From: Thuidium tamariscinum
Lineage: Eukaryota > Streptophyta > Bryopsida > Hypnales > Thuidiaceae
Length of the DNA stretch: 64,000 nucleotides
Assembly (NCBI GenBank): GCA_947034885.2
Contig: OX344756.2
Coordinates: forward strand, 13,512,098 to 13,576,097
Direction: 5' to 3'
Positions within the stretch are counted from its first letter, which is position 1; each line of letters starts with the position of its first letter. A model generated the notes under the pieces. It had not been told where the DNA came from. It ran no database searches and saw only the letters and a program-made list of their open reading frames with translations. A program made the translations under genes and the position numbers. This document shows, piece by piece, positions 1 to 64,000 of the stretch.

Positions 1-756
1 AATTTGGATGGGAAATTTCCTTCAAATCTTTTCAAATCCAATTAATTTTTTAAATTATTTTAATTCTAGAGAAATTGGTTGTCAATTTGTTTGTTTCCCT
101 TTTGGCTTATTAGAATATTTTAATCAAAAAACTATCATCAAATCTTTTTAAATCTAATTAATTTTAAATTGGCGTTAGTTTGTAAGGAAATTAGTTGTCA
201 ATTTGTTTGTTTCCTTTTTGGCTTATTAGGCCTAATAAAACAAAGCCAACAAAATCCAAACCTTTTAAGAATCTAATTAAGAACTACCGACCAAAGAATG
301 TAGAACATACTCCCTAGAATAAGTGCCAATTCAATAGTAAGATTCTAAAACAATTAGTTTTAAAAGGGCGTGGGATCAACGTTGAGAATAAAGAATTAGA
401 TTTCAATAGTAAGATTCTTAGGAAATTGATTTTTTAATCCTAATTCCTTCCTTAATCCTTCTAATTCCCCTCCTCCCTCCTCCCTTTGCTTCCGGAATGT
501 TTTGCAATTGTTGTAAGAGGAGTAGTGGCTATGGAGTTTTGAATTGGAAGGAATTGGGCTAATTCGCTTGACGTTACAATTGTTCAATTTTTGGTGGAAA
601 ATTGAATGTGGAAGTTGTTAGTTTCCTTTACAACTCTCCTTTAATTTTACCAAAATTCAAATGATTGTGATGACAAGTTTTTTTAGTGAGAGTGCACTTA
701 CGTGAGGATTTTCTTGTATTTTGAGAATGTGAGTTTTGGACTCCAATTTTCCAACA
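1..756. repeat. AT-rich left flank with a degenerate ~115-bp direct duplication
   Basis: No gene is visible. A stretch around 73-112 recurs at 190-230 with few changes, and its upstream neighbour around 25-55 recurs at 138-168, so the two form a tandem duplication of about 115 bp. A shorter direct repeat (TCAATAGTAAGATTCT) occurs near 331 and again near 403. The short open frames on both strands have low-complexity composition and are not credible genes. Confidence 0.5.
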
Positions 757-870
757 GGCCCTGGCTCCGAACGGCCCTAGCTCCCGAACAGGCCCTGGCT
801 TCGAACGCACTAGCTCCCCGACGGCTCTGGCTCCGAACGCATTGGCTCCCCGACGGGCTCTGGCTCCCCC
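757..870. repeat. GC-rich minisatellite, ~16-18-bp unit
   Basis: About seven degenerate copies of a unit close to GGCYCTGGCTCCGAAC follow one another. Alternate copies resemble each other more, suggesting a 33-34-bp higher-order unit. The block is strikingly GC-rich against the AT-rich surroundings and stays open in two frames only because it lacks A/T-rich stops. I infer a tandem repeat rather than a coding exon. Confidence 0.65.
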
Positions 871-996
871 GCGGACTCCGCCACGTGGCTGCCCCTGGTT
901 GGGCGGACCCCCCGTTCGGGCCCCGTCACCCCTTGCCGCGTGGCGGGGCGTGATTGGCTGGCGGGGGGAAGTGGGTAGCCGCTGTACTGGGTGGCC

Positions 997-1131
997 GCGG
1001 TCTGGCTGGTTGTGGTCTGGACTAAATGCGGTCTGGCTGGTTGTAGTCTGGACCGAATTCGGTACTGGCTAGTTGGGTCTTGGACTGAATTTAAATGCTA
1101 GGCTAGTTGCGGTCTTGGGCTGAATTTAAAT
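997..1131. repeat. Tandem repeat, ~33-36-bp unit
   Basis: Four imperfect copies of a unit beginning near GCGGTCTGGCTGGTTG and ending near GGACTGAAT follow the GC-rich minisatellite. The copies decay progressively from left to right, with the rightmost the most AT-rich. Confidence 0.55.
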
Positions 1132-3949
1132 ACTAAGTTGGTTATAGAAAATTGACTTTAAGGGTCAATTCCACCCTGACTACTTTAACCACAAGTATAA
1201 CACGAGAAGTTTGATTTGTGGCAAAGTGAAGGAAAGGCATCAATGGGTCAATTCCTTGACTATCAATCTCTTGAGAATTACGGGTTTTGGAGTTGGCTAA
1301 GTGAGCCTTATCATGTGACCGTTTTTCTTAAGTCGGAGCTTAAGGTAGTTGGTGTTATGAATAATATAACTTCTCCTATAGGGAATGATCCGTGGTGGTA
1401 CTTTAAGAGCTATTAATCACAAAAGGAGGTACACATGGCAGTGTTTAACCGAACTTTCACTTTGAGTTCTTAAAGTTTCTTAGTATTTCAAGATTTTGCC
1501 ACCAAAGGAGGTACACATGACAGTGTTTAAACCGAACTTTGGTACTTAATGCTTGAAATTTCACAAGGTGATTGTTAGCATGAACTAGAGGCTTAGCCCC
1601 GTACACAAACAAGGGTGGAAAAATCAATTGAAGGAGTCCTAACCCTTCAAAGTTTCAACTGTAAATATAAAACAAAACTTGGCCAAAATCTTTGGTCCAA
1701 GTAGTGCTCCGACCACGTCGGTAGCACAAAGGAAGAACGAAGTGTCGGTGCGAGAAATAAGGGTACTGGCAACCTCGAGGGGGGCCCTTATATACCCGTG
1801 GCCGGGCCCCTCTCGGTAATTGCCAGTGAAAACACTTTGTTACTTCCTACCCTAAACTACCCTAATGTAATTCCAAAATATTAGTTGTTTAATGGTGAAA
1901 ATTTCTAAAAACATCCCCATTTGGCAAAAGAAATCTTGACCAAATCAAATCCAAGATCTTAACCCAAAATATTTTGGAATTAATCCTAATTTACGTAGAT
2001 ATTTTGCAAATTAACCAAAAGTCATTTTGAAAATTGTCTTTCTTTAGCCCAAAGATGGCTTTTTACGCAAGAAAGAGATCTTGACCAAATCCAATCTTTG
2101 ATTTTTCAAGAGATATTTCCAAAATCACTTCTAATTAACCGCAATTAACAATTAAAAAGTCAAACTAAGAGCTGACCCTCTCTATCTTTTAGGGAATAAC
2201 TCGAAACGAAAAACCGTCTGCGCCATTGTCTTCAAAAGACCCCAATTAGCCTAAGAGACCCCTTACCCCTCACTCCTAGGCCATTTGCGCGCCCAAATTG
2301 GAATTACGGTAACTCCAATTAAAAGTCAAAAATCTAACTTTTAGGATTTGCGCATTTTGATGAATCTGTCAAGCCAGGGTTGTTAGGAATGTCCGTGAGA
2401 GTAAGGAATGACTCCTTATTTGCGACAATCGGACATCATTCGCTCCTGATACGTCGGTCAACCCGCCGCCAACTTGTAACTTCCAGTGAAATTCGATGTC
2501 GATGCCGGTTTTGGTAGTTGGGAATGTCGGAATGTCTTCAAACTTGACCGGGCGCTTATTAAGCACACAAAAACCTATCCTAATTTTTAGTGAGATTTTA
2601 CCACATCATACGTAATTTCTATGAATTTACGAACATTTCTATGTGCGGTTGACTTCCCATGGAGTCAACGTGGAATTTCGGAAAAATCCGAAATAAATTG
2701 GGTAACATCTAGGGCACTCCTAGATTCTTGGTGTAAGTCCCACGCAACCTTGCACCTTTCTAATTTTAGTAATTTGGAATTACTTTGCCCAATTGGACAA
2801 TTTAATTCCCGATGCCCGGGAATCTTGGACAATTGTTTGATTCTTGTTCGCTCCTGGCATGCTCCTATCCTTGGAACACCTCTCTGTAGTCTTCAATCTC
2901 CAATCCTCCATCTTTTATCTCGTAAAGTTCGAATTCTCCAAACCCATTGTAGTGGTTTTACCTTTAAATCCAATTTGTTCCAAAATTGAATTTAAGCCCT
3001 AGTAACTCTTCCACACTCGTAGTAGACTCTTTTAGCTTAGTCAGTATGTCATGTGCATCCTTAAAAGGTTGACTTTGCACAAACAATCGCTAGGACTGAC
3101 TAACTCTCTATTCCCTACTTCTCTCGGAATTACTAAATCTTCTCATAAACTTGCTTTGGAGACTTAGAATGATTCAAATTTCTAAGATTAGGAATTTTCC
3201 ACCTTCTAAGTTGGTTTTCCACCATTTTGGCATAGACTAACACCAAAACTCCCTCAACACTCTTTTTATGTCTTTTTCTTGAATATTTTGGCTAATTTTC
3301 GCTATTTAATCGCGAAAAATGGACCCAGAGTCCTGAGTGCCATCTCGAGGGCTCACACTTCCCCCTCAGGTTACAAACTAAACTAACTAAGAAAAAATCA
3401 ATTTAACGATCTAAAAATCTACTCTACTGTTGTAGCTAATCTAACTTTTGGAGAAATGGTCCGATCGCCAAACGGACAGCACCATTAGCTTTAGAAGACC
3501 CAAATTAGTCTAGAAGAACCCTTCCCCTTACTCCCGGAGCCTAATCAGACTAAAAAGCTAACACTTACGAACCGGTAAAAAAGGTGGAAAATCTATCTTT
3601 TGGAATTAATTTTTTCCAAAGGTTTTGACAAGCCAAGATTGTCGGGAAGGTCCAAGAATGTTGGAAAAGAGTCTAAGTTGACCCGAATCGGACTCTGTAT
3701 GCTCCCTGTACGCCAGTCAACTTGCAAGAATTTTAGTAAAACCTTCAAAACTTGTTGCCGTTGCGAGTTCTGGTACTTGTTGATGTCAGAATGTCTTGAA
3801 ATTTGGCGGGACGCTTATTTATGCTAAAAAATATTATCTTAATTTTTAGTGGGATTTTACCATCACCGTGGAATTTTCTATAATTTTCCAATTGTCGGTG
3901 AAAGCGGTTGACTTTCCATGGAGTCATTTCCATAATCCAGAAAATTATG
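1132..3949. repeat. Intergenic repeat debris with a ~1.2-kb degenerate direct duplication
   Basis: No recognisable gene. A ~37-bp segment starting AAAGGAGGTACACATG occurs near 1422 and again near 1504. An imperfect inverted repeat with ~23-bp arms lies at 1765-1827. The block around 2210-2700 resembles 3450-3960 along most of its length, for example in the runs around CAAGCCA, CGGTCAAC and GGGCGCTTATTA, with a spacing of about 1.25 kb. This looks like an old tandem duplication or two copies of one element. The open frames are short and show no domain. Confidence 0.4.
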
Positions 3950-4470
3950 AAACTTTTAGGAGATCTTCTAAGAATTCCCCTAATGACAAGTGCAAAGTTT
4001 TGCTAAAAACCTACACTATCTAAATAAAGTAGAAATTGCACTATAGTGGAATTAATTCCTCTGGGGAGGAATCATTCATGTACAAGGGAATCTCCATGAG
4101 TTAGCTTCGCCATGACGTTCATAGGAGACTATCGGACTCCCGTAGTTGCCAGTCGGAGCCCAATCTTCCGGGATCTTTGTCAAGTATTCCGGTAAGGCCC
4201 GCCTTAATGCTAAGTCATATCTTGAATATTCGTTAGTGTAATCTCTTGGTAATTGTGTAATATCATGTCTAATCTCCTGATAAGATATAGAAATTAGCTC
4301 TAAGGAGTCTTTTAAGGTACTCCAAAATTATTATAACCAATTTTTTATCATTAGCGGGAATTGTATCAATCCTACTTTGAGCACTCTTTTTAGTTGATTT
4401 TTAACCATAATGACCCTAAATATGAGCAATAAGCGAAGAAAAAAAAAATTCGAGGCCTAAGTGACAATGA
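3950..4470 (+). repeat. Left arm of a long inverted repeat (partner 6720-7265)
   Basis: Read forward, this arm matches the reverse complement of 6720-7265 over roughly 500 bp with many substitutions. Shared landmarks are a GGAATTAATTCCTC-like block near 4059, a GGGAATCTCCATGAGTTAGC-like block near 4087, and an ATATGAGCAATAAGCGAA block near 4420. The arms enclose about 2.2 kb. I infer the two ends of a fold-back element or two inverted copies of one element; no target duplication was found. Confidence 0.6.
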
Positions 4471-4941
4471 CGGGACTTACAGAGCCCTATCAAAAGGAAT
4501 CGCGATCACGAACGATGGTTAGAAGGATCAGTGAATCCTTTGACAAAGGCAAATCGTGCTGATTATGTCGCCACGACAATTAAACGCATCCTCAAGTTTC
4601 TTCAGATGGAGTGAAGCTTTAATTGAAACTCTATTTTCTTATTTCTAGTGAATATTTATTAAATGTTAGTTCTTAATTTTATATTTTGAATATTTTATTT
4701 AAATTACAGTAAGTGATTATAAATATAGGATGAAGATTTAGTGATAGAAAATTAGCTTGGGGTTTGGTGATAAGAGAGAATGTGAATGGAAAGTGATTAG
4801 AATCTTAGGTGGGGTCTTGGTAGGGATATAGGCTGATGTGCCCCACTCCTTCACTTATGATGAAGAGGAAAATAGTGAAAAAATTCTTAGTTGGTATGTG
4901 TAGAGAGAGAAGTGTGTGTATGTTTTGAGGAGTTTTGGCCA

Positions 4942-5850
4942 AATTTTGGGTTAATGTAGCTCATGGAGCATAAAAAATTGAGTAATGAAAATTTGATATG
5001 ACATTTTTGTGTTTAGAGATTTTCAAAGAGTGTTAACAAGTTGGATTTGGAGTTGGGAGTCAAAAGTTATGAGAGTTTGAAATTGTGAAGACCTAAGAAT
5101 CTCCATTGAGAGGTCAGAGGTTTCAATAAATTATAACTTTTGGAGTACTTGTTTGTTTGACTTGAAATTTGGAGCGTGTATTGTACTTGTGTTTATTTTT
5201 TTTAAAAGATATGATATTTGTCGTTTAGAGTTTGTATCAAAAAGTTATGGGGTGTTGAAATTTGAAGTGGAAATTGGAGTTAAAAAAGGGAGGCCGTATC
5301 GTCAATGCTTACAACTTTTGGTCAGTTTTTTTGATGGAATTGAAACTTTGAGAAGTGCTAGATTATCATTTTATCTTTTCAAATTGAGTTTATTTATATG
5401 AATTGGAGTTGTAATGCAAAAATTATGTAGTATAAAAGGTTAATGATTTTCATACCTTTTTATTTGAGAAGGCCGAGATTATACTTCTTACAACTTTTGG
5501 ACAGTACCTTAAATCATTGTGATATCTTTACAAGTTACAGAAATTAATGAGAGCTTTCTAAATTTTTCTCACACTTAGTATTTGAAGCTTTTAATAAAAA
5601 GTTATTGAGTTTTAAAGAGGTAGTGGTTAGTTAATAAAGAAGAAGAAGAAGACTTCTACTTTGCTCTCATATAATTTTGGGACAATATCTTAAAATAAGC
5701 TCAAATTTTGTGAATGATTAGTTTGTGCTTTTAGCTTTCTAAATTGCTAAAGCACTTAGTATTTGAGTTTTTAGAGTACTTGTGATACTAGATTGAAGGT
5801 CGCAGCTTGTGTGGGACTTAGTTTTACCTAGTTCTTGTTGGAATATCTTC
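4942..5850. repeat. Decayed tandem satellite, ~180-bp monomer
   Basis: The anchor AACTTTTGG (or AATTTTGG) occurs at about 4942, 5135, 5313, 5492 and 5673, giving spacings of 193, 178, 179 and 181 bp. A second anchor, AAAAGTTATGRGRTTTTGAAA-like, recurs at a similar phase in several monomers. Monomers are highly diverged. The one open frame here (5153-5401) spans monomers and has no protein-like features. The length is typical of plant satellite monomers. Confidence 0.5.
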
Positions 5851-6719
5851 AAGTTTGAGGATGAAAGAAGTTTTTAAGATTCAAAATTGAAGATTTGGGA
5901 CTCAAAAAGGGAGAAGATTGAAGATCCGTGTATGTCGCTTGTGGCTTATTTTTCCTAGTTGGTTTTGGAGACTCATTGTAATTTTCTTGTTTTTTTCAGT
6001 CGGTTTTGGTCTTTTGGAGGCTAGTTGTTATTTTAATTTTGCATTGTAAACTTGGTTGCGGGCTATAGAGTCATTTTTATGACAATTATTAGCTCCATTT
6101 TTTATTTGTGACGATGAAGTGGGATTGATCACCCATATGGTCAATTTTTTATGTTGAGCCTACTGGTAAAAGGTTCTTTCTGGTCATCGTAAGTTTGAAG
6201 TTTAGGAGTCAATCTTTTAGACAATCAGCTCGTAGTTTGGCCGTCCTATTTTACCCGTCTGAGGACTTGTTTTTTATTACACACCTTCACCTTATTCCTA
6301 CAGAGCCATCACAGGATAGGCCTATGGAAAATTGAAATGAAGATCGAGTGAAGATTCGAGTTTTCGACATTACCTGTCACTCACTCAACAACTTGCAGCT
6401 AAGCGCTCCGTGTATTCCTTAAGCGCACTCTTCTCTACCTAACAATGGTATGTCACAAAATCTTCCTTGTTGTAAGCACTAGAATTGTCAATGAAGAGCC
6501 TAACTAGCTCACCTTGGCAATTGTGGCAAATTTTCATAGCACTCATGAAATCGTACACAAATATATCCCGAGCCTAAGACAATTTCATCAGACAATGCAT
6601 AGCATTCACCTAGGGAATAAAACAAGCTAAGGAAAGTAACACCTCCAGGTCTGCAAGCAAGTTGAAAATGTTACCCACCCCTTTATGAGGTTTCTAGCTA
6701 GAAGCACTGTGAATCTTAT

Positions 6720-7265
6720 CATTGTCACCCAAGCCTTCGATTTTTCTTTTTTTCGCTTATTGCTCATATTTAGGGCTATGGTTAAAAAAATAACTAAAAA
6801 GAATATTCGTAGAAGAATTGACACAATTCCCTATAACCACAGGGAATTAATTAGAATTGTACCAGAGTGCTCTTAAGACTCCTTAGGACTAGTCTTTGAA
6901 GTGTTATTAGATGATTGAACGTGATTTAAGCAATTACAGTACAAGGAGTTTGCATTAATTAGTATTCATGAAGTGAACTAGTATAAAAACACCAAGAACG
7001 GATCTTCTCGAAATTTGTAGAGTGGACCTGGAAGGTTTGGATTTTCAATGGCAAGAATGGAAATTCGATAGGTTCCTAGGAGTATCATAGTGAAGCTAAC
7101 TCGTGGAGATTCCCTTGTATGGGAATGATTCCTCCTCGGAGAAATTAATTCCATTCTAGTACAATTTCCACTTTATTTAGAAAGTGTAGTTTCTTAGCGA
7201 AACTTTGTGCTTGGCTTTAAGGAGATTCTTAAAAGATCCCCTAAAAGTTTCATAATTTTCTAGAA
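6720..7265 (-). repeat. Right arm of the long inverted repeat (partner 3950-4470)
   Basis: This is the inverted partner of 3950-4470; the closest stretch is 7070-7260. The open frames in both directions over 6627-6876 are shadows of this repeat. Confidence 0.6.
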
Positions 7266-8879
7266 TTGACTAGCCCTTACACCTCCATAATATTGTTTGA
7301 GAAGACCATTTAAGGTTCTCACAGCCACCCCAATAATTTCGAAATATTGTGAGTTTAATTATAGAATTTGATTTCAAAAAGGGAAGGCTTGTTAGGCATC
7401 CAAATTACAAAAGTAGCCAGTCAAACTGAGTTGACGAGCCCTCTTACTCACTCAGAGTCTCATGCTTGAAATCCAGAAGATTCAGAGTCTTTCTTACCAC
7501 TCACAAAAAATCAAGAGAGTTTGAGTTTTGACTACAAAGAAGCTCTGAATTCCCATAAGGGGATAATCCAGCCATCCAGGGCTTATACAAGCTCAAAATC
7601 TGAAGTCAAGTTGATTGACCAGCCCTCTCTCATTGGAGAGCCACCTGCAAACCACATTCAACACACCAAGGCAACAAGTCAACTAGGTGAGGTAGCTTGG
7701 TTGAGCTCTAGTAATTGAATTGAAGGCTTTCCACTTCTTTGAAGCTCTAGACTTGCAAACACAATCTGTTCTTCCACTTGAAACTCAACTCAAGCCTTTT
7801 TTATAAACCTCAACTTCAAAAGAATAGAGAGTAAAAATATTCAATTGTTGTTTAGAAGAAGGGAGAGAGATGAGGTAATCTTGGAAGCCATATTGACTTT
7901 GATAACCATATTTTAGTTTGACAAAAAACAAATAGTAAAGACAAGAAAAAGAATAGTTTGATTTAGGGAAGATTTAGAGGTTTGCCAGTTTAGGGAAAAG
8001 TTTGGAAAGCTTAGTTGTAGGAATGTTTGACTTTATAAGCCATTAGTTAGTAATAAAAAAATTAGATTTTTAAAGACTTTTTTTACGTTGACTTTGGAAC
8101 CTCATTAAAAGATAAAAAGATAAATTTAAAAGATAAACAATCCTCAAAAGAATAGGAAAAGACCAAGAAAAAGAAAAATACGAAAGCTTTAAGCAAAGGT
8201 GTATCAAATACAACCTATACACACGAAATCATCAAGATGGAAGTAGAGCTGGCGCATCGGGAGGAATTATTTGGAGGACATAAAGATTTCAAGGTCAACA
8301 AGATCAAAGTAAGTCTATAAAACCCATTTTCCCATTATTATCTTTGAACTAGCTTTAACATCGAGAACTTGTTTTACTATTAGTATTAAAATCATAGAAA
8401 ATCATAGCTTAGATAAAAGTAGACAAATTATGATTTTTGAGCTAAAGTAGAAGCAAAAGCAAGATTAGAAAATATCACCAATCAATTAGGAACTAGAAAT
8501 TCAATTTCAAAGAAAGGACAAAAAATTGGAATGTTATTCTTTCCGTGAATTACTTAATTAAGCATAAGAAAAATAGAGATTGGATTGATTAGAATAAGTA
8601 GGGTCATCCAAAGAAATTACAAATTAAGAATCATTATCTTTAGGAAGTTTAACAATTATCATTCGAATTATTCATAAAGTAGATAAGTATTGGTCAAAGC
8701 AATTGGGCAGTTATTATTTACAATATAGAATAATTGATTAATAGAAAGAAGTAGGAGTAGCAATTAGAGAGATCCATTGCTTGGAAGGTAGAACTAGATT
8801 ACACGTAGGTAGACACCCACTAGGAATTAGAATTCACATAGTTGAATTCAGTTGTGTACACTTTATTCCAAGGGTGGGA
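7266..8879. other. AT-rich intergenic DNA, nothing recognised
   Basis: No gene, RNA or clear repeat boundary is visible. A phrase around CAAGTTGATTGACCAGCCCTCTC near 7608 loosely echoes one near 7424, suggesting an old local duplication. The 65-codon frame at 7521-7718 lacks any recognisable motif. Confidence 0.4.
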
Positions 8880-9900
8880 ATAAAGCACCCACAAGCACCA
8901 ATCATGTCAACACCCATTTTCACCAGTAGTGTTTTGTACTCCTCTAAGATGCGCTAGGCTAGACTCCTCATGGAGATCCAATGCATCTCTACATTGCGGA
9001 CCATTTTGTCACCCTCAGTTTCCATTGAGTTTGCAAGTTTTTGCAACTCAGCATGATGCTTGTTAGAGCAGCAAAAATATGAGTATATGGATTGAAAAAG
9101 GCCTTCTAGCCAACTCACCATAGGATACTTCGATAAAGCCTCTACAACAAGATTTAACTTGTGACTCACACATGATGCTTCTAAAGTGAAAGGAGCCCCA
9201 CCAGAAGAAAACTACACTATTCATGCCAAAAACTACATTAAACTTGCCAAACTTGCGTTTTACTTCACAAAGACTGCGTTGGGACTGCGTTGTATTCAAC
9301 ATAATGCGTGGAGTGAATTGTGTTAAGTTCTCCCTTCATAACGTAAAATTCTGCATTTCAACATGTCAACACAAAATTGAACAAGGAAAATGCAGATTTC
9401 AACAAGGAAATCGCAGAATTTTGTATTAGAATGAAAAATTCCACATGACAAAGTAGGACTTCAAGACAATCCATTCCACGCTTTACGTTGAATGCAACAC
9501 AGTTTCAACACAGTTTTTGTCAAAAACAAAGTAGTTTTCTTCTAGTGCCCATTTTTCACGGATTTGTGTTGTCACCCCTATTCTCCGACCCTGGAATATA
9601 GTGACACCGTTGGCCCCAAAGCAAATCAGTTTAGAAGCAATATATTCATAAGACAAGCCACCCTCATTTAACAATGCATGCATAATAATACTAGTAAGAT
9701 TATCAACTATGCCACCATCTACAAGGCAAGACAAATGCAATAAGTGTGGTTTCTTCTCTTAGCCGTCCATTGTGTAGACATGGACCCCAAGCCAACATGT
9801 GTTATCAATTGCAATGACTTCATCAATGCTAATAGAGACAACCGTCGCAAATTGCATAGCACACTTCAGGGCGGTTAGAACAAATGCGTTAATATGTTTT
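8880..9900 (-). pseudogene. hAT-type (DUF4371/ZNF862-like) transposase remnant, interrupted
   Basis: Read on the minus strand, one frame gives a run around SIDEVIAIDN, then GGLSYEYIASKLICFGANGV followed by FQG and GVTTQI, then CVSHKLNLVVEALSKYP and NVEMHWISM. That order and spacing match the central region of hAT-like DUF4371 proteins from memory of the family (DEV..ID, KL.CFGADG, CVAHRTNL, RWIS). The reading is broken by a TAA at 9759-9761, a 349-bp insertion at 9199-9547 and a TAG at 8954-8956, after which similarity appears to continue. Neither the N-terminal zinc finger nor the C-terminal dimerisation region is visible. It is a dead fragment. Confidence 0.65.
9199..9547. mobile_element. 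CACTA-type non-autonomous element inside the hAT remnant
   Basis: The left end reads CACCAGAAGAAAACTAC and the right end, reverse-complemented, CACTAGAAGAAAACTAC, so 16 of 17 bases match. The element is flanked by CCC on both sides (9196-9198 and 9548-9550), the 3-bp duplication expected of CACTA/En-Spm insertion. Removing it rejoins the hAT frame (...REKWA then PFTL...), which independently supports the boundaries. The 349 bp have no coding content. Confidence 0.75.
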
Positions 9901-10703
9901 ATTTTATTTATTGCAATACATTCAATTCCTTGATAACATAGACCAAGCTAACTGATGAAGCATCAAACATTCACTATAAACTTTTCATATTTTTTCCAAT
10001 ACTAAATACACTATACATGTAGGTTTGTTTTGGCAAGTTCATGTTGAAATAGTTTTTTTTCTTAGTTTGACAATTTGGTAGGTAAATAGGATTTTTTTTG
10101 TCTTTGGCACTTTATGAGGACACTCTTGCTTATGGATTGATTCTTTCTAATCATGTGCAAGGTAGAGGTATCTATAGTTGATTACTTAAGAAATTTTCAA
10201 GCAGATCATAAGTAGTATAAAGTAAGTGAAATTTTTGCCAAGTAGGAAGATAGGAAATATGGGGATTGCAAATTTTTTAGAATTGTATTCCCAAAATTGA
10301 AAACACTATGATTTTGGGAAGCCAAAAAGTTATGTAGATTGATAGCCAATGTCTAGACTCTTCTATTTCCAATCATAGACAAAGTACTTTCTTGCTCACT
10401 ACTTCCTATTTTCTCATTTACTACTTTAGGACATGCGTCATGATCTTGTTTGAAATGGAAGAAAAAATGCATTCTAAACTTTGATTGAAAATATATTCTA
10501 AGCTTTGTTGAAAATAGTTGTACTTTACAGCTACTGTTGGGTCCCTGGTCAGGAATGGGTGCCTCTATATTAAATGTGTTCCTTTTTCAAATTTTTCTGA
10601 AGAACAATTTTTTCAAATTTTTTCAAGTAGTTTTAAATAATTTTTCAAATTTTCAAATTTCAATAACTTCCAAATTTTCCTGAGTTTCGGAAGATGCTTA
10701 CGA
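9901..10703. other. AT-rich intergenic DNA
   Basis: The extreme N-terminal side of the hAT remnant may reach a little into the left edge of this stretch. Beyond that I see only AT-rich sequence and TTTTTCAAATT-type low-complexity repeats near 10580-10660. Confidence 0.4.
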
Positions 10704-10810
10704 TCCCCTGAAGGGGAACTTCCATGAAGTTCGGGGAACGTCGGGAACCAGGAAGGAATACCTGGCTTACGAAACTGACCAAATACTTACGGTACGTATT
10801 TGGTCAGTTT
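10704..10810. repeat. Cluster of four consecutive stem-loops
   Basis: Four inverted repeats follow in order: TCCCC-TGAA-GGGGA (10704-10717), GAACTTC-CAT-GAAGTTC (10716-10732), CCAGG/CCTGG (10748-10765), and a 15-bp perfect stem AAACTGACCAAATAC with its complement (10772-10810, 9-nt loop). They lie about 400-500 bp upstream of the SKI2 start. They could be a transposon end or a structured upstream element; no function can be read directly. Confidence 0.6.
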
Positions 10811-11200
10811 AACGGACGGAGGGCAGATGCGGTCGTCCAGATGACCCGAGAAGTCAGGAAACCCTAATTCGCGCATAGACGCTCTGGTGCTTTGATCGCT
10901 CTGGGATTCCACAGTAGGATTTTGCTAATTGCAAGCTCCTTGATCGTGATATAAAGTTTTGCGCGAGCCCTAAAACTTGTTTGATTCGAATTGCGATGTC
11001 CTCTGTCATCCTCTGAAGCTCAGGATCGGTCTTCTTCCAATGCTGGCCTTTGTTCGCCGCTGATCGCCATGATGCCTCAGCTCGGTAACGATACCTCGTC
11101 CTCCGCATAATTTTGTTTCTTTTCCGCGGAAATAGATTTTCTCTCGTTTCAGTTACGAAGTAATTTGAATTTGAGTTGAAAATTTTAGAGTTTCACTACA
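10811..11200 (+). promoter_or_regulatory. Probable promoter/5' leader of SKI2
   Basis: This stretch is more GC-rich than the upstream DNA and leads into the SKI2 ATG at 11201 (context CTACAATGAC). A minus-strand open frame over 10854-11108 has no recognisable domain and is taken as a chance frame in leader DNA. No TATA box or transcription start could be fixed. Confidence 0.4.
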
Positions 11201-14200
11201 ATGACGGACGTTATGGATGCAGGAGGCGATGTTCCGTTTAAGCTTGCATTGACAGGCTATGCTGGGAAGCTCAAAGTAGTGAATTTGCCGCCCGTCCGTC
11301 GGGAATCACCGCTAAGCAACCTCCCGGACCTTGTACTTGTAAGTGACATGTGTTGGGTTCTAATTTCTTCTGGCAACAACTAAGAACATTCAAAATTAAT
11401 CCTAGTTTTGAGCGCATTCGCCAGATCCTTATGTACACGGTTTAGGGAACTCACCTACTGTGCTCTTTCTACTCGCAGCCCTCTCCATTTCCAGCTCCAA
11501 CTCGAGAAAGTGAGTTCAAGAAAATCGAAGAGGAATGGCTTACTCCCTGCTTAGATGAGGCGGCTAGCGATCCTGCGCGCTGTGGAAAGCAGTGGGACTT
11601 CGACTGGTTTGGTGAAGGTGCATTGATCAGTGATGACATTTACGTTTCTGGCTTCTTTTCTTGTCTAAATTCAATCATCTTATTTTCTAGTTGCACAAGG
11701 GATTACGATCATGTTGTGAAGAATTGCATCCTTACAGTAATTCCGTGCTTGAAATCTTGTTTCAGGTACTTTAGATTATCTACAACCATCATTGCCACGC
11801 GTGGCAGTCGCGCCTGTCTGGGAACCACCTTACCGACGCAAGAATATCGAGGATTGGATACCAGATTTTGAACAAGTTAGTATTCCTTATGTCTTTTCAG
11901 TTATATTTGATGTATAAAATATTAGATATACTAAATGCTCTTCCATATGCTAGTAGACTATTTGTTCATTACTATGCAATTTTGGCAAAGCTGTTCCTGA
12001 GGCTTCGGAACTGAGTGGATGTGTATGCTTAGTTAGATTTGGCTTAGTAGTTTGTATAATTTTTTGTTTTTGACCTCTTCTTCATGTTCCTCTCAGGTGG
12101 AAACGGAACACGCACTCAACTCTCAAAATTCCTCATCAGTGCTACGAAAACCGGATCATCCTGAGGACTTTGTGAGAGGGAGCACCAGTAACCATCCCTT
12201 TCGACCAGGTGGATTTGATCTTCCTCAAAGTTCCGGCAAAACTGTCCCTGAAGGATCTCTGAATGGAGATTGGCTACGAGAAGTGCTTCATGGTGGTCCT
12301 TTACAAAAAGTTGCTCCTGGATTCAAGCATGGTATAGATTTCGGATTGCCGGAGGTTAGCTATTTGATCGTTTCAGTACACGCCCTTGGAAATAGAGAGC
12401 GAGCACCATCTTCTCTACTTGGTAATTGGGGAACAATGGTGTGTCTCAGGAGATACTTCCATGTTATATACGTGTTTTGAGAATGAGAAATGAAGATGTG
12501 AGTTGTTAGGGACTATGAGTCAAATAGAAAGACCTTTTATTTTTGTCACCCTCAGTTCTTTTGGCCGTGCTATTGTTCACTGACCATTCGGGCTGTGTTG
12601 ATTCGGTGAACAAATGCTTTACGCGTCTCAAGATTTTCCGTGTAGACGATTATGTGTATGTAACCGGATTTTCTATTTTTTGATGTGCAGCCTTATCTGG
12701 AGCGACAAGACTGGGATGTGACAGCTGAAGCTTCAAGATCTACCCAAGCTCAAGAGAGCTCCGTTTTCAATCATGCAAGTCTTTTTTTGATTTTTTAATT
12801 TTGTACTCCTGATTCACTTGTATTTTCTTTTACTAATTAAGGTAACAGAACTTAGAATACTTGTCTCACATAACAATGAGAAAAACATTTAGTCTTGCTG
12901 AATTCAGTACAACACAATTTTGAGCTGAGAGACGAAGACGTGAATGTGTTTATGCAGGATGGAGGAATCGCACGTTTCGATGATCTGTTCAAAAAGACCA
13001 GGGATGAGAGCGAGACTCCAGCGGAAAGTAATGATGAAGAAGAAGGTTTGGTTTGTTCCTTCATCTGATATATTCATTGCTTAACACAGTTTTTCTAGTT
13101 TTTTCTTTGGTACGAATATATGCTCATTCCGTTCAATATATTTTTTTTCTGTGGAGGCAGCATTGACACAGCTGAGTCATGGTCAATTCAAAGGGTTGAC
13201 AACAATGATCTGAGTTGAGAGTTGGATGCTTATTTTGATGTACTGTTTGTGCCAGAGCAAGAAATTGATAAGGAAGCAAGCGCAGTATTTCTAGATGTAC
13301 AATCTGACACTGGACACCAGACTAAGCGGAATCAAGATATAGTCTTAGATGAAGTACTGGGAGATCCCAATGATGTAGTGAAAATCGCAAAGGCCAACAT
13401 AAAGAAGGCTGAAAATAGAGAGGTACATGAACTTACTTTGTTATCGTTTGCTCTTTGGCAATGTTTCCATGAAACAATGACCGAATCATTTCACTTTTTA
13501 GGTGGAAAATAGTAGCTTGTGGTCTTTAAATATAAAACTTGAAGATGTGAAACCTGTTGAACTCCACCTAGAGAATTCAAAATCAGTTGAGGCACATCTA
13601 GTGCATGAAGTTCATGCTTCCTTGTGTTCTGCTTTTGAATTGCCCTGTTGACTTGTGTTATGTTTGCCATGATGAATAGTGTCGGCAATTATATTAATGG
13701 AATACTTCTTCGTCTCTGCTTGGGAGTGATAAGCTTTATTTTAATCGCTTGAACTGGGTGTTCTGTTGTGCTCTTTCTATGCACGTTGTATTGAAGCATG
13801 AAACTATATTCACCGTTTATGTGGCATCAAAGACATTAGGAAGGTTGGGGTTCCTTCATGCGGATTTCCAAATTTGATATGCAGGTATGGGCAGTGATGG
13901 AGCCTGTTCCGAATATTGCTGAGCGTTTCGAAGAACTCGTGCCAGACCTTGCTCTTTCTTTTCCGTTTAAGCTGGATACCTTTCAGAAAGAGGTATATTG
14001 GTTTTACAATAATTTTCCTTTCGCAGCGCAAAAACAGATGCTTCAAAACCTTTTGGAAATTGGTCTCCGTCTCTCAATTTCACGGTTTTCCAATGATTCT
14101 TTGTGGGGACTAAATCATGCGAAGTATATTCCTGCATTACGCTAGTGGTCGTTTTGTACTGATTATGATTAAGTGCATAAAAATTTATGTGCTCTAAGCC

Positions 14201-17200
14201 CTTTGTTAGTAAGATAATTGCGATCATACCCTTAGTGGATAGATTGTGCTTTACGACATGTTTGTGACCGAGGGATGAATTCTTCGCTTGTTTTCTCAAG
14301 CCCTTTTAGCTTGATAGCTAAAAATTGTTTCCGACACTTGGCATTTGTCTGAAGTGGCTGTTGTGTAAATGTGCAGGCAATTTATCACTTGGAAAGAAAC
14401 GAGTCGGTGTTTGTAGCAGCACATACGTCTGCTGGGAAAACTGTTGTTGCTGAATATGCTTTCGCGTTGGCTGCCAAAGTGGGTTCTTTCTTTAATTCTC
14501 CGATATTTGCAGAATGCTTTACATGCTTGTATCTGTACTTTGGGGGGCTTGTGGAGTCGGATCCAAGTCATCTGCGTTGTATAAGTGGAGTTAGCTATCC
14601 GCAAGCTTGGACTGATGATTTCCAATATCCTTGTCAATTGATGCGAAAACTATGAGGAATGGAAGTTTATTGTGAATTGTATAAATATCCATTTATTAGA
14701 AGCTCATCGCTAATGTTGCACTCTTACTGTGATCAAGTGGGTCGCTTCTGTGGGATATGCTTTACCTTAGGTCATGTGAGTGCATTTGATTTTAGTGTAA
14801 AATCTTCTGATGAATTCATTGTGTTTCATGAGTGTAGCAATGTACGCGAGCAGTATATACCTCTCCCATAAAGACTATCAGCAATCAGAAATTCCGAGAT
14901 TTTGGTGGAAAATTTGATGTAGGTCTGCTGACTGGAGATGTTAGCTTGCGACCCGAGGCGTCTTGCCTGATCATGACTACAGAAATTTTGCGTTCTATGT
15001 TGTACAAGGGTGCGGACATCATCCGAGATATTGAATGGGTATGCTCTACTAAATTACCTAGCCATGGATTTGTATGCTCTCCGGGAGCTGATATATTATG
15101 GATTCGTTTGGTCGCATTGATCCTTTTCCTTTATTTTGTGTCTGATTGGGATAATCACGATTACTTGAAAGTGGGCAATTTGGTAGACCAATATTATCCT
15201 AGTGATTTAATACTCTTGTTGTATTGTATTATGTAACACTGTTTTGTCGACGAATTGTCTTATTTGAAAGCTACTATAGGCAAAAGCGGGTGAAAAAGTA
15301 TTATATGATTTGTCAAACTTCGTTTCTTTTCGTGATCGAGACATGGAACACTAGGTCTTTCACTGGGGTGGCCGTTGGCACATAGCATTACATTTAAAGT
15401 ACAACTTTTCCCGTGGACCTTGTAATTATTGCAGGTGATTTTCGATGAGGTACATTATGTAAATGATGTGGAGAGGGGTGTGGTGTGGGAGGAGGTGATC
15501 ATCATGTTGCCGCCTCATGTTAACTTGGTTTTGCTGTCTGCTACTGTAAGTTCCCTGGAATCTCTCGGTATATTTGCACCTTGACTCTTTCCTTTCGACG
15601 ATGTACCCTCCTCGTCAACGTGTGATATTTTTCAACTGGATCGCTGATCGAGACCTCGTGCTGTTGAGGATGAGGTCCCACCATTTGCGTTTCTAGGAGA
15701 TACGTATATTTTCAGAATAAAATCTAACGGAGATATTAAAGTTGTCTTTTGATTCCGCACTATTTCATATTTGTGATTGAACCACCAGAAAAGGCTTGCC
15801 AACACTTATTCATGGCATTATTTTTTAGATTCACTCCTACCTTTCACTGAAATTATTTTGAGTGACTGTAGGATTACTCTATTATGCGAGATTGCTTAAT
15901 AAGAAATTCCAGAATCCATACCACGATTAAGTGTTTGGGAAGTACTACTGATGACTTACCCTGGATTGTTGATATCAGGTACCAAACACATTTGAGTTTG
16001 CAGATTGGATAGGCAGGACAAAGCGGAAAAAGATTTTCGTTACAGGGTAAGGTTCTCTTGCTCGATGTCGAATTCGTGTAAATCGTTATACAAGGAGACG
16101 GACTTTTGTCCTCAGAATCATGAAAATTACTCTTTCAGGGTAACTGTTTACTAAAGCTCAGAGGAACGACTACTGTTATATATTCAGAGATGGACTAACC
16201 ACGATGTTTGTTTTCCATGTTCAGAACTTTGCAGAGACCAGTTCCGTTGGAGCACTGCATTTATTATGGAGGGGAGCTGTACAAAATCTGCGAGCAATCA
16301 ACGTTCTTACCGGAAGGTATCAGAGATGCCCAGAAAGCGCATCTTGCTAAGACGACCAAGGCCTCTACAGCCCCTGGTGTAGGAAGTGCTGGTCAGGCTC
16401 GTGGAGGGGGCACCCAAGGACGTGGGGGAGGACTTCCTGGCCGTGGCGGCGGTATGGCAGGTAGGGGAGGTGACAATCAAGGAAGGGGAGGAGGTCGGAA
16501 GGGACCTACGTCAAAGCAAATTGCCCAGGGAACCATACAAACTGCTATGCGTGGGGGTGGTACTGGTTGGAGGTCAGAAACCTCACAGTGGTACACACTT
16601 ATCAACAACCTCAATAAGAAGGGGTTACTCCCTGTATGTTGATCTTTCACCCCTCAATGTAGACCAATCTTGGTTTTTCTCTACGCGTGATCTGTTCAAC
16701 ATTGCCATGCTTGGCGTGTCGTTGCTCAGGTTCTTTCATTTAGTTGCATCAGTTTTTCACTACGAGGATGGGTTATACTTACGAGGATGTGTTCTGCAGG
16801 TGGTGGTGTTCTGTTTCTCAAAGAACAGATGTGATCAATCAGCTGACAGTTTAAGCTCCATCGATCTTACTGTACAGGCTGAAAAGAGTGAGATATACAT
16901 GTTCTGCCAGAAAGCATTCTCCCGACTGAAGGGATCAGATCGACGACTACCTCAAGTATGAATATAAATGATCTTTTTGGTTTACCGAAGCATTATCTTC
17001 ACTTTCTAAATTCAATGTTTCAGATTGAGAATTCCGAGGCTGAAGCGTCTTTTCTTTTCGTCATATAACCAAGGTTTTCTTCAGTCTATCATTATTCGGT
17101 ATTGTTTGTGGACTGACGGATTTCTTTGGTATTCAGGTTGTGCGTGTGCAAGAGCTGCTAAAGCGGGGTATTGGTGTACATCATGCTGGCCTGCTACCCA

Positions 17201-20200
17201 TAGTGAAAGAGGTTGTAGAAATGCTCTTCTGTCGTGGTGTCATCAAGGTCTGCTCTCAAAACCTCTTTATGTCTCAGGTTTTTAAAGGAGTTTTGAGTCA
17301 TTTGCGGCAATGAAGGATTTGAAAACTATCTCACGGGTTGTCCTTCATTATCTGCAGGTCTTGTTCTCTACCGAGACTTTTGCTATGGGCGTGAATGCCC
17401 CAGCTAGAACGGTGAGCTAAACTTTGAATTTATCTATAGCTTTGCATGCCAATTTTTCTTTCTGGATAGGCGTCTTCAAGTAGTATCACTTGAGGAGCTA
17501 CAATCTTTGCAACTAGCAGCTGACTTTCAAGACTATGTGCGAATTATGTTCCTGTAGCAGCATCCTGAATCTTTCAGTAATCCGTGAAATATCTGCAGGT
17601 AGCCTTCCACAGTCTTCGGAAGCATGATGGAAAGACTTTCAGGCAAATCCTACCTGGCGAGTATACACAGATGGCAGGGCGGGCTGGTCGACGTGGTCTA
17701 GATAAGGTCTACTTTTTCACTTTAGTGTGATGGCTGTACTTCTAATTTTTCTCAGACGTATATCTTAGTGAGTACCTGTTGAAGGTATCTGCTTGTGATA
17801 TTACATTAGCTATCACGACCGGTTTCAGTCAAGAAAGAAAGCTCACTGTTTAGCATCAGTTTCTTGTGTTTCTTGTGTACCTGGCGAGTATACACAGATG
17901 ACGGGTATTTTCGACTCAGCTCATATCCATTCTAACATACCGGCCACCAATTTGGATCTTTAGGTAGGCACAGTTGTGATAATGTGCTGGGATGATATTC
18001 CAGAAGAGGGAGATTTGAAGCGCTTGTTGACTGGAAGGCCAACTAAACTTGAATCTCAGTTTCGCCTCACATACAGCATGATTCTCAACCTACTTCGTGT
18101 TGAAGATCTAAAGGCAAGCCCTTTTATCTTAGCAGCGCTACTCGGATGAGCTTTCTTATTGTTGTTTTGACATCAGGTATTCTGATTCTGTTTCCACCTT
18201 CAACTTGTAGGTTGAGGATATGCTCAAGCGGAGCTTTGCTGAATTCCATGCTCAACGAGCTCTACCTGAGCAGCAGCAACAGCTACTGGAACGTGAAGGT
18301 GCCCTTTTAAAGATGAACGTTAAAATCGAGTAAGGATCATTTTTCAACCTGAGTACGCGTGCTAATTGTTGCAAGTTGTGGTGGCGTCTGCAACTAAGAG
18401 TCGTTGTGAATTTGTAATATATGATCAAAGATTTCCTACTGAGCAACGCATCTTTGCAGTTGCATACTTGGTGAGCCGTCTATAGAGGACTATTTCAATG
18501 TTTCTCTAGAGTACGACAAGTTAGGAGACAAGATTCAAGATGCTGTTATGCAGTCTAGGGGAGGACAACAAGCACTTGTTGCAGGTCGAGTAGTGCTTGT
18601 TCGTAACTCAGTTGTAAGTATGATTCACTCTATTGATATTTGTTGCTGCTTTTTGCATTAATGCCTTCATATTCGGAACACCTCCCTAGCAAGTATCCTT
18701 GTTTTTATTTTACTTCTTTTTCAATACCGCTTCTACAGCCAGCTGTACTCTTGCACTCTAAAAACAACCGGATGTCTTGTTCGTAGGTCCCAGTCCCTAC
18801 CTTGGGGGTGATAGTGAGAACGGGCTCAGGGAACACAAAAGCACCCATTGTGCTGGCTCTTCATAGGGCTCCTCTTCCAGCTGCAAGAGGAAATCCTGCC
18901 ACAGCAGCCATCACTAAAGCCAGTCATGAGCTTGCACAAGAGGGGTACTTCATCAGTCAAAAAGGGAAAGGCAACAATGACGATTTCTTTATGGGTGCTG
19001 GTTCTCGTAAAGGAACTGGTGTCATGAAAATCACTCTGCCCCACTATGGAACAGCTGCGGGTTTAGGGTATGTGGTCATGGAAGTCGACAACCGAGGATT
19101 TCTCATTTTATGTAAAGCAAAGATACGTGTTGACTCCGGCCGGCTGTTGGAGGATAATTCGCCAGTTGCTTATACATCAACTGTGAAGGAGCTCCTTCAA
19201 CTCGAACAAGAATATCCTGGCCAGGATCCGCCTGCACTTGACCTTTTGAAAGGTGAATACTCATTGAAATCTCCATATCTATGTATTACATGATGCTCCG
19301 TCTTGTTGTGCAGTTCTGCTGCATTGTTGGAAGTATTTCAACATGGTGGGTAATATTACGTGACACCAAAGCAGTATTGTTATAAAATGTGACAGACTTG
19401 AAGTTCAACGACTTTGATGTAGTGGAGGCATATCAGAAACAGCAGGGTTTGCTCGAGGCCATGGCACGAAACAAGTGCCATAAATGTCCTAAGCTTCAAG
19501 AACACTATGCTCTTGTGAAGAACCAACACATATTGAAAGAGCGAGTTAGAGAGCTGAGATACGAGCTTTCTGATGCAGCACTCCAGCAAATGCCTGATTT
19601 TGGAAAAAGGGTAAGATGTAGTTTATAGAAGAAAGCAAAATTTATTGGACTAATCTTGTTGATTACTCATCAAATTATTATTTGTACCTGGGAATGGTGA
19701 TCCTCTCTTCTGCGTCATAATGCATGGCTTCTCTTACGCTTGCTCACCGAGTGCGTTAATTAGAGGTGCAATCATGAATTGCACTTAGGAAATTCACAAC
19801 ATAATAGAATCGTTTCAATTTCGTGGCCTCTTGTAGTGGTCTCGAATTTCTAGAAGGTTCTTTTTCGGGGTTTTGCAATTCACAGATTTTGACTATGTCC
19901 GTGACCTTATATTTCTAATTTGGCTGGCGTGCAGATAGAGGTGTTGCAGGATGTGGGGTGCATTGATACGGAACTTGTTGTACAGCTCAAAGGACGCGTA
20001 GCCTGTGAACTCAATAGTTGTGACGAGCTTATTGCGACAGAGTGCCTCTTCGATAATCAATTGGGTGATTTGGACCCTGCTGAGGCTGTCGCACTTCTTT
20101 CCTCTTTGGTCTTTCAGCAGAAGGACGCCAGTGAACCGATGCTTACAGAACGCCTGGAACAAGCTAAAAACAGGCTCTACAATACAGCTATTGATCTCGG

Positions 20201-20805
20201 ACAACGTCAGAAGAGCTTTGATTTGCCACTTGATCCGGAAGATTATGCACGTGCCAACTTAAAGTTTGGGCTCATGGAAGTTGTCTATGAATGGGCTAAG
20301 GTATTTTTTCTACTTTTCTGTTGAACTCATTCAAAATCCTTTCCTCAAAAAATTTCAAACTGGACTCATCTCCTTATTCAAAGTCTAAGGGTCGCTTTCC
20401 TTGTTTGATTAGTAATTAGTAGTTTCAATACCGGTAATCTCTCGGATACATCTTGCTGACTGACAACCTTACCCGAAACCCTCAATGTGATGGTGCTTCT
20501 CTTTTGAAAATCCTGAGTGAGTTCAATTGATCATCACAAAGGTGTCTTATCTAATTTGGGCTGTGACATTGATACTGGAACAGGGGACTCCTTTTGCTGA
20601 CATTTGCGAAATCACAAATGTACCTGAAGGCTCAATTGTACGCACAATTGTTAGGCTTGATGAGACTTGTCGAGAGTTCAGGAACGCCGCTCGACTTATT
20701 GGTGATTCGACCCTCTTTGAGAAGATGGAGCAGGCTTCAAATGCCATTAAACGAGACATTGTATTTGCAGCTAGCTTGTATGTCACAGGTGTTCCTGTTG
20801 TATAG
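11201..20805 (+). CDS. SKI2: SKI2-like DExH-box RNA helicase of the cytoplasmic SKI complex
   Basis: This helicase feeds RNA to the cytoplasmic exosome for 3'-5' decay, working with SKI3 and SKI8 (family knowledge). I assembled exons 11201-11338, 11479-11617, 11766-11875, 12097-12354, 12691-12774, 12958-13045, 13220-13422, 13502-13609, 13885-13992, 14377-14478, 14838-15038, 15435-15545, 15979-16046, 16225-16633, 16800-16955, 17137-17247, 17358-17411, 17599-17706, 17964-18113, 18211-18329, 18460-18613, 18787-19252, 19396-19610, 19935-20300 and 20584-20805, giving 1415 codons plus stop with consistent phases (Arabidopsis SKI2 is about 1350). Walker [10 protein letters not shown] lies near residues 426-434, DEVH at 517-520, SAT at 548-550 and [10 protein letters not shown] at 840-849, followed by the arch and C-terminal DSHCT regions. 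An RGG-rich stretch sits near 631-665. Introns 12775-12957 and 18114-18210 use GC donors. The exon at 13502-13609 could be skipped without changing frame. The acceptor at 13219 is chosen because earlier acceptors meet an in-frame TGA at 13216. Confidence 0.93.
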
Positions 20806-21528
20806 TACCTCAAGGTTGTATCATTTCCACACCATTGGTGTTTCTGTACTTATCTCTTGTTACTAATCAATACATTTTTCCTTTGGAATCACATGCTGGC
20901 CAATCTTATGGTCACGAAATGAATGTCGCACATTTACGCCTAGGTTTCATCAACCATTGGAGAGCCGGAGCTTTCAGAAAGCGGCTCTTCAACTAGCCAC
21001 AGATGCTCAGCGTGTTCGCCATGGGGATTGGAAATTCTGTCATCAACCATTCGCATTGAAAGCCACGCCTCCAAGCGCCGAACCTGCACCGGTTGTTTTT
21101 CTCACAGTTTAGGGTATACATCATGGCTTCAGATTCATTCAGTCACCAGGTGTCTTACAGTACGGTAACAGCGAATGTAAAATGACACTGGCTTGAAGCT
21201 CAAGAGGAGGATTACCTGGGTTAATGGAACCACCACCACGTCCTGACGCTCATCAACAACCCAAGTTGCCTTCGGCGGCTCATTCTTTTCAACCTCCTCA
21301 CAGCCAACAGCCGAAATCAGGACTCAATTGAAGAAAGCTTTGAAAATTTGGACTCAGAGGTCCATTCATAGCGGAGTCGACCATCCATGTGTCAAAATAG
21401 CAAGATTCAAACTCTGCGTGTTCAAAGTAATTTTTCACATAATACATGTGTCACCGTCCAAAACTGAAGTTCTCTAGGCATTGTACAACAATAAACACAT
21501 GCAAGAGATGTTATTTCAACCTTTTAAG
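20806..21528 (+). other. SKI2 3' untranslated and downstream region
   Basis: No open frame of note follows the TAG at 20803-20805. An AATAAA lies at 21490-21495 and could serve polyadenylation, although it is nearly 700 bp past the stop, so an earlier weak signal is equally possible. Confidence 0.35.
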
Positions 21529-21648
21529 GTGTGTTCACACTTGGTGTTAGGGGTGATGTTTGTGATGTGAATCTAATTGAGAAGTAGGTTTAAATTTGTA
21601 CCTAAGTCCCTCATTAACATCATTCTTTAATACCAAGTGTGAACATAC
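21529..21648. mobile_element. Short MITE with ~20-bp inverted ends
   Basis: The ends GTGTGTTCACACTTGGTGTTA and, reverse-complemented, GTATGTTCACACTTGGTATTA pair with three mismatches across a ~120-bp segment. I could not define a convincing target duplication, so the superfamily is open. Confidence 0.55.
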
Positions 21649-22228
21649 ATTTTTAGTCAATTAGTATGAATCAAGGCTTTTTTAGGGGACCAATGTCCCC
21701 TTGCCACCTTTCCTCTACAATCCACTTCTTAGAAGAATGATTGCTAGTTCATCAGATTTTGACAAATCTATTGAAATTTTGATCCAAAAAAGAAGTCCTA
21801 GTATGAATTAACAATTTGTTCATTTTTGGGCCTTAGTCTAGGCCTAAAGTACATGGAACTATAAGTATAAGGGCCATATGACTAGAATTTCTTCTTATCA
21901 AGCCTTAAACCATCTCCACATCTTTTTTTTACAATTCTAACATTGATTTTTCAAGTCAAAATGGAAGTGATGGGGACGTGAGACCCATACTTCTTTAACA
22001 TTAGCTTTTCTAATATCATGTCCTCTATTCTCACAAAACAAATGTATCCAACTCAAAACTCACTCTATATTCTCACTATAATATTAGTATGCTACAAATA
22101 GAGTTCAACAAGTCCTAAAAGGCTCTAAACCACCTTTTAGACCCTTGCAACTTTTAGGCAATTGTTTCATGTCACTTTTATATACAGCACTCTCAATTGC
22201 CACAAAGCTAAACAACCCCATTGACAAT

Positions 22229-22382
22229 TACTACAAAAAAAATGAGGATATAAATGACTTGTCCACAATAATTGTAGTAGTCATTTCTTGTTTACAATGA
22301 TTGCAACATAGTCAATTTGCACTCATTGTTAAGTTACAGTCATTGTGGACAAGTCATGGTAGACACTTTCTTTTTAGTAGTA
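22229..22382. mobile_element. CACTA-like MITE, 154 bp
   Basis: Long inverted ends begin TACTACAAAAAAAATG on the left and, reverse-complemented, TACTACTAAAAAGAAAG on the right. Pairing continues inward with a shared block around ATGACTTGTCCACAAT. A 3-bp AAT flanks both sides (22226-22228 and 22383-22385). The TACTAC ends and 3-bp duplication suit the CACTA superfamily. Confidence 0.6.
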
Positions 22383-22385
22383 AAT

Positions 22386-23702
22386 TACATATATTTTGCA
22401 TTCCTGCACAATGACCTTACAAAAAAGTTTGGGGATACATTCAATCTTCTCTAATGACACTACCTTGGAGACAAATAAGTCTCCAACTATAAGCACCCGT
22501 TATCATTACTTATTGCAATTCCACCCAAAATTGTTTGGAATTAATATAAATGAATACAATGAGTCTCATTGCAATTACAATATAGGTCTCTCAAAGTGAA
22601 AAAAATACTTTGACTTCAAAATAGAAAGATATTAATTGTGGGTTGAAATTCATTTGAACAAATTACTAATAATGAATAGCAGGTTCACCCATAAATAAGA
22701 ACAATATGTCAAAAAGATTACAAAAAGCATCAAAATGGTAGATTCAAGGAATGATACTTGCTCAATGACTTCTCTTGGAAAATTTAGTTACAACATTATC
22801 CTTGACCATTCTTAGTTTATTGTTAGATTTTGATATTTAGGGCAGATTTCTATGCACCTAGAATCAACCAAACCTTGTATAAAACCCTTCAATAATCAAA
22901 ATCCTACATAGAAGTTTGTAATAGTTGCAAGAGTAGAATCATGATTGTTGGCCGATAATGTTTTGGAGAAGAGGCTCATAAAATGCAAGGCAAGTTTTTG
23001 ACTTTTAAAAAACTATTTTCAACATTGCACGTCAATTCTTAGGTTGCTTTCAGTTGGACAACCAAACAAAGCTATAGATAAAATGTAGTATCTTCCTACT
23101 CATAGAAATAGAAGCATCATAAAATTTGGCAATAACAACTCTAATTCTATAAAAATTCAAAAATTCTTTCTCACTCCACCCCACTCCACTCTTCCTTTCA
23201 ATTCACTCTCACTATTCATAACCACTCATACCTTACTCACAATCTAACATGAAAAAGTTGTCTAGTTAGATGTTAAGAAAAATATGTAACCAAGAGAAAT
23301 ATACAAGGTAGGGATCCCCATAAATGCCACTTTTTTTTATAAGATCATAGTTACTATTGTTAAACTCACCAAATTTTTTAATATTTTCTTGTTGGAAACT
23401 AAAAGAACAACACACTAGGAATTGTTTCATTTGGATATTCAATATAGAAGTTGTAAGGGATCAAAGTATTTTGTGGTTGATCTTTAAAAATTGTTTTATC
23501 AATGGAGGTAAATATTGATTAACAATATGTACATTTAGTAAAGATGGAACTTTAGTAAAACAAATGTCGATGTTTATTGACAAAAACAAGGCATAAATAA
23601 TGTCAAATTTGCCTATGAAAGAAGGTATAGTATTACCATGACAAGCGGTTCAAGGTGGCAAAAGAGGCATGAAGAAGAAGGATCCAAAACCAACTCACTC
23701 AC
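22386..23702. other. AT-rich intergenic or intronic DNA, nothing recognised
   Basis: No gene or repeat boundary stands out. If the minus-strand gene at 23703-25147 is real and intact, its further exons would have to lie here or beyond, but none could be recognised. Confidence 0.35.
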
Positions 23703-25147
23703 AGCACCCAAACCAAAGTGGATTTGGTCACCATAGAGGCCAGCTTGGCGAACCTCCTCAGGCAAAGGATATTCCACCACATCTCCTTCCATAATATCCT
23801 TGCCATCTATTGATTTTGCTATCGTCACTCCACATTTTTGTCTGCTTTCCTTCACCACAATAGGGCTTAAAACATTACTCTCATCAATTCACAACATGAC
23901 ATTATTAACCTCTAAAGGACAAAGGATTTTAAGTTTGAAAAGCACCATTTCAATTGTGAAAAGCATAATTCAAATCAAGTAATAAGCTATGTCAATAGAA
24001 TTAGTGAAGAACACTATATATGCTGAATAAAAATGAACTAAATTGAACAAAAAGAATTTCACATATGACCCACTTAAAGTGGCCCAAAAAACATCAAGCC
24101 AAAATTGAAGATCTTGGTCCTTGAGGGATTAAGAAAGTCACACATTCCCACCATAAACAACCACCGTAAATAGCCACAAGATAACTCTTTAATCTTGACA
24201 AGAAAGTCATTCAATAAAAAACTTGGCATTTTCACTCAATTAAACAACATTTTAGGTTCTAGTAGGGTTGTCCAAACATTGATTTGAGAATCTTTCTTGT
24301 GTGGGCATCAAGAAGCTTGTACAAAAGATCAATCATTCATGAACTTCCACTCTCTTCAAGGCAAAGGCAACCTAAAATCTTTTGTAAGAAGATTCTAACA
24401 AACTTTCTAGAGCAAAAAACAAACTCAAATTGTAACATTCATATACAAAACTTAACTTGACAAAGACACCTCTTCAATGCATCTCTTCAAGACAAAGAGA
24501 ATGATAAGAAAAAATTGGACTATAGTCAAATATTATCCACAAGATTCTTGAGAATCAAGCCCTTGAAATTGACTCTAACGGTTTAAGCAAAACAGAGACT
24601 AATAAGCCACACTCGTCTCAAACTACCAAAGGCGCCCCATCTGCATGCCTTCACATTTTTCATTGCATCCCTCCCGAACAGTCAACAATCAGGATAAAAA
24701 TTTAAAGGCTACATCCCACAATTCTGTAGAGAATTCAATGTGCAAGACGTCCATTTCGCAACAAGAGGCAATCCTCAAGCAGACGTGAATCTCTGCAGGA
24801 CGACAACCAATTCTGACGAGCACTTGGGGCTCAAACTTGCGCAGAGCTCAAAAATGAAAAGAAAAAGAGAAGAATCTTGCAGATTAAGTTGCGCATTTGG
24901 ACATGTTCGCTTACCTCCAGGAATTCGAAGTGTCCCTCAATGTTCTCCGTGAAGAGCGAGAGATCTTGCGGAAGCACAGGGTTCCTCCAAAGAATCCAAA
25001 GAAAGCTCCGAATTGAGAAACACTTGTGCAGATTTCGTGGGATTTGGGGTAAGGATGATGAGCTGCAAGATTGGAAAACCTAAATGACAACGCGTGAGAT
25101 TGCAAGGAGTTGCTATGGTGAGGTCCGGCAGCCACGACCATCGCCAT
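23703..25147 (-). CDS. Candidate 5' part of a plastid-targeted protein (two exons, unrecognised)
   Basis: On the minus strand, an ATG at 25147-25145 opens a 233-bp exon (24915-25147) rich in Ser, Arg and hydroxylated residues and poor in acidic residues, like a chloroplast transit peptide. It ends at a good donor (AG|GTAAGC) in phase 2. An exon at 23703-23865 begins after an AG in the matching phase and encodes a charged, protein-like run including VTIAKSIDGKDIMEGD and VEYPLPEEVRQAGLYGD, ending at GTGAGT donors. Joined they give 132 codons. I do not recognise the family and found no further exons, so it may be a truncated or captured fragment. The start and joining are inferred. The plus strand of exon 1 also holds a 37-codon frame (24902-25015), which is a competing interpretation. 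Confidence 0.4.
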
Positions 25148-26196
25148 CGTAATGGGCGTAAACTGGAGTGGCTTGAACCTGTTCCAGAAAGAGGACTCTG
25201 TGCTTCACTTGGACCTCTTTAATATCACCTTCTCTAATGAATCAAACCCACTGCTCTCTCACTGAAGTCAGTTTTCCTATAGACCAAACCCCCACTCCCT
25301 ACTCTCATTACCACACTTTATTACGCAGAAGTATGAATTGAGTTGAAGGAGTTGAACAAATGTCTAAGGGGTTCTAAACCTCCTCCTTGATTCCCACAAC
25401 TGCAAGGACTATTTTATACAAGCAAAAGTATATTGTCACCTTCTCTTATATCACATCATCTGTTTCTTGCTCTGAAATTAGTACCCAGTTCTAAAGTTGC
25501 CTAATTCATTCTGCCCATGTTCTTACAATTACATTTTATTTTGTTATAGAATATCATGTATCTTACGAGGATGACTAAGGTAGAGCCACCCATTCTTGAT
25601 CACTACCTCATAACCAATCAATAGGGTACCATATTTCCAACCAAAGTTCCATTTTCTCCTTGGAATGCATGTTTTGTACTTTTTCAAGATTTAGACCAAT
25701 AACATAATGACACATAAGTGAGCAAGAAAGTATAAAGCAATGAGTGGGAAAGAAATTCTTGGATGATCATAATTGGATGACTCAAGATGTTGGTTATAGG
25801 TCAAGCCCAACTTTTGCCTTTCAAAATTCATAGTTATTTCAATTCATGCGATAAAATTACCAAAGTTTTTGCAATCCACATCATTTCTATCATTATACCT
25901 CTAGAAATATTTGCTTTGCCATGCACTACACCAAATCATGTCTAAAATACCTTAAATGATTCATTTGAGGTGGTTCTATGTTATAAGGAGTTTGACAAAT
26001 GTGAAGAAGTGAAAAGCCAGCTCCTTAATTCCTACGACTTCAAGGACTTCTTAATGTCATTTTCTCTGCAACAATATATTGTCATAACATTTTCGGAATT
26101 CCATACGATTTAGGGAGCCTAGTCTGAGTCACTAGGTGTACAAGAACAATGTAGAGTGGAGGTGACAGGGTGGCTCTCTAACTTGGTGTGGTGCAG
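25148..26196. other. Intergenic DNA
   Basis: Mostly AT-rich sequence with no supported exon. It may include the promoter of the minus-strand candidate gene ending at 25147. Confidence 0.35.
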
Positions 26197-26317
26197 GATT
26201 AGTAAAAAAGCCTTGGATGAAATTAACACTATGAAACGGAGCGATCTGAGAAGCGAAGCTGTTGAGAGCACTGACGAACAGCAGAAGGCCCAAGGAGGGC
26301 CTCTCATTCCAAACTGA
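26197..26317 (+). CDS. Possible terminal exon of an unrecognised small protein
   Basis: After an acceptor at GTGGTGCAG, a frame runs 40 codons to TGA at 26315-26317. It reads ISKKALDEINTMKRSDL, then a charged segment ending PLIPN. Codon choice and composition are more protein-like than the surroundings, but no upstream exon in the required phase was found. The minus strand also has a long frame here. This could be a real 3' exon, a gene relic or chance. Confidence 0.25.
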
Positions 26318-27123
26318 CTTCTGGAATGCAAGAATGTGAACGAAATGATTTCCGAACTCTGAGAACATGTGCCACCTAATCCATTACTACCCCCCTAAAG
26401 CTTCAAATCAACATCACCTCATCACTCTGTCTCAGACCTCGAGGAATGCGCTATGAAAGAGACTGGTTGATCTATCAACGGACCAATTACAACATTCTCA
26501 AAACAAAAACTAGGGATCCCAAGCAGAACTAATCATGGTGAACAACAGAATTATTACCTTTAGTCACATAAGAGATGATCAACATGACAGCTGCGGCTCT
26601 AAGTCTCTCATTCAATCAAAACCTAATCGTAAACCACAGCAGAAACACGGTAGAGGACGGAAAAAAGACCGATTTTCAGTAAGAACTATTAGCAAAAATC
26701 TGTCCCTCCACCCCTGTTCCTACGCTACAAAATTCACAAAGATTTTGAACTGTGGCAAGAGCCTAAATAGGGACTTGCACAATAATGCCAGCTGAAAGAA
26801 ACGACAGAAAAGGGACCGAAACAAATGCAGAAAAATCATAATTAAATCGTACAATACAAATGATACATGACTCGTCGTCATCCCTCAAAGCCTCGCATCA
26901 GGAAACAATTCGCATGTTCTCTCAGCCACCGTCTCCCTGAGGAATACAATGGCAAAAAGGTCTAGAGCTACATACGCAAGCTCGGCAACACCACAACTAG
27001 GGTTCTACGTCTCTTTTCACATCAAACCCAAAATTGGACGAGGCATCGGGAATGAGACTGTCCGATTGTTGTAAACGAAACCTAAAAAAAAGGGAATCCA
27101 CGAACGCTGTATCCCTTACTCCC
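26318..27123. other. Intergenic DNA including the CHMP1 3' flank
   Basis: Contains an 86-codon plus frame at 26535-26795 with no recognisable motif. The part nearest 27123 is likely the CHMP1 3' untranslated region, since CHMP1 is read leftwards. Confidence 0.35.
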
Positions 27124-27744
27124 TTAGCCCCTGCTCTTAAGATCAGCCAATCTGCGGCTCAAGTCATCCTCCGCGCTTTCGACGGGAGGCTCCTTCACAG
27201 GAACAGAGGTGGCTCCCGCTTGCGGTAACCCTACCGAAACTTCGAGACCATAGTCGTCCGCGACTTGGTTGATCAGCGAGTTCACTTCATCCTCCGGCGT
27301 GGATAAGCTCGTGCTTCCCGCCATAGCCGTCTCCACGAACTGCGATTGCACCTCCATATTCACAAACGTCTTCTCGAACTGGTCCATGGTCTGCGAGATC
27401 TTCTCCATGTTCCCCAAAGCCAGCGAGCTGTCGAGCGCCTTGACGATGGAGCCCATGGATTTGGAGATCGTCTGCATCTTGCTCTGCGTGTTGAGCTGTG
27501 CCACGACCGCGTCCAAGCGCGAAGACAGACGCAGGTAGTTGAGGTGCTCGTTGTGCTTGCGGATGGCGTTCTGAGCGTAGATGCGAGCACCGTCCATATT
27601 GTTCTTCTCCATCGCCCGCTTCACTTTCAGCTTCTCCGCCTTCTCCTCCTTTTCGCACTTCTTGGACTCGCGGACGAGCGACTTGGACGTGAATTTGAGC
27701 TGGAAAATTTGGTCCAGCAGCTTCTCCTGCGCGCCGCCCCCCAT
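27124..27744 (-). CDS. CHMP1: CHMP1 ESCRT-III subunit
   Basis: CHMP1 proteins assemble with ESCRT-III on endosomal membranes and recruit VPS4-class ATPases during sorting into multivesicular bodies (family knowledge). The product is 206 residues, matching the ~203 of plant CHMP1. It opens with an N-terminal [10 protein letters not shown] element, has a basic first half ([19 protein letters not shown]), then [17 protein letters not shown] and [14 protein letters not shown], and ends in a MIT-interacting motif, [14 protein letters not shown]. The frame extends 25 codons upstream, but the family starts at the ATG at 27742-27744 ([16 protein letters not shown]), which I chose. It is a single exon and intact. 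Confidence 0.95.
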
Positions 27745-28942
27745 GATGGAGAATGAACTATCCCTGCTTACACCGCAATTTTCAAAGCACGAAGATACTC
27801 TAAGAGCACAACGCAGCAATCTCTGTAATTAAGCAAATTGCAAATTGCAAGCCGAATGACACCCTAAGGATTCTATTCAAGAAATCAAATTGAAAGGCAC
27901 CGACAGACCGTGTGGAATTCGTAAAACTACAACTGGATTCTGAAAAAGAAATTGAAGGAGACGTGCGGAAGAATTGAGAGGAGAGCTTCAAGCAAGTTCT
28001 GGGTAAGAGGAGCGACGCGAAGCAACGGGCTTCGAACAAGGTTTGTAAAAAGAAAGCTAGTCTAGGGCAGCCTAAAGTGCCCGCAGACCTCGTCAATACA
28101 TTCTATAATATCACAAAGCACTGCATTTCCACTTTTGTTATATCACATCCTGCGTTGACTGCACGGCGATGTTTTGACATCCCATACTAATTCTCAAAAA
28201 TTCTCAATAAAATGATAAAGAAAAAGATGTTATTATGCTTGAATTACGTGCTCAAGTTGCAAATTATGAAATCTGTTTTTTCATCATATACCTAGTCGTT
28301 AGATTAGGCAACTAATTACCATACATTTAGAATAGAATCAACATTGTCTCCTTTGTTGAATGTTAAAAAAAAAATTTAATAATCTTCATATGTTGAAAAT
28401 AGAATTATTCTATGAGATTCTTTCTTCTTTTGTAAAATTTCTCCTTGAAAAAACAACTTTCCAAAAAATTGGTCATCTACTTTTAGATTTTTTGAGCCCA
28501 AACTTATCCCACACATACACTAAAAGTGCAATCTAATGAGCCTTAGGTATATACACCTATAATCAATCCAAAATATGACACCTATATTTGTACCAAAAAT
28601 CATCATTTTTTCAAATTAATTACACAAGAAGTGCATAATCAAAATGTGAAAAATCCACAAGAGCCTATTTTTTTATTTTGATACATCTAAAGACATGAAA
28701 CTTATTTATGATATTTAATGCATGATAAAAGTCTATTGGAAAATTCTTTCAATTGCCAATAGAATCCACTAAAAACCTTATTTTTAAGAAGTGAATATAC
28801 TCAATTGTATATGGTAATGATAAATGGTCCACATATCTTATTTGGTGTGGTGAAGATTGCTTTCACTAAATAAATGTTATTATGCATGAACTCTCTTCAT
28901 GTCCTATAGATTTTGGTATAGGTCTTAATTTGGAATACAATC
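27745..28942. other. CHMP1 5' flank, then AT-rich intergenic DNA
   Basis: The 300 bp next to CHMP1 are likely leader and promoter. From about 28100 the sequence is AT-rich with no feature I can support. Confidence 0.4.
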
Positions 28943-29873
28943 TTAACCCCTAAAGAACTAAAGTCCCCTCAGGGGACACTTGGAATTTCGAGGAGGCTTG
29001 TGTGACTTGAATTTTTACTATGATTTTTTGAACTTTTTTTGAAAATAGGAAATCAGGTTAGCTTTCCAAAAATATAATTTTTATTTCAATTGGTGCTTGG
29101 AAGCAAAAGTTATGCCATTCTAAGTCCAAAAAACAGTTTGCCAGGTAGAAAAAAAAACACCAAAAAATTATTATTATTATTGTTATTATTATTTTTTCTC
29201 AAAGATTATGTTTTGTTCTACATCTGAAGCTTTGTTTCATTTTGTTTGGACAAATAATGAGAAAATTACGGACAAACTTGTATTTTGGGCAATCTAAGTA
29301 CCTTCTCTAAAATATAACTTATTGAATTCATTTTTGAATGCAATTTTTCAAAATTTTCAAATTTTCTTTTTTGATAGGGTTTAGGATGTTTGCAAGAACA
29401 AACTCACCTTTGGAATCATGGTTTTTCAATTACATCTTAAAGTTATTAATAACTTAGTGTTTTGTTCAATCTTGGACCTACTTCTACTTAACAATTTTTT
29501 AATGAATGAAAATCAAGTTGTTGTTTTTTAAAATTTTTTCCCCTAATTCTCAATTCAAATGTTCAACATAAAAAATTTGAACTTCATGGTCCATAGAGCA
29601 AAAAAATTCAACAAATGGTAGTCAAAGTCATCTGAAATTGCAAGTCAAAGTTCAAAAAAACTTTTTTTTGCAACTTTGAATGCTCATATCTTCCAATCCA
29701 TATGATCAAACTTCATGAAATTTTTACCACATGATTTCAAACAAGTAATTACAAGATCCTACGGTTATATTTTAATAAAATTGCTTTCTTTTGTTTTTTT
29801 GGGAAGAAGTAGCAAACATGGCAGCTTTGAGTGGTTTTCAAGCCAAAAAATGCCTTAGTCCTTTAGGGGTTAA
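28943..29873. mobile_element. TTAA-flanked non-autonomous piggyBac-like element, 923 bp
   Basis: The body (28947-29869) is flanked by TTAA at 28943-28946 and 29870-29873. Left terminus CCCCTAAAGAACTAA and the right, reverse-complemented, CCCCTAAAGGACTAA differ at one base. Just inside the left end lies a perfect palindrome, GTCCCC-TCA-GGGGAC (28963-28977). The interior is noncoding and is related in order to 46338-47245 and 42690-44019. TTAA duplication and CCC termini are hallmarks of the piggyBac superfamily. Confidence 0.7.
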
Positions 29874-30037
29874 TTCATGTCATACCATTAGAAAACCAAT
29901 ATTGTTTTTTGTTTGTTTTCTAATATGCACAAATTTTAGCAATACAATTATTTGGAAAATGAATGGTTGTAATAACAGCCAAATTTGTCATATAACATTA
30001 TGTTTTACAACCAAAATCAACTTGACTATCACCTAAA

Positions 30038-30761
30038 GGGTCGTTGCAAGAAACACTTATCAATTTTGGCTCAAAATGGCTCAAAATCAATGAGTCCTGT
30101 GAGTCCTATGACCCTTTGAAATAAATTTTTTTTAAATTAAAAAAATATGGATAATTTGAAGAGCAATGAGAATATTATGTCTCTTGAAATTCAGACCTAA
30201 GAATTTTTTTCTGTAAATGTTACAGACAATGGAAAATACAATGAAAATAGCTCTTTTTTCACTAATTTGGTAAAAATAGTAAAAAAATGAAAAAAATGAA
30301 AAAGAATTTTTTTTTCTTCAAGTAAAGGTCTTTCTTTTCCAACAAATTTCATCTTTGAAAAAAATAAATTCTATTCTCTACACTTGCGCAAAGTCAGCCA
30401 CTTTGACGACATGTGGAGGTTGAACAATATAGTATTTTCAATAAATCTCTTTGTGGTCTTGTGTAACTTTAGGTGAGGTCCTTGCTTGCCAATTTTCAGC
30501 TCAAAATTTGCATTTTTGGGTCAAAAATAGGACTAAAACCCCCCAAAATGGCCAAGGTAGACAGCCAATCGGGGGCAATTTAAAAATAGTAAACTAATTT
30601 TAAAAGAATTGAAAAAATTACACAACATATAAAACTTTTGTGTGCACATTCATTCCAAATTTCAAGTTAATAGGGCAAACTATGCAAAAGTTATGAGCAA
30701 AAAACTACCTGTTGGAGGTCAAGGGGGCAAAAAATAGGACAAGTGTTTCTTGCAATCACCC
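30038..30761. mobile_element. Non-autonomous DNA element, 724 bp, TAAA target duplication
   Basis: Ends GGGTCGTTGCAAGAAACACT and, reverse-complemented, GGGTGATTGCAAGAAACACT differ at two bases, and pairing continues inward. TAAA flanks both sides (30034-30037 and 30762-30765). The same family recurs at 56930-57652 with a 4-bp TATG duplication, sharing the ends and an internal block around CCAATCGGGGGC. No coding capacity. Confidence 0.75.
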
Positions 30762-30765
30762 TAAA

Positions 30766-31357
30766 TGTCATCCAAGTATCTCCCAGATATCACCCATATA
30801 ACATCTATATGTCAAAGAAAATAAACAATTCAATTTACCTTCTTTCCAATGAATGATTGATTGCCTTATCATTTTGGCTAATTTCTCAAAACCATAACAA
30901 CATCAAAAACCTACTTTCTACATTGCTCATATTAAAAAATACCCCCCTTATTGGCATGCCTAGCCTTGCATGGACAACAATTTTATTTTAGGGCCAGTGC
31001 CTAATTACAAGTTGAACCAATTTACAAACATAGAATCAACTAAAATTGGGCCTAAGCAAAAAAATTAGGTCAATTATATCTGGTCATGTTATTTTAAGCA
31101 CTTGGGCCCATTTTTTTGGTGCCATAACAATTCCATTTAAACAATTGTGTAAAATTGTACCTACCTCTAGTATAAAGCCTTTTGGCTCAATTGATGATCT
31201 AATTTTTAAGGATCTCAACAATACTATTGGTGAATTTTGGTGGATTTTTTTTTTAACTATTGATCTTATTAGCTCTACAAATCCAACAAGCTCAATTGTT
31301 CTAGTTGTCCAATGGGAATAAGATAGAGGTAAGGTAGACAAACCCAATGCCAACCAT
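30766..31357. other. Intergenic DNA with an unrecognised minus-strand frame
   Basis: A 96-codon minus-strand frame (31084-31374) includes runs such as IVLLRSLKIRSSIEPKGF and GIVMAPKKWAQVLKI that look protein-like, and the plus strand is open over the same stretch. I recognise no family. It could be a captured gene or transposon fragment. Confidence 0.25.
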
Positions 31358-31523
31358 TGACCTAATGCCATCAAAATTTAGAATTATTGCTAATTTGAGA
31401 ATGAAAATCTATAACAATAATAGATGCTTTAACTTCACAATAATCAAAGTTAAAGCATGTAATATTGTTATAGATTTTTACTTTAAAATCAATGATTGTT
31501 CTACATTTTAGTGGTATTAGGTT
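31358..31523. repeat. Long imperfect fold-back (~78-bp arms)
   Basis: 31358-31435 pairs with 31446-31523 around a ~10-nt loop, most tightly over the inner ~30 bp (31404-31478), which shares TCTATAACAAT and GCTTTAACTT. Outside the inner stem pairing weakens but continues. It is a plausible MITE or small-RNA-type fold-back. Confidence 0.6.
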
Positions 31524-32276
31524 ACCAATTGGTCTTGCAATTGGTATCAAATTCACCTTCTTTATTTATAATGGATAATTTAAATATTTTAGCTTGTAGG
31601 ACATGGGAAATTTGTTGAGAAATTGAGTTCATTTGTGTAGGAATAAAGAGGAAGAAGAATGCAAATAATAATTTTTTTCTTACGAATGAATATTTTATTC
31701 AATATGAATATAAAGAATTTTCATTTGGGTCTATTCTAATGTCATAGACTTACCAATAACAATTAGCTTTAGAACTTCTCCTTCATCAATTAAGAAAGAG
31801 AAATGAGTGGATAAAAAGATGGTAAAAGAAAATTGTTTCCAATGAACAATACATCTAATTGAACATTGTCCACTATACATCATCCTATGAAGCCATGACA
31901 AAAAGATTGCTCAAAATAGGCACCTCTACCTTAGTTTAATCTTGAAATGATGTTGAAGATACAAATTATTTGGTGGATGAGTGAGTTTTGTTGTATTGAG
32001 AATGCATGTGAAGGTTCACAAATTAAATCATATTTGAGTGAATACATATTACTAAAGCAACGTCCTTCTAGAGTTAAGAGTGTTTTTGTCAAATTATAGT
32101 GGTTTTGAAATGGTGCCTATATTTGGCACTATTATAAAGTGGTCCTCACTAATTGTTAAGTATCAAGGTTGATAATTTCTATCTTATGGATGATAAAACG
32201 TCTTTTTGTGTAGGATAAAAGTGCAACTATTCATCCTTGAAATTTTGAATGAAAAGGAGAGATCTTCATTAGATGA
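31524..32276. other. AT-rich intergenic DNA, nothing recognised
   Basis: No gene, RNA or repeat boundary seen. Confidence 0.35.
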
Positions 32277-32554
32277 GATTTGAGGCCTTAGGAGGGCCAT
32301 TTTAGGCTTATTCCTGAAACTATTTCTAGAATTGCTAGCTACTGTTAGGCCAACAATTCTTTAAAAATTTTAAAAATAAAAATAAATTTTTTTTTGGTCG
32401 TGAAATGCAAAAAGAAATCCACAAAGAAAAATTCAAAAAAAATTAATAACATGGCATACTCTCAACCACGTCATCTTTTGATGTTTTTGTATTCCCCGCG
32501 TTTTCATAGTTTGATAATTTGCAGTCTTCCGAAGGCCTCAAATCTCATCTAATG
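32277..32554. mobile_element. MITE, 278 bp, CTT target duplication
   Basis: Ends CATTAGATGAGATTTGAGGC are identical in inverted orientation over 20 bp, and CTT flanks both sides (32274-32276 and 32555-32557). A diverged relative lies near 41952-42215, sharing the GCTACTGTYAGG and GGTCRTGAAAT phrases. The 3-bp duplication suggests a CACTA or PIF-like origin. Confidence 0.7.
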
Positions 32555-32829
32555 CTTTAATACTTTTACTTCCAATGAGTGCTTTTAAATTTGATCAAAC
32601 AATTGATTTCCATGGTATTAAAATGGATGATTTCCACAAGTACCAATCTATTCTTTAATCTTAAACTACTGCCAATGCCATTATATGGTATTTGGATGAC
32701 AATCTAGGATCCTCAAAAGAAATGAAAAGTAGTTCATTCATTCACTTTGGGTTGTTGACCTTTCATATTGAGTTTCAAAGAGTATCCTATTGAGTTTCAA
32801 GTCAAATTAGTATTTGTTTTCATGTAGTT

Positions 32830-33235
32830 GAGAAGTAAGTAAAAAAAATGGATGGCAAAATTTGACATTTTAGTGTATTTTGAAAAGTTACTGCTCAATG
32901 TTCTAAATCTAAAATTTCTCCATAGAATTGATATTTTTTGAAGTTTGAGTCCAACTAAAGAAATGAAGGTCATCTACTCTAGTTTCTAATCCAATTGGAA
33001 TTTTGAATTTTTTTATAATATTGAATATTATACTGCAATTTGAACTTTGGGTGTATTTTCAATGTCCATTTTATTTTTATTATAGAATGACACTGAATTT
33101 GAGTTTACACCATGATGTTTGTCAATGTACATGGTGAAATTTTCAGATTTTTTAAAATAATTTTCTATTTGATGTGATTTTTCTTCACATTTTCTTCAAA
33201 TTTTTTTATAAAAATCAATTTTTCTATTTTCAAAA
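32830..33235 (-). repeat. Inverted copy of a dispersed repeat (relatives 41580-41960, 59090-59545)
   Basis: Reverse-complemented, this stretch aligns with 41580-41960 and 59090-59545. Shared phrases include CATATCAAATAGAAA, TTTCACCATGTGTGTA, GTGACAAACATCAT and CCAATTGGA. It has no protein content. Confidence 0.6.
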
Positions 33236-33249
33236 TAGAAAAAAATTGA

Positions 33250-34828
33250 GTGATGAACAATGAGGCTTGAAATCAGTGGTTATGGGTCCGTTCTTCAAGG
33301 GTTAAGGCTCACCGACCTTCCCACGGACTCAGACGCCCTTCTCCTCACCCCGATGTTAACCCTACACCGCGCCTCGTCCTCTTCCCCCCGCTGGCCTGCT
33401 CTGTCTTCCCTCCGTCAGAAGAATTATTCCCACTTGCCCTCAGTCTTCCCCTTCCGTTCCCCCTCGTCGTCGGTTTCTTCGTTTCTTCCGAGCACCAGCA
33501 AATCTCATCATTGACCGCATTGCAAGCTTCGTCTCAGTCGCTAGCTTCCCCTCTCCTCCCATTTTCAAGACGCCGGGCCAACACTTGTCTAGGAGATGTG
33601 ACTGGGATCAGGTGTTCGTGCGTTCACCCTTCAGGTGCGGATCTCACTGGGACTCTCCAAGTCTTGAATTTTCACGCAAGGTGGAGCCTCTCTTTCCCCA
33701 GATCTGTACATATATGGTCTTGGGGCGGAGAATTTTGGGCTCTATTTTAGGTCGGAGGGGGGTTGGGGCGATGGGGAAGCCGGATTTGGGGTTACACGGG
33801 AGGTCTATCTCGTTGATCTGCAATTAGAGGGGGGTTGCGGTCGGTGTGGCGTCGTTCGGCGGTAGATCTAAGCACTGGAATCTGAGGTAGTGAAGATTTG
33901 AGGAGCCTTCGGGAGAAGCTTTGCGGATTTGGTCCGTGGTTTCTTTCAGGTTTCGGGAAGTGGAGCAGTTGTGATTGAGAAATCACGTGGTAATGAAGAT
34001 TGAGAGTGTGTGTCATTGAGGATTTGGGGTGGGTGGGTGCATTGTGCTACATTTGTAGAACCGAAGTTTTTTCAGGGTTTGTACTTGAGAGGAAATAATA
34101 GGCTTGGGGAGAAAATGACGGAGATTTCTTACTTGGTTGTAGAGATTTGAATATATTGCAATTTGGATTCGTCAGTTTCGATCCTAGTTTATATGTGGGC
34201 ATCTTTTCTTTCCATTTTGGGATCCTGTTATTTTTACTCTCCAGTAATGGTGACATTTGGTGGGTGAAGTTGAGGATCCGAATGGCATATAGGTTCTGTA
34301 GTGTCCGGGATTCCAGATTTGGAAGTGAACGTTTTTCGTGCTATTTGCGCTTGGATGGTCTCTAGGATCGCTTGAATTTGAGACGGACAGATTTGGAATG
34401 ATGTGGAGATTTTGTGCATCGCACCCCTTATCTGAAGATTTTGTTCTGCATTGGATTCGGTGTTTTCTATGCGGGTCTCGACCCGGAAGAGTTGAAGCTA
34501 GAAATAGGAATTACACTGTATATGAAAATAGTCGATTACAGTAACTTTCAAACTATTTTTAATGCCAACCATGTTGGTTATGATTTCTTCTTCGTACTTT
34601 TTGTTGCCTTCCTTGAAACGTCATGAATGATCATTTTGATGTTTCCTCCTGTGGCTGTAAATCTATTTTGGAAGAGGTTATCTGTCAACTGAAACTATTG
34701 GAAATGCACTCACCTGAGTTGAGGGTTGATCTTGCTTGTGCGGTTTTGTAGTCAGTTTTGGTCATTGAAGGAATCGTTAGACTAATACTCTTCCATGTGA
34801 CTTGTGTAGTTCGCCTGAATAAGTAGCC
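33250..34828 (+). promoter_or_regulatory. Promoter and 5' leader (probably with a leader intron) of the PMT gene
   Basis: Composition changes sharply to GC-rich, CT-rich sequence at about 33260-33620, typical of a plant promoter and leader. A likely acceptor (CTTGTGTAG) ends at 34809, just before the coding start at 34829, so the leader is probably split by an intron. Frames in this region (such as 33260-33514) are Ser/Pro-rich chance frames. The donor could not be fixed. Confidence 0.45.
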
Positions 34829-37800
34829 ATGGCATTCCCCAAGCATGGCAGACAGGGGCAGCGAGGGATTTCGACTCCAGTCATCATTTTCGGCTCCATT
34901 TTTGCCGCTTTCTTAATGATCGGTGTCTGGGTGTACACCAGCCCTGTGACAATTGAACAAGCTATAGACAACACTACTGTTACCACGCAGTTTAGTGACA
35001 AGCCCAGAATCGAGGTCACTGAGGACACTCGTGCTCACGTCACCAGTGAACGTGAAAGTGAAGCAGAATCGAAAGAGTTCGAGGTTGAGAAACGGGAAGA
35101 TGACAATGACACCGACATCGAGGAGAAGTTGGAAGAGACTGAGGTGAGGGATGAACCTGAGAAACGAGACCTTGATGACGTAGCTGAAGTGGACGAGAGC
35201 ACAATTTTGGATAAGTCCATGGAAGAGACCAAAGCTGCGGAAGCCAAGACAGCAGCTGCAGAGGCGAAGGACGATGTTCAGCCTGATGACGAGCCTGGGG
35301 AGTCAAAGCTGGATGAGGTCATTGTAGAGAAAACCGACCCTGCGAACGCTGAAGACCTGCCCTCAGTCGACACCACCGATTCTGTGGACTCCGAGGAGTT
35401 GAGCACAAGCTCCTGGAAGTCTCAAGTCTCCAAGTCCACAGAAGAGAAGGAGGTGACCAAGTCTGAACCTGAGACTTCGCCAACCGAAGCTGTAGTCCCT
35501 GAGGAGACTGAATCTGCGGTTCAGACTGAGGAGGAGAAGAAGATTGAAGAAAGCCAGAGGGCGGCCACGACGGCGATTGTTATCCAGGAAGAAATAGCCA
35601 GGGCCAAATTGGAGAAGTATAAATGGAAGCTCTGTACCTGGACCGGTTCCCAAGACTATATTCCTTGCCTTGATAATAAGAAATGGCTTGCCACCCACAG
35701 ACAGCGTAAGCATTACGAGCACAGGGAGCGCCACTGTCCTATTCCCGCAGAGTTACCAAAGTGTTTGGTACCCCTGCCACCTGGTTACAAGCAACATATC
35801 AAGTGGCCTGAGAGTCGTAATGAAGTATGTCTCACATTTGAATCTATTTCCTTCTCTGATCCTTTCACCTACAGTATATTGGTGAATCTTTGTGAACTTT
35901 TAGGAGTGCAACATCTTCGATCAGTTTTTAACTGGTAATGTGGGAATTTCTGCAGGCGTGGTATGATAATGTGCCTCATGCTGGCCTTGCTCAGTATAAG
36001 AAAGATCAGAACTGGGTGAAGAAGCAAGGCGAGAAGCTCATTTTCCCTGGTGGTGGAACACAGTTTAAGCATGGTGCTGGACATTATATTGACTGGGTGC
36101 AGAAGGTAGGGTGTTTTTGACTCATTTATCTCGGGTTTTTCTTTTATGACTTATATGGCTGTAGTTTAATTCATATGAATATGTATGTAGCATATTCCTC
36201 ATTTTCTGCTTGTGGTTAGACCGAAATTGGTAAAGCTCGTTTGGAATTAATATTATATGGTGAACCTGTTGTGGGGTATGGTTTTCAGATATACCCATCT
36301 ATTGGGTGGGGAAAGCACACACGTGTCCTGTTGGATGTAGGCTGTGGTGTGGCCAGTTTTGGAGGTTACCTGTACGACAGGGATGTCCTTGCCATGTCCT
36401 TTGCCCCAAAGGATGAACACGAAGCTCAAGTTCAGCTGGCGTTGGAACGAGGAATTCCTGCTTTTTCATCCGTGATGGGCACAATGCGCCTTGTCTTCCC
36501 AAGCAACTCGTTTGATGTTGTCCACTGTGCCCGTTGTCGCGTCCCCTGGCACATTGATGGTACATAAGACCATTACATTCCTCAGCACTCTTTCAATAGG
36601 GGCAAGCATTTGTTATTGAATACGATCTCTGCATTCAAGTTTACTTGTGTTTGAATTTTGTCCTTGTTTGTGATGTCGAGACCCTTGGAATGGGTTGATC
36701 CCAACAAGTGTCTATTGTGCTTTATGCAGGTGGCATGCTGCTTCTGGAGTTAAATAGAGTGCTAAGACCTGGAGGACTTTTTCTGTGGTCTGCTACTCCT
36801 GTCTATCAAGACCTTGAAGAGGACGTCCAGATCTGGAAAGGTACTTCAATTTCATGGATATATGAGCACTATTGGGGGTTCTTATCCTATGGAATGATGG
36901 GCCGTGTTTTGTGATGGTGCAAATTTGTATTTGAAAGGCTGTTAACGTAATTTGTGTTGCAGACACAATTGCTGTGATTGAGGCGATGGGCTGGGAAATG
37001 AAAGTGAAGGAGACAGATGAGGAGACACAGATCGGTGTTGCAATTTTCCAGAAGCCTACTTCTAATGAGATCTACGAAAGCCGCACTGTTGACAAACCTG
37101 AGATGTGTGCTGCTGAAAACCACCCGGATGCTGCTTGGTGAGAAATCTTTGCACCCATACCTCTTTATTGTCACAACCTAGGTGCCCGAAGTGCACTTAA
37201 TTATCTAAGCAGTTCTGTGTCATCGTGACCATCCATTGTGTCGCATGTTAAGGTGACGCTAAAGAAGTCTCGGGGTCTCAGGAGTCGGGAAGGGCGGTCT
37301 AGAACCCTTTTCGCACTTGTTGAACTCCTTGGTTGAAATTTGAATGCAACTTCTTGTGACATAACAGTTTGACAGTGAGAGTACGGAGTGAGTTTAAATA
37401 GTATGTGATATTTGAGAAGATGGTGTTCAAGAGGTATGGGTATACTCAATACGGAGTTAAAATTTCATTATGGACTGCGAATGGTAATCTCCTGTCTGTG
37501 TTATTGCGCAATAAATATACAGTAGTCATGTGTTCTTCTAGGTGCTGATTTTTTAACTGAAAGTAGTTGGTGTGATTTATGAGGAACTAGTTTCTAATGG
37601 CGTAAGAACATATTTTCCCGCAGGTATGTAAGTATGACCGCATGCATCCATAAAATTCCAGACACCAAACGTACTCAGTGGCCAGAGGAGTGGCCACGTA
37701 GGGCTGTGGCAGTCCCCACTTGGTTGGACGAGAAGGACACAGGCCTGTATGGTAAGCCAGCTCCTGAGGACTTCGATACCGACACTGAGCACTGGAAGCG

Positions 37801-38914
37801 TGTTGTTTCAAAGACTTACCTGACGGGACTTGAAATTGATTGGAGTACCATCCGGAATGTGATGGACATGAAGGCTGGCTATGGAGGGTAAGCTTTCTTG
37901 CTCTTGGATTCTCTCTCAATAAGCAGGGTTTGCAATTGAATTGAACTTTTTAAAACTTTTAGACAACGTCATTAAGAGATTCATATGGAGGCCTCCTTTA
38001 CGACCACTTTGGTCGTCGGAATAATGATCCCTTTTTGGTGTCAAAGCCTTGAAGCAATCTAATTTCACTGAAGCCCTGTAAACTACATCTGTAGGATTAT
38101 TTCCCATAGCTCTAATTGTGGTTGTGTTCTTTGATATCTAAGCAATGTTTGCTGGTTTGGTCAAACAGCTTTGCAGCTGCACTGGTGTCACAGAAGTTGT
38201 GGGTGTTAAATATTGTCCCCACAAGTGAACCAGACACTCTCCCTATTATATATGACCGAGGGATGATTGGAATGTACCATGATTGGTGCGAGCCCCACAG
38301 CACGTATCCTCGAACATATGATCTCCTGCACGCAGATCATCTCATTAGCGCTGTAAAGGAAAGGTACGTCACTTCCTGACCTGTTTACTTTTTTCTCTTT
38401 GCGTTTCCGTTCTGCTCTGTTAACTTTTCTACGCTGCTGTGAAACTAAGCGTTGATTACAGCAACCAGACCCTTCATTCTATTTGTATCACTCCCTAAAA
38501 TGTGGAGGGGTTAGTAACCGCTAGAAGTGTAGTCATCAACAGTTATGCTTCAAACATGTGAATAGTAGATGATTGCCACAATCTTTCTGCATTGAAAATA
38601 GCTTCATCACACACTAGTTAGAGTTAGTGTAGCCTGGAGTCGTGCGTATTATAACTGATACCATCATGACTTGTGGCAGGAATTGTAGCATAGTTCACTT
38701 GGCGATGGAGATGGACCGCATATTGCGACCTGATGGCTGGGCCATTTTCCGGGACGAAAGCTCCAAGCTGGCTGAGGTCAAGGAGATTCTCAAATCACTT
38801 CACTGGGATGTGAAACTGGCTTTTGCGAAGCAGAATGAAGAGCTCCTTGCTGTCCAGAAGAGGTTCTGGAGACCAGATACAACATCCACAGTTGCAGAAC
38901 AGAAGGGGCTGTAA
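34829..38914 (+). CDS. PMT24/25/26-like Golgi pectin methyltransferase (DUF248, QUASIMODO2-related)
   Basis: The family methylates pectic polysaccharide in the Golgi using S-adenosylmethionine (family knowledge). Exons are 34829-35824, 35956-36105, 36289-36559, 36730-36840, 36963-37137, 37624-37887, 38169-38363 and 38680-38914, giving 798 residues (Arabidopsis PMT24 is about 770), with all phases consistent and GT-AG borders. It is a type II membrane protein: short basic N-terminus, membrane anchor at about 17-36, then a Glu/Asp/Ser-rich stem to about 265. The catalytic part has [37 protein letters not shown], the SAM-binding [14 protein letters not shown] (about 395-408), [25 protein letters not shown], and a second half with [23 protein letters not shown]-type MYHDWCE, and DLLHADHL. 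The start ATG has a strong context (GCCATGG). It appears intact. Confidence 0.95.
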
Positions 38915-39540
38915 TTTTGAATTAGACGGGAACGGACTTTCCTTAAGATAGTTAGCCAGTCTGCACAATCTTTCTACTTGTTGATTTAGTTTGTAGTTAG
39001 GAATGGACATGTGTTGCCACTTTATGTCTAAACTTGTATTAAAAGCAGTCGGCTCTAGTAGGAGGCGCGTTGTTTTGCTTAGAACTTTAGAAAGAGAATT
39101 AAGTATTCTTTTCTGTAGCGCGGGCCGTGGGGACTTTGTGCTTTGGTGTCTATTTCTCGGAAACGGGATAATTTTCAATCAACACGGGCTCTAAAGTCAG
39201 CACGACAATGGCACATGGGTACGTATTTCTATGCAATCTGATTGACCTCTGTAGCGCGTTCTACAGTTGTAAGTTGGCATATGAGTTCCTCGGACAGGGG
39301 TTCATGTCAGGTATCTCCTAGATGAGCTCACTTGCTGGCAGGACGTTAAATCCTACCATCGAAGATGGGCCCAAGAGGGTAAATTTTGGGTTCTCCGGGC
39401 AAAAGTGAAAAGGAAGGCTCCCTATTTTGGGCTGTGTCTAGAGTATGTTCTAAACTTCTCCTAGCTAGAGAAGAATTTGCAAAAAATAAAAATTGCAAAA
39501 AATAAAAAATTCCTGCTGCCACTGGCCGGGGTGAACTGAC
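38915..39540 (+). other. PMT 3' flank and intergenic DNA
   Basis: The first ~200 bp are likely 3' untranslated region. A short tandem repeat of GCAAAAAATAAAAATT-type units lies near 39479-39510. No gene seen. Confidence 0.4.
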
Positions 39541-39736
39541 CCCCTCGCTCGGCCACTTGGGAAAGCGCTGAAATTTTTATTTTCCACTATGTTAAAATTT
39601 GTAAATTCTGATTGAATCACATTTGCAATCAGAGGCCCTTGATCATCTAGAAGAAATGTAGTAGGTAAATTAATCGAGCACAAAATAGGGGGCTTTTATT
39701 TTTACCCTGGAAAGACTTGGTGTGGCCGAGTGAGGG
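39541..39736. repeat. Small inverted-repeat element, ~196 bp
   Basis: CCCCTCGCTCGGCCA at 39541-39555 is matched in reverse by TGGCCGAGTGAGGGG at 39722-39736 with one mismatch. Exact ends and any target duplication are not resolved. Confidence 0.45.
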
Positions 39737-39744
39737 GCCCGACC

Positions 39745-39867
39745 CACTTGCTGCAAATTCGTTTTGCTGATTGAATGCTTAACCCTTACATGCCGGACCC
39801 ATTACCACTGTTTTCAGCCCCTGTGCCAACACACATTTTGCTGCCATTTCGGGACTGAATATGTACG
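39745..39867 (+). repeat. Dispersed repeat, copy 1 (uninterrupted version of 41164-41568)
   Basis: Begins CACTTGCTGCAAATTCG and runs through TGAATGCTTAACCCTTAC and GCCGGACCC to GACTGAATATGTAC. The same order occurs at 41164-41208 plus 41484-41568, where it is split by a TTAA-flanked insertion. This copy is the empty-site paralogue. A T-rich run follows at 39868. Confidence 0.7.
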
Positions 39868-40484
39868 ATTTTTTTTATTTTTTTTTAAGAAAATGGGAAT
39901 CCCCGCTGCATTAAAATAAACTGGACGAACAACTGCCAAGCCAGAGGCTGGACACTGAAGAGAAAAGAGCACGAAAAAGAAAGTAAGAGGCAAACGAGAA
40001 CAGCAGGAACTAAGTAAACTGGCACACCTGTGGACTATTCCTATTCCATTTGATGGAAACGCCCTGTCTAGAGGCAATCAGGGACGAATGGAGCCAAATC
40101 TTGTCAAAGTAATCCCAAATATCTTTAGTCTTGTGAGGCCGAAGGTGTGCTCCATTGTGGGCTTTCATTTGTGTTGCACGACCCGAGTCCAGTAAGGCAT
40201 CCCAAAGCATTTGGTGAAGCATATCTGGAGGCCATTGGGTTTGGGAAAATACCTTCTGGTTACGGGCGATCCATATCACCCGTAGAGATGAGCCACGAAG
40301 AAGGTCCCAGAGAGTACGAAACTCATGAAGATGTCATGGCAGGGAAGCACCAAAGATACACAGAGTAGAGCTAAACCGAATGTGAGGGCCTAGGATAGGT
40401 TGCTCGCCATAAAGATGGTGGAGAATTGACTGGGCAAAATCCCACACTTGAGAAGCTTGTGGGCAGTAGAAGAACCGATGAATG
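39868..40484 (-). mobile_element. LINE retrotransposon 3' fragment (RT zinc-binding region)
   Basis: On the minus strand the reading begins HRFFYCPQASQVWDFAQ, breaks at a TGA, continues HLHEFRTLWDLL and WIARNQKVF, and ends near 40010 in CQFT. This resembles the C-terminal zinc-binding (zf-RVT) part of plant LINE ORF2 proteins. A long T-run on the plus strand at 39868-39888 is the poly(A) tail, fixing the 3' end. It is 5'-truncated at the adjacent TTAA element and not functional. Confidence 0.65.
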
Positions 40485-40485
40485 C

Positions 40486-41140
40486 TTAACCCCTAACTGC
40501 CCAAGGTCTGTTTCTAGCTTCTTAGAATTTGCTCTAAGTTGAACAAAATGCCAACATATTGATAAGTTGTTTCAATCTTTTTTGAATTGGAACCGTACAA
40601 ATTCAAACTAGACATGTTAGAGATTACATAGGAAAAGAAAACACAACAATAGCACTTGTGGAGTGAAAGATTATAATGTTTGACCATGAGGGTGTTAAAA
40701 CTACAAAAGTGATGTAAAGTGTTTTTATCCTCTTTTTGCAAGTTAAATCTAAAAAGTTGGTGACCAAAAAACAATGAGGTGAAAGGGCCTAACATGCACA
40801 ACTCCAATCAATTTACGGCTCCTCAAAATCTATTCTACAATTTTTTTAAATGAATTTTGAATGTGATTTTTTCTTCAAGATCTAGTGTATTTGAGGCTCA
40901 TTTTCAAGAGCTCTCAAAACTACACAAAGTCAAGATTGCAAGGGGTACCCTTGTACAAAATCTTGTATAGACAAATCACTATCATTCATTTTCCAGATCG
41001 GATTTTTGACACTAAAACTAGACTTCTAGAAGAACTTTCCAAAAATACAAACTACTGAAAATAGAAAATTGGTTAGGTTTTATTTAACTTCAAAATTTTG
41101 CAAACACCAAATTCTGGTGCCTTGGGCAGTTAGGGGTTAA
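40486..41140. mobile_element. TTAA-flanked non-autonomous piggyBac-like element, 647 bp
   Basis: The body is 40490-41136 with TTAA at 40486-40489 and 41137-41140. Both ends are CCCCTAACTGCCCAAGG, a perfect 17-bp terminal inverted repeat. The interior has only short chance frames. TTAA duplication with CCC ends is the piggyBac signature. Confidence 0.8.
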
Positions 41141-41163
41141 ACGTACAAATTTTTTTTGTCCAC

Positions 41164-41568
41164 CACTTGCTGCAAATTTGGTTTGCTGATTGAATGCTTA
41201 ACCCTTAATGTAGGTATACCCCAAAGCGCCAGTTTTTCATACTGTGCCTAGTTCCTGTTATTATGTTGTTCAGATTTTTTTACAATCTTGTTAGTGAGTG
41301 AAAGCATGTTTCAATGCACCAAAGAACATTGGATTTGGATACCGTATGTAAAAGTTATTAATAGTCAAATTGTATTTCTGAAAGCACCATCTACAGTCTG
41401 GGTACATGACTGATTTTGAAAATGTATGCATGTTGTACACGGCGCTTTAAGGTCAGGTGCCATTTTGGGTGTACCTACCTTAAATGCCGGACCTATTAAG
41501 TTACCACTGTTTTCAACCCCTGTGCCAACACACATTTTGCTGCCATATCAGGACTGAATATGTACCAA
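41164..41568 (+). repeat. Dispersed repeat, copy 2, interrupted at TTAA
   Basis: Same order as 39745-39867 but with a 271-bp insertion (41209-41479) after TTAA; the repeat resumes ATGCCGGACCTATT. Further homologous sequence continues rightward. Confidence 0.7.
41205..41483. mobile_element. TTAA-flanked MITE, 271 bp, with a verifiable empty site
   Basis: The body is 41209-41479, TTAA at 41205-41208 and 41480-41483. Ends TGTAGGTATACCCCAAA and, reverse-complemented, GGTAGGTACACCCAAAA are mostly alike. Excising it plus one TTAA recreates the sequence order seen uninterrupted at 39778-39800. Ends are similar to those of 58872-59691. Confidence 0.75.
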
Positions 41569-42215
41569 AAAAATTTGTATTTACTTTTCAGAGATGATGT
41601 TACATCTCTTCTGTACTTCCCAAAATTTTTAGATTTTTTTGAGGAAACTTGATTTTTCTGAGAATTTTTGAAGAAAAAGTGAAGAAAATCATATCAAATA
41701 GAAAATTATCTCAAAAAATCTGAGAATTTCACCATGTGTGTATATTTTAGTGACAAACATCATCAGAAGACATTAAAAATACATCCAAAGTTCAAATTGT
41801 AATAAAAATTTTAAAATTTTCATTTTTTCTAAAATTCCAATTGGAGAAGAAACTAGAATAGATGACCTTCATTTTGTTAGTTGGGCTAAAACTCAAAAAA
41901 TATCATTTTTGTAGAGAAATTTCAGATTTAGAGGAAGGAACAATAACTCATTAGAAGAAATCTGAGGGCATTATAGGGCTGTTTCAGGTCTGTTCCCAAA
42001 ACAACTCCCAATGCCGCTGGCTACTGTCAGGTTGGCTTTTAAAAATTTTAAATTTAAAAAAATTTAAAAATTGGGTCATGAAATATGAAAATAAGTCCTA
42101 AAAAAATTGAAAAAAAAGAATTATGTGGCATGGGCGTGACCATGTAGGATTCGAGTTCACAGGGCAGAAATTGCGTTCCTGTAGTCCGGGAATCCGCAGT
42201 CTCCTAATGTCCCAA
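41569..42215 (+). repeat. Dispersed repeat tract (relatives at 32277-33235 and 59090-59545)
   Basis: 41580-41960 is a direct relative of 59090-59545 and an inverted relative of 32830-33235. 41952-42215 is a diverged relative of the MITE at 32277-32554. No genes. Confidence 0.55.
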
Positions 42216-42689
42216 AATACACTGAAAATAGCGTATTTTGTGATCCATTTTTTTTACTAATTTCTCATTCATGAGAAGACAAATACTAGCAAGACTACAA
42301 ACTCAATTGAGTACCCTTTATAACCCTCTGTGAAAGGTCAACAAGGCAAAAATGGATGAAAAAATGCTTTTAGTCACTCTCCACATGATTTTTTATTTAT
42401 GCAAAAGCCACAAAATGGCATTGCCGACAGTTCAAGGTTCATTTTTTTTTTTCAATTTGTCAGACAATGATCTTCATGCAATATTTATAGTATTCAGCAA
42501 TGAGCTAGGGTAAACCAATGGGAGCCATAAACCTTATAAGGACACTATGGACCAAAGACTGTTTCACTTTTAACTATAGAAAAGGCAATGCACCTATTGT
42601 TCCAATAATTGGAGAATTTTGGTGATTACCTTGGTTATGGGTTTGCATCTTTATAGGGTTCACTCCTAATGTTCCATTGTTCCTTTATG
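42216..42689. other. AT-rich intergenic DNA
   Basis: No feature I can support. Confidence 0.35.
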
Positions 42690-44023
42690 AGACAAAATAG
42701 ATTTTAGGTAGGTTTCTATGGTTTCATTGTTCCCTTATGAGACAATGGATTTTAAATAGGTCCCTATGGTCCCAAATTTTCAGGGTTGATTTTTGTAACT
42801 TTTTTTGGAGATAAGGAAAATACATCAATTCTGTAGGAATATAATTTTTACTTCAATTGGTACTTGAAAGTAAAAGTTATGCCACCCTAAGCTGAATATG
42901 GGGTTTGTTAGGCAACACCAAAAAAAACACTAAAAGTCAATGAAATTTTCAGAATTTTGTTTCTCATAGAAAATATTCTTGTCTATGTGAAAAGACTTGA
43001 TTCATTCTAAGGTAAAGGCACCCATATCTGATCAAACAAGAAATTCAAGACATTATGTGGGGATTGTAAAGGAAAACAAATTTGTTTAGAGGTGCATTGA
43101 CATAAATGATGGGGATTACAAAATGTTTGGTAATTCTATTACTTGATTGAAATTACTATGAATTTTGGGAGGCAAAGTGTGTCTTGAATCCATAGCCAAT
43201 GTCTAGACCCTTCCAATTCCAATCATTTGAGAACTATTTTCCCATTCATTGCTTCCTAATTTTTTTCTCGCTTATGTGCCACTAACTTATTGGTCCAAAA
43301 CTTTAAAAAGTACAAAAACACACATTCCAAGGAAAAAATGAAAATCTATTCCAACCTTGGTTGGAGTTATAGCCCCTTCTAATTGTTGATGGGGGGTGGT
43401 TAGTATTGCATGCCTTTATCTTATTTGGACTATTATGAGAAAGTTATAGAAAATTGTGTTTTGGAGGCAATCTAAGCATCTTCTTGAAATAATAACCTAT
43501 ACAATTCACTTTCAAATGAATTTTTTTTATAATTAGAAAATATATACAATTATACATTTGACAAGGTCAAGTTCACTTATTAGAACAACCTCACCATTTT
43601 GGGATTATTGTGCTTGAAATTTCATCTTAAAGCTATTAACAATTTTGTTTTTTGTTCAATCTTAGACCCATTTCTACTTAATAATTTCTCAAAACATGAT
43701 AATTAAGCTTGTTTTTTGAAAAAAAATTCTTACACTTTCAATTCAATTCTTCATTGTAAATTTTTTGAATTTCAAAATATGTAGTGCCAAAAATTTAAGC
43801 TAAATAGATAAGTTCAAAGCCTTACACTTCAAATGCAAATATCTTGCAATCTATACAAACAAAGTTCTTGAAATGTCTTCTACAAATTCTTATACCAATC
43901 TAGTCCAAGATCCTTCAATTAGAAATGCACAAAAAAAATTCTAAATTTTTTTGCACTTTGCAATGGAAATGACAATTTTGAGTGGAATTTGGTGGAAAAA
44001 TGGTCTTTAGACATTAAAGTTAA
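42690..44023. mobile_element. Degenerate relative of the 28947-29869 element
   Basis: Internal order matches 28947-29869 and 46338-47245 (a TATAATTTTTACTTCAATTGG-like block, then AAAGTTATGCCA, later TTTTGAGTGG). It ends next to TTAA at 44020-44023. The left edge is unclear because ~50 bp near 42675-42772 is tandemly duplicated. The sequence immediately right of the TTAA (CCCCTCACCACCC) could be another element's left end, but no partner was found. Confidence 0.45.
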
Positions 44024-45203
44024 CCCCTCACCACCCATGGAGATGAAATCCTCCCTCTAAATTTTTTTTTTATCGTCCCAAATATATTCAAGTTGATTGA
44101 TTTAGAAGTGCAACTCTAGGCCAACAAGTCCTCAAACAAATGTTGGTAAACAAATGTTAGTAAACAAATGTTGGTAATGAATGATCATCACCCACATCAT
44201 GGAAGGGAGATTCAACTATACAATTCCGACACGAAGACACTAGTTACTTTTGTACTAAAGAATGTACCCTCTAAGATGCATTCTTCCTTTGCAATTAGAC
44301 TTATGACTCAATCTAAGAGAGTGAGCCCTAGCTTGCAAGTATGATACAATGCGCCATAAAGGGAGCATTTACTAGTATTAAAAACAATTCCCACATCATT
44401 CTCATGGTAGAATCAACTCCATTTTTCATCAACATCTTTCTTGTATATGCCTAAATCATCAAAGATTGCTTGTAATGTGCAATTCTTTATCATTCTTATG
44501 TGGCATGTCACCAAGAAGTTCCACTAAATAAGTGTTTGTTTACAATCTATTGTATCTGTAGCATTATGACATGTAAGAGGGCATTGTGTGGTGTCTTCTA
44601 AACAATCAAAATGGCTACAACTTTTTGTACATAATAATTGTAAGTCTTATGCTCGGAGCTTAAATTGGTAGCAACCAATTGAGGCCCATTGGACTCTACT
44701 AAAGAAGTTGCAATTCACCTTAGTCACTTGAATGTGCAAGCACACCTTTGGAATCGCAAAGTTGGTGCAATTTGTAGTTTCTCCCATAGTTTCAATATAA
44801 ATATCAAATGCAAGAATGTTGTAATGTTCTTAGTAACCTACAAAGTTTTTCCACAAAATACCTTTGAGAGATACAAAAATTAGGTAGTCTAGAGTACTAC
44901 ATTGAGGCATACAATATTCTACATATATTATATGGATTATATAGATACAATCCATATACTATCCAGATATGAATACAAATATAGGATCACTTGTCCTATA
45001 ATGTTTGTCAATCAGTTGGTTTCAAAAAATTACAAGAAGGGAGGGGGAGGGAAATGAAGATTCAAATGTTTAAAAGTTTAAAAGTTTAATGGGTGCACAA
45101 TGATTGTGCATCCAAAAATTTTTAAAATTTAAAATTTAAAATTCTTTGGCTTGTAAGAACATGCCAAGTGTACTAAATCCAAATTAAAATTTTAAATTTG
45201 TTA
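44024..45203. other. AT-rich intergenic DNA
   Basis: A short repeat (CAAATGTTRGTAAA) occurs three times near 44137-44175. No gene seen; the 64-codon frame at 44689-44883 has no motif. Confidence 0.35.
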
Positions 45204-45277
45204 GGATTGGTAGTTATTGCCACTTTTTGGTACATTGTTTACACAATATACCAAAAAGTGGCAATAACTACCAATCC
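45204..45277. repeat. Perfect 29-bp-stem hairpin
   Basis: 29 bp at 45204-45232 are exactly complementary to 45249-45277. The 16-nt loop can itself form ATTGT/ACAAT pairs. The stem begins GGATTGGTAGTTATTGCC. It could be a very short fold-back transposon or a small-RNA precursor. Transcription is unknown. Confidence 0.7.
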
Positions 45278-45743
45278 ACAACTTTGCACAATGTAGTGTA
45301 GGCAAGGGAGATGAATGTCTTTTGCTTGTGGGACAAAGATGTGGAGGTGGGAGGTAGTCACTAGGCCATTCATTTAACAATGACAACCAAGGTTTCCATT
45401 GCTATGAGTGTCCTACAAAAATTCTTGTACATCACTCCTCCAAGCACCTTCACTTGCTTAGAAAAAACATTTGTAGTACATGATCAAGTACTATAATCTA
45501 AAAATGTAATCTAAAAAAACTAAATCAATTAAGAGCATTAAAAGCAAATTTGATGCAACTATCGATTGAAATTGTGAATTGCATTCATTTTGCAAAAATT
45601 GGGGCTCTTAGAAACACAATCACTAAAGTGTTTGATAAGCTTTCTAAGTTGTTGGTTGAATCCAACGACACAAGAATGCGAGCATAGAAGTATGAGCCTA
45701 TGACCCTTGAACCTAAGTATAAGTAAGCATCCTACACTCATTG
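45278..45743. other. AT-rich intergenic DNA
   Basis: No feature seen apart from the palindrome cluster that follows. Confidence 0.35.
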
Positions 45744-45845
45744 AAGGTGTTTATAGCATAAACACCTATAATATAGGTGTTTAGAACATAGATATACTAT
45801 AACCATTGAGGTGTCTATAATATAGACACATATACTATAGGTATA
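45744..45845. repeat. Cluster of overlapping palindromes built on AGGTGTYTAT
   Basis: AGGTGTTTAT-AGC-ATAAACACCT is directly followed by an overlapping AAACACCTAT-AAT-ATAGGTGTTT, and ~30 bp later by GTGTCTAT-AAT-ATAGACAC. One ~10-bp word is laid down repeatedly in alternating orientation. Confidence 0.6.
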
Positions 45846-46337
45846 TAGAATTCTAGGCTTATAGGCTCACACTTTCTATGCTCACATATTAGCAACCGTG
45901 TAGTTGAATATAAGCAATGAGAGGTCAACAACTGAGTAATGTACTTGGAGTATTTGCATTACAAGTTTATGAGCTTAAGTAGTTGAGACATTCTCAATAG
46001 ATGCTTCATTCTCGTTGGTCTCTTAGACAAGAGTTATCCTTCCATTTCTACTTACTAAGTAATTTATTGGTATGTTTGGTGCCTATTGTGACAAAATAAT
46101 TCTTTTTTGAAAGAATTGAAGTTTGCCAATGAAAAAACAATTACTTGATATTATGTTTATTAATTTTGGAAGTATCCAAATAAAATGCCGTAATATAAGG
46201 AACTAATACTTGTTTCATTCTATATTACTACACCATTTTGATGTTTCCATTTGTCTTGCACTACTTGTCCCTTTTTGCAAATGTACTATGAGATTTGATT
46301 TTAGAGTTGAAGATTATTCTTTTGTTTTTGATGCTAA

Positions 46338-47245
46338 CCACTAAAGTCCAATTGTACCCTTGGGGGACAAAATGGATTTTGGGCAAGTTCCTATGAGCTC
46401 AATCTTAGATGAAACTTCTTAAAACTTTTTCATGAAATAGAAAAATTTATTATCTTTCTTGGAATGTAATTTTATTTCAATTGGTGCCCAAAAAATTATA
46501 CACAATAAGTCTAAAACTAAACTTGAAGGGTAAAGGAAAAAAACAAAAAGTATTGAAATTTTAAAAATAAATTATATTTTTGTTTAAATATATAGAAAAC
46601 TTTTATTCATTCCATTTGGATTTGTAATGTAAAAGTTATGGAGCATCTTGTTTTTTAAGCAATTAGAGTATCTTTTTGGAAAAAAAATTGTATAGGAATT
46701 AATTTTGAGTTCAATTTCTACATTTTTTGAAACCAAAATATTCTCACAAAGTAAATTTGGTTGTTTGAACAATCTCACTATGGATATTAGTGTATTTTAA
46801 TTCCATCTTAATGCTACTAATGATGTATTTTTTCCCTCTACCATATATCTTCTCCTATATAATAATTTATTAAAAAATGAATCAATTTATTTTTTAGATA
46901 TTATTTTTCTTACATTCTCAATTTGAGTCTTTATGATAAAAAAATTTGAATTCAGAATCTATAATGCAAAAGTTTGAAATTAAAAGGATTCAAAGTCTCA
47001 CAAATTAGGTTGCTCTAGTACCAAAAAACATTATTTCTTCACTTTGAAAGTTTGAATGCACTTATTTTGCAATCTATGTAGTCATAGTGTTTGAAAATTT
47101 TCCACACATTTTTATACTAGTCTATAGTAAAATCCTACATTTCCATATGCAAAAAATACCATTTTCTAAATATTTTTCTCTTTGTACTAGAAATAACACT
47201 TTTGAGTGTTTTTTGACAAAAGAAAAGGCCTTAAGACTTCAAGGC
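46338..47245. mobile_element. Degenerate relative of the 28947-29869 element, ~908 bp
   Basis: Begins CCACTAAAGTCC after a CTAA (a possible mutated TTAA) and ends GACTTCAAGGC. Internal phrases and their order match 28947-29869, and lengths are close (908 against 923 bp). It appears to be an older copy. Confidence 0.5.
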
Positions 47246-48829
47246 AATTGATGAAATGAGTCTAGTTTATTATCCACATTATAGATTAAAAATTCTAAAC
47301 ATTGAGTTTTTTTAATAGCATTTTGAAGTTGAAAGGATTAAAGACCAAAAGACATTAAGTTTTTCAATGAACTTATATATTAAATATTAGAAGTTGTTGT
47401 GCAAATTAAAACTTGTAGAAATAATAATGTTTTTTGATACATACACTTATTTGATGTTATTGCTAAATTTTTTTTCAATTTATATAGTGAAAAATGAAAA
47501 GCTCAAGATTTTCAAGTCAAAAATTCAATCAATAAGATTTCAATGAATAAAAATCCAAAGTTCATAAAACTTCTAACACGTGATTCTAGTCAAGATGTAC
47601 ATTCTTTTTATAAAAAGACATGAAACATTTTGGCTTTTCACTATTAGTTTTTTTCCATATAAATTTCATTTAAAAAAGAATAAGTCTAGAAATAGTCCAT
47701 TTTAAGTGAAATTATATATGAGGGTAGATTCCTTTATGTACAACATGTCTAAATTTTACTTTGTAATTCTAATTTTCTCAATTTATGAGAGCACTTTATA
47801 TAGTGGCCGACAACTTTTGTGAGTCAAAATAGCGGCATAAGAAGTCATCTTTCTCTATAAAGTCTATTTGTATCACTTTGTTTCTATTGCAACTTCCTAT
47901 TTTGTGAACTTTCTTTTATTGCAATCAATAGCCTCATCCACTTGCTTTGCACTTGAGAAGACCTATTGTAGATTCACTATAAATCCATTTTATCATAATA
48001 TGTATTAAAATATCAATGCCAAATATTTAATACTTTCAACATTTAAAAAAAGACTAGTATTATGGAAAGGGAATATTGAATTTTTCCATAAATAGAATGG
48101 CATATATTGGATATAGAATTTGGTTTCATTTTTGTTGATGTATTTTTAATCTAATTGGATGATGTTCTATTTAAAGCAAGGATTTTAGTAGATGAAATGT
48201 ATGAAATGCGAATGAAACCTGAATTACTAATCCAAAAAAGTATATGTTCATCCTAGAAAGATGATATTCCCTTTAAAATATGTAGCAAATCAACAATTTC
48301 ATTCACTAAAAATGAAGGATACAATGTCTAATATTCCTTCAAAAAAATTATACCACTATCAAGAAAAATATTTCTTTAAAAAATCTACTACCTAAAAGCG
48401 TCACTTCGATATCTTGTACACACCTTATGGTTTTAAGATTGACAATTAATAGAAGTTGAAGAGTTCTTTGAAGCAACCAATAGGAATTGAATACTTCATG
48501 TTTCACAAATATTTTTTGGAAGGGAGTTTTAGGGGCATGAATAGGTACCCTATACTTTCAACTTTGACAAAAATTCATAGAATATTGTGTAAGTATCAAA
48601 AAATTGTGGAACAAATTGGGTTGGTTTTCTTTAGAGGATATTTAAATTTTTTCCCAAAAAATCATCATTAGGGAAATACACCTAGCAAGGTCAACAATTC
48701 ATTTATTATTAATTTAAAAATAAATGTTTGATTGTACTTCTATAGTTCTACCTTACATTTGTTTTAGAAAATAAGTTTGATAAGAAAGATAATAGGCTTG
48801 GGCCTAGAAAAGTAATACATCCTTACATT
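47246..48829. other. AT-rich intergenic DNA, nothing recognised
   Basis: No gene or repeat boundary. The 71-codon frame at 48456-48671 lacks any motif. Confidence 0.35.
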
Positions 48830-49035
48830 CACTACAAGAGAAAGGGATGTTATAGGTATAGTCTTAGTTGTATAATCCTAAAAATAATGACTTCAAAGGG
48901 GTATTTTTAGTAAAGTTTTACCAAATATACATGTGCTTTCAACAAAGTTTTATTAAGAATATTCTTTTTAGGTCATTATCTATAGGCCACTATACTACTA
49001 GAATTATAATTAAAACACCCCTTTTTCTTGTAGTG
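48830..49035. mobile_element. CACTA MITE, 206 bp
   Basis: Ends CACTACAAGAGAAAGGG and, reverse-complemented, CACTACAAGAAAAAGGG differ at one base, matching the CACTACAAGAAAA terminus typical of plant En/Spm elements. ATT flanks both sides (48827-48829 and 49036-49038). Confidence 0.8.
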
Positions 49036-49745
49036 ATTCTTTTGTATAAAATAAGATTTAGAAAATTTCTTGAAAATTTTATATTCAAGACTAAGAATGA
49101 AGTAGGGGAGTGCAAAAAAGAAAGTGTCTTGTGGCTTGCACTTTTAGAATGTTAGGAGCTTCAATCAAGTTTTTAACATGAATTTCATTTTTCATTTTGT
49201 ACTCAATAGACTTTGGTTTTCCCCCTTTAAAAACAAACATTGAAAATGTATGAAGGTGAACTTGTGAGTAGCCAATTACAACGGTTCATGAAAAATTGAT
49301 TTGAGAATTCAAGAGGTGATTGTCATATTACATGGTAGTAAACCCTTGAATGCCATTAGAGACATTTTTTTTAATCTATTTTGTTAGCTATTTTATCAAA
49401 AAAAAGGTGTAAAGATGATGGATTTACTATTAATGGATTCAAGAATGAGTGGTCTATTATGCTCTAGTCATTGCACAAGGAGTGCATGTAACTCTAAATT
49501 TGATAAAAATTGTGAAAATCATGTCATTTTTACCTCCCAACCAAGGCCATTTGAAAATTACTAGGATTAGTCAAAGTTGATTCAAGTGAGACTAAATTAA
49601 TAACCAAGCCAAAATCATGTCATCACCCAAGTGGAAGAGATGAAAAATGAGTTCACCATTATATGTTTCTATATCTAATTAGCATAAAAGACAAAGATTC
49701 AATTAAAGTCGCTTGTAGTTGTCATTGATGTATTACACTTACTTA
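49036..49745. other. AT-rich intergenic DNA
   Basis: No feature seen. Confidence 0.35.
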
Positions 49746-50352
49746 TTAACCCCAAAACGTCCCTGAGGACACAATCTGTCCTCGGGAAATCTTCTCAGCT
49801 ACTTAATGAGAAATCTAATTCGAATTCAAAAAAAGTGTGAACTATTGTTTTATGAGGCTTGAAATGTTGAAGAAAAATATAGTCATTAGGTGAACAACTG
49901 ACGTGTCCTGTAATTAATAAAGCTACATCATCGGGGCAAGGTTCACTGGCTAGGCCCAAAAGGACACTGCCAACTAGGATGGCATTCTCCGGGTCCTGCT
50001 CTCACAACCCAAAGAAAGGTCGTTGCAGTCCTCATGTCCGTCCTATGGGACATAGCCTTCCTGCCATTACAAAACCCTTATTCCTGTATACTTGTACCTT
50101 GCTCATAGACAGAGCCTACTTTAGAAACAATATAAGATTGCGTGTGGTGAGGACAAGGGTTTAGGGTTTGTAGGCAAATTGCGAGCAGTCACTATGAGCT
50201 TGCTTTGGATTCCTACAAGAACAAATCCTGTGAGAGAGTGGAATTTCGGAGGGAGCCATTTATGTGTCTTGGCGATGGTGACAATCAGGAGAATTTGGCG
50301 GCGATGACGGTGAGGTGTACATTTTCAACCGAATTGTGAGTGCTTTCCGATT

Positions 50353-51640
50353 ATGAAATCAAAGAGTGGGGTGAGTGACAGCTTAGTTTTCATTTTTTGC
50401 TGGAGTCCACTACTTATAATCCTCGCACTTGCACCTTCGTTTGTACATCTTGAAGGCAAAACAATTAGCGAAATGGCAAATTTAGGCAGCAACTCAATGC
50501 CCCAAGTCCCACAATCTCGACGAGAGTCAGCGCGTGTCATTGATAATTGGCTTGTAGAGATTGAGGCAAATGAGGCTCAAAGGAAACAAATCTTGAACTG
50601 CTTGGACAATCATCACTTGTTGTCCCTCCCTCGATGCTCTAAGATACTCCAATTGCCGAGTGAATTGAGTGGATGACATTGGCGAATTCTGTTCTACTCA
50701 AATGTCGCTTACATTTTAGGGTGGAAAAAAAAGCGTGACTTTTCTGATGAGCTCTTCCATGTAGCGAGAGAGATTTGGCTAGACAAGGAGGAACAAGATG
50801 TCTCAGTTGGTGAAAAAGGTTGCGCGACTTGCGGCAAAGGAGAGGCTGCTGGTGCGGAGCCTGGCATGCAAAAGGCGGGGGTCACGACGCCAACGCCAAC
50901 GCCGGCCCAAGCCATTACAGGTTCAAAACAAGGGCTTGCAAGGGGAGGGGCTGCAGTGTGCGCCCACACCTTCATTGGGGACCGATACTGCAAGTCCAGA
51001 GGAATGCCACTCATGAAGCCCGAAGAAATTGGAGTTGTTTCCAACTGGCATGCCGCATATACACGAGGACCAAGGCACTTGAATTCAACCGACACAGTAC
51101 AATCCACCAGACGTTCTGTTCAGTAGCATTGGAGGATCTGTAAACAAGAATTCTACCAAAAACTGGCTGAAGACTACTTCTTCATCAAGAAGGAGGAGCA
51201 AACACAAGGCAAAGGAGGGGGCAAGCAAGATCGACCCAGCAATGGTGGTTGTAGAGGGGAGGGACAGGGATCCACCTCCCTCTAAACATGCCATAGTTGA
51301 CAATGCCTTTGGGCGGCCAAGGCATGGGAGGGGAAGGGGCAGACCTGTGGCGATTGAAGGAGGTATGGTTGGAGATCAGGAAGAGGATGTATCCACTCGT
51401 GGGGGGGGGGAAACAACATAGTGCAAAGAGAGGAAAGAAAGGTAGAATGGCAAAATCACTAGTTGGAAAATTGCATGATGTTGGGACACCACTGGGTTGG
51501 TTGTGGCCGAAAATTGACATGGAGAGTCAACAGTCACCACGACGTTTGAGAGGAGGCATATCAATGAATCTCTTGGGGAGGACACTTCTTGTATATTTGG
51601 GGGACCCATGTGCGGCGGTGAGGTATTTATAGGGGGGCTA
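50353..51640 (+). pseudogene. Decayed coding region with an AT-hook-like motif inside the 9.1-kb element
   Basis: A frame at 50353-50676 includes SRRESARVIDNWLVEIEANE. A second stretch, in a different frame to about 51126, reads KKRDFSDELFHVAREIWLDK, a Cys-pair CATCGKG, and a Thr/Pro run. A third, from about 51090, reads LFSSIGGSVNKNSTKNW and then GRPRHGRGRGRP, an AT-hook-like basic motif, ending at a TAG after a run of ten G. The changes of frame suggest frameshifts or unrecognised introns. I do not recognise the family. It may be a second transposon gene or captured host sequence. GC content is higher than the flanks. Confidence 0.4.
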
Positions 51641-51869
51641 TAAATTACTTGTAATCATTACTTGGCAACATTAAAAGAGCCCCTATTTTACCATAAAGCG
51701 AAAAAATCAGCCATATTATCATCCCTATTTTATTTTTAAAACACTTTGCCTTTTTAATGTCCCCTATTTTATATGTAAATTTTTTATAAATTTTACCTAA
51801 TATTATTTAAATGTACCCTATATTCCGCCACACGTAGGTTATTAAAAAACGGGAAGTGTCCTCCCCTAG

Positions 51870-52142
51870 ATGAATCTTTTATTTCGAATGCAAGACAAAC
51901 AACAAGGCTTGGAGAGATTGGTAGATGGTGACACTCTTGGTGAACAATATGGAATGGTGGGAGATATAGAAGTGGAAGATGTGATGGAAACCGAGGTGGA
52001 TTGCAAGGAGACTCTAGGATCTGGATGTGAAAGTGCAGAACGTCTTCGACTTATTCATGAAGGCAAACAAATTTTAGTAGACGGTGGTGAATTGTCTATG
52101 AAGAGGCGTGGTCAGGACAGCCTCGACTGGTATGATTCTTGA
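51870..52142 (+). CDS. Unrecognised 90-residue frame inside the 9.1-kb element
   Basis: An ATG-initiated frame, acidic and rich in Glu, Asp and Gly (for example EVEDVMETEVDCKETL), with no recognisable domain. It could be a remnant exon of the preceding decayed gene. The start is simply the first ATG. Confidence 0.25.
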   Translation: MNLLFRMQDKQQGLERLVDGDTLGEQYGMVGDIEVEDVMETEVDCKETLGSGCESAERLRLIHEGKQILVDGGELSMKRRGQDSLDWYDS

Positions 52143-52439
52143 GGTGACGGGGGGAGGTGTTTGCATCTAGAAGGCACTAAGGATACCTTGTTAACTATCA
52201 CAATGGAGAATCAGCCTGCTGTCACGACTCATGTGTGGGTACCTCGTCCGCTTCTTGGATTGAGCCCTGTGATGTAGATTTTGCCTACTTGACAAAAATC
52301 CCAAGACAATTTACTAGGGGGTTATTTCCATGGAAAGGTCTATAAGTCTATCGTTTGTATGACTAAGGTCACTGTAATCGTATTTTGAATACTTATTTTA
52401 TGTCGTTTTTGGTTTTGTTTCAAATAATATAAACCCAAG

Positions 52440-54800
52440 GAAAATTCTCTAATGTCAATTGGTCACAGTCCACAAACCCAATGCTATAGTAGACCACATG
52501 TATGGTGTCATAGTCCTGTCTAGTAGGTGGCTCATGTCAAATATTCTTTGTCAATTGGTCTAGGGGATGTCAAATTGTCTTATGCATGCTCTAGCCACTT
52601 AATGCAATATATATTTTTATATTTTTATTTATATTATTTATTTTATTTATAATTTAATTCCTCTTTTCTTTCTCTCACATGGCAATTTTCACTCTTAATT
52701 TGCAATAATTTAATTTTAAATAAAAGAAATTTAAATTCTTTCCTTTTATTTCTTTCTTTATCTTTTAGCAAGTTGATCCTCTTTCGTAGGTCAATTAGTC
52801 TCAGCCATTCCACTTGAATTGAGTCATGTCAAATAGTCATCTATCTAACTACTTTATCTAATAGACCTAAATTCACTATTTAGACTTAATTGATTTATTT
52901 CCAACAACCACAAGCAATTCCTACCAACCAGATTTGTTGGTGGTTGGGGAACACTTACAATATGTGAATTTAATTCTAATCAACTTGACTCTATGAATTA
53001 GTCAATTTAATTTAATTTCTTATACCTATGACTTATAATATCAAAGGATCACAATCTACTAGACTTAAGGTAATTTAATCACACATTGTATTCAGTCTAT
53101 TAGGCTTAACAAATTTCAATAAAATTATCCCAACTTCATATCCAGTTGACCAAATAATTTTATTAATCTACAGTCAATTATCTCATTCCAATTTAATTAC
53201 ATGGTCGATTTGATCCTAAAGTAATCAAAGACATAGTAAATTATAATTGAAATTTGTGATTCAATTTATCAATTTAATATGTAGCAATTCAAGAATTAAT
53301 TTCATACTGTGTTGAATCAATTAGAATTTACAATAATTTTTAAAACTGGGATTCTTCACAGTCAATTCGACACACTTATCATTCAACATAATCTCATATG
53401 TTTAACTCTTCCTAAAACAATTCATAATTTCACATTTTTAATTACTTCCAAAGTACACATCTGATCTTATACACAAACCTTAGCATAAATAAATCAAATG
53501 GACTTGTACAAATCAATTAGACTTTAAACCAAGGTTGCTAATTCCAACTTTGGAAATACAAATTGCTCAGTCAACTAGACTACTACACCATACTGGTTGG
53601 CAATTTGACTTGGGTGCACATCCCCCGCATACATCATACCAATTTGGCAACTTGATGCATCATTTGTGCAGCATGTTTCTAGACCATTAGACTGACTAAC
53701 AATTGTTTTGCTTCATCCTAAATTACTATTCAGAGATCAATAAATTTCCAGATGATTTAAAAACAAAGCAAACTTGATTTATAGTTTGCAAGGCTCAGTC
53801 AATTGGATACAAAGTTACTCCTTCCATTCAGTGTCAAATGAATAATTCTAATTCTATCATTCAGTTTGCTACAGAAGTATCAATCAAATAGACCTTAATA
53901 TTGATACTGAACCTTTCCATCACAAGCACACAGCAGCCACAACAACCAATTGACTTTACAAATTAATATGTAAATTCGTCAACTAGCCAATGATTCTATC
54001 ACCACACACACAGATTCTCCCATCTCCACAATCTCACCAGCAACACACAATTGATCTAAAATTACTCAGGTAAATTGACTCAGGCTAACACATTACTTGC
54101 CTAATTGACTAAATGCATACTTAGACAATTAGACCACACTTACACCGATGGATGGTAATACTGGGAGCCATTTTGTAAATCAATTTGTCCTTCCTGTCGA
54201 GTCTCCTCCACCAACACAACCAGCTCCAAGACGATTTGACTGGATTTATGTTTTCACAATTTTATTCAATTAAACTAACTTCAGCTACCTGCTGCTCCAT
54301 CTAATTGACTTTCACACCACTATCACAGACTGAAGTCTCTAACTCCATTATACAAACTACTAGACACTGAGAATTAATTAAATGGCAATGTAAAACTGGA
54401 CGCTTGCGTTGACAATTAGACAAGGACTGCAAACACCAACAGGGCTCCAAAGATACACACACACAAGCAAATTGGCAAATGGACCAGAAAAATGAAAGAA
54501 CTCACAGCCACCTGTTGTCTGAGCTCAAGACAATTAGACAAAAGCAATTGCACAATAAAAGCTTGGAAATATATTGACAATTCGAAAACGAAGTACACGG
54601 TGAGTCATACCAACTATATGCACTGAATTCAAAAACAACTAGACCTTTGGACATATAGTCCCAAAACTGAAGACAACTCTTCACTACGAGGTGCGTTTGG
54701 CAATTTGACCTTCCAGTTCTTAATTAGTTCTTTCCAAATCTAGTTGACTTCCACCTTTTTGATTCTTGTTTAAAACCTGTGAGTCTATTAGACTTAGAAA
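52440..54800. repeat. Tract of dispersed GTCAATTAGAC-like words
   Basis: Variants of a near-palindromic word (GTCAATTAGAC, AGTCAATTGGA, CAATTTGACT, CTAATTGACT, CAACTAGAC) recur in both orientations, by eye more than thirty times, at irregular spacings of roughly 30-90 bp, across an otherwise AT-rich, noncoding stretch. It ends just before the transposase frame. It may be a strongly decayed satellite or a cluster of protein-binding sites. Confidence 0.5.
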
Positions 54801-54903
54801 TGGAAATGAAACCAATAGTAAACTCTATTCACACTTGGGAAGACAAATTGACATAAAAAATGAAAAAATGGTGTTCACAAGCCCTACCATTGGCTAGACC
54901 AAC

Positions 54904-56873
54904 ATGCTGTTTGGAGAAGTGGTACGAGAATTTGAGCACATCATTACTAGAGCAAGAATGTATAAAGTAGACTTTGGGGGAGTGCTGGGAATACAAGTAG
55001 TTGAGAAGGACAAGTGCCATACTATCGATGAAGGAGATATACCTGTTGCACATGCAAATGTGGAAGATGGTATCGCTAATGTTCCTATCCATAGTGACAT
55101 ACCAACATTTACACTGGAGTTGCCTTACTACCTCGAAGATGGAGTGGACGATAGTGACGAAGCATCAACTGATGTAGATTGGGAGGTCAATTTTTGTGAT
55201 TGGCAAGGGAACTCCGATTCTGGTAATTCTGATTGGATAGTCTCTGATTCAAGAAATGATCTCGAAGTCGTAGAAGATAGTAATCTTGATGTCCCCGATT
55301 TGGATTTCAATTTGCTTGAGTTCGAGCATCGTTATGCTCCACAACATTGGGAAGATTTAAATACAACTCTTCTTCCAAATCGCTTTGCCTTCACTAGTCC
55401 AACCCCCGGTCTTGTTCGACGTCAGAGTCGTTGTCTAGTAGTGGTACATGAGTTTTTTTCACCCTACTAGCCAATTGAAATGTTGAAGATGATTTGTATC
55501 TAGACGAATCGTTATGCTAGACAACCAAGGTACTCTAACCCACAGAAATGCAATGGTGGTGCGAATTGGGAGGATGTGTCAGTTGAAGAGATTCGGGATT
55601 GGTTAGGTATTTGTATTTATATGGGCTTGAAGAAGTTACCGAATATCTGTCTATATTGGAACAAAAAGTCATTTTATGGGTGCTTTCTAATAAAGGCAGT
55701 GATGCGTAGAAAGCAGTTTGAACAGATTTGTTGTAATATCCATTTGGTAGATAATTCTACATTAGTTGTAGACAAGGCGGATGCGAACTATGACAAAATA
55801 GCAAAAGTCCAATGGTTACTAGAATCCTTTGTGCAAACTTGTAAGGATTTGTATAACTGTGAACGTCACATTTGCGTTAACGAAATAATGATCCTCCATC
55901 GTGGTAGAAGGTGCAACATCAAACAATACATGCCGGCTAAGCCTATAAAGTATGGTATCAAAGTTTGGTATCTTGCGAATAGTAAATCCCGATACGTTTA
56001 TGATCTCGAAGTATATACTGGTTGAAAGGGAAAGAGTAGTGAGAAGGATTTGGGGTTCAAAGTCGTAAAGTCCTTAGTCTCTGATCTGGAAGGACTAGGT
56101 CACGTAGTAGTGACAGACCGTTTTTTTGACGTCTCCGAAACTATTCGATGAGTTTTTGCAGTGAGGTTTTTTAGCTACAAGTACTATCATGCCTAAGAGA
56201 ATTGGCATGCCTCCAAATTTGTCCCCATATTCACATGTGGCTGGTGAACGAGGTGGACTTATTGTTCAAATGCATCGATCTCGTTGCATGTCCGCTATCG
56301 TTTGGTTTGATTGGATTCCAGTCTTCTTTATCAGTACATTAGTAGACCCACTAGCAGAGGGAACACAATGCTTGAGGTGGACAAAGAAAGAAGGTAGAAA
56401 GGCATATCATACCTCTCTCATTGTGCTTGAGTACCAAGAAATGATGAAAGGGGTAGATTTAGTAGACCAACTGCGCATGGAATATATAGCCCAATTATGG
56501 TCGCACAAGTGGTGGCACCGCTTATTGCTGTTCATTTTAGATACTAGTTTAGGCAATACATATGTATTATACAAGAGCCATGTGTTGGGGATGGGGCAGA
56601 AGCGTGTTATGTCACGAATAGATTTCTACTATGCGCTTGCCAATTGGTTGTGTGATAGTGAAGTGCGCCCTGGACGCACTGCCGGTGGTTTCAACTGCAA
56701 TGATGGGCCTACATTACTCCGCAAGGCATGAGAAGCTTCATGCAAAGTGTGTCATCTACGGCCGAAAGCAGATACGGTACTGCCCGGGGTGTGGAGAGGC
56801 CTATATGTGTGAAGGCTTGTGCTACCTAAAAGTCCATACCATCCCCAAGTATACCACCAAAGTTCTGAAGTGA
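54904..56873 (+). pseudogene. piggyBac-type (PGBD, DDE_Tnp_1_7) transposase, disrupted
   Basis: In order: an acidic N-terminal region (DDSDEASTDVDWE), TNRYARQPRY, EEIRDWLGICIYMGLKKLP, ICVNEIMILHRGRR followed by MPAKPIKYGIKVW, HVVVTDRFF, MKGVDLVDQLRMEY, and a C-terminal Cys-rich KCVIYGRKQIRYCPGCGEAY. That is the piggyBac domain order. Of the catalytic Asp positions, the later three are present (VVTD, GVD, LVD), but the first, normally in a D-E context, is Asn. The frame is broken by TAG at 55468 and 55501, TGA at 56023, a frameshift near 56140, TGA at 56162, and another frameshift near 56720. One Cys of the usual C-terminal cluster appears to be Tyr. It cannot encode an active enzyme. Confidence 0.85.
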
Positions 56874-56929
56874 CGATTTATTTAAGTTTAGGTTCAAGAG
56901 CAATGACAATGCTCTACACTCGGACTATG

Positions 56930-57652
56930 GGGTGATTGCAAGAAACACCTGTCCTATTTGTTGCATTTGGCTGATTTTTTCGGGAGTACTTTAAAATTAG
57001 AAAATTAATTTTAAAAAAAATTTAAAAATATAAATAGTGTATATACCTCTAAGATGAAGATTTTGACCGAAGGAAATGGATAGAAAAATTCTCTAAGTAG
57101 GAGAACTTGAAAAGTGCCAAACCTCCAGAAAATACATACCTTCGTGTTTTAATTAGGGAAAAATAGTAAAAATAGATATTTTCAAAAAATAAAAAGTGTC
57201 CATTTGCGACAACTTTATAGAGATGGTCATTCACCAAAAAAACCACCAAAATAATATTTTATATGTTTCAAAATACAAGCATAAGGGAGCTCACTTTGTA
57301 GACCTCCACACCTCACAAAATTAACTTTTTTTTAAAATCCTTCTCTAGAAAGCTAGAAGTCTATTAGAAGACCATCTCATCCAAATTTCATGTCAAAATC
57401 ATTAAAAAAAGGTATAGCTCAGGTATAGAAAACCCCTAAACTACCAAGTGTGACATCCAATCGGGGGCTATTTATGGATAGTAAAATATTTTTGAAAATT
57501 ATGAAAAAATTATGGAAGGTTTATGATAGTTATGAGCACCTTCCATCCAAATCTTGAGTCAATCAGAGCTAAAACACAAAAGTTATGGCCAAAAAACAAA
57601 TCAGAATGCGACGTGTGACACAAAATAGGACAGGTGTTTCTTGCAATCACCC
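56930..57652. mobile_element. Non-autonomous DNA element, 723 bp, TATG target duplication
   Basis: Ends are GGGTGATTGCAAGAAACACC in both directions, and pairing continues inward through TGTCCTATTTG. TATG flanks both sides (56926-56929 and 57653-57656). It is the same family as 30038-30761 and nearly the same length. It sits 57 bp after the end of the transposase reading, inside the 9.1-kb element. Confidence 0.75.
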
Positions 57653-58863
57653 TATGCCGTTTTGCAAGAAGGATGTCAGAGGATGTTGTGCAATTATAGA
57701 TGGGTTGCTTTGAAGGGAGGTTGTGCCGGGAAGGTGTACAGTAGTAGCTGCACTATTTTGAAGGTAGGAGTACAAAGCGATCTACATCGATATTGATTTC
57801 AATGCTCGGGTTGTGTTTTATTAGGCTTGGCTTACATGTTTGTAGCGGAAGGGTTGGTTTGAAATCTTAGGGTTTTCCTTGGAGGATAGATTATGCATGC
57901 TCAGTTCAGTTAGCTTTGCCTTCGCAGAGGGTCTGTTTGAAGTCATGAAACTGGTGGCATTCCTGTTAATACGAAGCGAACTAAAATGTAGCCCAATCTT
58001 GTCTATGAAGACTATTTGGATAAATTTGTGTTGGGGTTGTTGAAATCGTGCATGCAAAATGAACTAGTGACCACGAAACATGGCAATGTGTGTGATTTCT
58101 TCTTATTTATCAGTAGCCTAAATCCACCTTCAAGGTCGCGCCTTCCGAGCGGACTGTGAACTTGTAGCACAAACCGTTGTTCACAAGGTTGACTTGCAAC
58201 CTCTTGGCGGGAATGATGCGACAAGTCATGCAACCCGCGCTAATTGACGATGCCACATTTGCTTCCCGCCTTGGCCACCCTTCCCTTCACCGGGTGGCCC
58301 TCAGTGTAACTTGCAGGTTGATGTAGCAAGCAAATGAACCATTTGATCTGGACCAAATTTTTTGCAGAAGTAAACCATTAGCTAGAATGTTGTAACATCC
58401 ATTTGGATCATCTTTTTATATTCCCCATTTAAAAAAAAAATTAAGTACATAGCTTGCCATGCATTGGCAAGTCGAGACACCCTCAAGTTCGGCATGGTGG
58501 TGATCAAATTGTGTTACTTGTATTCCAATTTTTTTTCCACAAATTACTTTACATATTGTCCTGTCCATAATGCAAAAATTCCCATGTCAATCCCTCAAGT
58601 TTTCATTGTGTAGTACCCAATGAAGTGTCCCAAGCATCTGCAAAAGTCATGCCTCGACAAGTGTGTACAGTGACATCTGTGCGAATCTTAGGCACTTTGC
58701 CAAATAATTTGGGGCGTCAAAAATTTCTACCGAATCCTCAAAAAGTTTGCAAACAATCCATACGATTGCATTATCACTCGCAGTTTCAGGGAAATTCTGG
58801 AATTTAGCTTTTGTTTGCCTCTCTGACGCGGGTCTAAATTTCGAGAAACTCTAGGGGCGTTTT
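57653..58863. other. Right part of the 9.1-kb element, no coding content
   Basis: Short frames on both strands (for example 57821-58233 minus) show no domain. A GC-richer patch with CCGCGC-type phrases lies near 58130-58310. No gene supported. Confidence 0.35.
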
Positions 58864-58867
58864 GGGG

Positions 58868-59695
58868 TTAAGGTAGACACACCCAAAAGTGCAGTTGACC
58901 TAAAAGCACCATCTACAACTTGTGTACATTTCAAAAATCAATTATGTATCTATTCGGATAGAGTGCTTTCAGAAACAAACTTTGACCTTTAATCCTTCAA
59001 GGATGGACCTATCATGATTGGTTTGAAGCCTCTTTGCCTGTCATTCAATTTGTTACCATTTTGGAAGCAAATATGTGTGAAATTTTATTTTTTATTTTTC
59101 AGAGATGAAAGTATATGTCTTCTATACTTCACAAAAAAATTAAGATTTTTTTGAGGAAAATTTATTTTTCTGAATTTTTTTGAAGAGAAAGTGAAGAAAA
59201 AATTATATCAAATAGAAAGTTGTCTCAAAAAATCTGAAAATTTCACCATGTGTGTACATTATAGTGACAAACATCATGGTGGAAACATCATGGTGGAAAC
59301 ATCATGGTGGAAACATCATTTCCGCATACTTCTATAGGTAGGATGCAATGGACATTGAAAATGTAGCCAAAGTTCAAAATGCAATAAAATATATATTCAA
59401 TTTTACAAATTTTTCCAAAATATCAATTGGAGTAGAAACTAGAGTAGAGGACCTTCATTTCATTAGTTGGGCTCAAACTCAAAAAATGTCATTTTCAAGG
59501 AGAAATTTCAGATTTAGTAAATTGACTTTAGAAGGGGTTAATAACTTTTGCATATTGTATCCAAAATGGTGCATTTTTTGGTGCATTGGATTGTGCTTTC
59601 ACTTGCCAATAAGATTATGTGAGAATTTGAACAACTTAATAATAGTAATTAGGCATGGTACCAATTTGTGGTGCTTTTGGATGTACCTACTTTAA
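58868..59695. mobile_element. TTAA-flanked element, 820 bp, abutting the 9.1-kb element
   Basis: The body is 58872-59691 with TTAA at 58868-58871 and 59692-59695. Ends GGTAGACACACCCAAAAG and, reverse-complemented, AGTAGGTACATCCAAAAG resemble those of 41209-41479. Its left TTAA is also the right TTAA of the 9.1-kb element. The interior (59090-59545) is the dispersed repeat also found at 41580-41960. Confidence 0.65.
59270..59319. repeat. 14-bp tandem repeat, 3.6 copies
   Basis: Perfect repeats of AACATCATGGTGGA. The relatives at 41580 and 32830 have only one copy of the CATCAT phrase here, so this is a local, recent expansion. Confidence 0.85.
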
Positions 59696-62424
59696 AGTAC
59701 CTAAGGTTGATTTGTGAAAAATCTATCTATAGCTTTGATAGTTGTTTGTAATGCCCTTCATTTGACTTCAAATACACCCTATATTCATATCTAAAATTCA
59801 AAACAAAGAATCTCAATTAGTGGGTTTTTTTGGTGCTAAAATATGAAACATATTAGGGTATTGACAATTTGAAAATGGTATCAAATCTTTTTCTATCTTC
59901 AATTCTAAATCTTGGTGAAATGCAAAGAATTTTTTTTTCAATAATAAGTGACATAAGGTTTTGTACTGGTATGCATTGGCACTGCCTTTAGGCTCTACAA
60001 TTAATGATGGTGTGAAATATTCCACATCCAATAGTCTCTGCATCTTTTATTTGTCCATTTAGTTATTGACAAACACTATTGGTTATTGAATATTCCACAC
60101 TATCATTGTAGAACTAGGTAGTGCTAGAGCTTGCTACTAAATGTTCTAGACAACTACTTCTTTTGTTTCTTTCCAAACATTTGCTAAAATCACACAATTT
60201 AGAATGTCAAATGAAACATATCATTTGGTTTTTTAAAGAAGGAAAATAAATAAGTTTTTTTTCCAATATTTTTTGAGGAAGTGATGGTTTCAACTTGGCA
60301 TTCAACTCTTATTTCCAATTAGACCAAAGATATATGGTCTTAATCCCTAAGCACCCCTCATAATTATGCTAGAAATTATCATGTCCAAACCAGCAGAGAT
60401 TCAACACAGTTATGTTGTTATGCATAGTTGATTAGGACGAGTTGGTTCGGACGGATTTCAGCATACCTATGTTGATTATGACACGTCAGCTTCTCTTTCC
60501 ACATGACCTTGACACCGTGTCGTTACAGGTGGACATCATTTTCAACCAATGAAACCGAGTATTTGCGGGTATGGGTTCACCTTACAGCAGCCTCTTTTAG
60601 TATAAAGCTTGATCAATTATACGTCATGTAATTCTGCCCTGAATCTAAGGCTACAGGTAAGGAATGTGCTTTACACTTTGTTCTTGGAATAGCCTTTATA
60701 TATATAGAACCCGATTGGTTAGGCTTCTACAGCATACGGCTGGGGGAATAAATACCAGACATGTGGCCTCTTTTTATTCACTCCGTCATTTCCATCTTTA
60801 TACCGCTTCATTTGCCAGTTGTCATTGACTGCATTCTTACTATTAAAAGTGGAGTTTGCATTTTATTATTTGACGACGATTTAGCATACACATGCATTCT
60901 TCAGCCTTTTCTAGCTTTGCTTCCCTGTGAGGTCTGGCTTCCACCTGCAAGAACACTGGCTTGGCTTTTGCTGGTAGCGACTGCCTGAGTAGTCCATTCC
61001 TTCTCTGGAATGTCGTTCCACGTTCCAAATAAATACAAATCACTCACTAATGCATGTGGACCAATGCACTACTCAAAGAATCCCATGAAAGATGCTACAT
61101 TCTTAGCATAGTATAGACAACATTTCCATACACAGGGGAGAACTTGGAGACATAGTTCGCCTACTCATCCATTTAAAGAAAAGGTCAAACAAGCTATTCA
61201 CCAGAAGCTGAAGTACTTCAAAAAAACTTCCCATTGTTCCGAGCTCAGCCCTCGTGCTTTGTAATACATACCATAAGGAGTTGTTCACCCACTTACATTG
61301 GAATCCCTATTAGCCACTTTAAACTATAATGGACAGTGAACATGTAGTCTACCTAAAACAGGTGCCACTTCTTGCAAATATTACTTTCCCTACACATGAT
61401 TTACATATTCATTTCACCTGCATATAACTTAACTTATTCCCTCTTAAACAGATGTTCTCCTATGCCACATATAGAAGCCCTATTGTATGCACACCTCGCA
61501 CACTGAAATTCAAGTGTCCTGCCCAGCTCCTTCAAATGCCATTCTCCATGAAGAGATCGATTCCTGAGCCCACCTAACAATAAACAATTCCACCGTAAGC
61601 TACCTAAATTGCATCATATGAACGCAACACAATAGTCTACAGATATTCAAATCCAAAACAGGTTAAAAAGAGTGAACTTCCTTCACCTGATCGGACCTGA
61701 AACACTGCTATTCCTTTTTTAACTTCAGCACTTTTCCCCTGCGTCAAAAACCAATCCATTATTGGTACAGAGACCGGAACGATTACATACACCATAGAAC
61801 ACCAACTACAACAACCCACCCACACCACCAGTTCAATCCTACATTTCCCTAAACGTTCATCAAATTCCATACATCACCAATAACTGAATGTCCTCATTAT
61901 TTTAAAGGAGCAAGAACTACCCTGACTCACATACGACGAAGTAGGACCTACCATTTCCTTGACACCAAGTCCTACACTTTTCGGCTGCCTCTCAGCTTCT
62001 TCGTATGAGAAGACGCTGTATTCCTTTGACCCTTGCTCAGATCTCTCTCTGTTGCTTTAGTCACTATCGCAGCATCAGCCTGTTTTGTTCAAAACAACTA
62101 GTTCATGGAATAACATCAACTACCTCACTTGAACAACGTCTATAACTTTCAATTCATTATTCATCTACCCAAGTGCAGAGGTACCTACAAACTTCTCATT
62201 TGGCTGAATGAAGTACACAGAAATCCACCACTACTAACAACTTCCACTTTCAACAAATTAAAACAGTCACAACCACCATAGACTACAAACTCAATCCAAC
62301 GCGAAGTAGACTGGAACTCACATCTCTACTTACCGTTATTCAAACTTCCCATTCACTAGAGATTTCCATGCTTCTTAGTACCACAGTCAAATTACATTGA
62401 TCAATTACGCAAATTGGAGTTATG
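59696..62424. other. Intergenic DNA and possible downstream part of the right-edge gene
   Basis: 60400-60760 is more complex sequence with TATATATATAG near 60699 and could be promoter- or LTR-like, but no partner repeat was found. From about 61600 small minus-strand frames (such as 61637-61870) could be exons or untranslated sequence of the right-edge gene; none carries a recognisable motif. Confidence 0.3.
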
Positions 62425-64000
62425 CTAACTCACATGAAGGGAATTCAAATGGTTCGATGTCGTATTGCTTTCAGGACCGCATGCTGGCATGGACGATGAC
62501 GGACCACAGTCCAGTGTCCCGGTCTCCATTCTAGGCTTCCGGGCAGCGTTCAATTCCGCACGCAATGACTGCAGCTCTTTCTGCATTTCCAACATCAAAA
62601 TTTGATCTGGATTAGCCGTCTCCTCTCCTGCATCTACCCTTACTTCCATCACAGCCATGGAATTGTCGGCATCAGTTCTATCTAGACTTCTATCATCATC
62701 CTCCTCGTCCACTGAAGGGCTGCTTTGCTTCCGCATCCTCTCCCTCCTCTTCTTAGAAACACCTGCATAACCCTTCTTCCTCCGCATTTTGAATTCCACT
62801 TCCTCTGGATCAGGCTCCCTCCCCAACGCCTTCTCCAAATCCTCTCGAATGCCATCTTCTCCTTTAGGACCTGTTCTGCCCGGATTCACCCTTGAAGCAT
62901 TTGCGTACTTCATTCTTTGAGATAGTTCTTCTCGATGCGGGTCTTGACGAATGCGGTCTAGGCGTTTCCAAAGTTTGTCATTCATTCCGCTCGGGCAGTC
63001 ATCGCCTTCCTTCATTGATGAAAGAATGCGGGAACGACGTTGGGTGACATATTTACCTGCCAGCTTCCGTATATGACCACGATCCACTGGTGCACTATAC
63101 TCAAATGTATCTTTCAGAAATCGCCGTAGAAGTGACATATCTTCTTCGCGTTGATACCAAATATTTGTGACTGATGGATCCAACGCCGAAGTGAGTCTAT
63201 TCAGCTCTTGCTTCCACGCTCCAACTCCGAATCCATATGGCACCCCAACATGGTTTACCGTTATGTAGTGCCCCTTCAGTCCTTGCCTCTCCCGAATTCG
63301 CCTTTCGCCTTCTCTCTCCCCTTGTCTACTACACCATTCTTGACGCTTCTGTGACTCTGTCTTCACTTCTACCATGGCTTCGTAACTTTCGGGTTCCGCG
63401 CTGCTCCTTCCTGACAAAATGTCCTCACTATATTGGCGCTTCTTGCGCCCTTCCCGTCGGATGTCACGAAGCCCATCACGATGTCCTCGTACACGCCGTT
63501 GATGTCGGTCCAGAGAGCTGATTGGGGAGTCCTCTTCCATTGAATCGCCCTCGTGACATCCAGTATACCGTCTACTCCCATGACGGTGACTTTCCTTTGA
63601 TCTTCCCCTACGTTGCCGTTGAACTCGGAATCCCATGCCCCGTTCTTGTCTGCCCGCCATCTACACACATTCATGAGAATAGATTGGGCGGTTTAGGTTT
63701 GGATTAAGTACACTTAGCGTGCAGAGATTTGGTGAATCTCATGAGCTCAGCCACGTTTCAAAAAACATGTACCACGTACATGTAGACACGGATACAACAA
63801 ACCAGATAAAAAAAAATGGGTTTGGGTCACACTCACTTCCGAATAGTACTCGGATTCCTCATTGCTGTAGCGCTCCGCACCGCGTCCTCGCTTGCGTTGT
63901 CGCGAACTCTCTCCAAACCTCCGTTGGCGATCACCACCATTCTCCTCGAATTCTCGAACAAAGGAATCTGACGTTCTATTCCGCGCTGCACCATATGAAT
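62425..64000 (-). CDS. Ptta/En/Spm-type plant transposon protein, partial at right edge
   Basis: A 1236-bp minus-strand exon (62425-63660) joins an upstream exon (63837 to the window edge) across a GTGAGT donor and TGTGTAG acceptor in matching phase, so the ATG at 63658-63660 is probably internal. The product is very basic at the N-terminus (RQRRGRSKESHRHGSRR), then has VTNIWYQREEDMSLLRRFLK, and a block with SQRMKYANASRVNPGRTGPK and GREPDPEEVEF that resembles the conserved region of plant Ptta/En/Spm proteins. It ends in a coiled coil (EMQKELQSLRAELNAARK). A GTGAGT just before the stop leaves room for a further 3' exon. It is open for 411 codons with no breaks, unlike the other transposon genes here. 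The family assignment is from memory. Confidence 0.5.

Follow-up and report, generated by a model that had tools for sequence, protein, structure and literature searches.

A decayed piggyBac-superfamily transposon and a palindrome-rich LTR in the genome of the moss Thuidium tamariscinum

Structure of the locus

The window analysed here is a stretch of 64 kb from Thuidium tamariscinum (GCA_947034885.2, contig OX344756.2; the whole assembly comprises 363 Mb), and all coordinates are positions in it. Between 49746 and 58871 it contains a structure bounded by TTAA and 15-bp terminal inverted repeats (TIRs), with the parts of a decayed transposase gene and three nested elements inside (Table 1). 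The two TIRs match at 14 of 15 positions, as the sequence-only reading had described, and the subterminal palindrome that it named was found directly inside the left TIR. The ends begin with CCC, here and in the relatives described below; both the TTAA target duplication and TIRs beginning with CCC belong to the definition of the piggyBac superfamily.

Table 1. Features of the locus and of its surroundings in the 64-kb window
Feature	Position	Strand	Basis or remark
TTAA and left 15-bp TIR CCCCAAAACGTCCCT	49746..49764	+	TTAA/repeat-pair scan and genome pattern count
Subterminal palindrome GAGGACA-CAATC-TGTCCTC	49765..49783	none	directly inside left TIR
5' part of decayed transposase gene	50473..51563	+	DNA match and tblastn with L009 transposase
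Nested element A, 298 bp	51572..51869	none	8-bp target site duplication (TSD) ATGAATCT at 51564..51571 and 51870..51877
Middle part of decayed transposase gene	51878..52262	+	tblastn with L009 transposase, E 5e-29
Solo LTR, 2612 bp, TG...CA	52268..54879	- (pol strand of full-length copy)	with 5-bp TSD AGCCC, 52263..54884
32 palindromic 11-bp sites GTCNANTNGAC (at most 1 mismatch)	52283..54852	none	inside the LTR
3' part of decayed transposase gene	54885..56873	+	DDE domain and Cys/His C-terminal domain
Nested element B, about 0.7 kb	about 56930..57652		with duplication 56926..57656; 30-bp inverted repeats
Right 15-bp TIR and TTAA	58853..58871	-	TTAA/repeat-pair scan and genome pattern count
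655-bp gene-less TTAA element	40486..41140	none	17-bp perfect TIRs after TTAA
931-bp gene-less TTAA element	28943..29873	none	same kind as 49746..58871

Three pairs of 15-bp repeats that are bounded by TTAA and have no more than one mismatch lie in the window; 60 windows of equal length (64 kb), simulated with a second-order Markov model, contained none. With up to three mismatches allowed, the end pattern matched twice in the window, against 0.05 expected. Through the whole-assembly count, the only sites without mismatch were the two ends of 49746-58871 themselves; eight further sites were found at one mismatch, and the reversed-pattern control gave none. No second copy with exactly the same ends was found in the 363-Mb assembly, and therefore the empty site or the uninterrupted form of this family was not seen.

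An origin of the left and right ends from two different shorter elements, by chimera or misassembly, might be suspected from the one TIR mismatch and from the abundance of nested repeats in the region. We consider it very improbable, because the exact end sequence was found in the genome only twice, at these ends, and complete relatives match in gene content and spacing. The structure is one element of the piggyBac superfamily, and its relatives share the layout.

Two small gene-less elements in the window are also bounded by TTAA. For the 931-bp element, 40 copies were scored from 5303 first-look genome candidates, of which 38 match 1-931 and the remaining two start at 3 and 5 (91-92% identity excluding itself); for the 655-bp element, 38 of 40 scored copies from 4813 first-look candidates match 1-655 (96-97% identity excluding itself).

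Transposase gene

The piggyBac transposase recognised inside the element from its letters was confirmed by the piggyBac transposase domain PF13843, which was found on two frames of the window (E 9.3e-37 and 6.1e-10). The PDB matches within the E-value limit were piggyBat and T. ni piggyBac only. The 3' part of the gene contains stops and two frameshifts, and its first catalytic Asp is changed to Asn, while the Cys/His C-terminal domain (56706-56870) shows 75% identity to the tail of the transposase of a relative, L009. The window copy is a dead pseudogene. Its DDD catalytic triad is incomplete (the first D is N), and we read the loss of this residue as decay of the window copy, not as exclusion from the piggyBac superfamily.

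In the 5' part, positions 50473-50792 match the relatives L009, L010 and L011 at the DNA level. A tblastn search of the window with the L009 transposase (1087 aa) gave weak similarity up to 51304 (E 0.002) and a further match at 51429-51581 (E 7e-6). The L009 protein aligns collinearly over both of the apparent genes of the window, and the alignment is broken where nested element A and the LTR lie. What had been taken for a second decayed gene is no separate gene but the 5' half of the transposase gene, which two of the inserts have split.

Nested insertions and element size

Nested element A has inverted repeats, and part of it is copied in L019 at 97%. Nested element B has a target duplication that is ambiguous, TATG or TA, and relatives of it were found at 30536-30763 of the window and in L009, L011 and L012. 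The tract between the middle and 3' parts of the gene shows the characters of an LTR, namely TG...CA ends and a short target duplication (AGCCC here and CCTTC at a full copy). When the inserts and one duplication each are subtracted from 49746-58871, about 5.5 kb remain, a pre-insertion length obtained by arithmetic only, which falls in the size range of the eight relatives described below (5.1-5.75 kb). The element appears oversized, at 9.1 kb, because three other mobile elements inserted within it.

The tract of 2.6 kb could also be read as an intron of the transposase gene, GT...AG in phase, with GT at 52269 and AG at 54896-54897; splicing there would join GLSP to TNMLFGEV in frame. However, its genome-wide copies end near the right end of the tract, mostly at query base 2604-2606; exact 5-bp duplications were found around one LTR at other targets in 6 of the 16 copies with a readable start (19 examined); and L009, L013 and L016 are uninterrupted here, with one open frame. 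An intron is hardly credible on this evidence.

The sequence-only reading had proposed one native large element with extra cargo, that is, a 9.1-kb transposon that would carry a further gene and a motif tract with a function. Its TTAA/TIR bounds are indeed continuous, but the supposed further gene encodes the N-terminal half of the transposase, and the tract is an LTR that occurs dispersed in the genome and has a target duplication of its own. In addition, the eight relatives measure only 5.1-5.75 kb, and motif sites occur at 0.29 per kb across 12 piggyBac loci. With the size accounted for by three later insertions, we give this proposal almost no weight. The palindromes as piggyBac transposase sites, or as part of a two-gene piggyBac system, were likewise rejected, since the relatives lack the tract and the tract is an LTR. 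It is almost certain that 49746-58871 is a piggyBac-superfamily transposon of about 5.5 kb which subsequently received three nested insertions and decayed, and that the tract is a solo LTR.

piggyBac relatives in the genome

In the assembly, 116 piggyBac domain matches were scored from 659 candidates, and the superfamily, described as sparse in plants, is not so in this genome. At all eight transposase loci examined, the gene lies within a repeat pair that is bounded by TTAA and spans 5,094-5,751 bp; the corresponding pair at L027 spans 5,539 bp. Three checked copies showed 99.98-100% mutual identity. The imperfect TIRs of L049-L051 failed the rule of 12 bp with one mismatch, and these copies were recognised by eye and by their identity limits. 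Compared with the window copy, the relatives show 66-67% identity over the aligned coding DNA.

Frames of 1,067-1,180 aa starting with ATG were found in four of 16 loci, and those of the other loci were shorter. The longest open relatives comprise about 600 aa with RG-rich stretches, followed by the DDE domain and the Cys/His tail. PF13843 was confirmed in two relatives, and the three residues of the DDD triad are conserved in 8/8, 8/8 and 7/7 relatives. The structure predicted for the L009 transposase was poor, with a mean pLDDT of 36.8. Left-end palindromes similar to that of the window copy were found in L027, L012, L013, L014 and the 931-bp element. With at most four palindromes listed per end, five of nine left ends had an exact subterminal palindrome at positions 20-22, and so did one of nine right ends, that of the 655-bp element. 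The near-identical and seemingly intact relatives elsewhere in the genome show that the lineage was recently mobile. Among the papers found by our literature search, none dealt specifically with piggyBac in plants, bryophytes included; the two text matches to "piggybac" in PMC10619864 were the word "piggybacking".

The LTR family and its palindrome array

The LTR tract is multicopy: of 260 genome candidates, 40 were scored, and these gave 81 matches. A full-length copy carries two LTRs that are identical at 2400 of 2400 positions. The domain order in L048 is RT-RNaseH-IN, as in Ty3/Gypsy, within the 8.0 kb examined of an internal part of roughly 15 kb. The family also carries two extra ORFs (258 and 271 aa), one of which gave a weak Pfam match (PF20167, E 0.019). 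The tract is a solo LTR, which presumably arose when the two LTRs of a Ty3/Gypsy element recombined, and it plays no part in the transposition of piggyBac.

The high motif density noted in this tract is real, although it does not belong to piggyBac cargo. Three of its 32 GTCNANTNGAC sites are perfect, and 200 simulations gave 0.65 sites on average and three at maximum. Eight full LTR copies contain 29-37 sites each. The examined parts of the full copy contain 129 sites, composed of 35 per LTR and 59 in the 8-kb internal piece; the extra ORFs contain nine sites in 1,593 bp. Through a held-out site definition and neutral simulation, we compared 19 of 20 copies, leaving out L029, which matched too little of the first 1.1 kb. 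Identity in informative columns was 0.943 in the motif, 0.836 in the spacer and 0.841 in the flank, and the difference in motif conservation of 0.085 exceeded that of 100 neutral simulations (0.004 average, 0.057 maximum). An earlier comparison (0.919 against 0.749 in the flank) was discarded as biased, because its sites had been chosen in one of the two copies compared. Scans of viral contigs found nothing.

In line with the conservation of these columns, selection on the retrotransposon has probably preserved the palindromes as sites to which a protein binds. Alternatively, they might be a passive by-product of an old tandem repeat or of composition bias, with no binding function, as the AT-rich sequence and the short, degenerate motif could indicate. 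This is unlikely, since no similarity was found between the flanks of different sites, the number of sites is far above the simulated maximum, and the motif columns are conserved but the spacer columns within the motif are not.

The sites may also be W-box-like targets of host WRKY factors, through which stress would induce the retrotransposon. TTGAC[CT], the W-box consensus, has a density of 6.13 per kb in the LTR and of 1.63 per kb elsewhere in the window. However, TAGAC, which is not a W-box, is equally enriched (8.42 against 1.72 per kb), and the LTR holds about 30 sites, with a further array in the internal spacer, far more than is known of stress-box arrays. We regard host WRKY binding as possible though doubtful.

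For the reading that we prefer, selected protein-binding sites, a more specific form can be offered only as a speculation that is rather unlikely in its details: in a young Ty3/Gypsy family with sequence-specific control of its own, the protein of an extra 3' ORF would bind the more than 100 GTCNANTNGAC sites of each full copy, for example in anti-silencing. If true, it would be an analogue of the VANDAL/VANC system that arose independently in retrotransposons; VANDALs are DNA transposons.

Proposed history and significance

A piggyBac element of about 5.5 kb, with one long transposase gene and a left-end palindrome, inserted at a TTAA in the plant chromosome; three other mobile elements later inserted into it, and the element decayed. 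In animal piggyBac, the C-terminal domain binds the ends, and cut-and-paste excision proceeds through TTAA hairpins and is scarless. By analogy, the living moss element may have moved by piggyBac cut-and-paste, in which the transposase would bind the TIRs, open hairpins at TTAA and excise the element scarlessly, and the C-terminal Cys/His domain might perhaps also bind the left subterminal palindrome.

This history corrects a tempting misreading, in which an ordinary-sized element with nested insertions is taken for a large, cargo-bearing one. The window element itself is a pseudogene, and the main interest lies in the palindrome arrays and in the recently mobile piggyBac lineage of a plant genome, a large population in which some transposases are about twice the usual length. 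Such a recently mobile population makes plant-native piggyBac directly testable.

Comparison with known systems

The moss elements share with piggyBat (Myotis lucifugus) and T. ni piggyBac the TTAA target, TIRs beginning with CCC, the PF13843 DDE domain and the Cys/His tail; the DDD triad is shared by the moss relatives but not by the window copy. They differ in the length of the protein, since the chains of piggyBat and T. ni piggyBac have 578-594 aa and the longest open moss transposases 1,067-1,180 aa, of which about 600 aa precede the DDE domain. They also differ in the element length of about 5.1-5.75 kb and, in several families, in having a palindrome inward of the left TIR.

According to PMC2829016, the LTRs of Sireviruses likewise carry a short palindrome in many copies in plants; the Sirevirus motif has a CGG-CCG core except in Tnd-1 and was specific to Sireviruses within the elements compared there. 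Sireviruses belong to Ty1/copia, whereas in the moss family RT-RNaseH stands before the integrase, as in Ty3/Gypsy and not in the Ty1/copia pol order, and the motif is GTCNANTNGAC.

In the VANDAL/VANC system, according to PMC5735166, a plant mobile element with extra genes likewise contains dense arrays of one short motif, for the most part outside its coding sequence; the VANC21 motifs have a single orientation and often lie in tandem repeats. In contrast to the VANC21 motifs so described, the sites of the moss LTR form palindromes with unrelated flanks, and the extra ORFs contain copies of the motif as well. The conserved LTR palindrome array offers a testable case of mobile-element self-regulation beyond Sireviruses and VANDALs.

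Structure and decay of the piggyBac element

The window corresponds to C8:13512098-13576097 in an assembly of 363.2 Mb and 19 contigs. Three of its frames, with an Snf7 domain, the start of a Methyltransf_29 domain and a weak, below-cut-off plant Transposase_24 match (Table), are in keeping with a land plant. The element at 49746-58871 has TTAA on both sides and 15-bp inverted repeats matching at 14 of 15 positions; no such TTAA/repeat pair was found in 60 simulated windows. Through a genome-wide search with the end pattern, we found exact matches only at the element's own two ends, and eight further sites with one mismatch (reversed-pattern control, 0). Two of these eight are the ends of a relative of 5,539 bp, L027. 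The sequence-only reading of a single TTAA-bounded element with terminal inverted repeats (TIRs) is confirmed, the exact end pattern having been found nowhere else in the assembly.

On the inner side, the left TIR is adjoined by the palindrome GAGGACA-N5-TGTCCTC. The gene-5' end of L027 also carries a palindrome, and is 92% identical to the left 38 bp of the window element, palindrome included. When exact palindromes with arms of at least 5 bp were considered, among at most four listed per end, five of nine elements had one at left-end positions 20-22, and one of nine at the right end, namely the 655-bp element, which was oriented arbitrarily. The T. ni piggyBac carries an internal repeat, and by likeness to it the left palindrome may be where the transposase C-terminal domain binds.

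The transposase domain PF13843 matched the window in two frames, and the PDB matches were piggyBat and T. ni piggyBac. The transposase of the relative L009 (1,087 aa) aligned collinearly in six blocks (Table), across both the recognised transposase and what had been taken for a second decayed gene; because the alignment keeps its order, the two belong to one gene. Two gaps in this alignment are nested insertions, and a third insertion lies behind the gene. Without these inserts the element is about 5.5 kb (5,473 bp when computed with the end of element B set three bases too far out).

This copy is dead. The aligned frames contain six stops from 51873 on (LTR excluded), with two further stops where the N-terminal alignment is weak, and the frame changes twice downstream of the LTR. 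Asn stands in place of the first catalytic Asp (ICVNEIM), where relatives have VDE, CDE or ADE; all eight representatives examined have both the first and the second Asp, and all seven that reach the third position have that one too. L027 is likewise interrupted by stops.

Table. Features located in the window
Feature	Position	Strand	Remarks
ORF with Snf7 domain	27124-27828		domain match; presumably CHMP1-like
Gene-less TTAA element, 931 bp	28943-29873		5,303 first-look candidates in genome
TTAACCCT ends	33270-33305, 39779-39811	opposite orientations	both with ACCCATNACCACTG; methyltransferase ORF in between
ORF with start of Methyltransf_29 domain	34823-35938		domain match
Gene-less TTAA element, 655 bp	40486-41140		4,813 first-look candidates in genome
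Degenerate stretches resembling 931-bp element	42787-47106		65-73% identity in the three longest
L009 alignment block 1	50813-51304		weak, E 0.002
L009 alignment block 2	51429-51581		
L009 alignment block 3	51873-52319		extends about 50 bases into LTR
L009 alignment block 4	54880-56127		
L009 alignment block 5	56123-56809		
L009 alignment block 6	56706-56870		
Nested element A, 298 bp			first alignment gap; ATGAATCT on both sides
LTR tract, 2,612 bp	52268-54879		second alignment gap; AGCCC on both sides; TG...CA ends
Nested element B, about 0.7 kb			30-bp inverted repeats; behind transposase gene
14-bp tandem repeat	59269-59319		perfect, 3.6 copies; just beyond right end of piggyBac element
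411-aa open frame	62425-63660	minus	weak plant Transposase_24 match, E 7.3e-5, below cut-off; neighbour of the dead piggyBac

The nested LTR and its palindromic sites

The motif-rich tract, previously regarded as extra sequence carried by the piggyBac element, is an LTR, multicopy and with its own target duplication. It had at least 81 matches in the genome (40 of 260 candidates scored), and most of those reaching the right side end at query base 2604-2606 (window 54879-54881). The left end was defined by fetched copies because the query started 8 bases inside it; the start TGTRATGTAGATTTTGCC was seen in 16 of 19. Among these 16, six are solo LTRs bounded by exact 5-bp duplications, and three of the rest start after an identical GCCAAAA, the pattern expected of an internal junction. 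A full-length copy on C3 (about 3354157-3373771) is flanked by CCTTC, with LTRs identical at 2,400/2,400 bases. An 8.0-kb piece of its interior (L048) encodes reverse transcriptase, RNase H and integrase, arranged as in Ty3/Gypsy elements; on the 3' LTR side it has extra ORFs of 258 and 271 aa, the former with a sub-threshold PF20167 match (E 0.019).

The window LTR contained 32 sites of the palindromic motif GTCNANTNGAC at one mismatch or fewer (3 perfect), against a simulated mean of 0.65 and maximum of 3 (200 simulations); the remaining 61 kb contained 14. Each of eight full copies, this one included, had 29-37. The flanks of different sites are unrelated, and therefore the array is not a young tandem repeat.

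We compared the first 1.1 kb of the LTR in 19 copies, each pairwise comparison using sites defined from the remaining copies. Identity was 0.943 in the informative site columns, 0.836 in the in-motif spacers, 0.841 in flanks and 0.867 in the rest; the best of 1,076 shifted placements reached 0.922. The excess over 15 sites was 0.085, and neutral simulations on the copies' tree gave a mean of 0.004 and at most 0.057. We read the sites as putative binding sites of the retrotransposon kept by selection. L048 has 59 sites, 45 in the 4,137 bp outside its four listed ORFs and 14 in the 3,864 bp inside (by position, the extra ORFs, 1,593 bp together, hold nine of these and the pol ORFs five), and therefore the array is not strictly non-coding. 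Twelve piggyBac loci had 30 sites in 104,382 bp.

The piggyBac population of the genome

In the family search, 116 of 659 candidates were scored and all 116 exceeded the cut-off, the window's decayed copy being absent from this set; 74 were stop-free within the match (counted from the table). All eight fetched loci had a TTAA-bounded repeat pair (at most one mismatch in 12) enclosing the gene, spanning 5,094-5,751 bp. L009 is 99.93% identical to L010 and 99.61% to L011; L009 and L010 both lie on C8 in opposite orientation, about 0.3 kb apart. Three of ten equal-score copies (L049-L051), located on three chromosomes, are 5,096 bp long with TTAA ends and a stop-to-stop frame of 1,023 aa; they have imperfect TIRs, which fall outside the repeat-pair rule. 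Being 99.98-100% identical, they provide strong sequence evidence for recent movement.

Eight representatives comprised one group of L009, L016 and L013 (39-59% identical), another of L002, L003, L005 and L049 (43-66%), and the separate L015, with 24-33% identity between groups. ATG-started frames of 1,067-1,180 aa were found in four of 16 loci (L009, L011, L015 and L016), whereas the PDB chains of piggyBat and T. ni piggyBac have 578-594 aa. Eleven loci had shorter frames of 492-945 aa, some truncated by the locus end or stops, with introns possible; L014 had no frame of 450 aa. No Pfam match was found in the approximately 600 aa N-terminal of the DDE domain in L009 and L016.

For both gene-less elements, 38 of 40 scored candidates were full length and the rest short by at most 10 bases, with 91-92% identity for the 931-bp element (40 of 5,303 candidates) and 96-97% for the 655-bp element (40 of 4,813). 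The degenerate stretches suggest further old copies of the 931-bp element.

Comparison with known elements

The open-licence literature searched yielded no account of a plant piggyBac population that is both large and recently mobile. Two articles state that piggyBac-like elements exist in plants (PMC8086355, PMC3902484), and others mention PiggyBac-type MITEs in angiosperms (PMC10004981) and 1,230 PiggyBac entries in a fern repeat table (PMC6890710). In VANDAL elements, motif arrays are bound by an anti-silencing protein that the element itself encodes (PMC5735166). Sireviruses, which are Ty1/copia elements, carry palindromic repeat boxes in plant LTRs (PMC2829016); the LTR described here is alike in its palindromic repeats, but belongs to an element of Ty3/Gypsy order.
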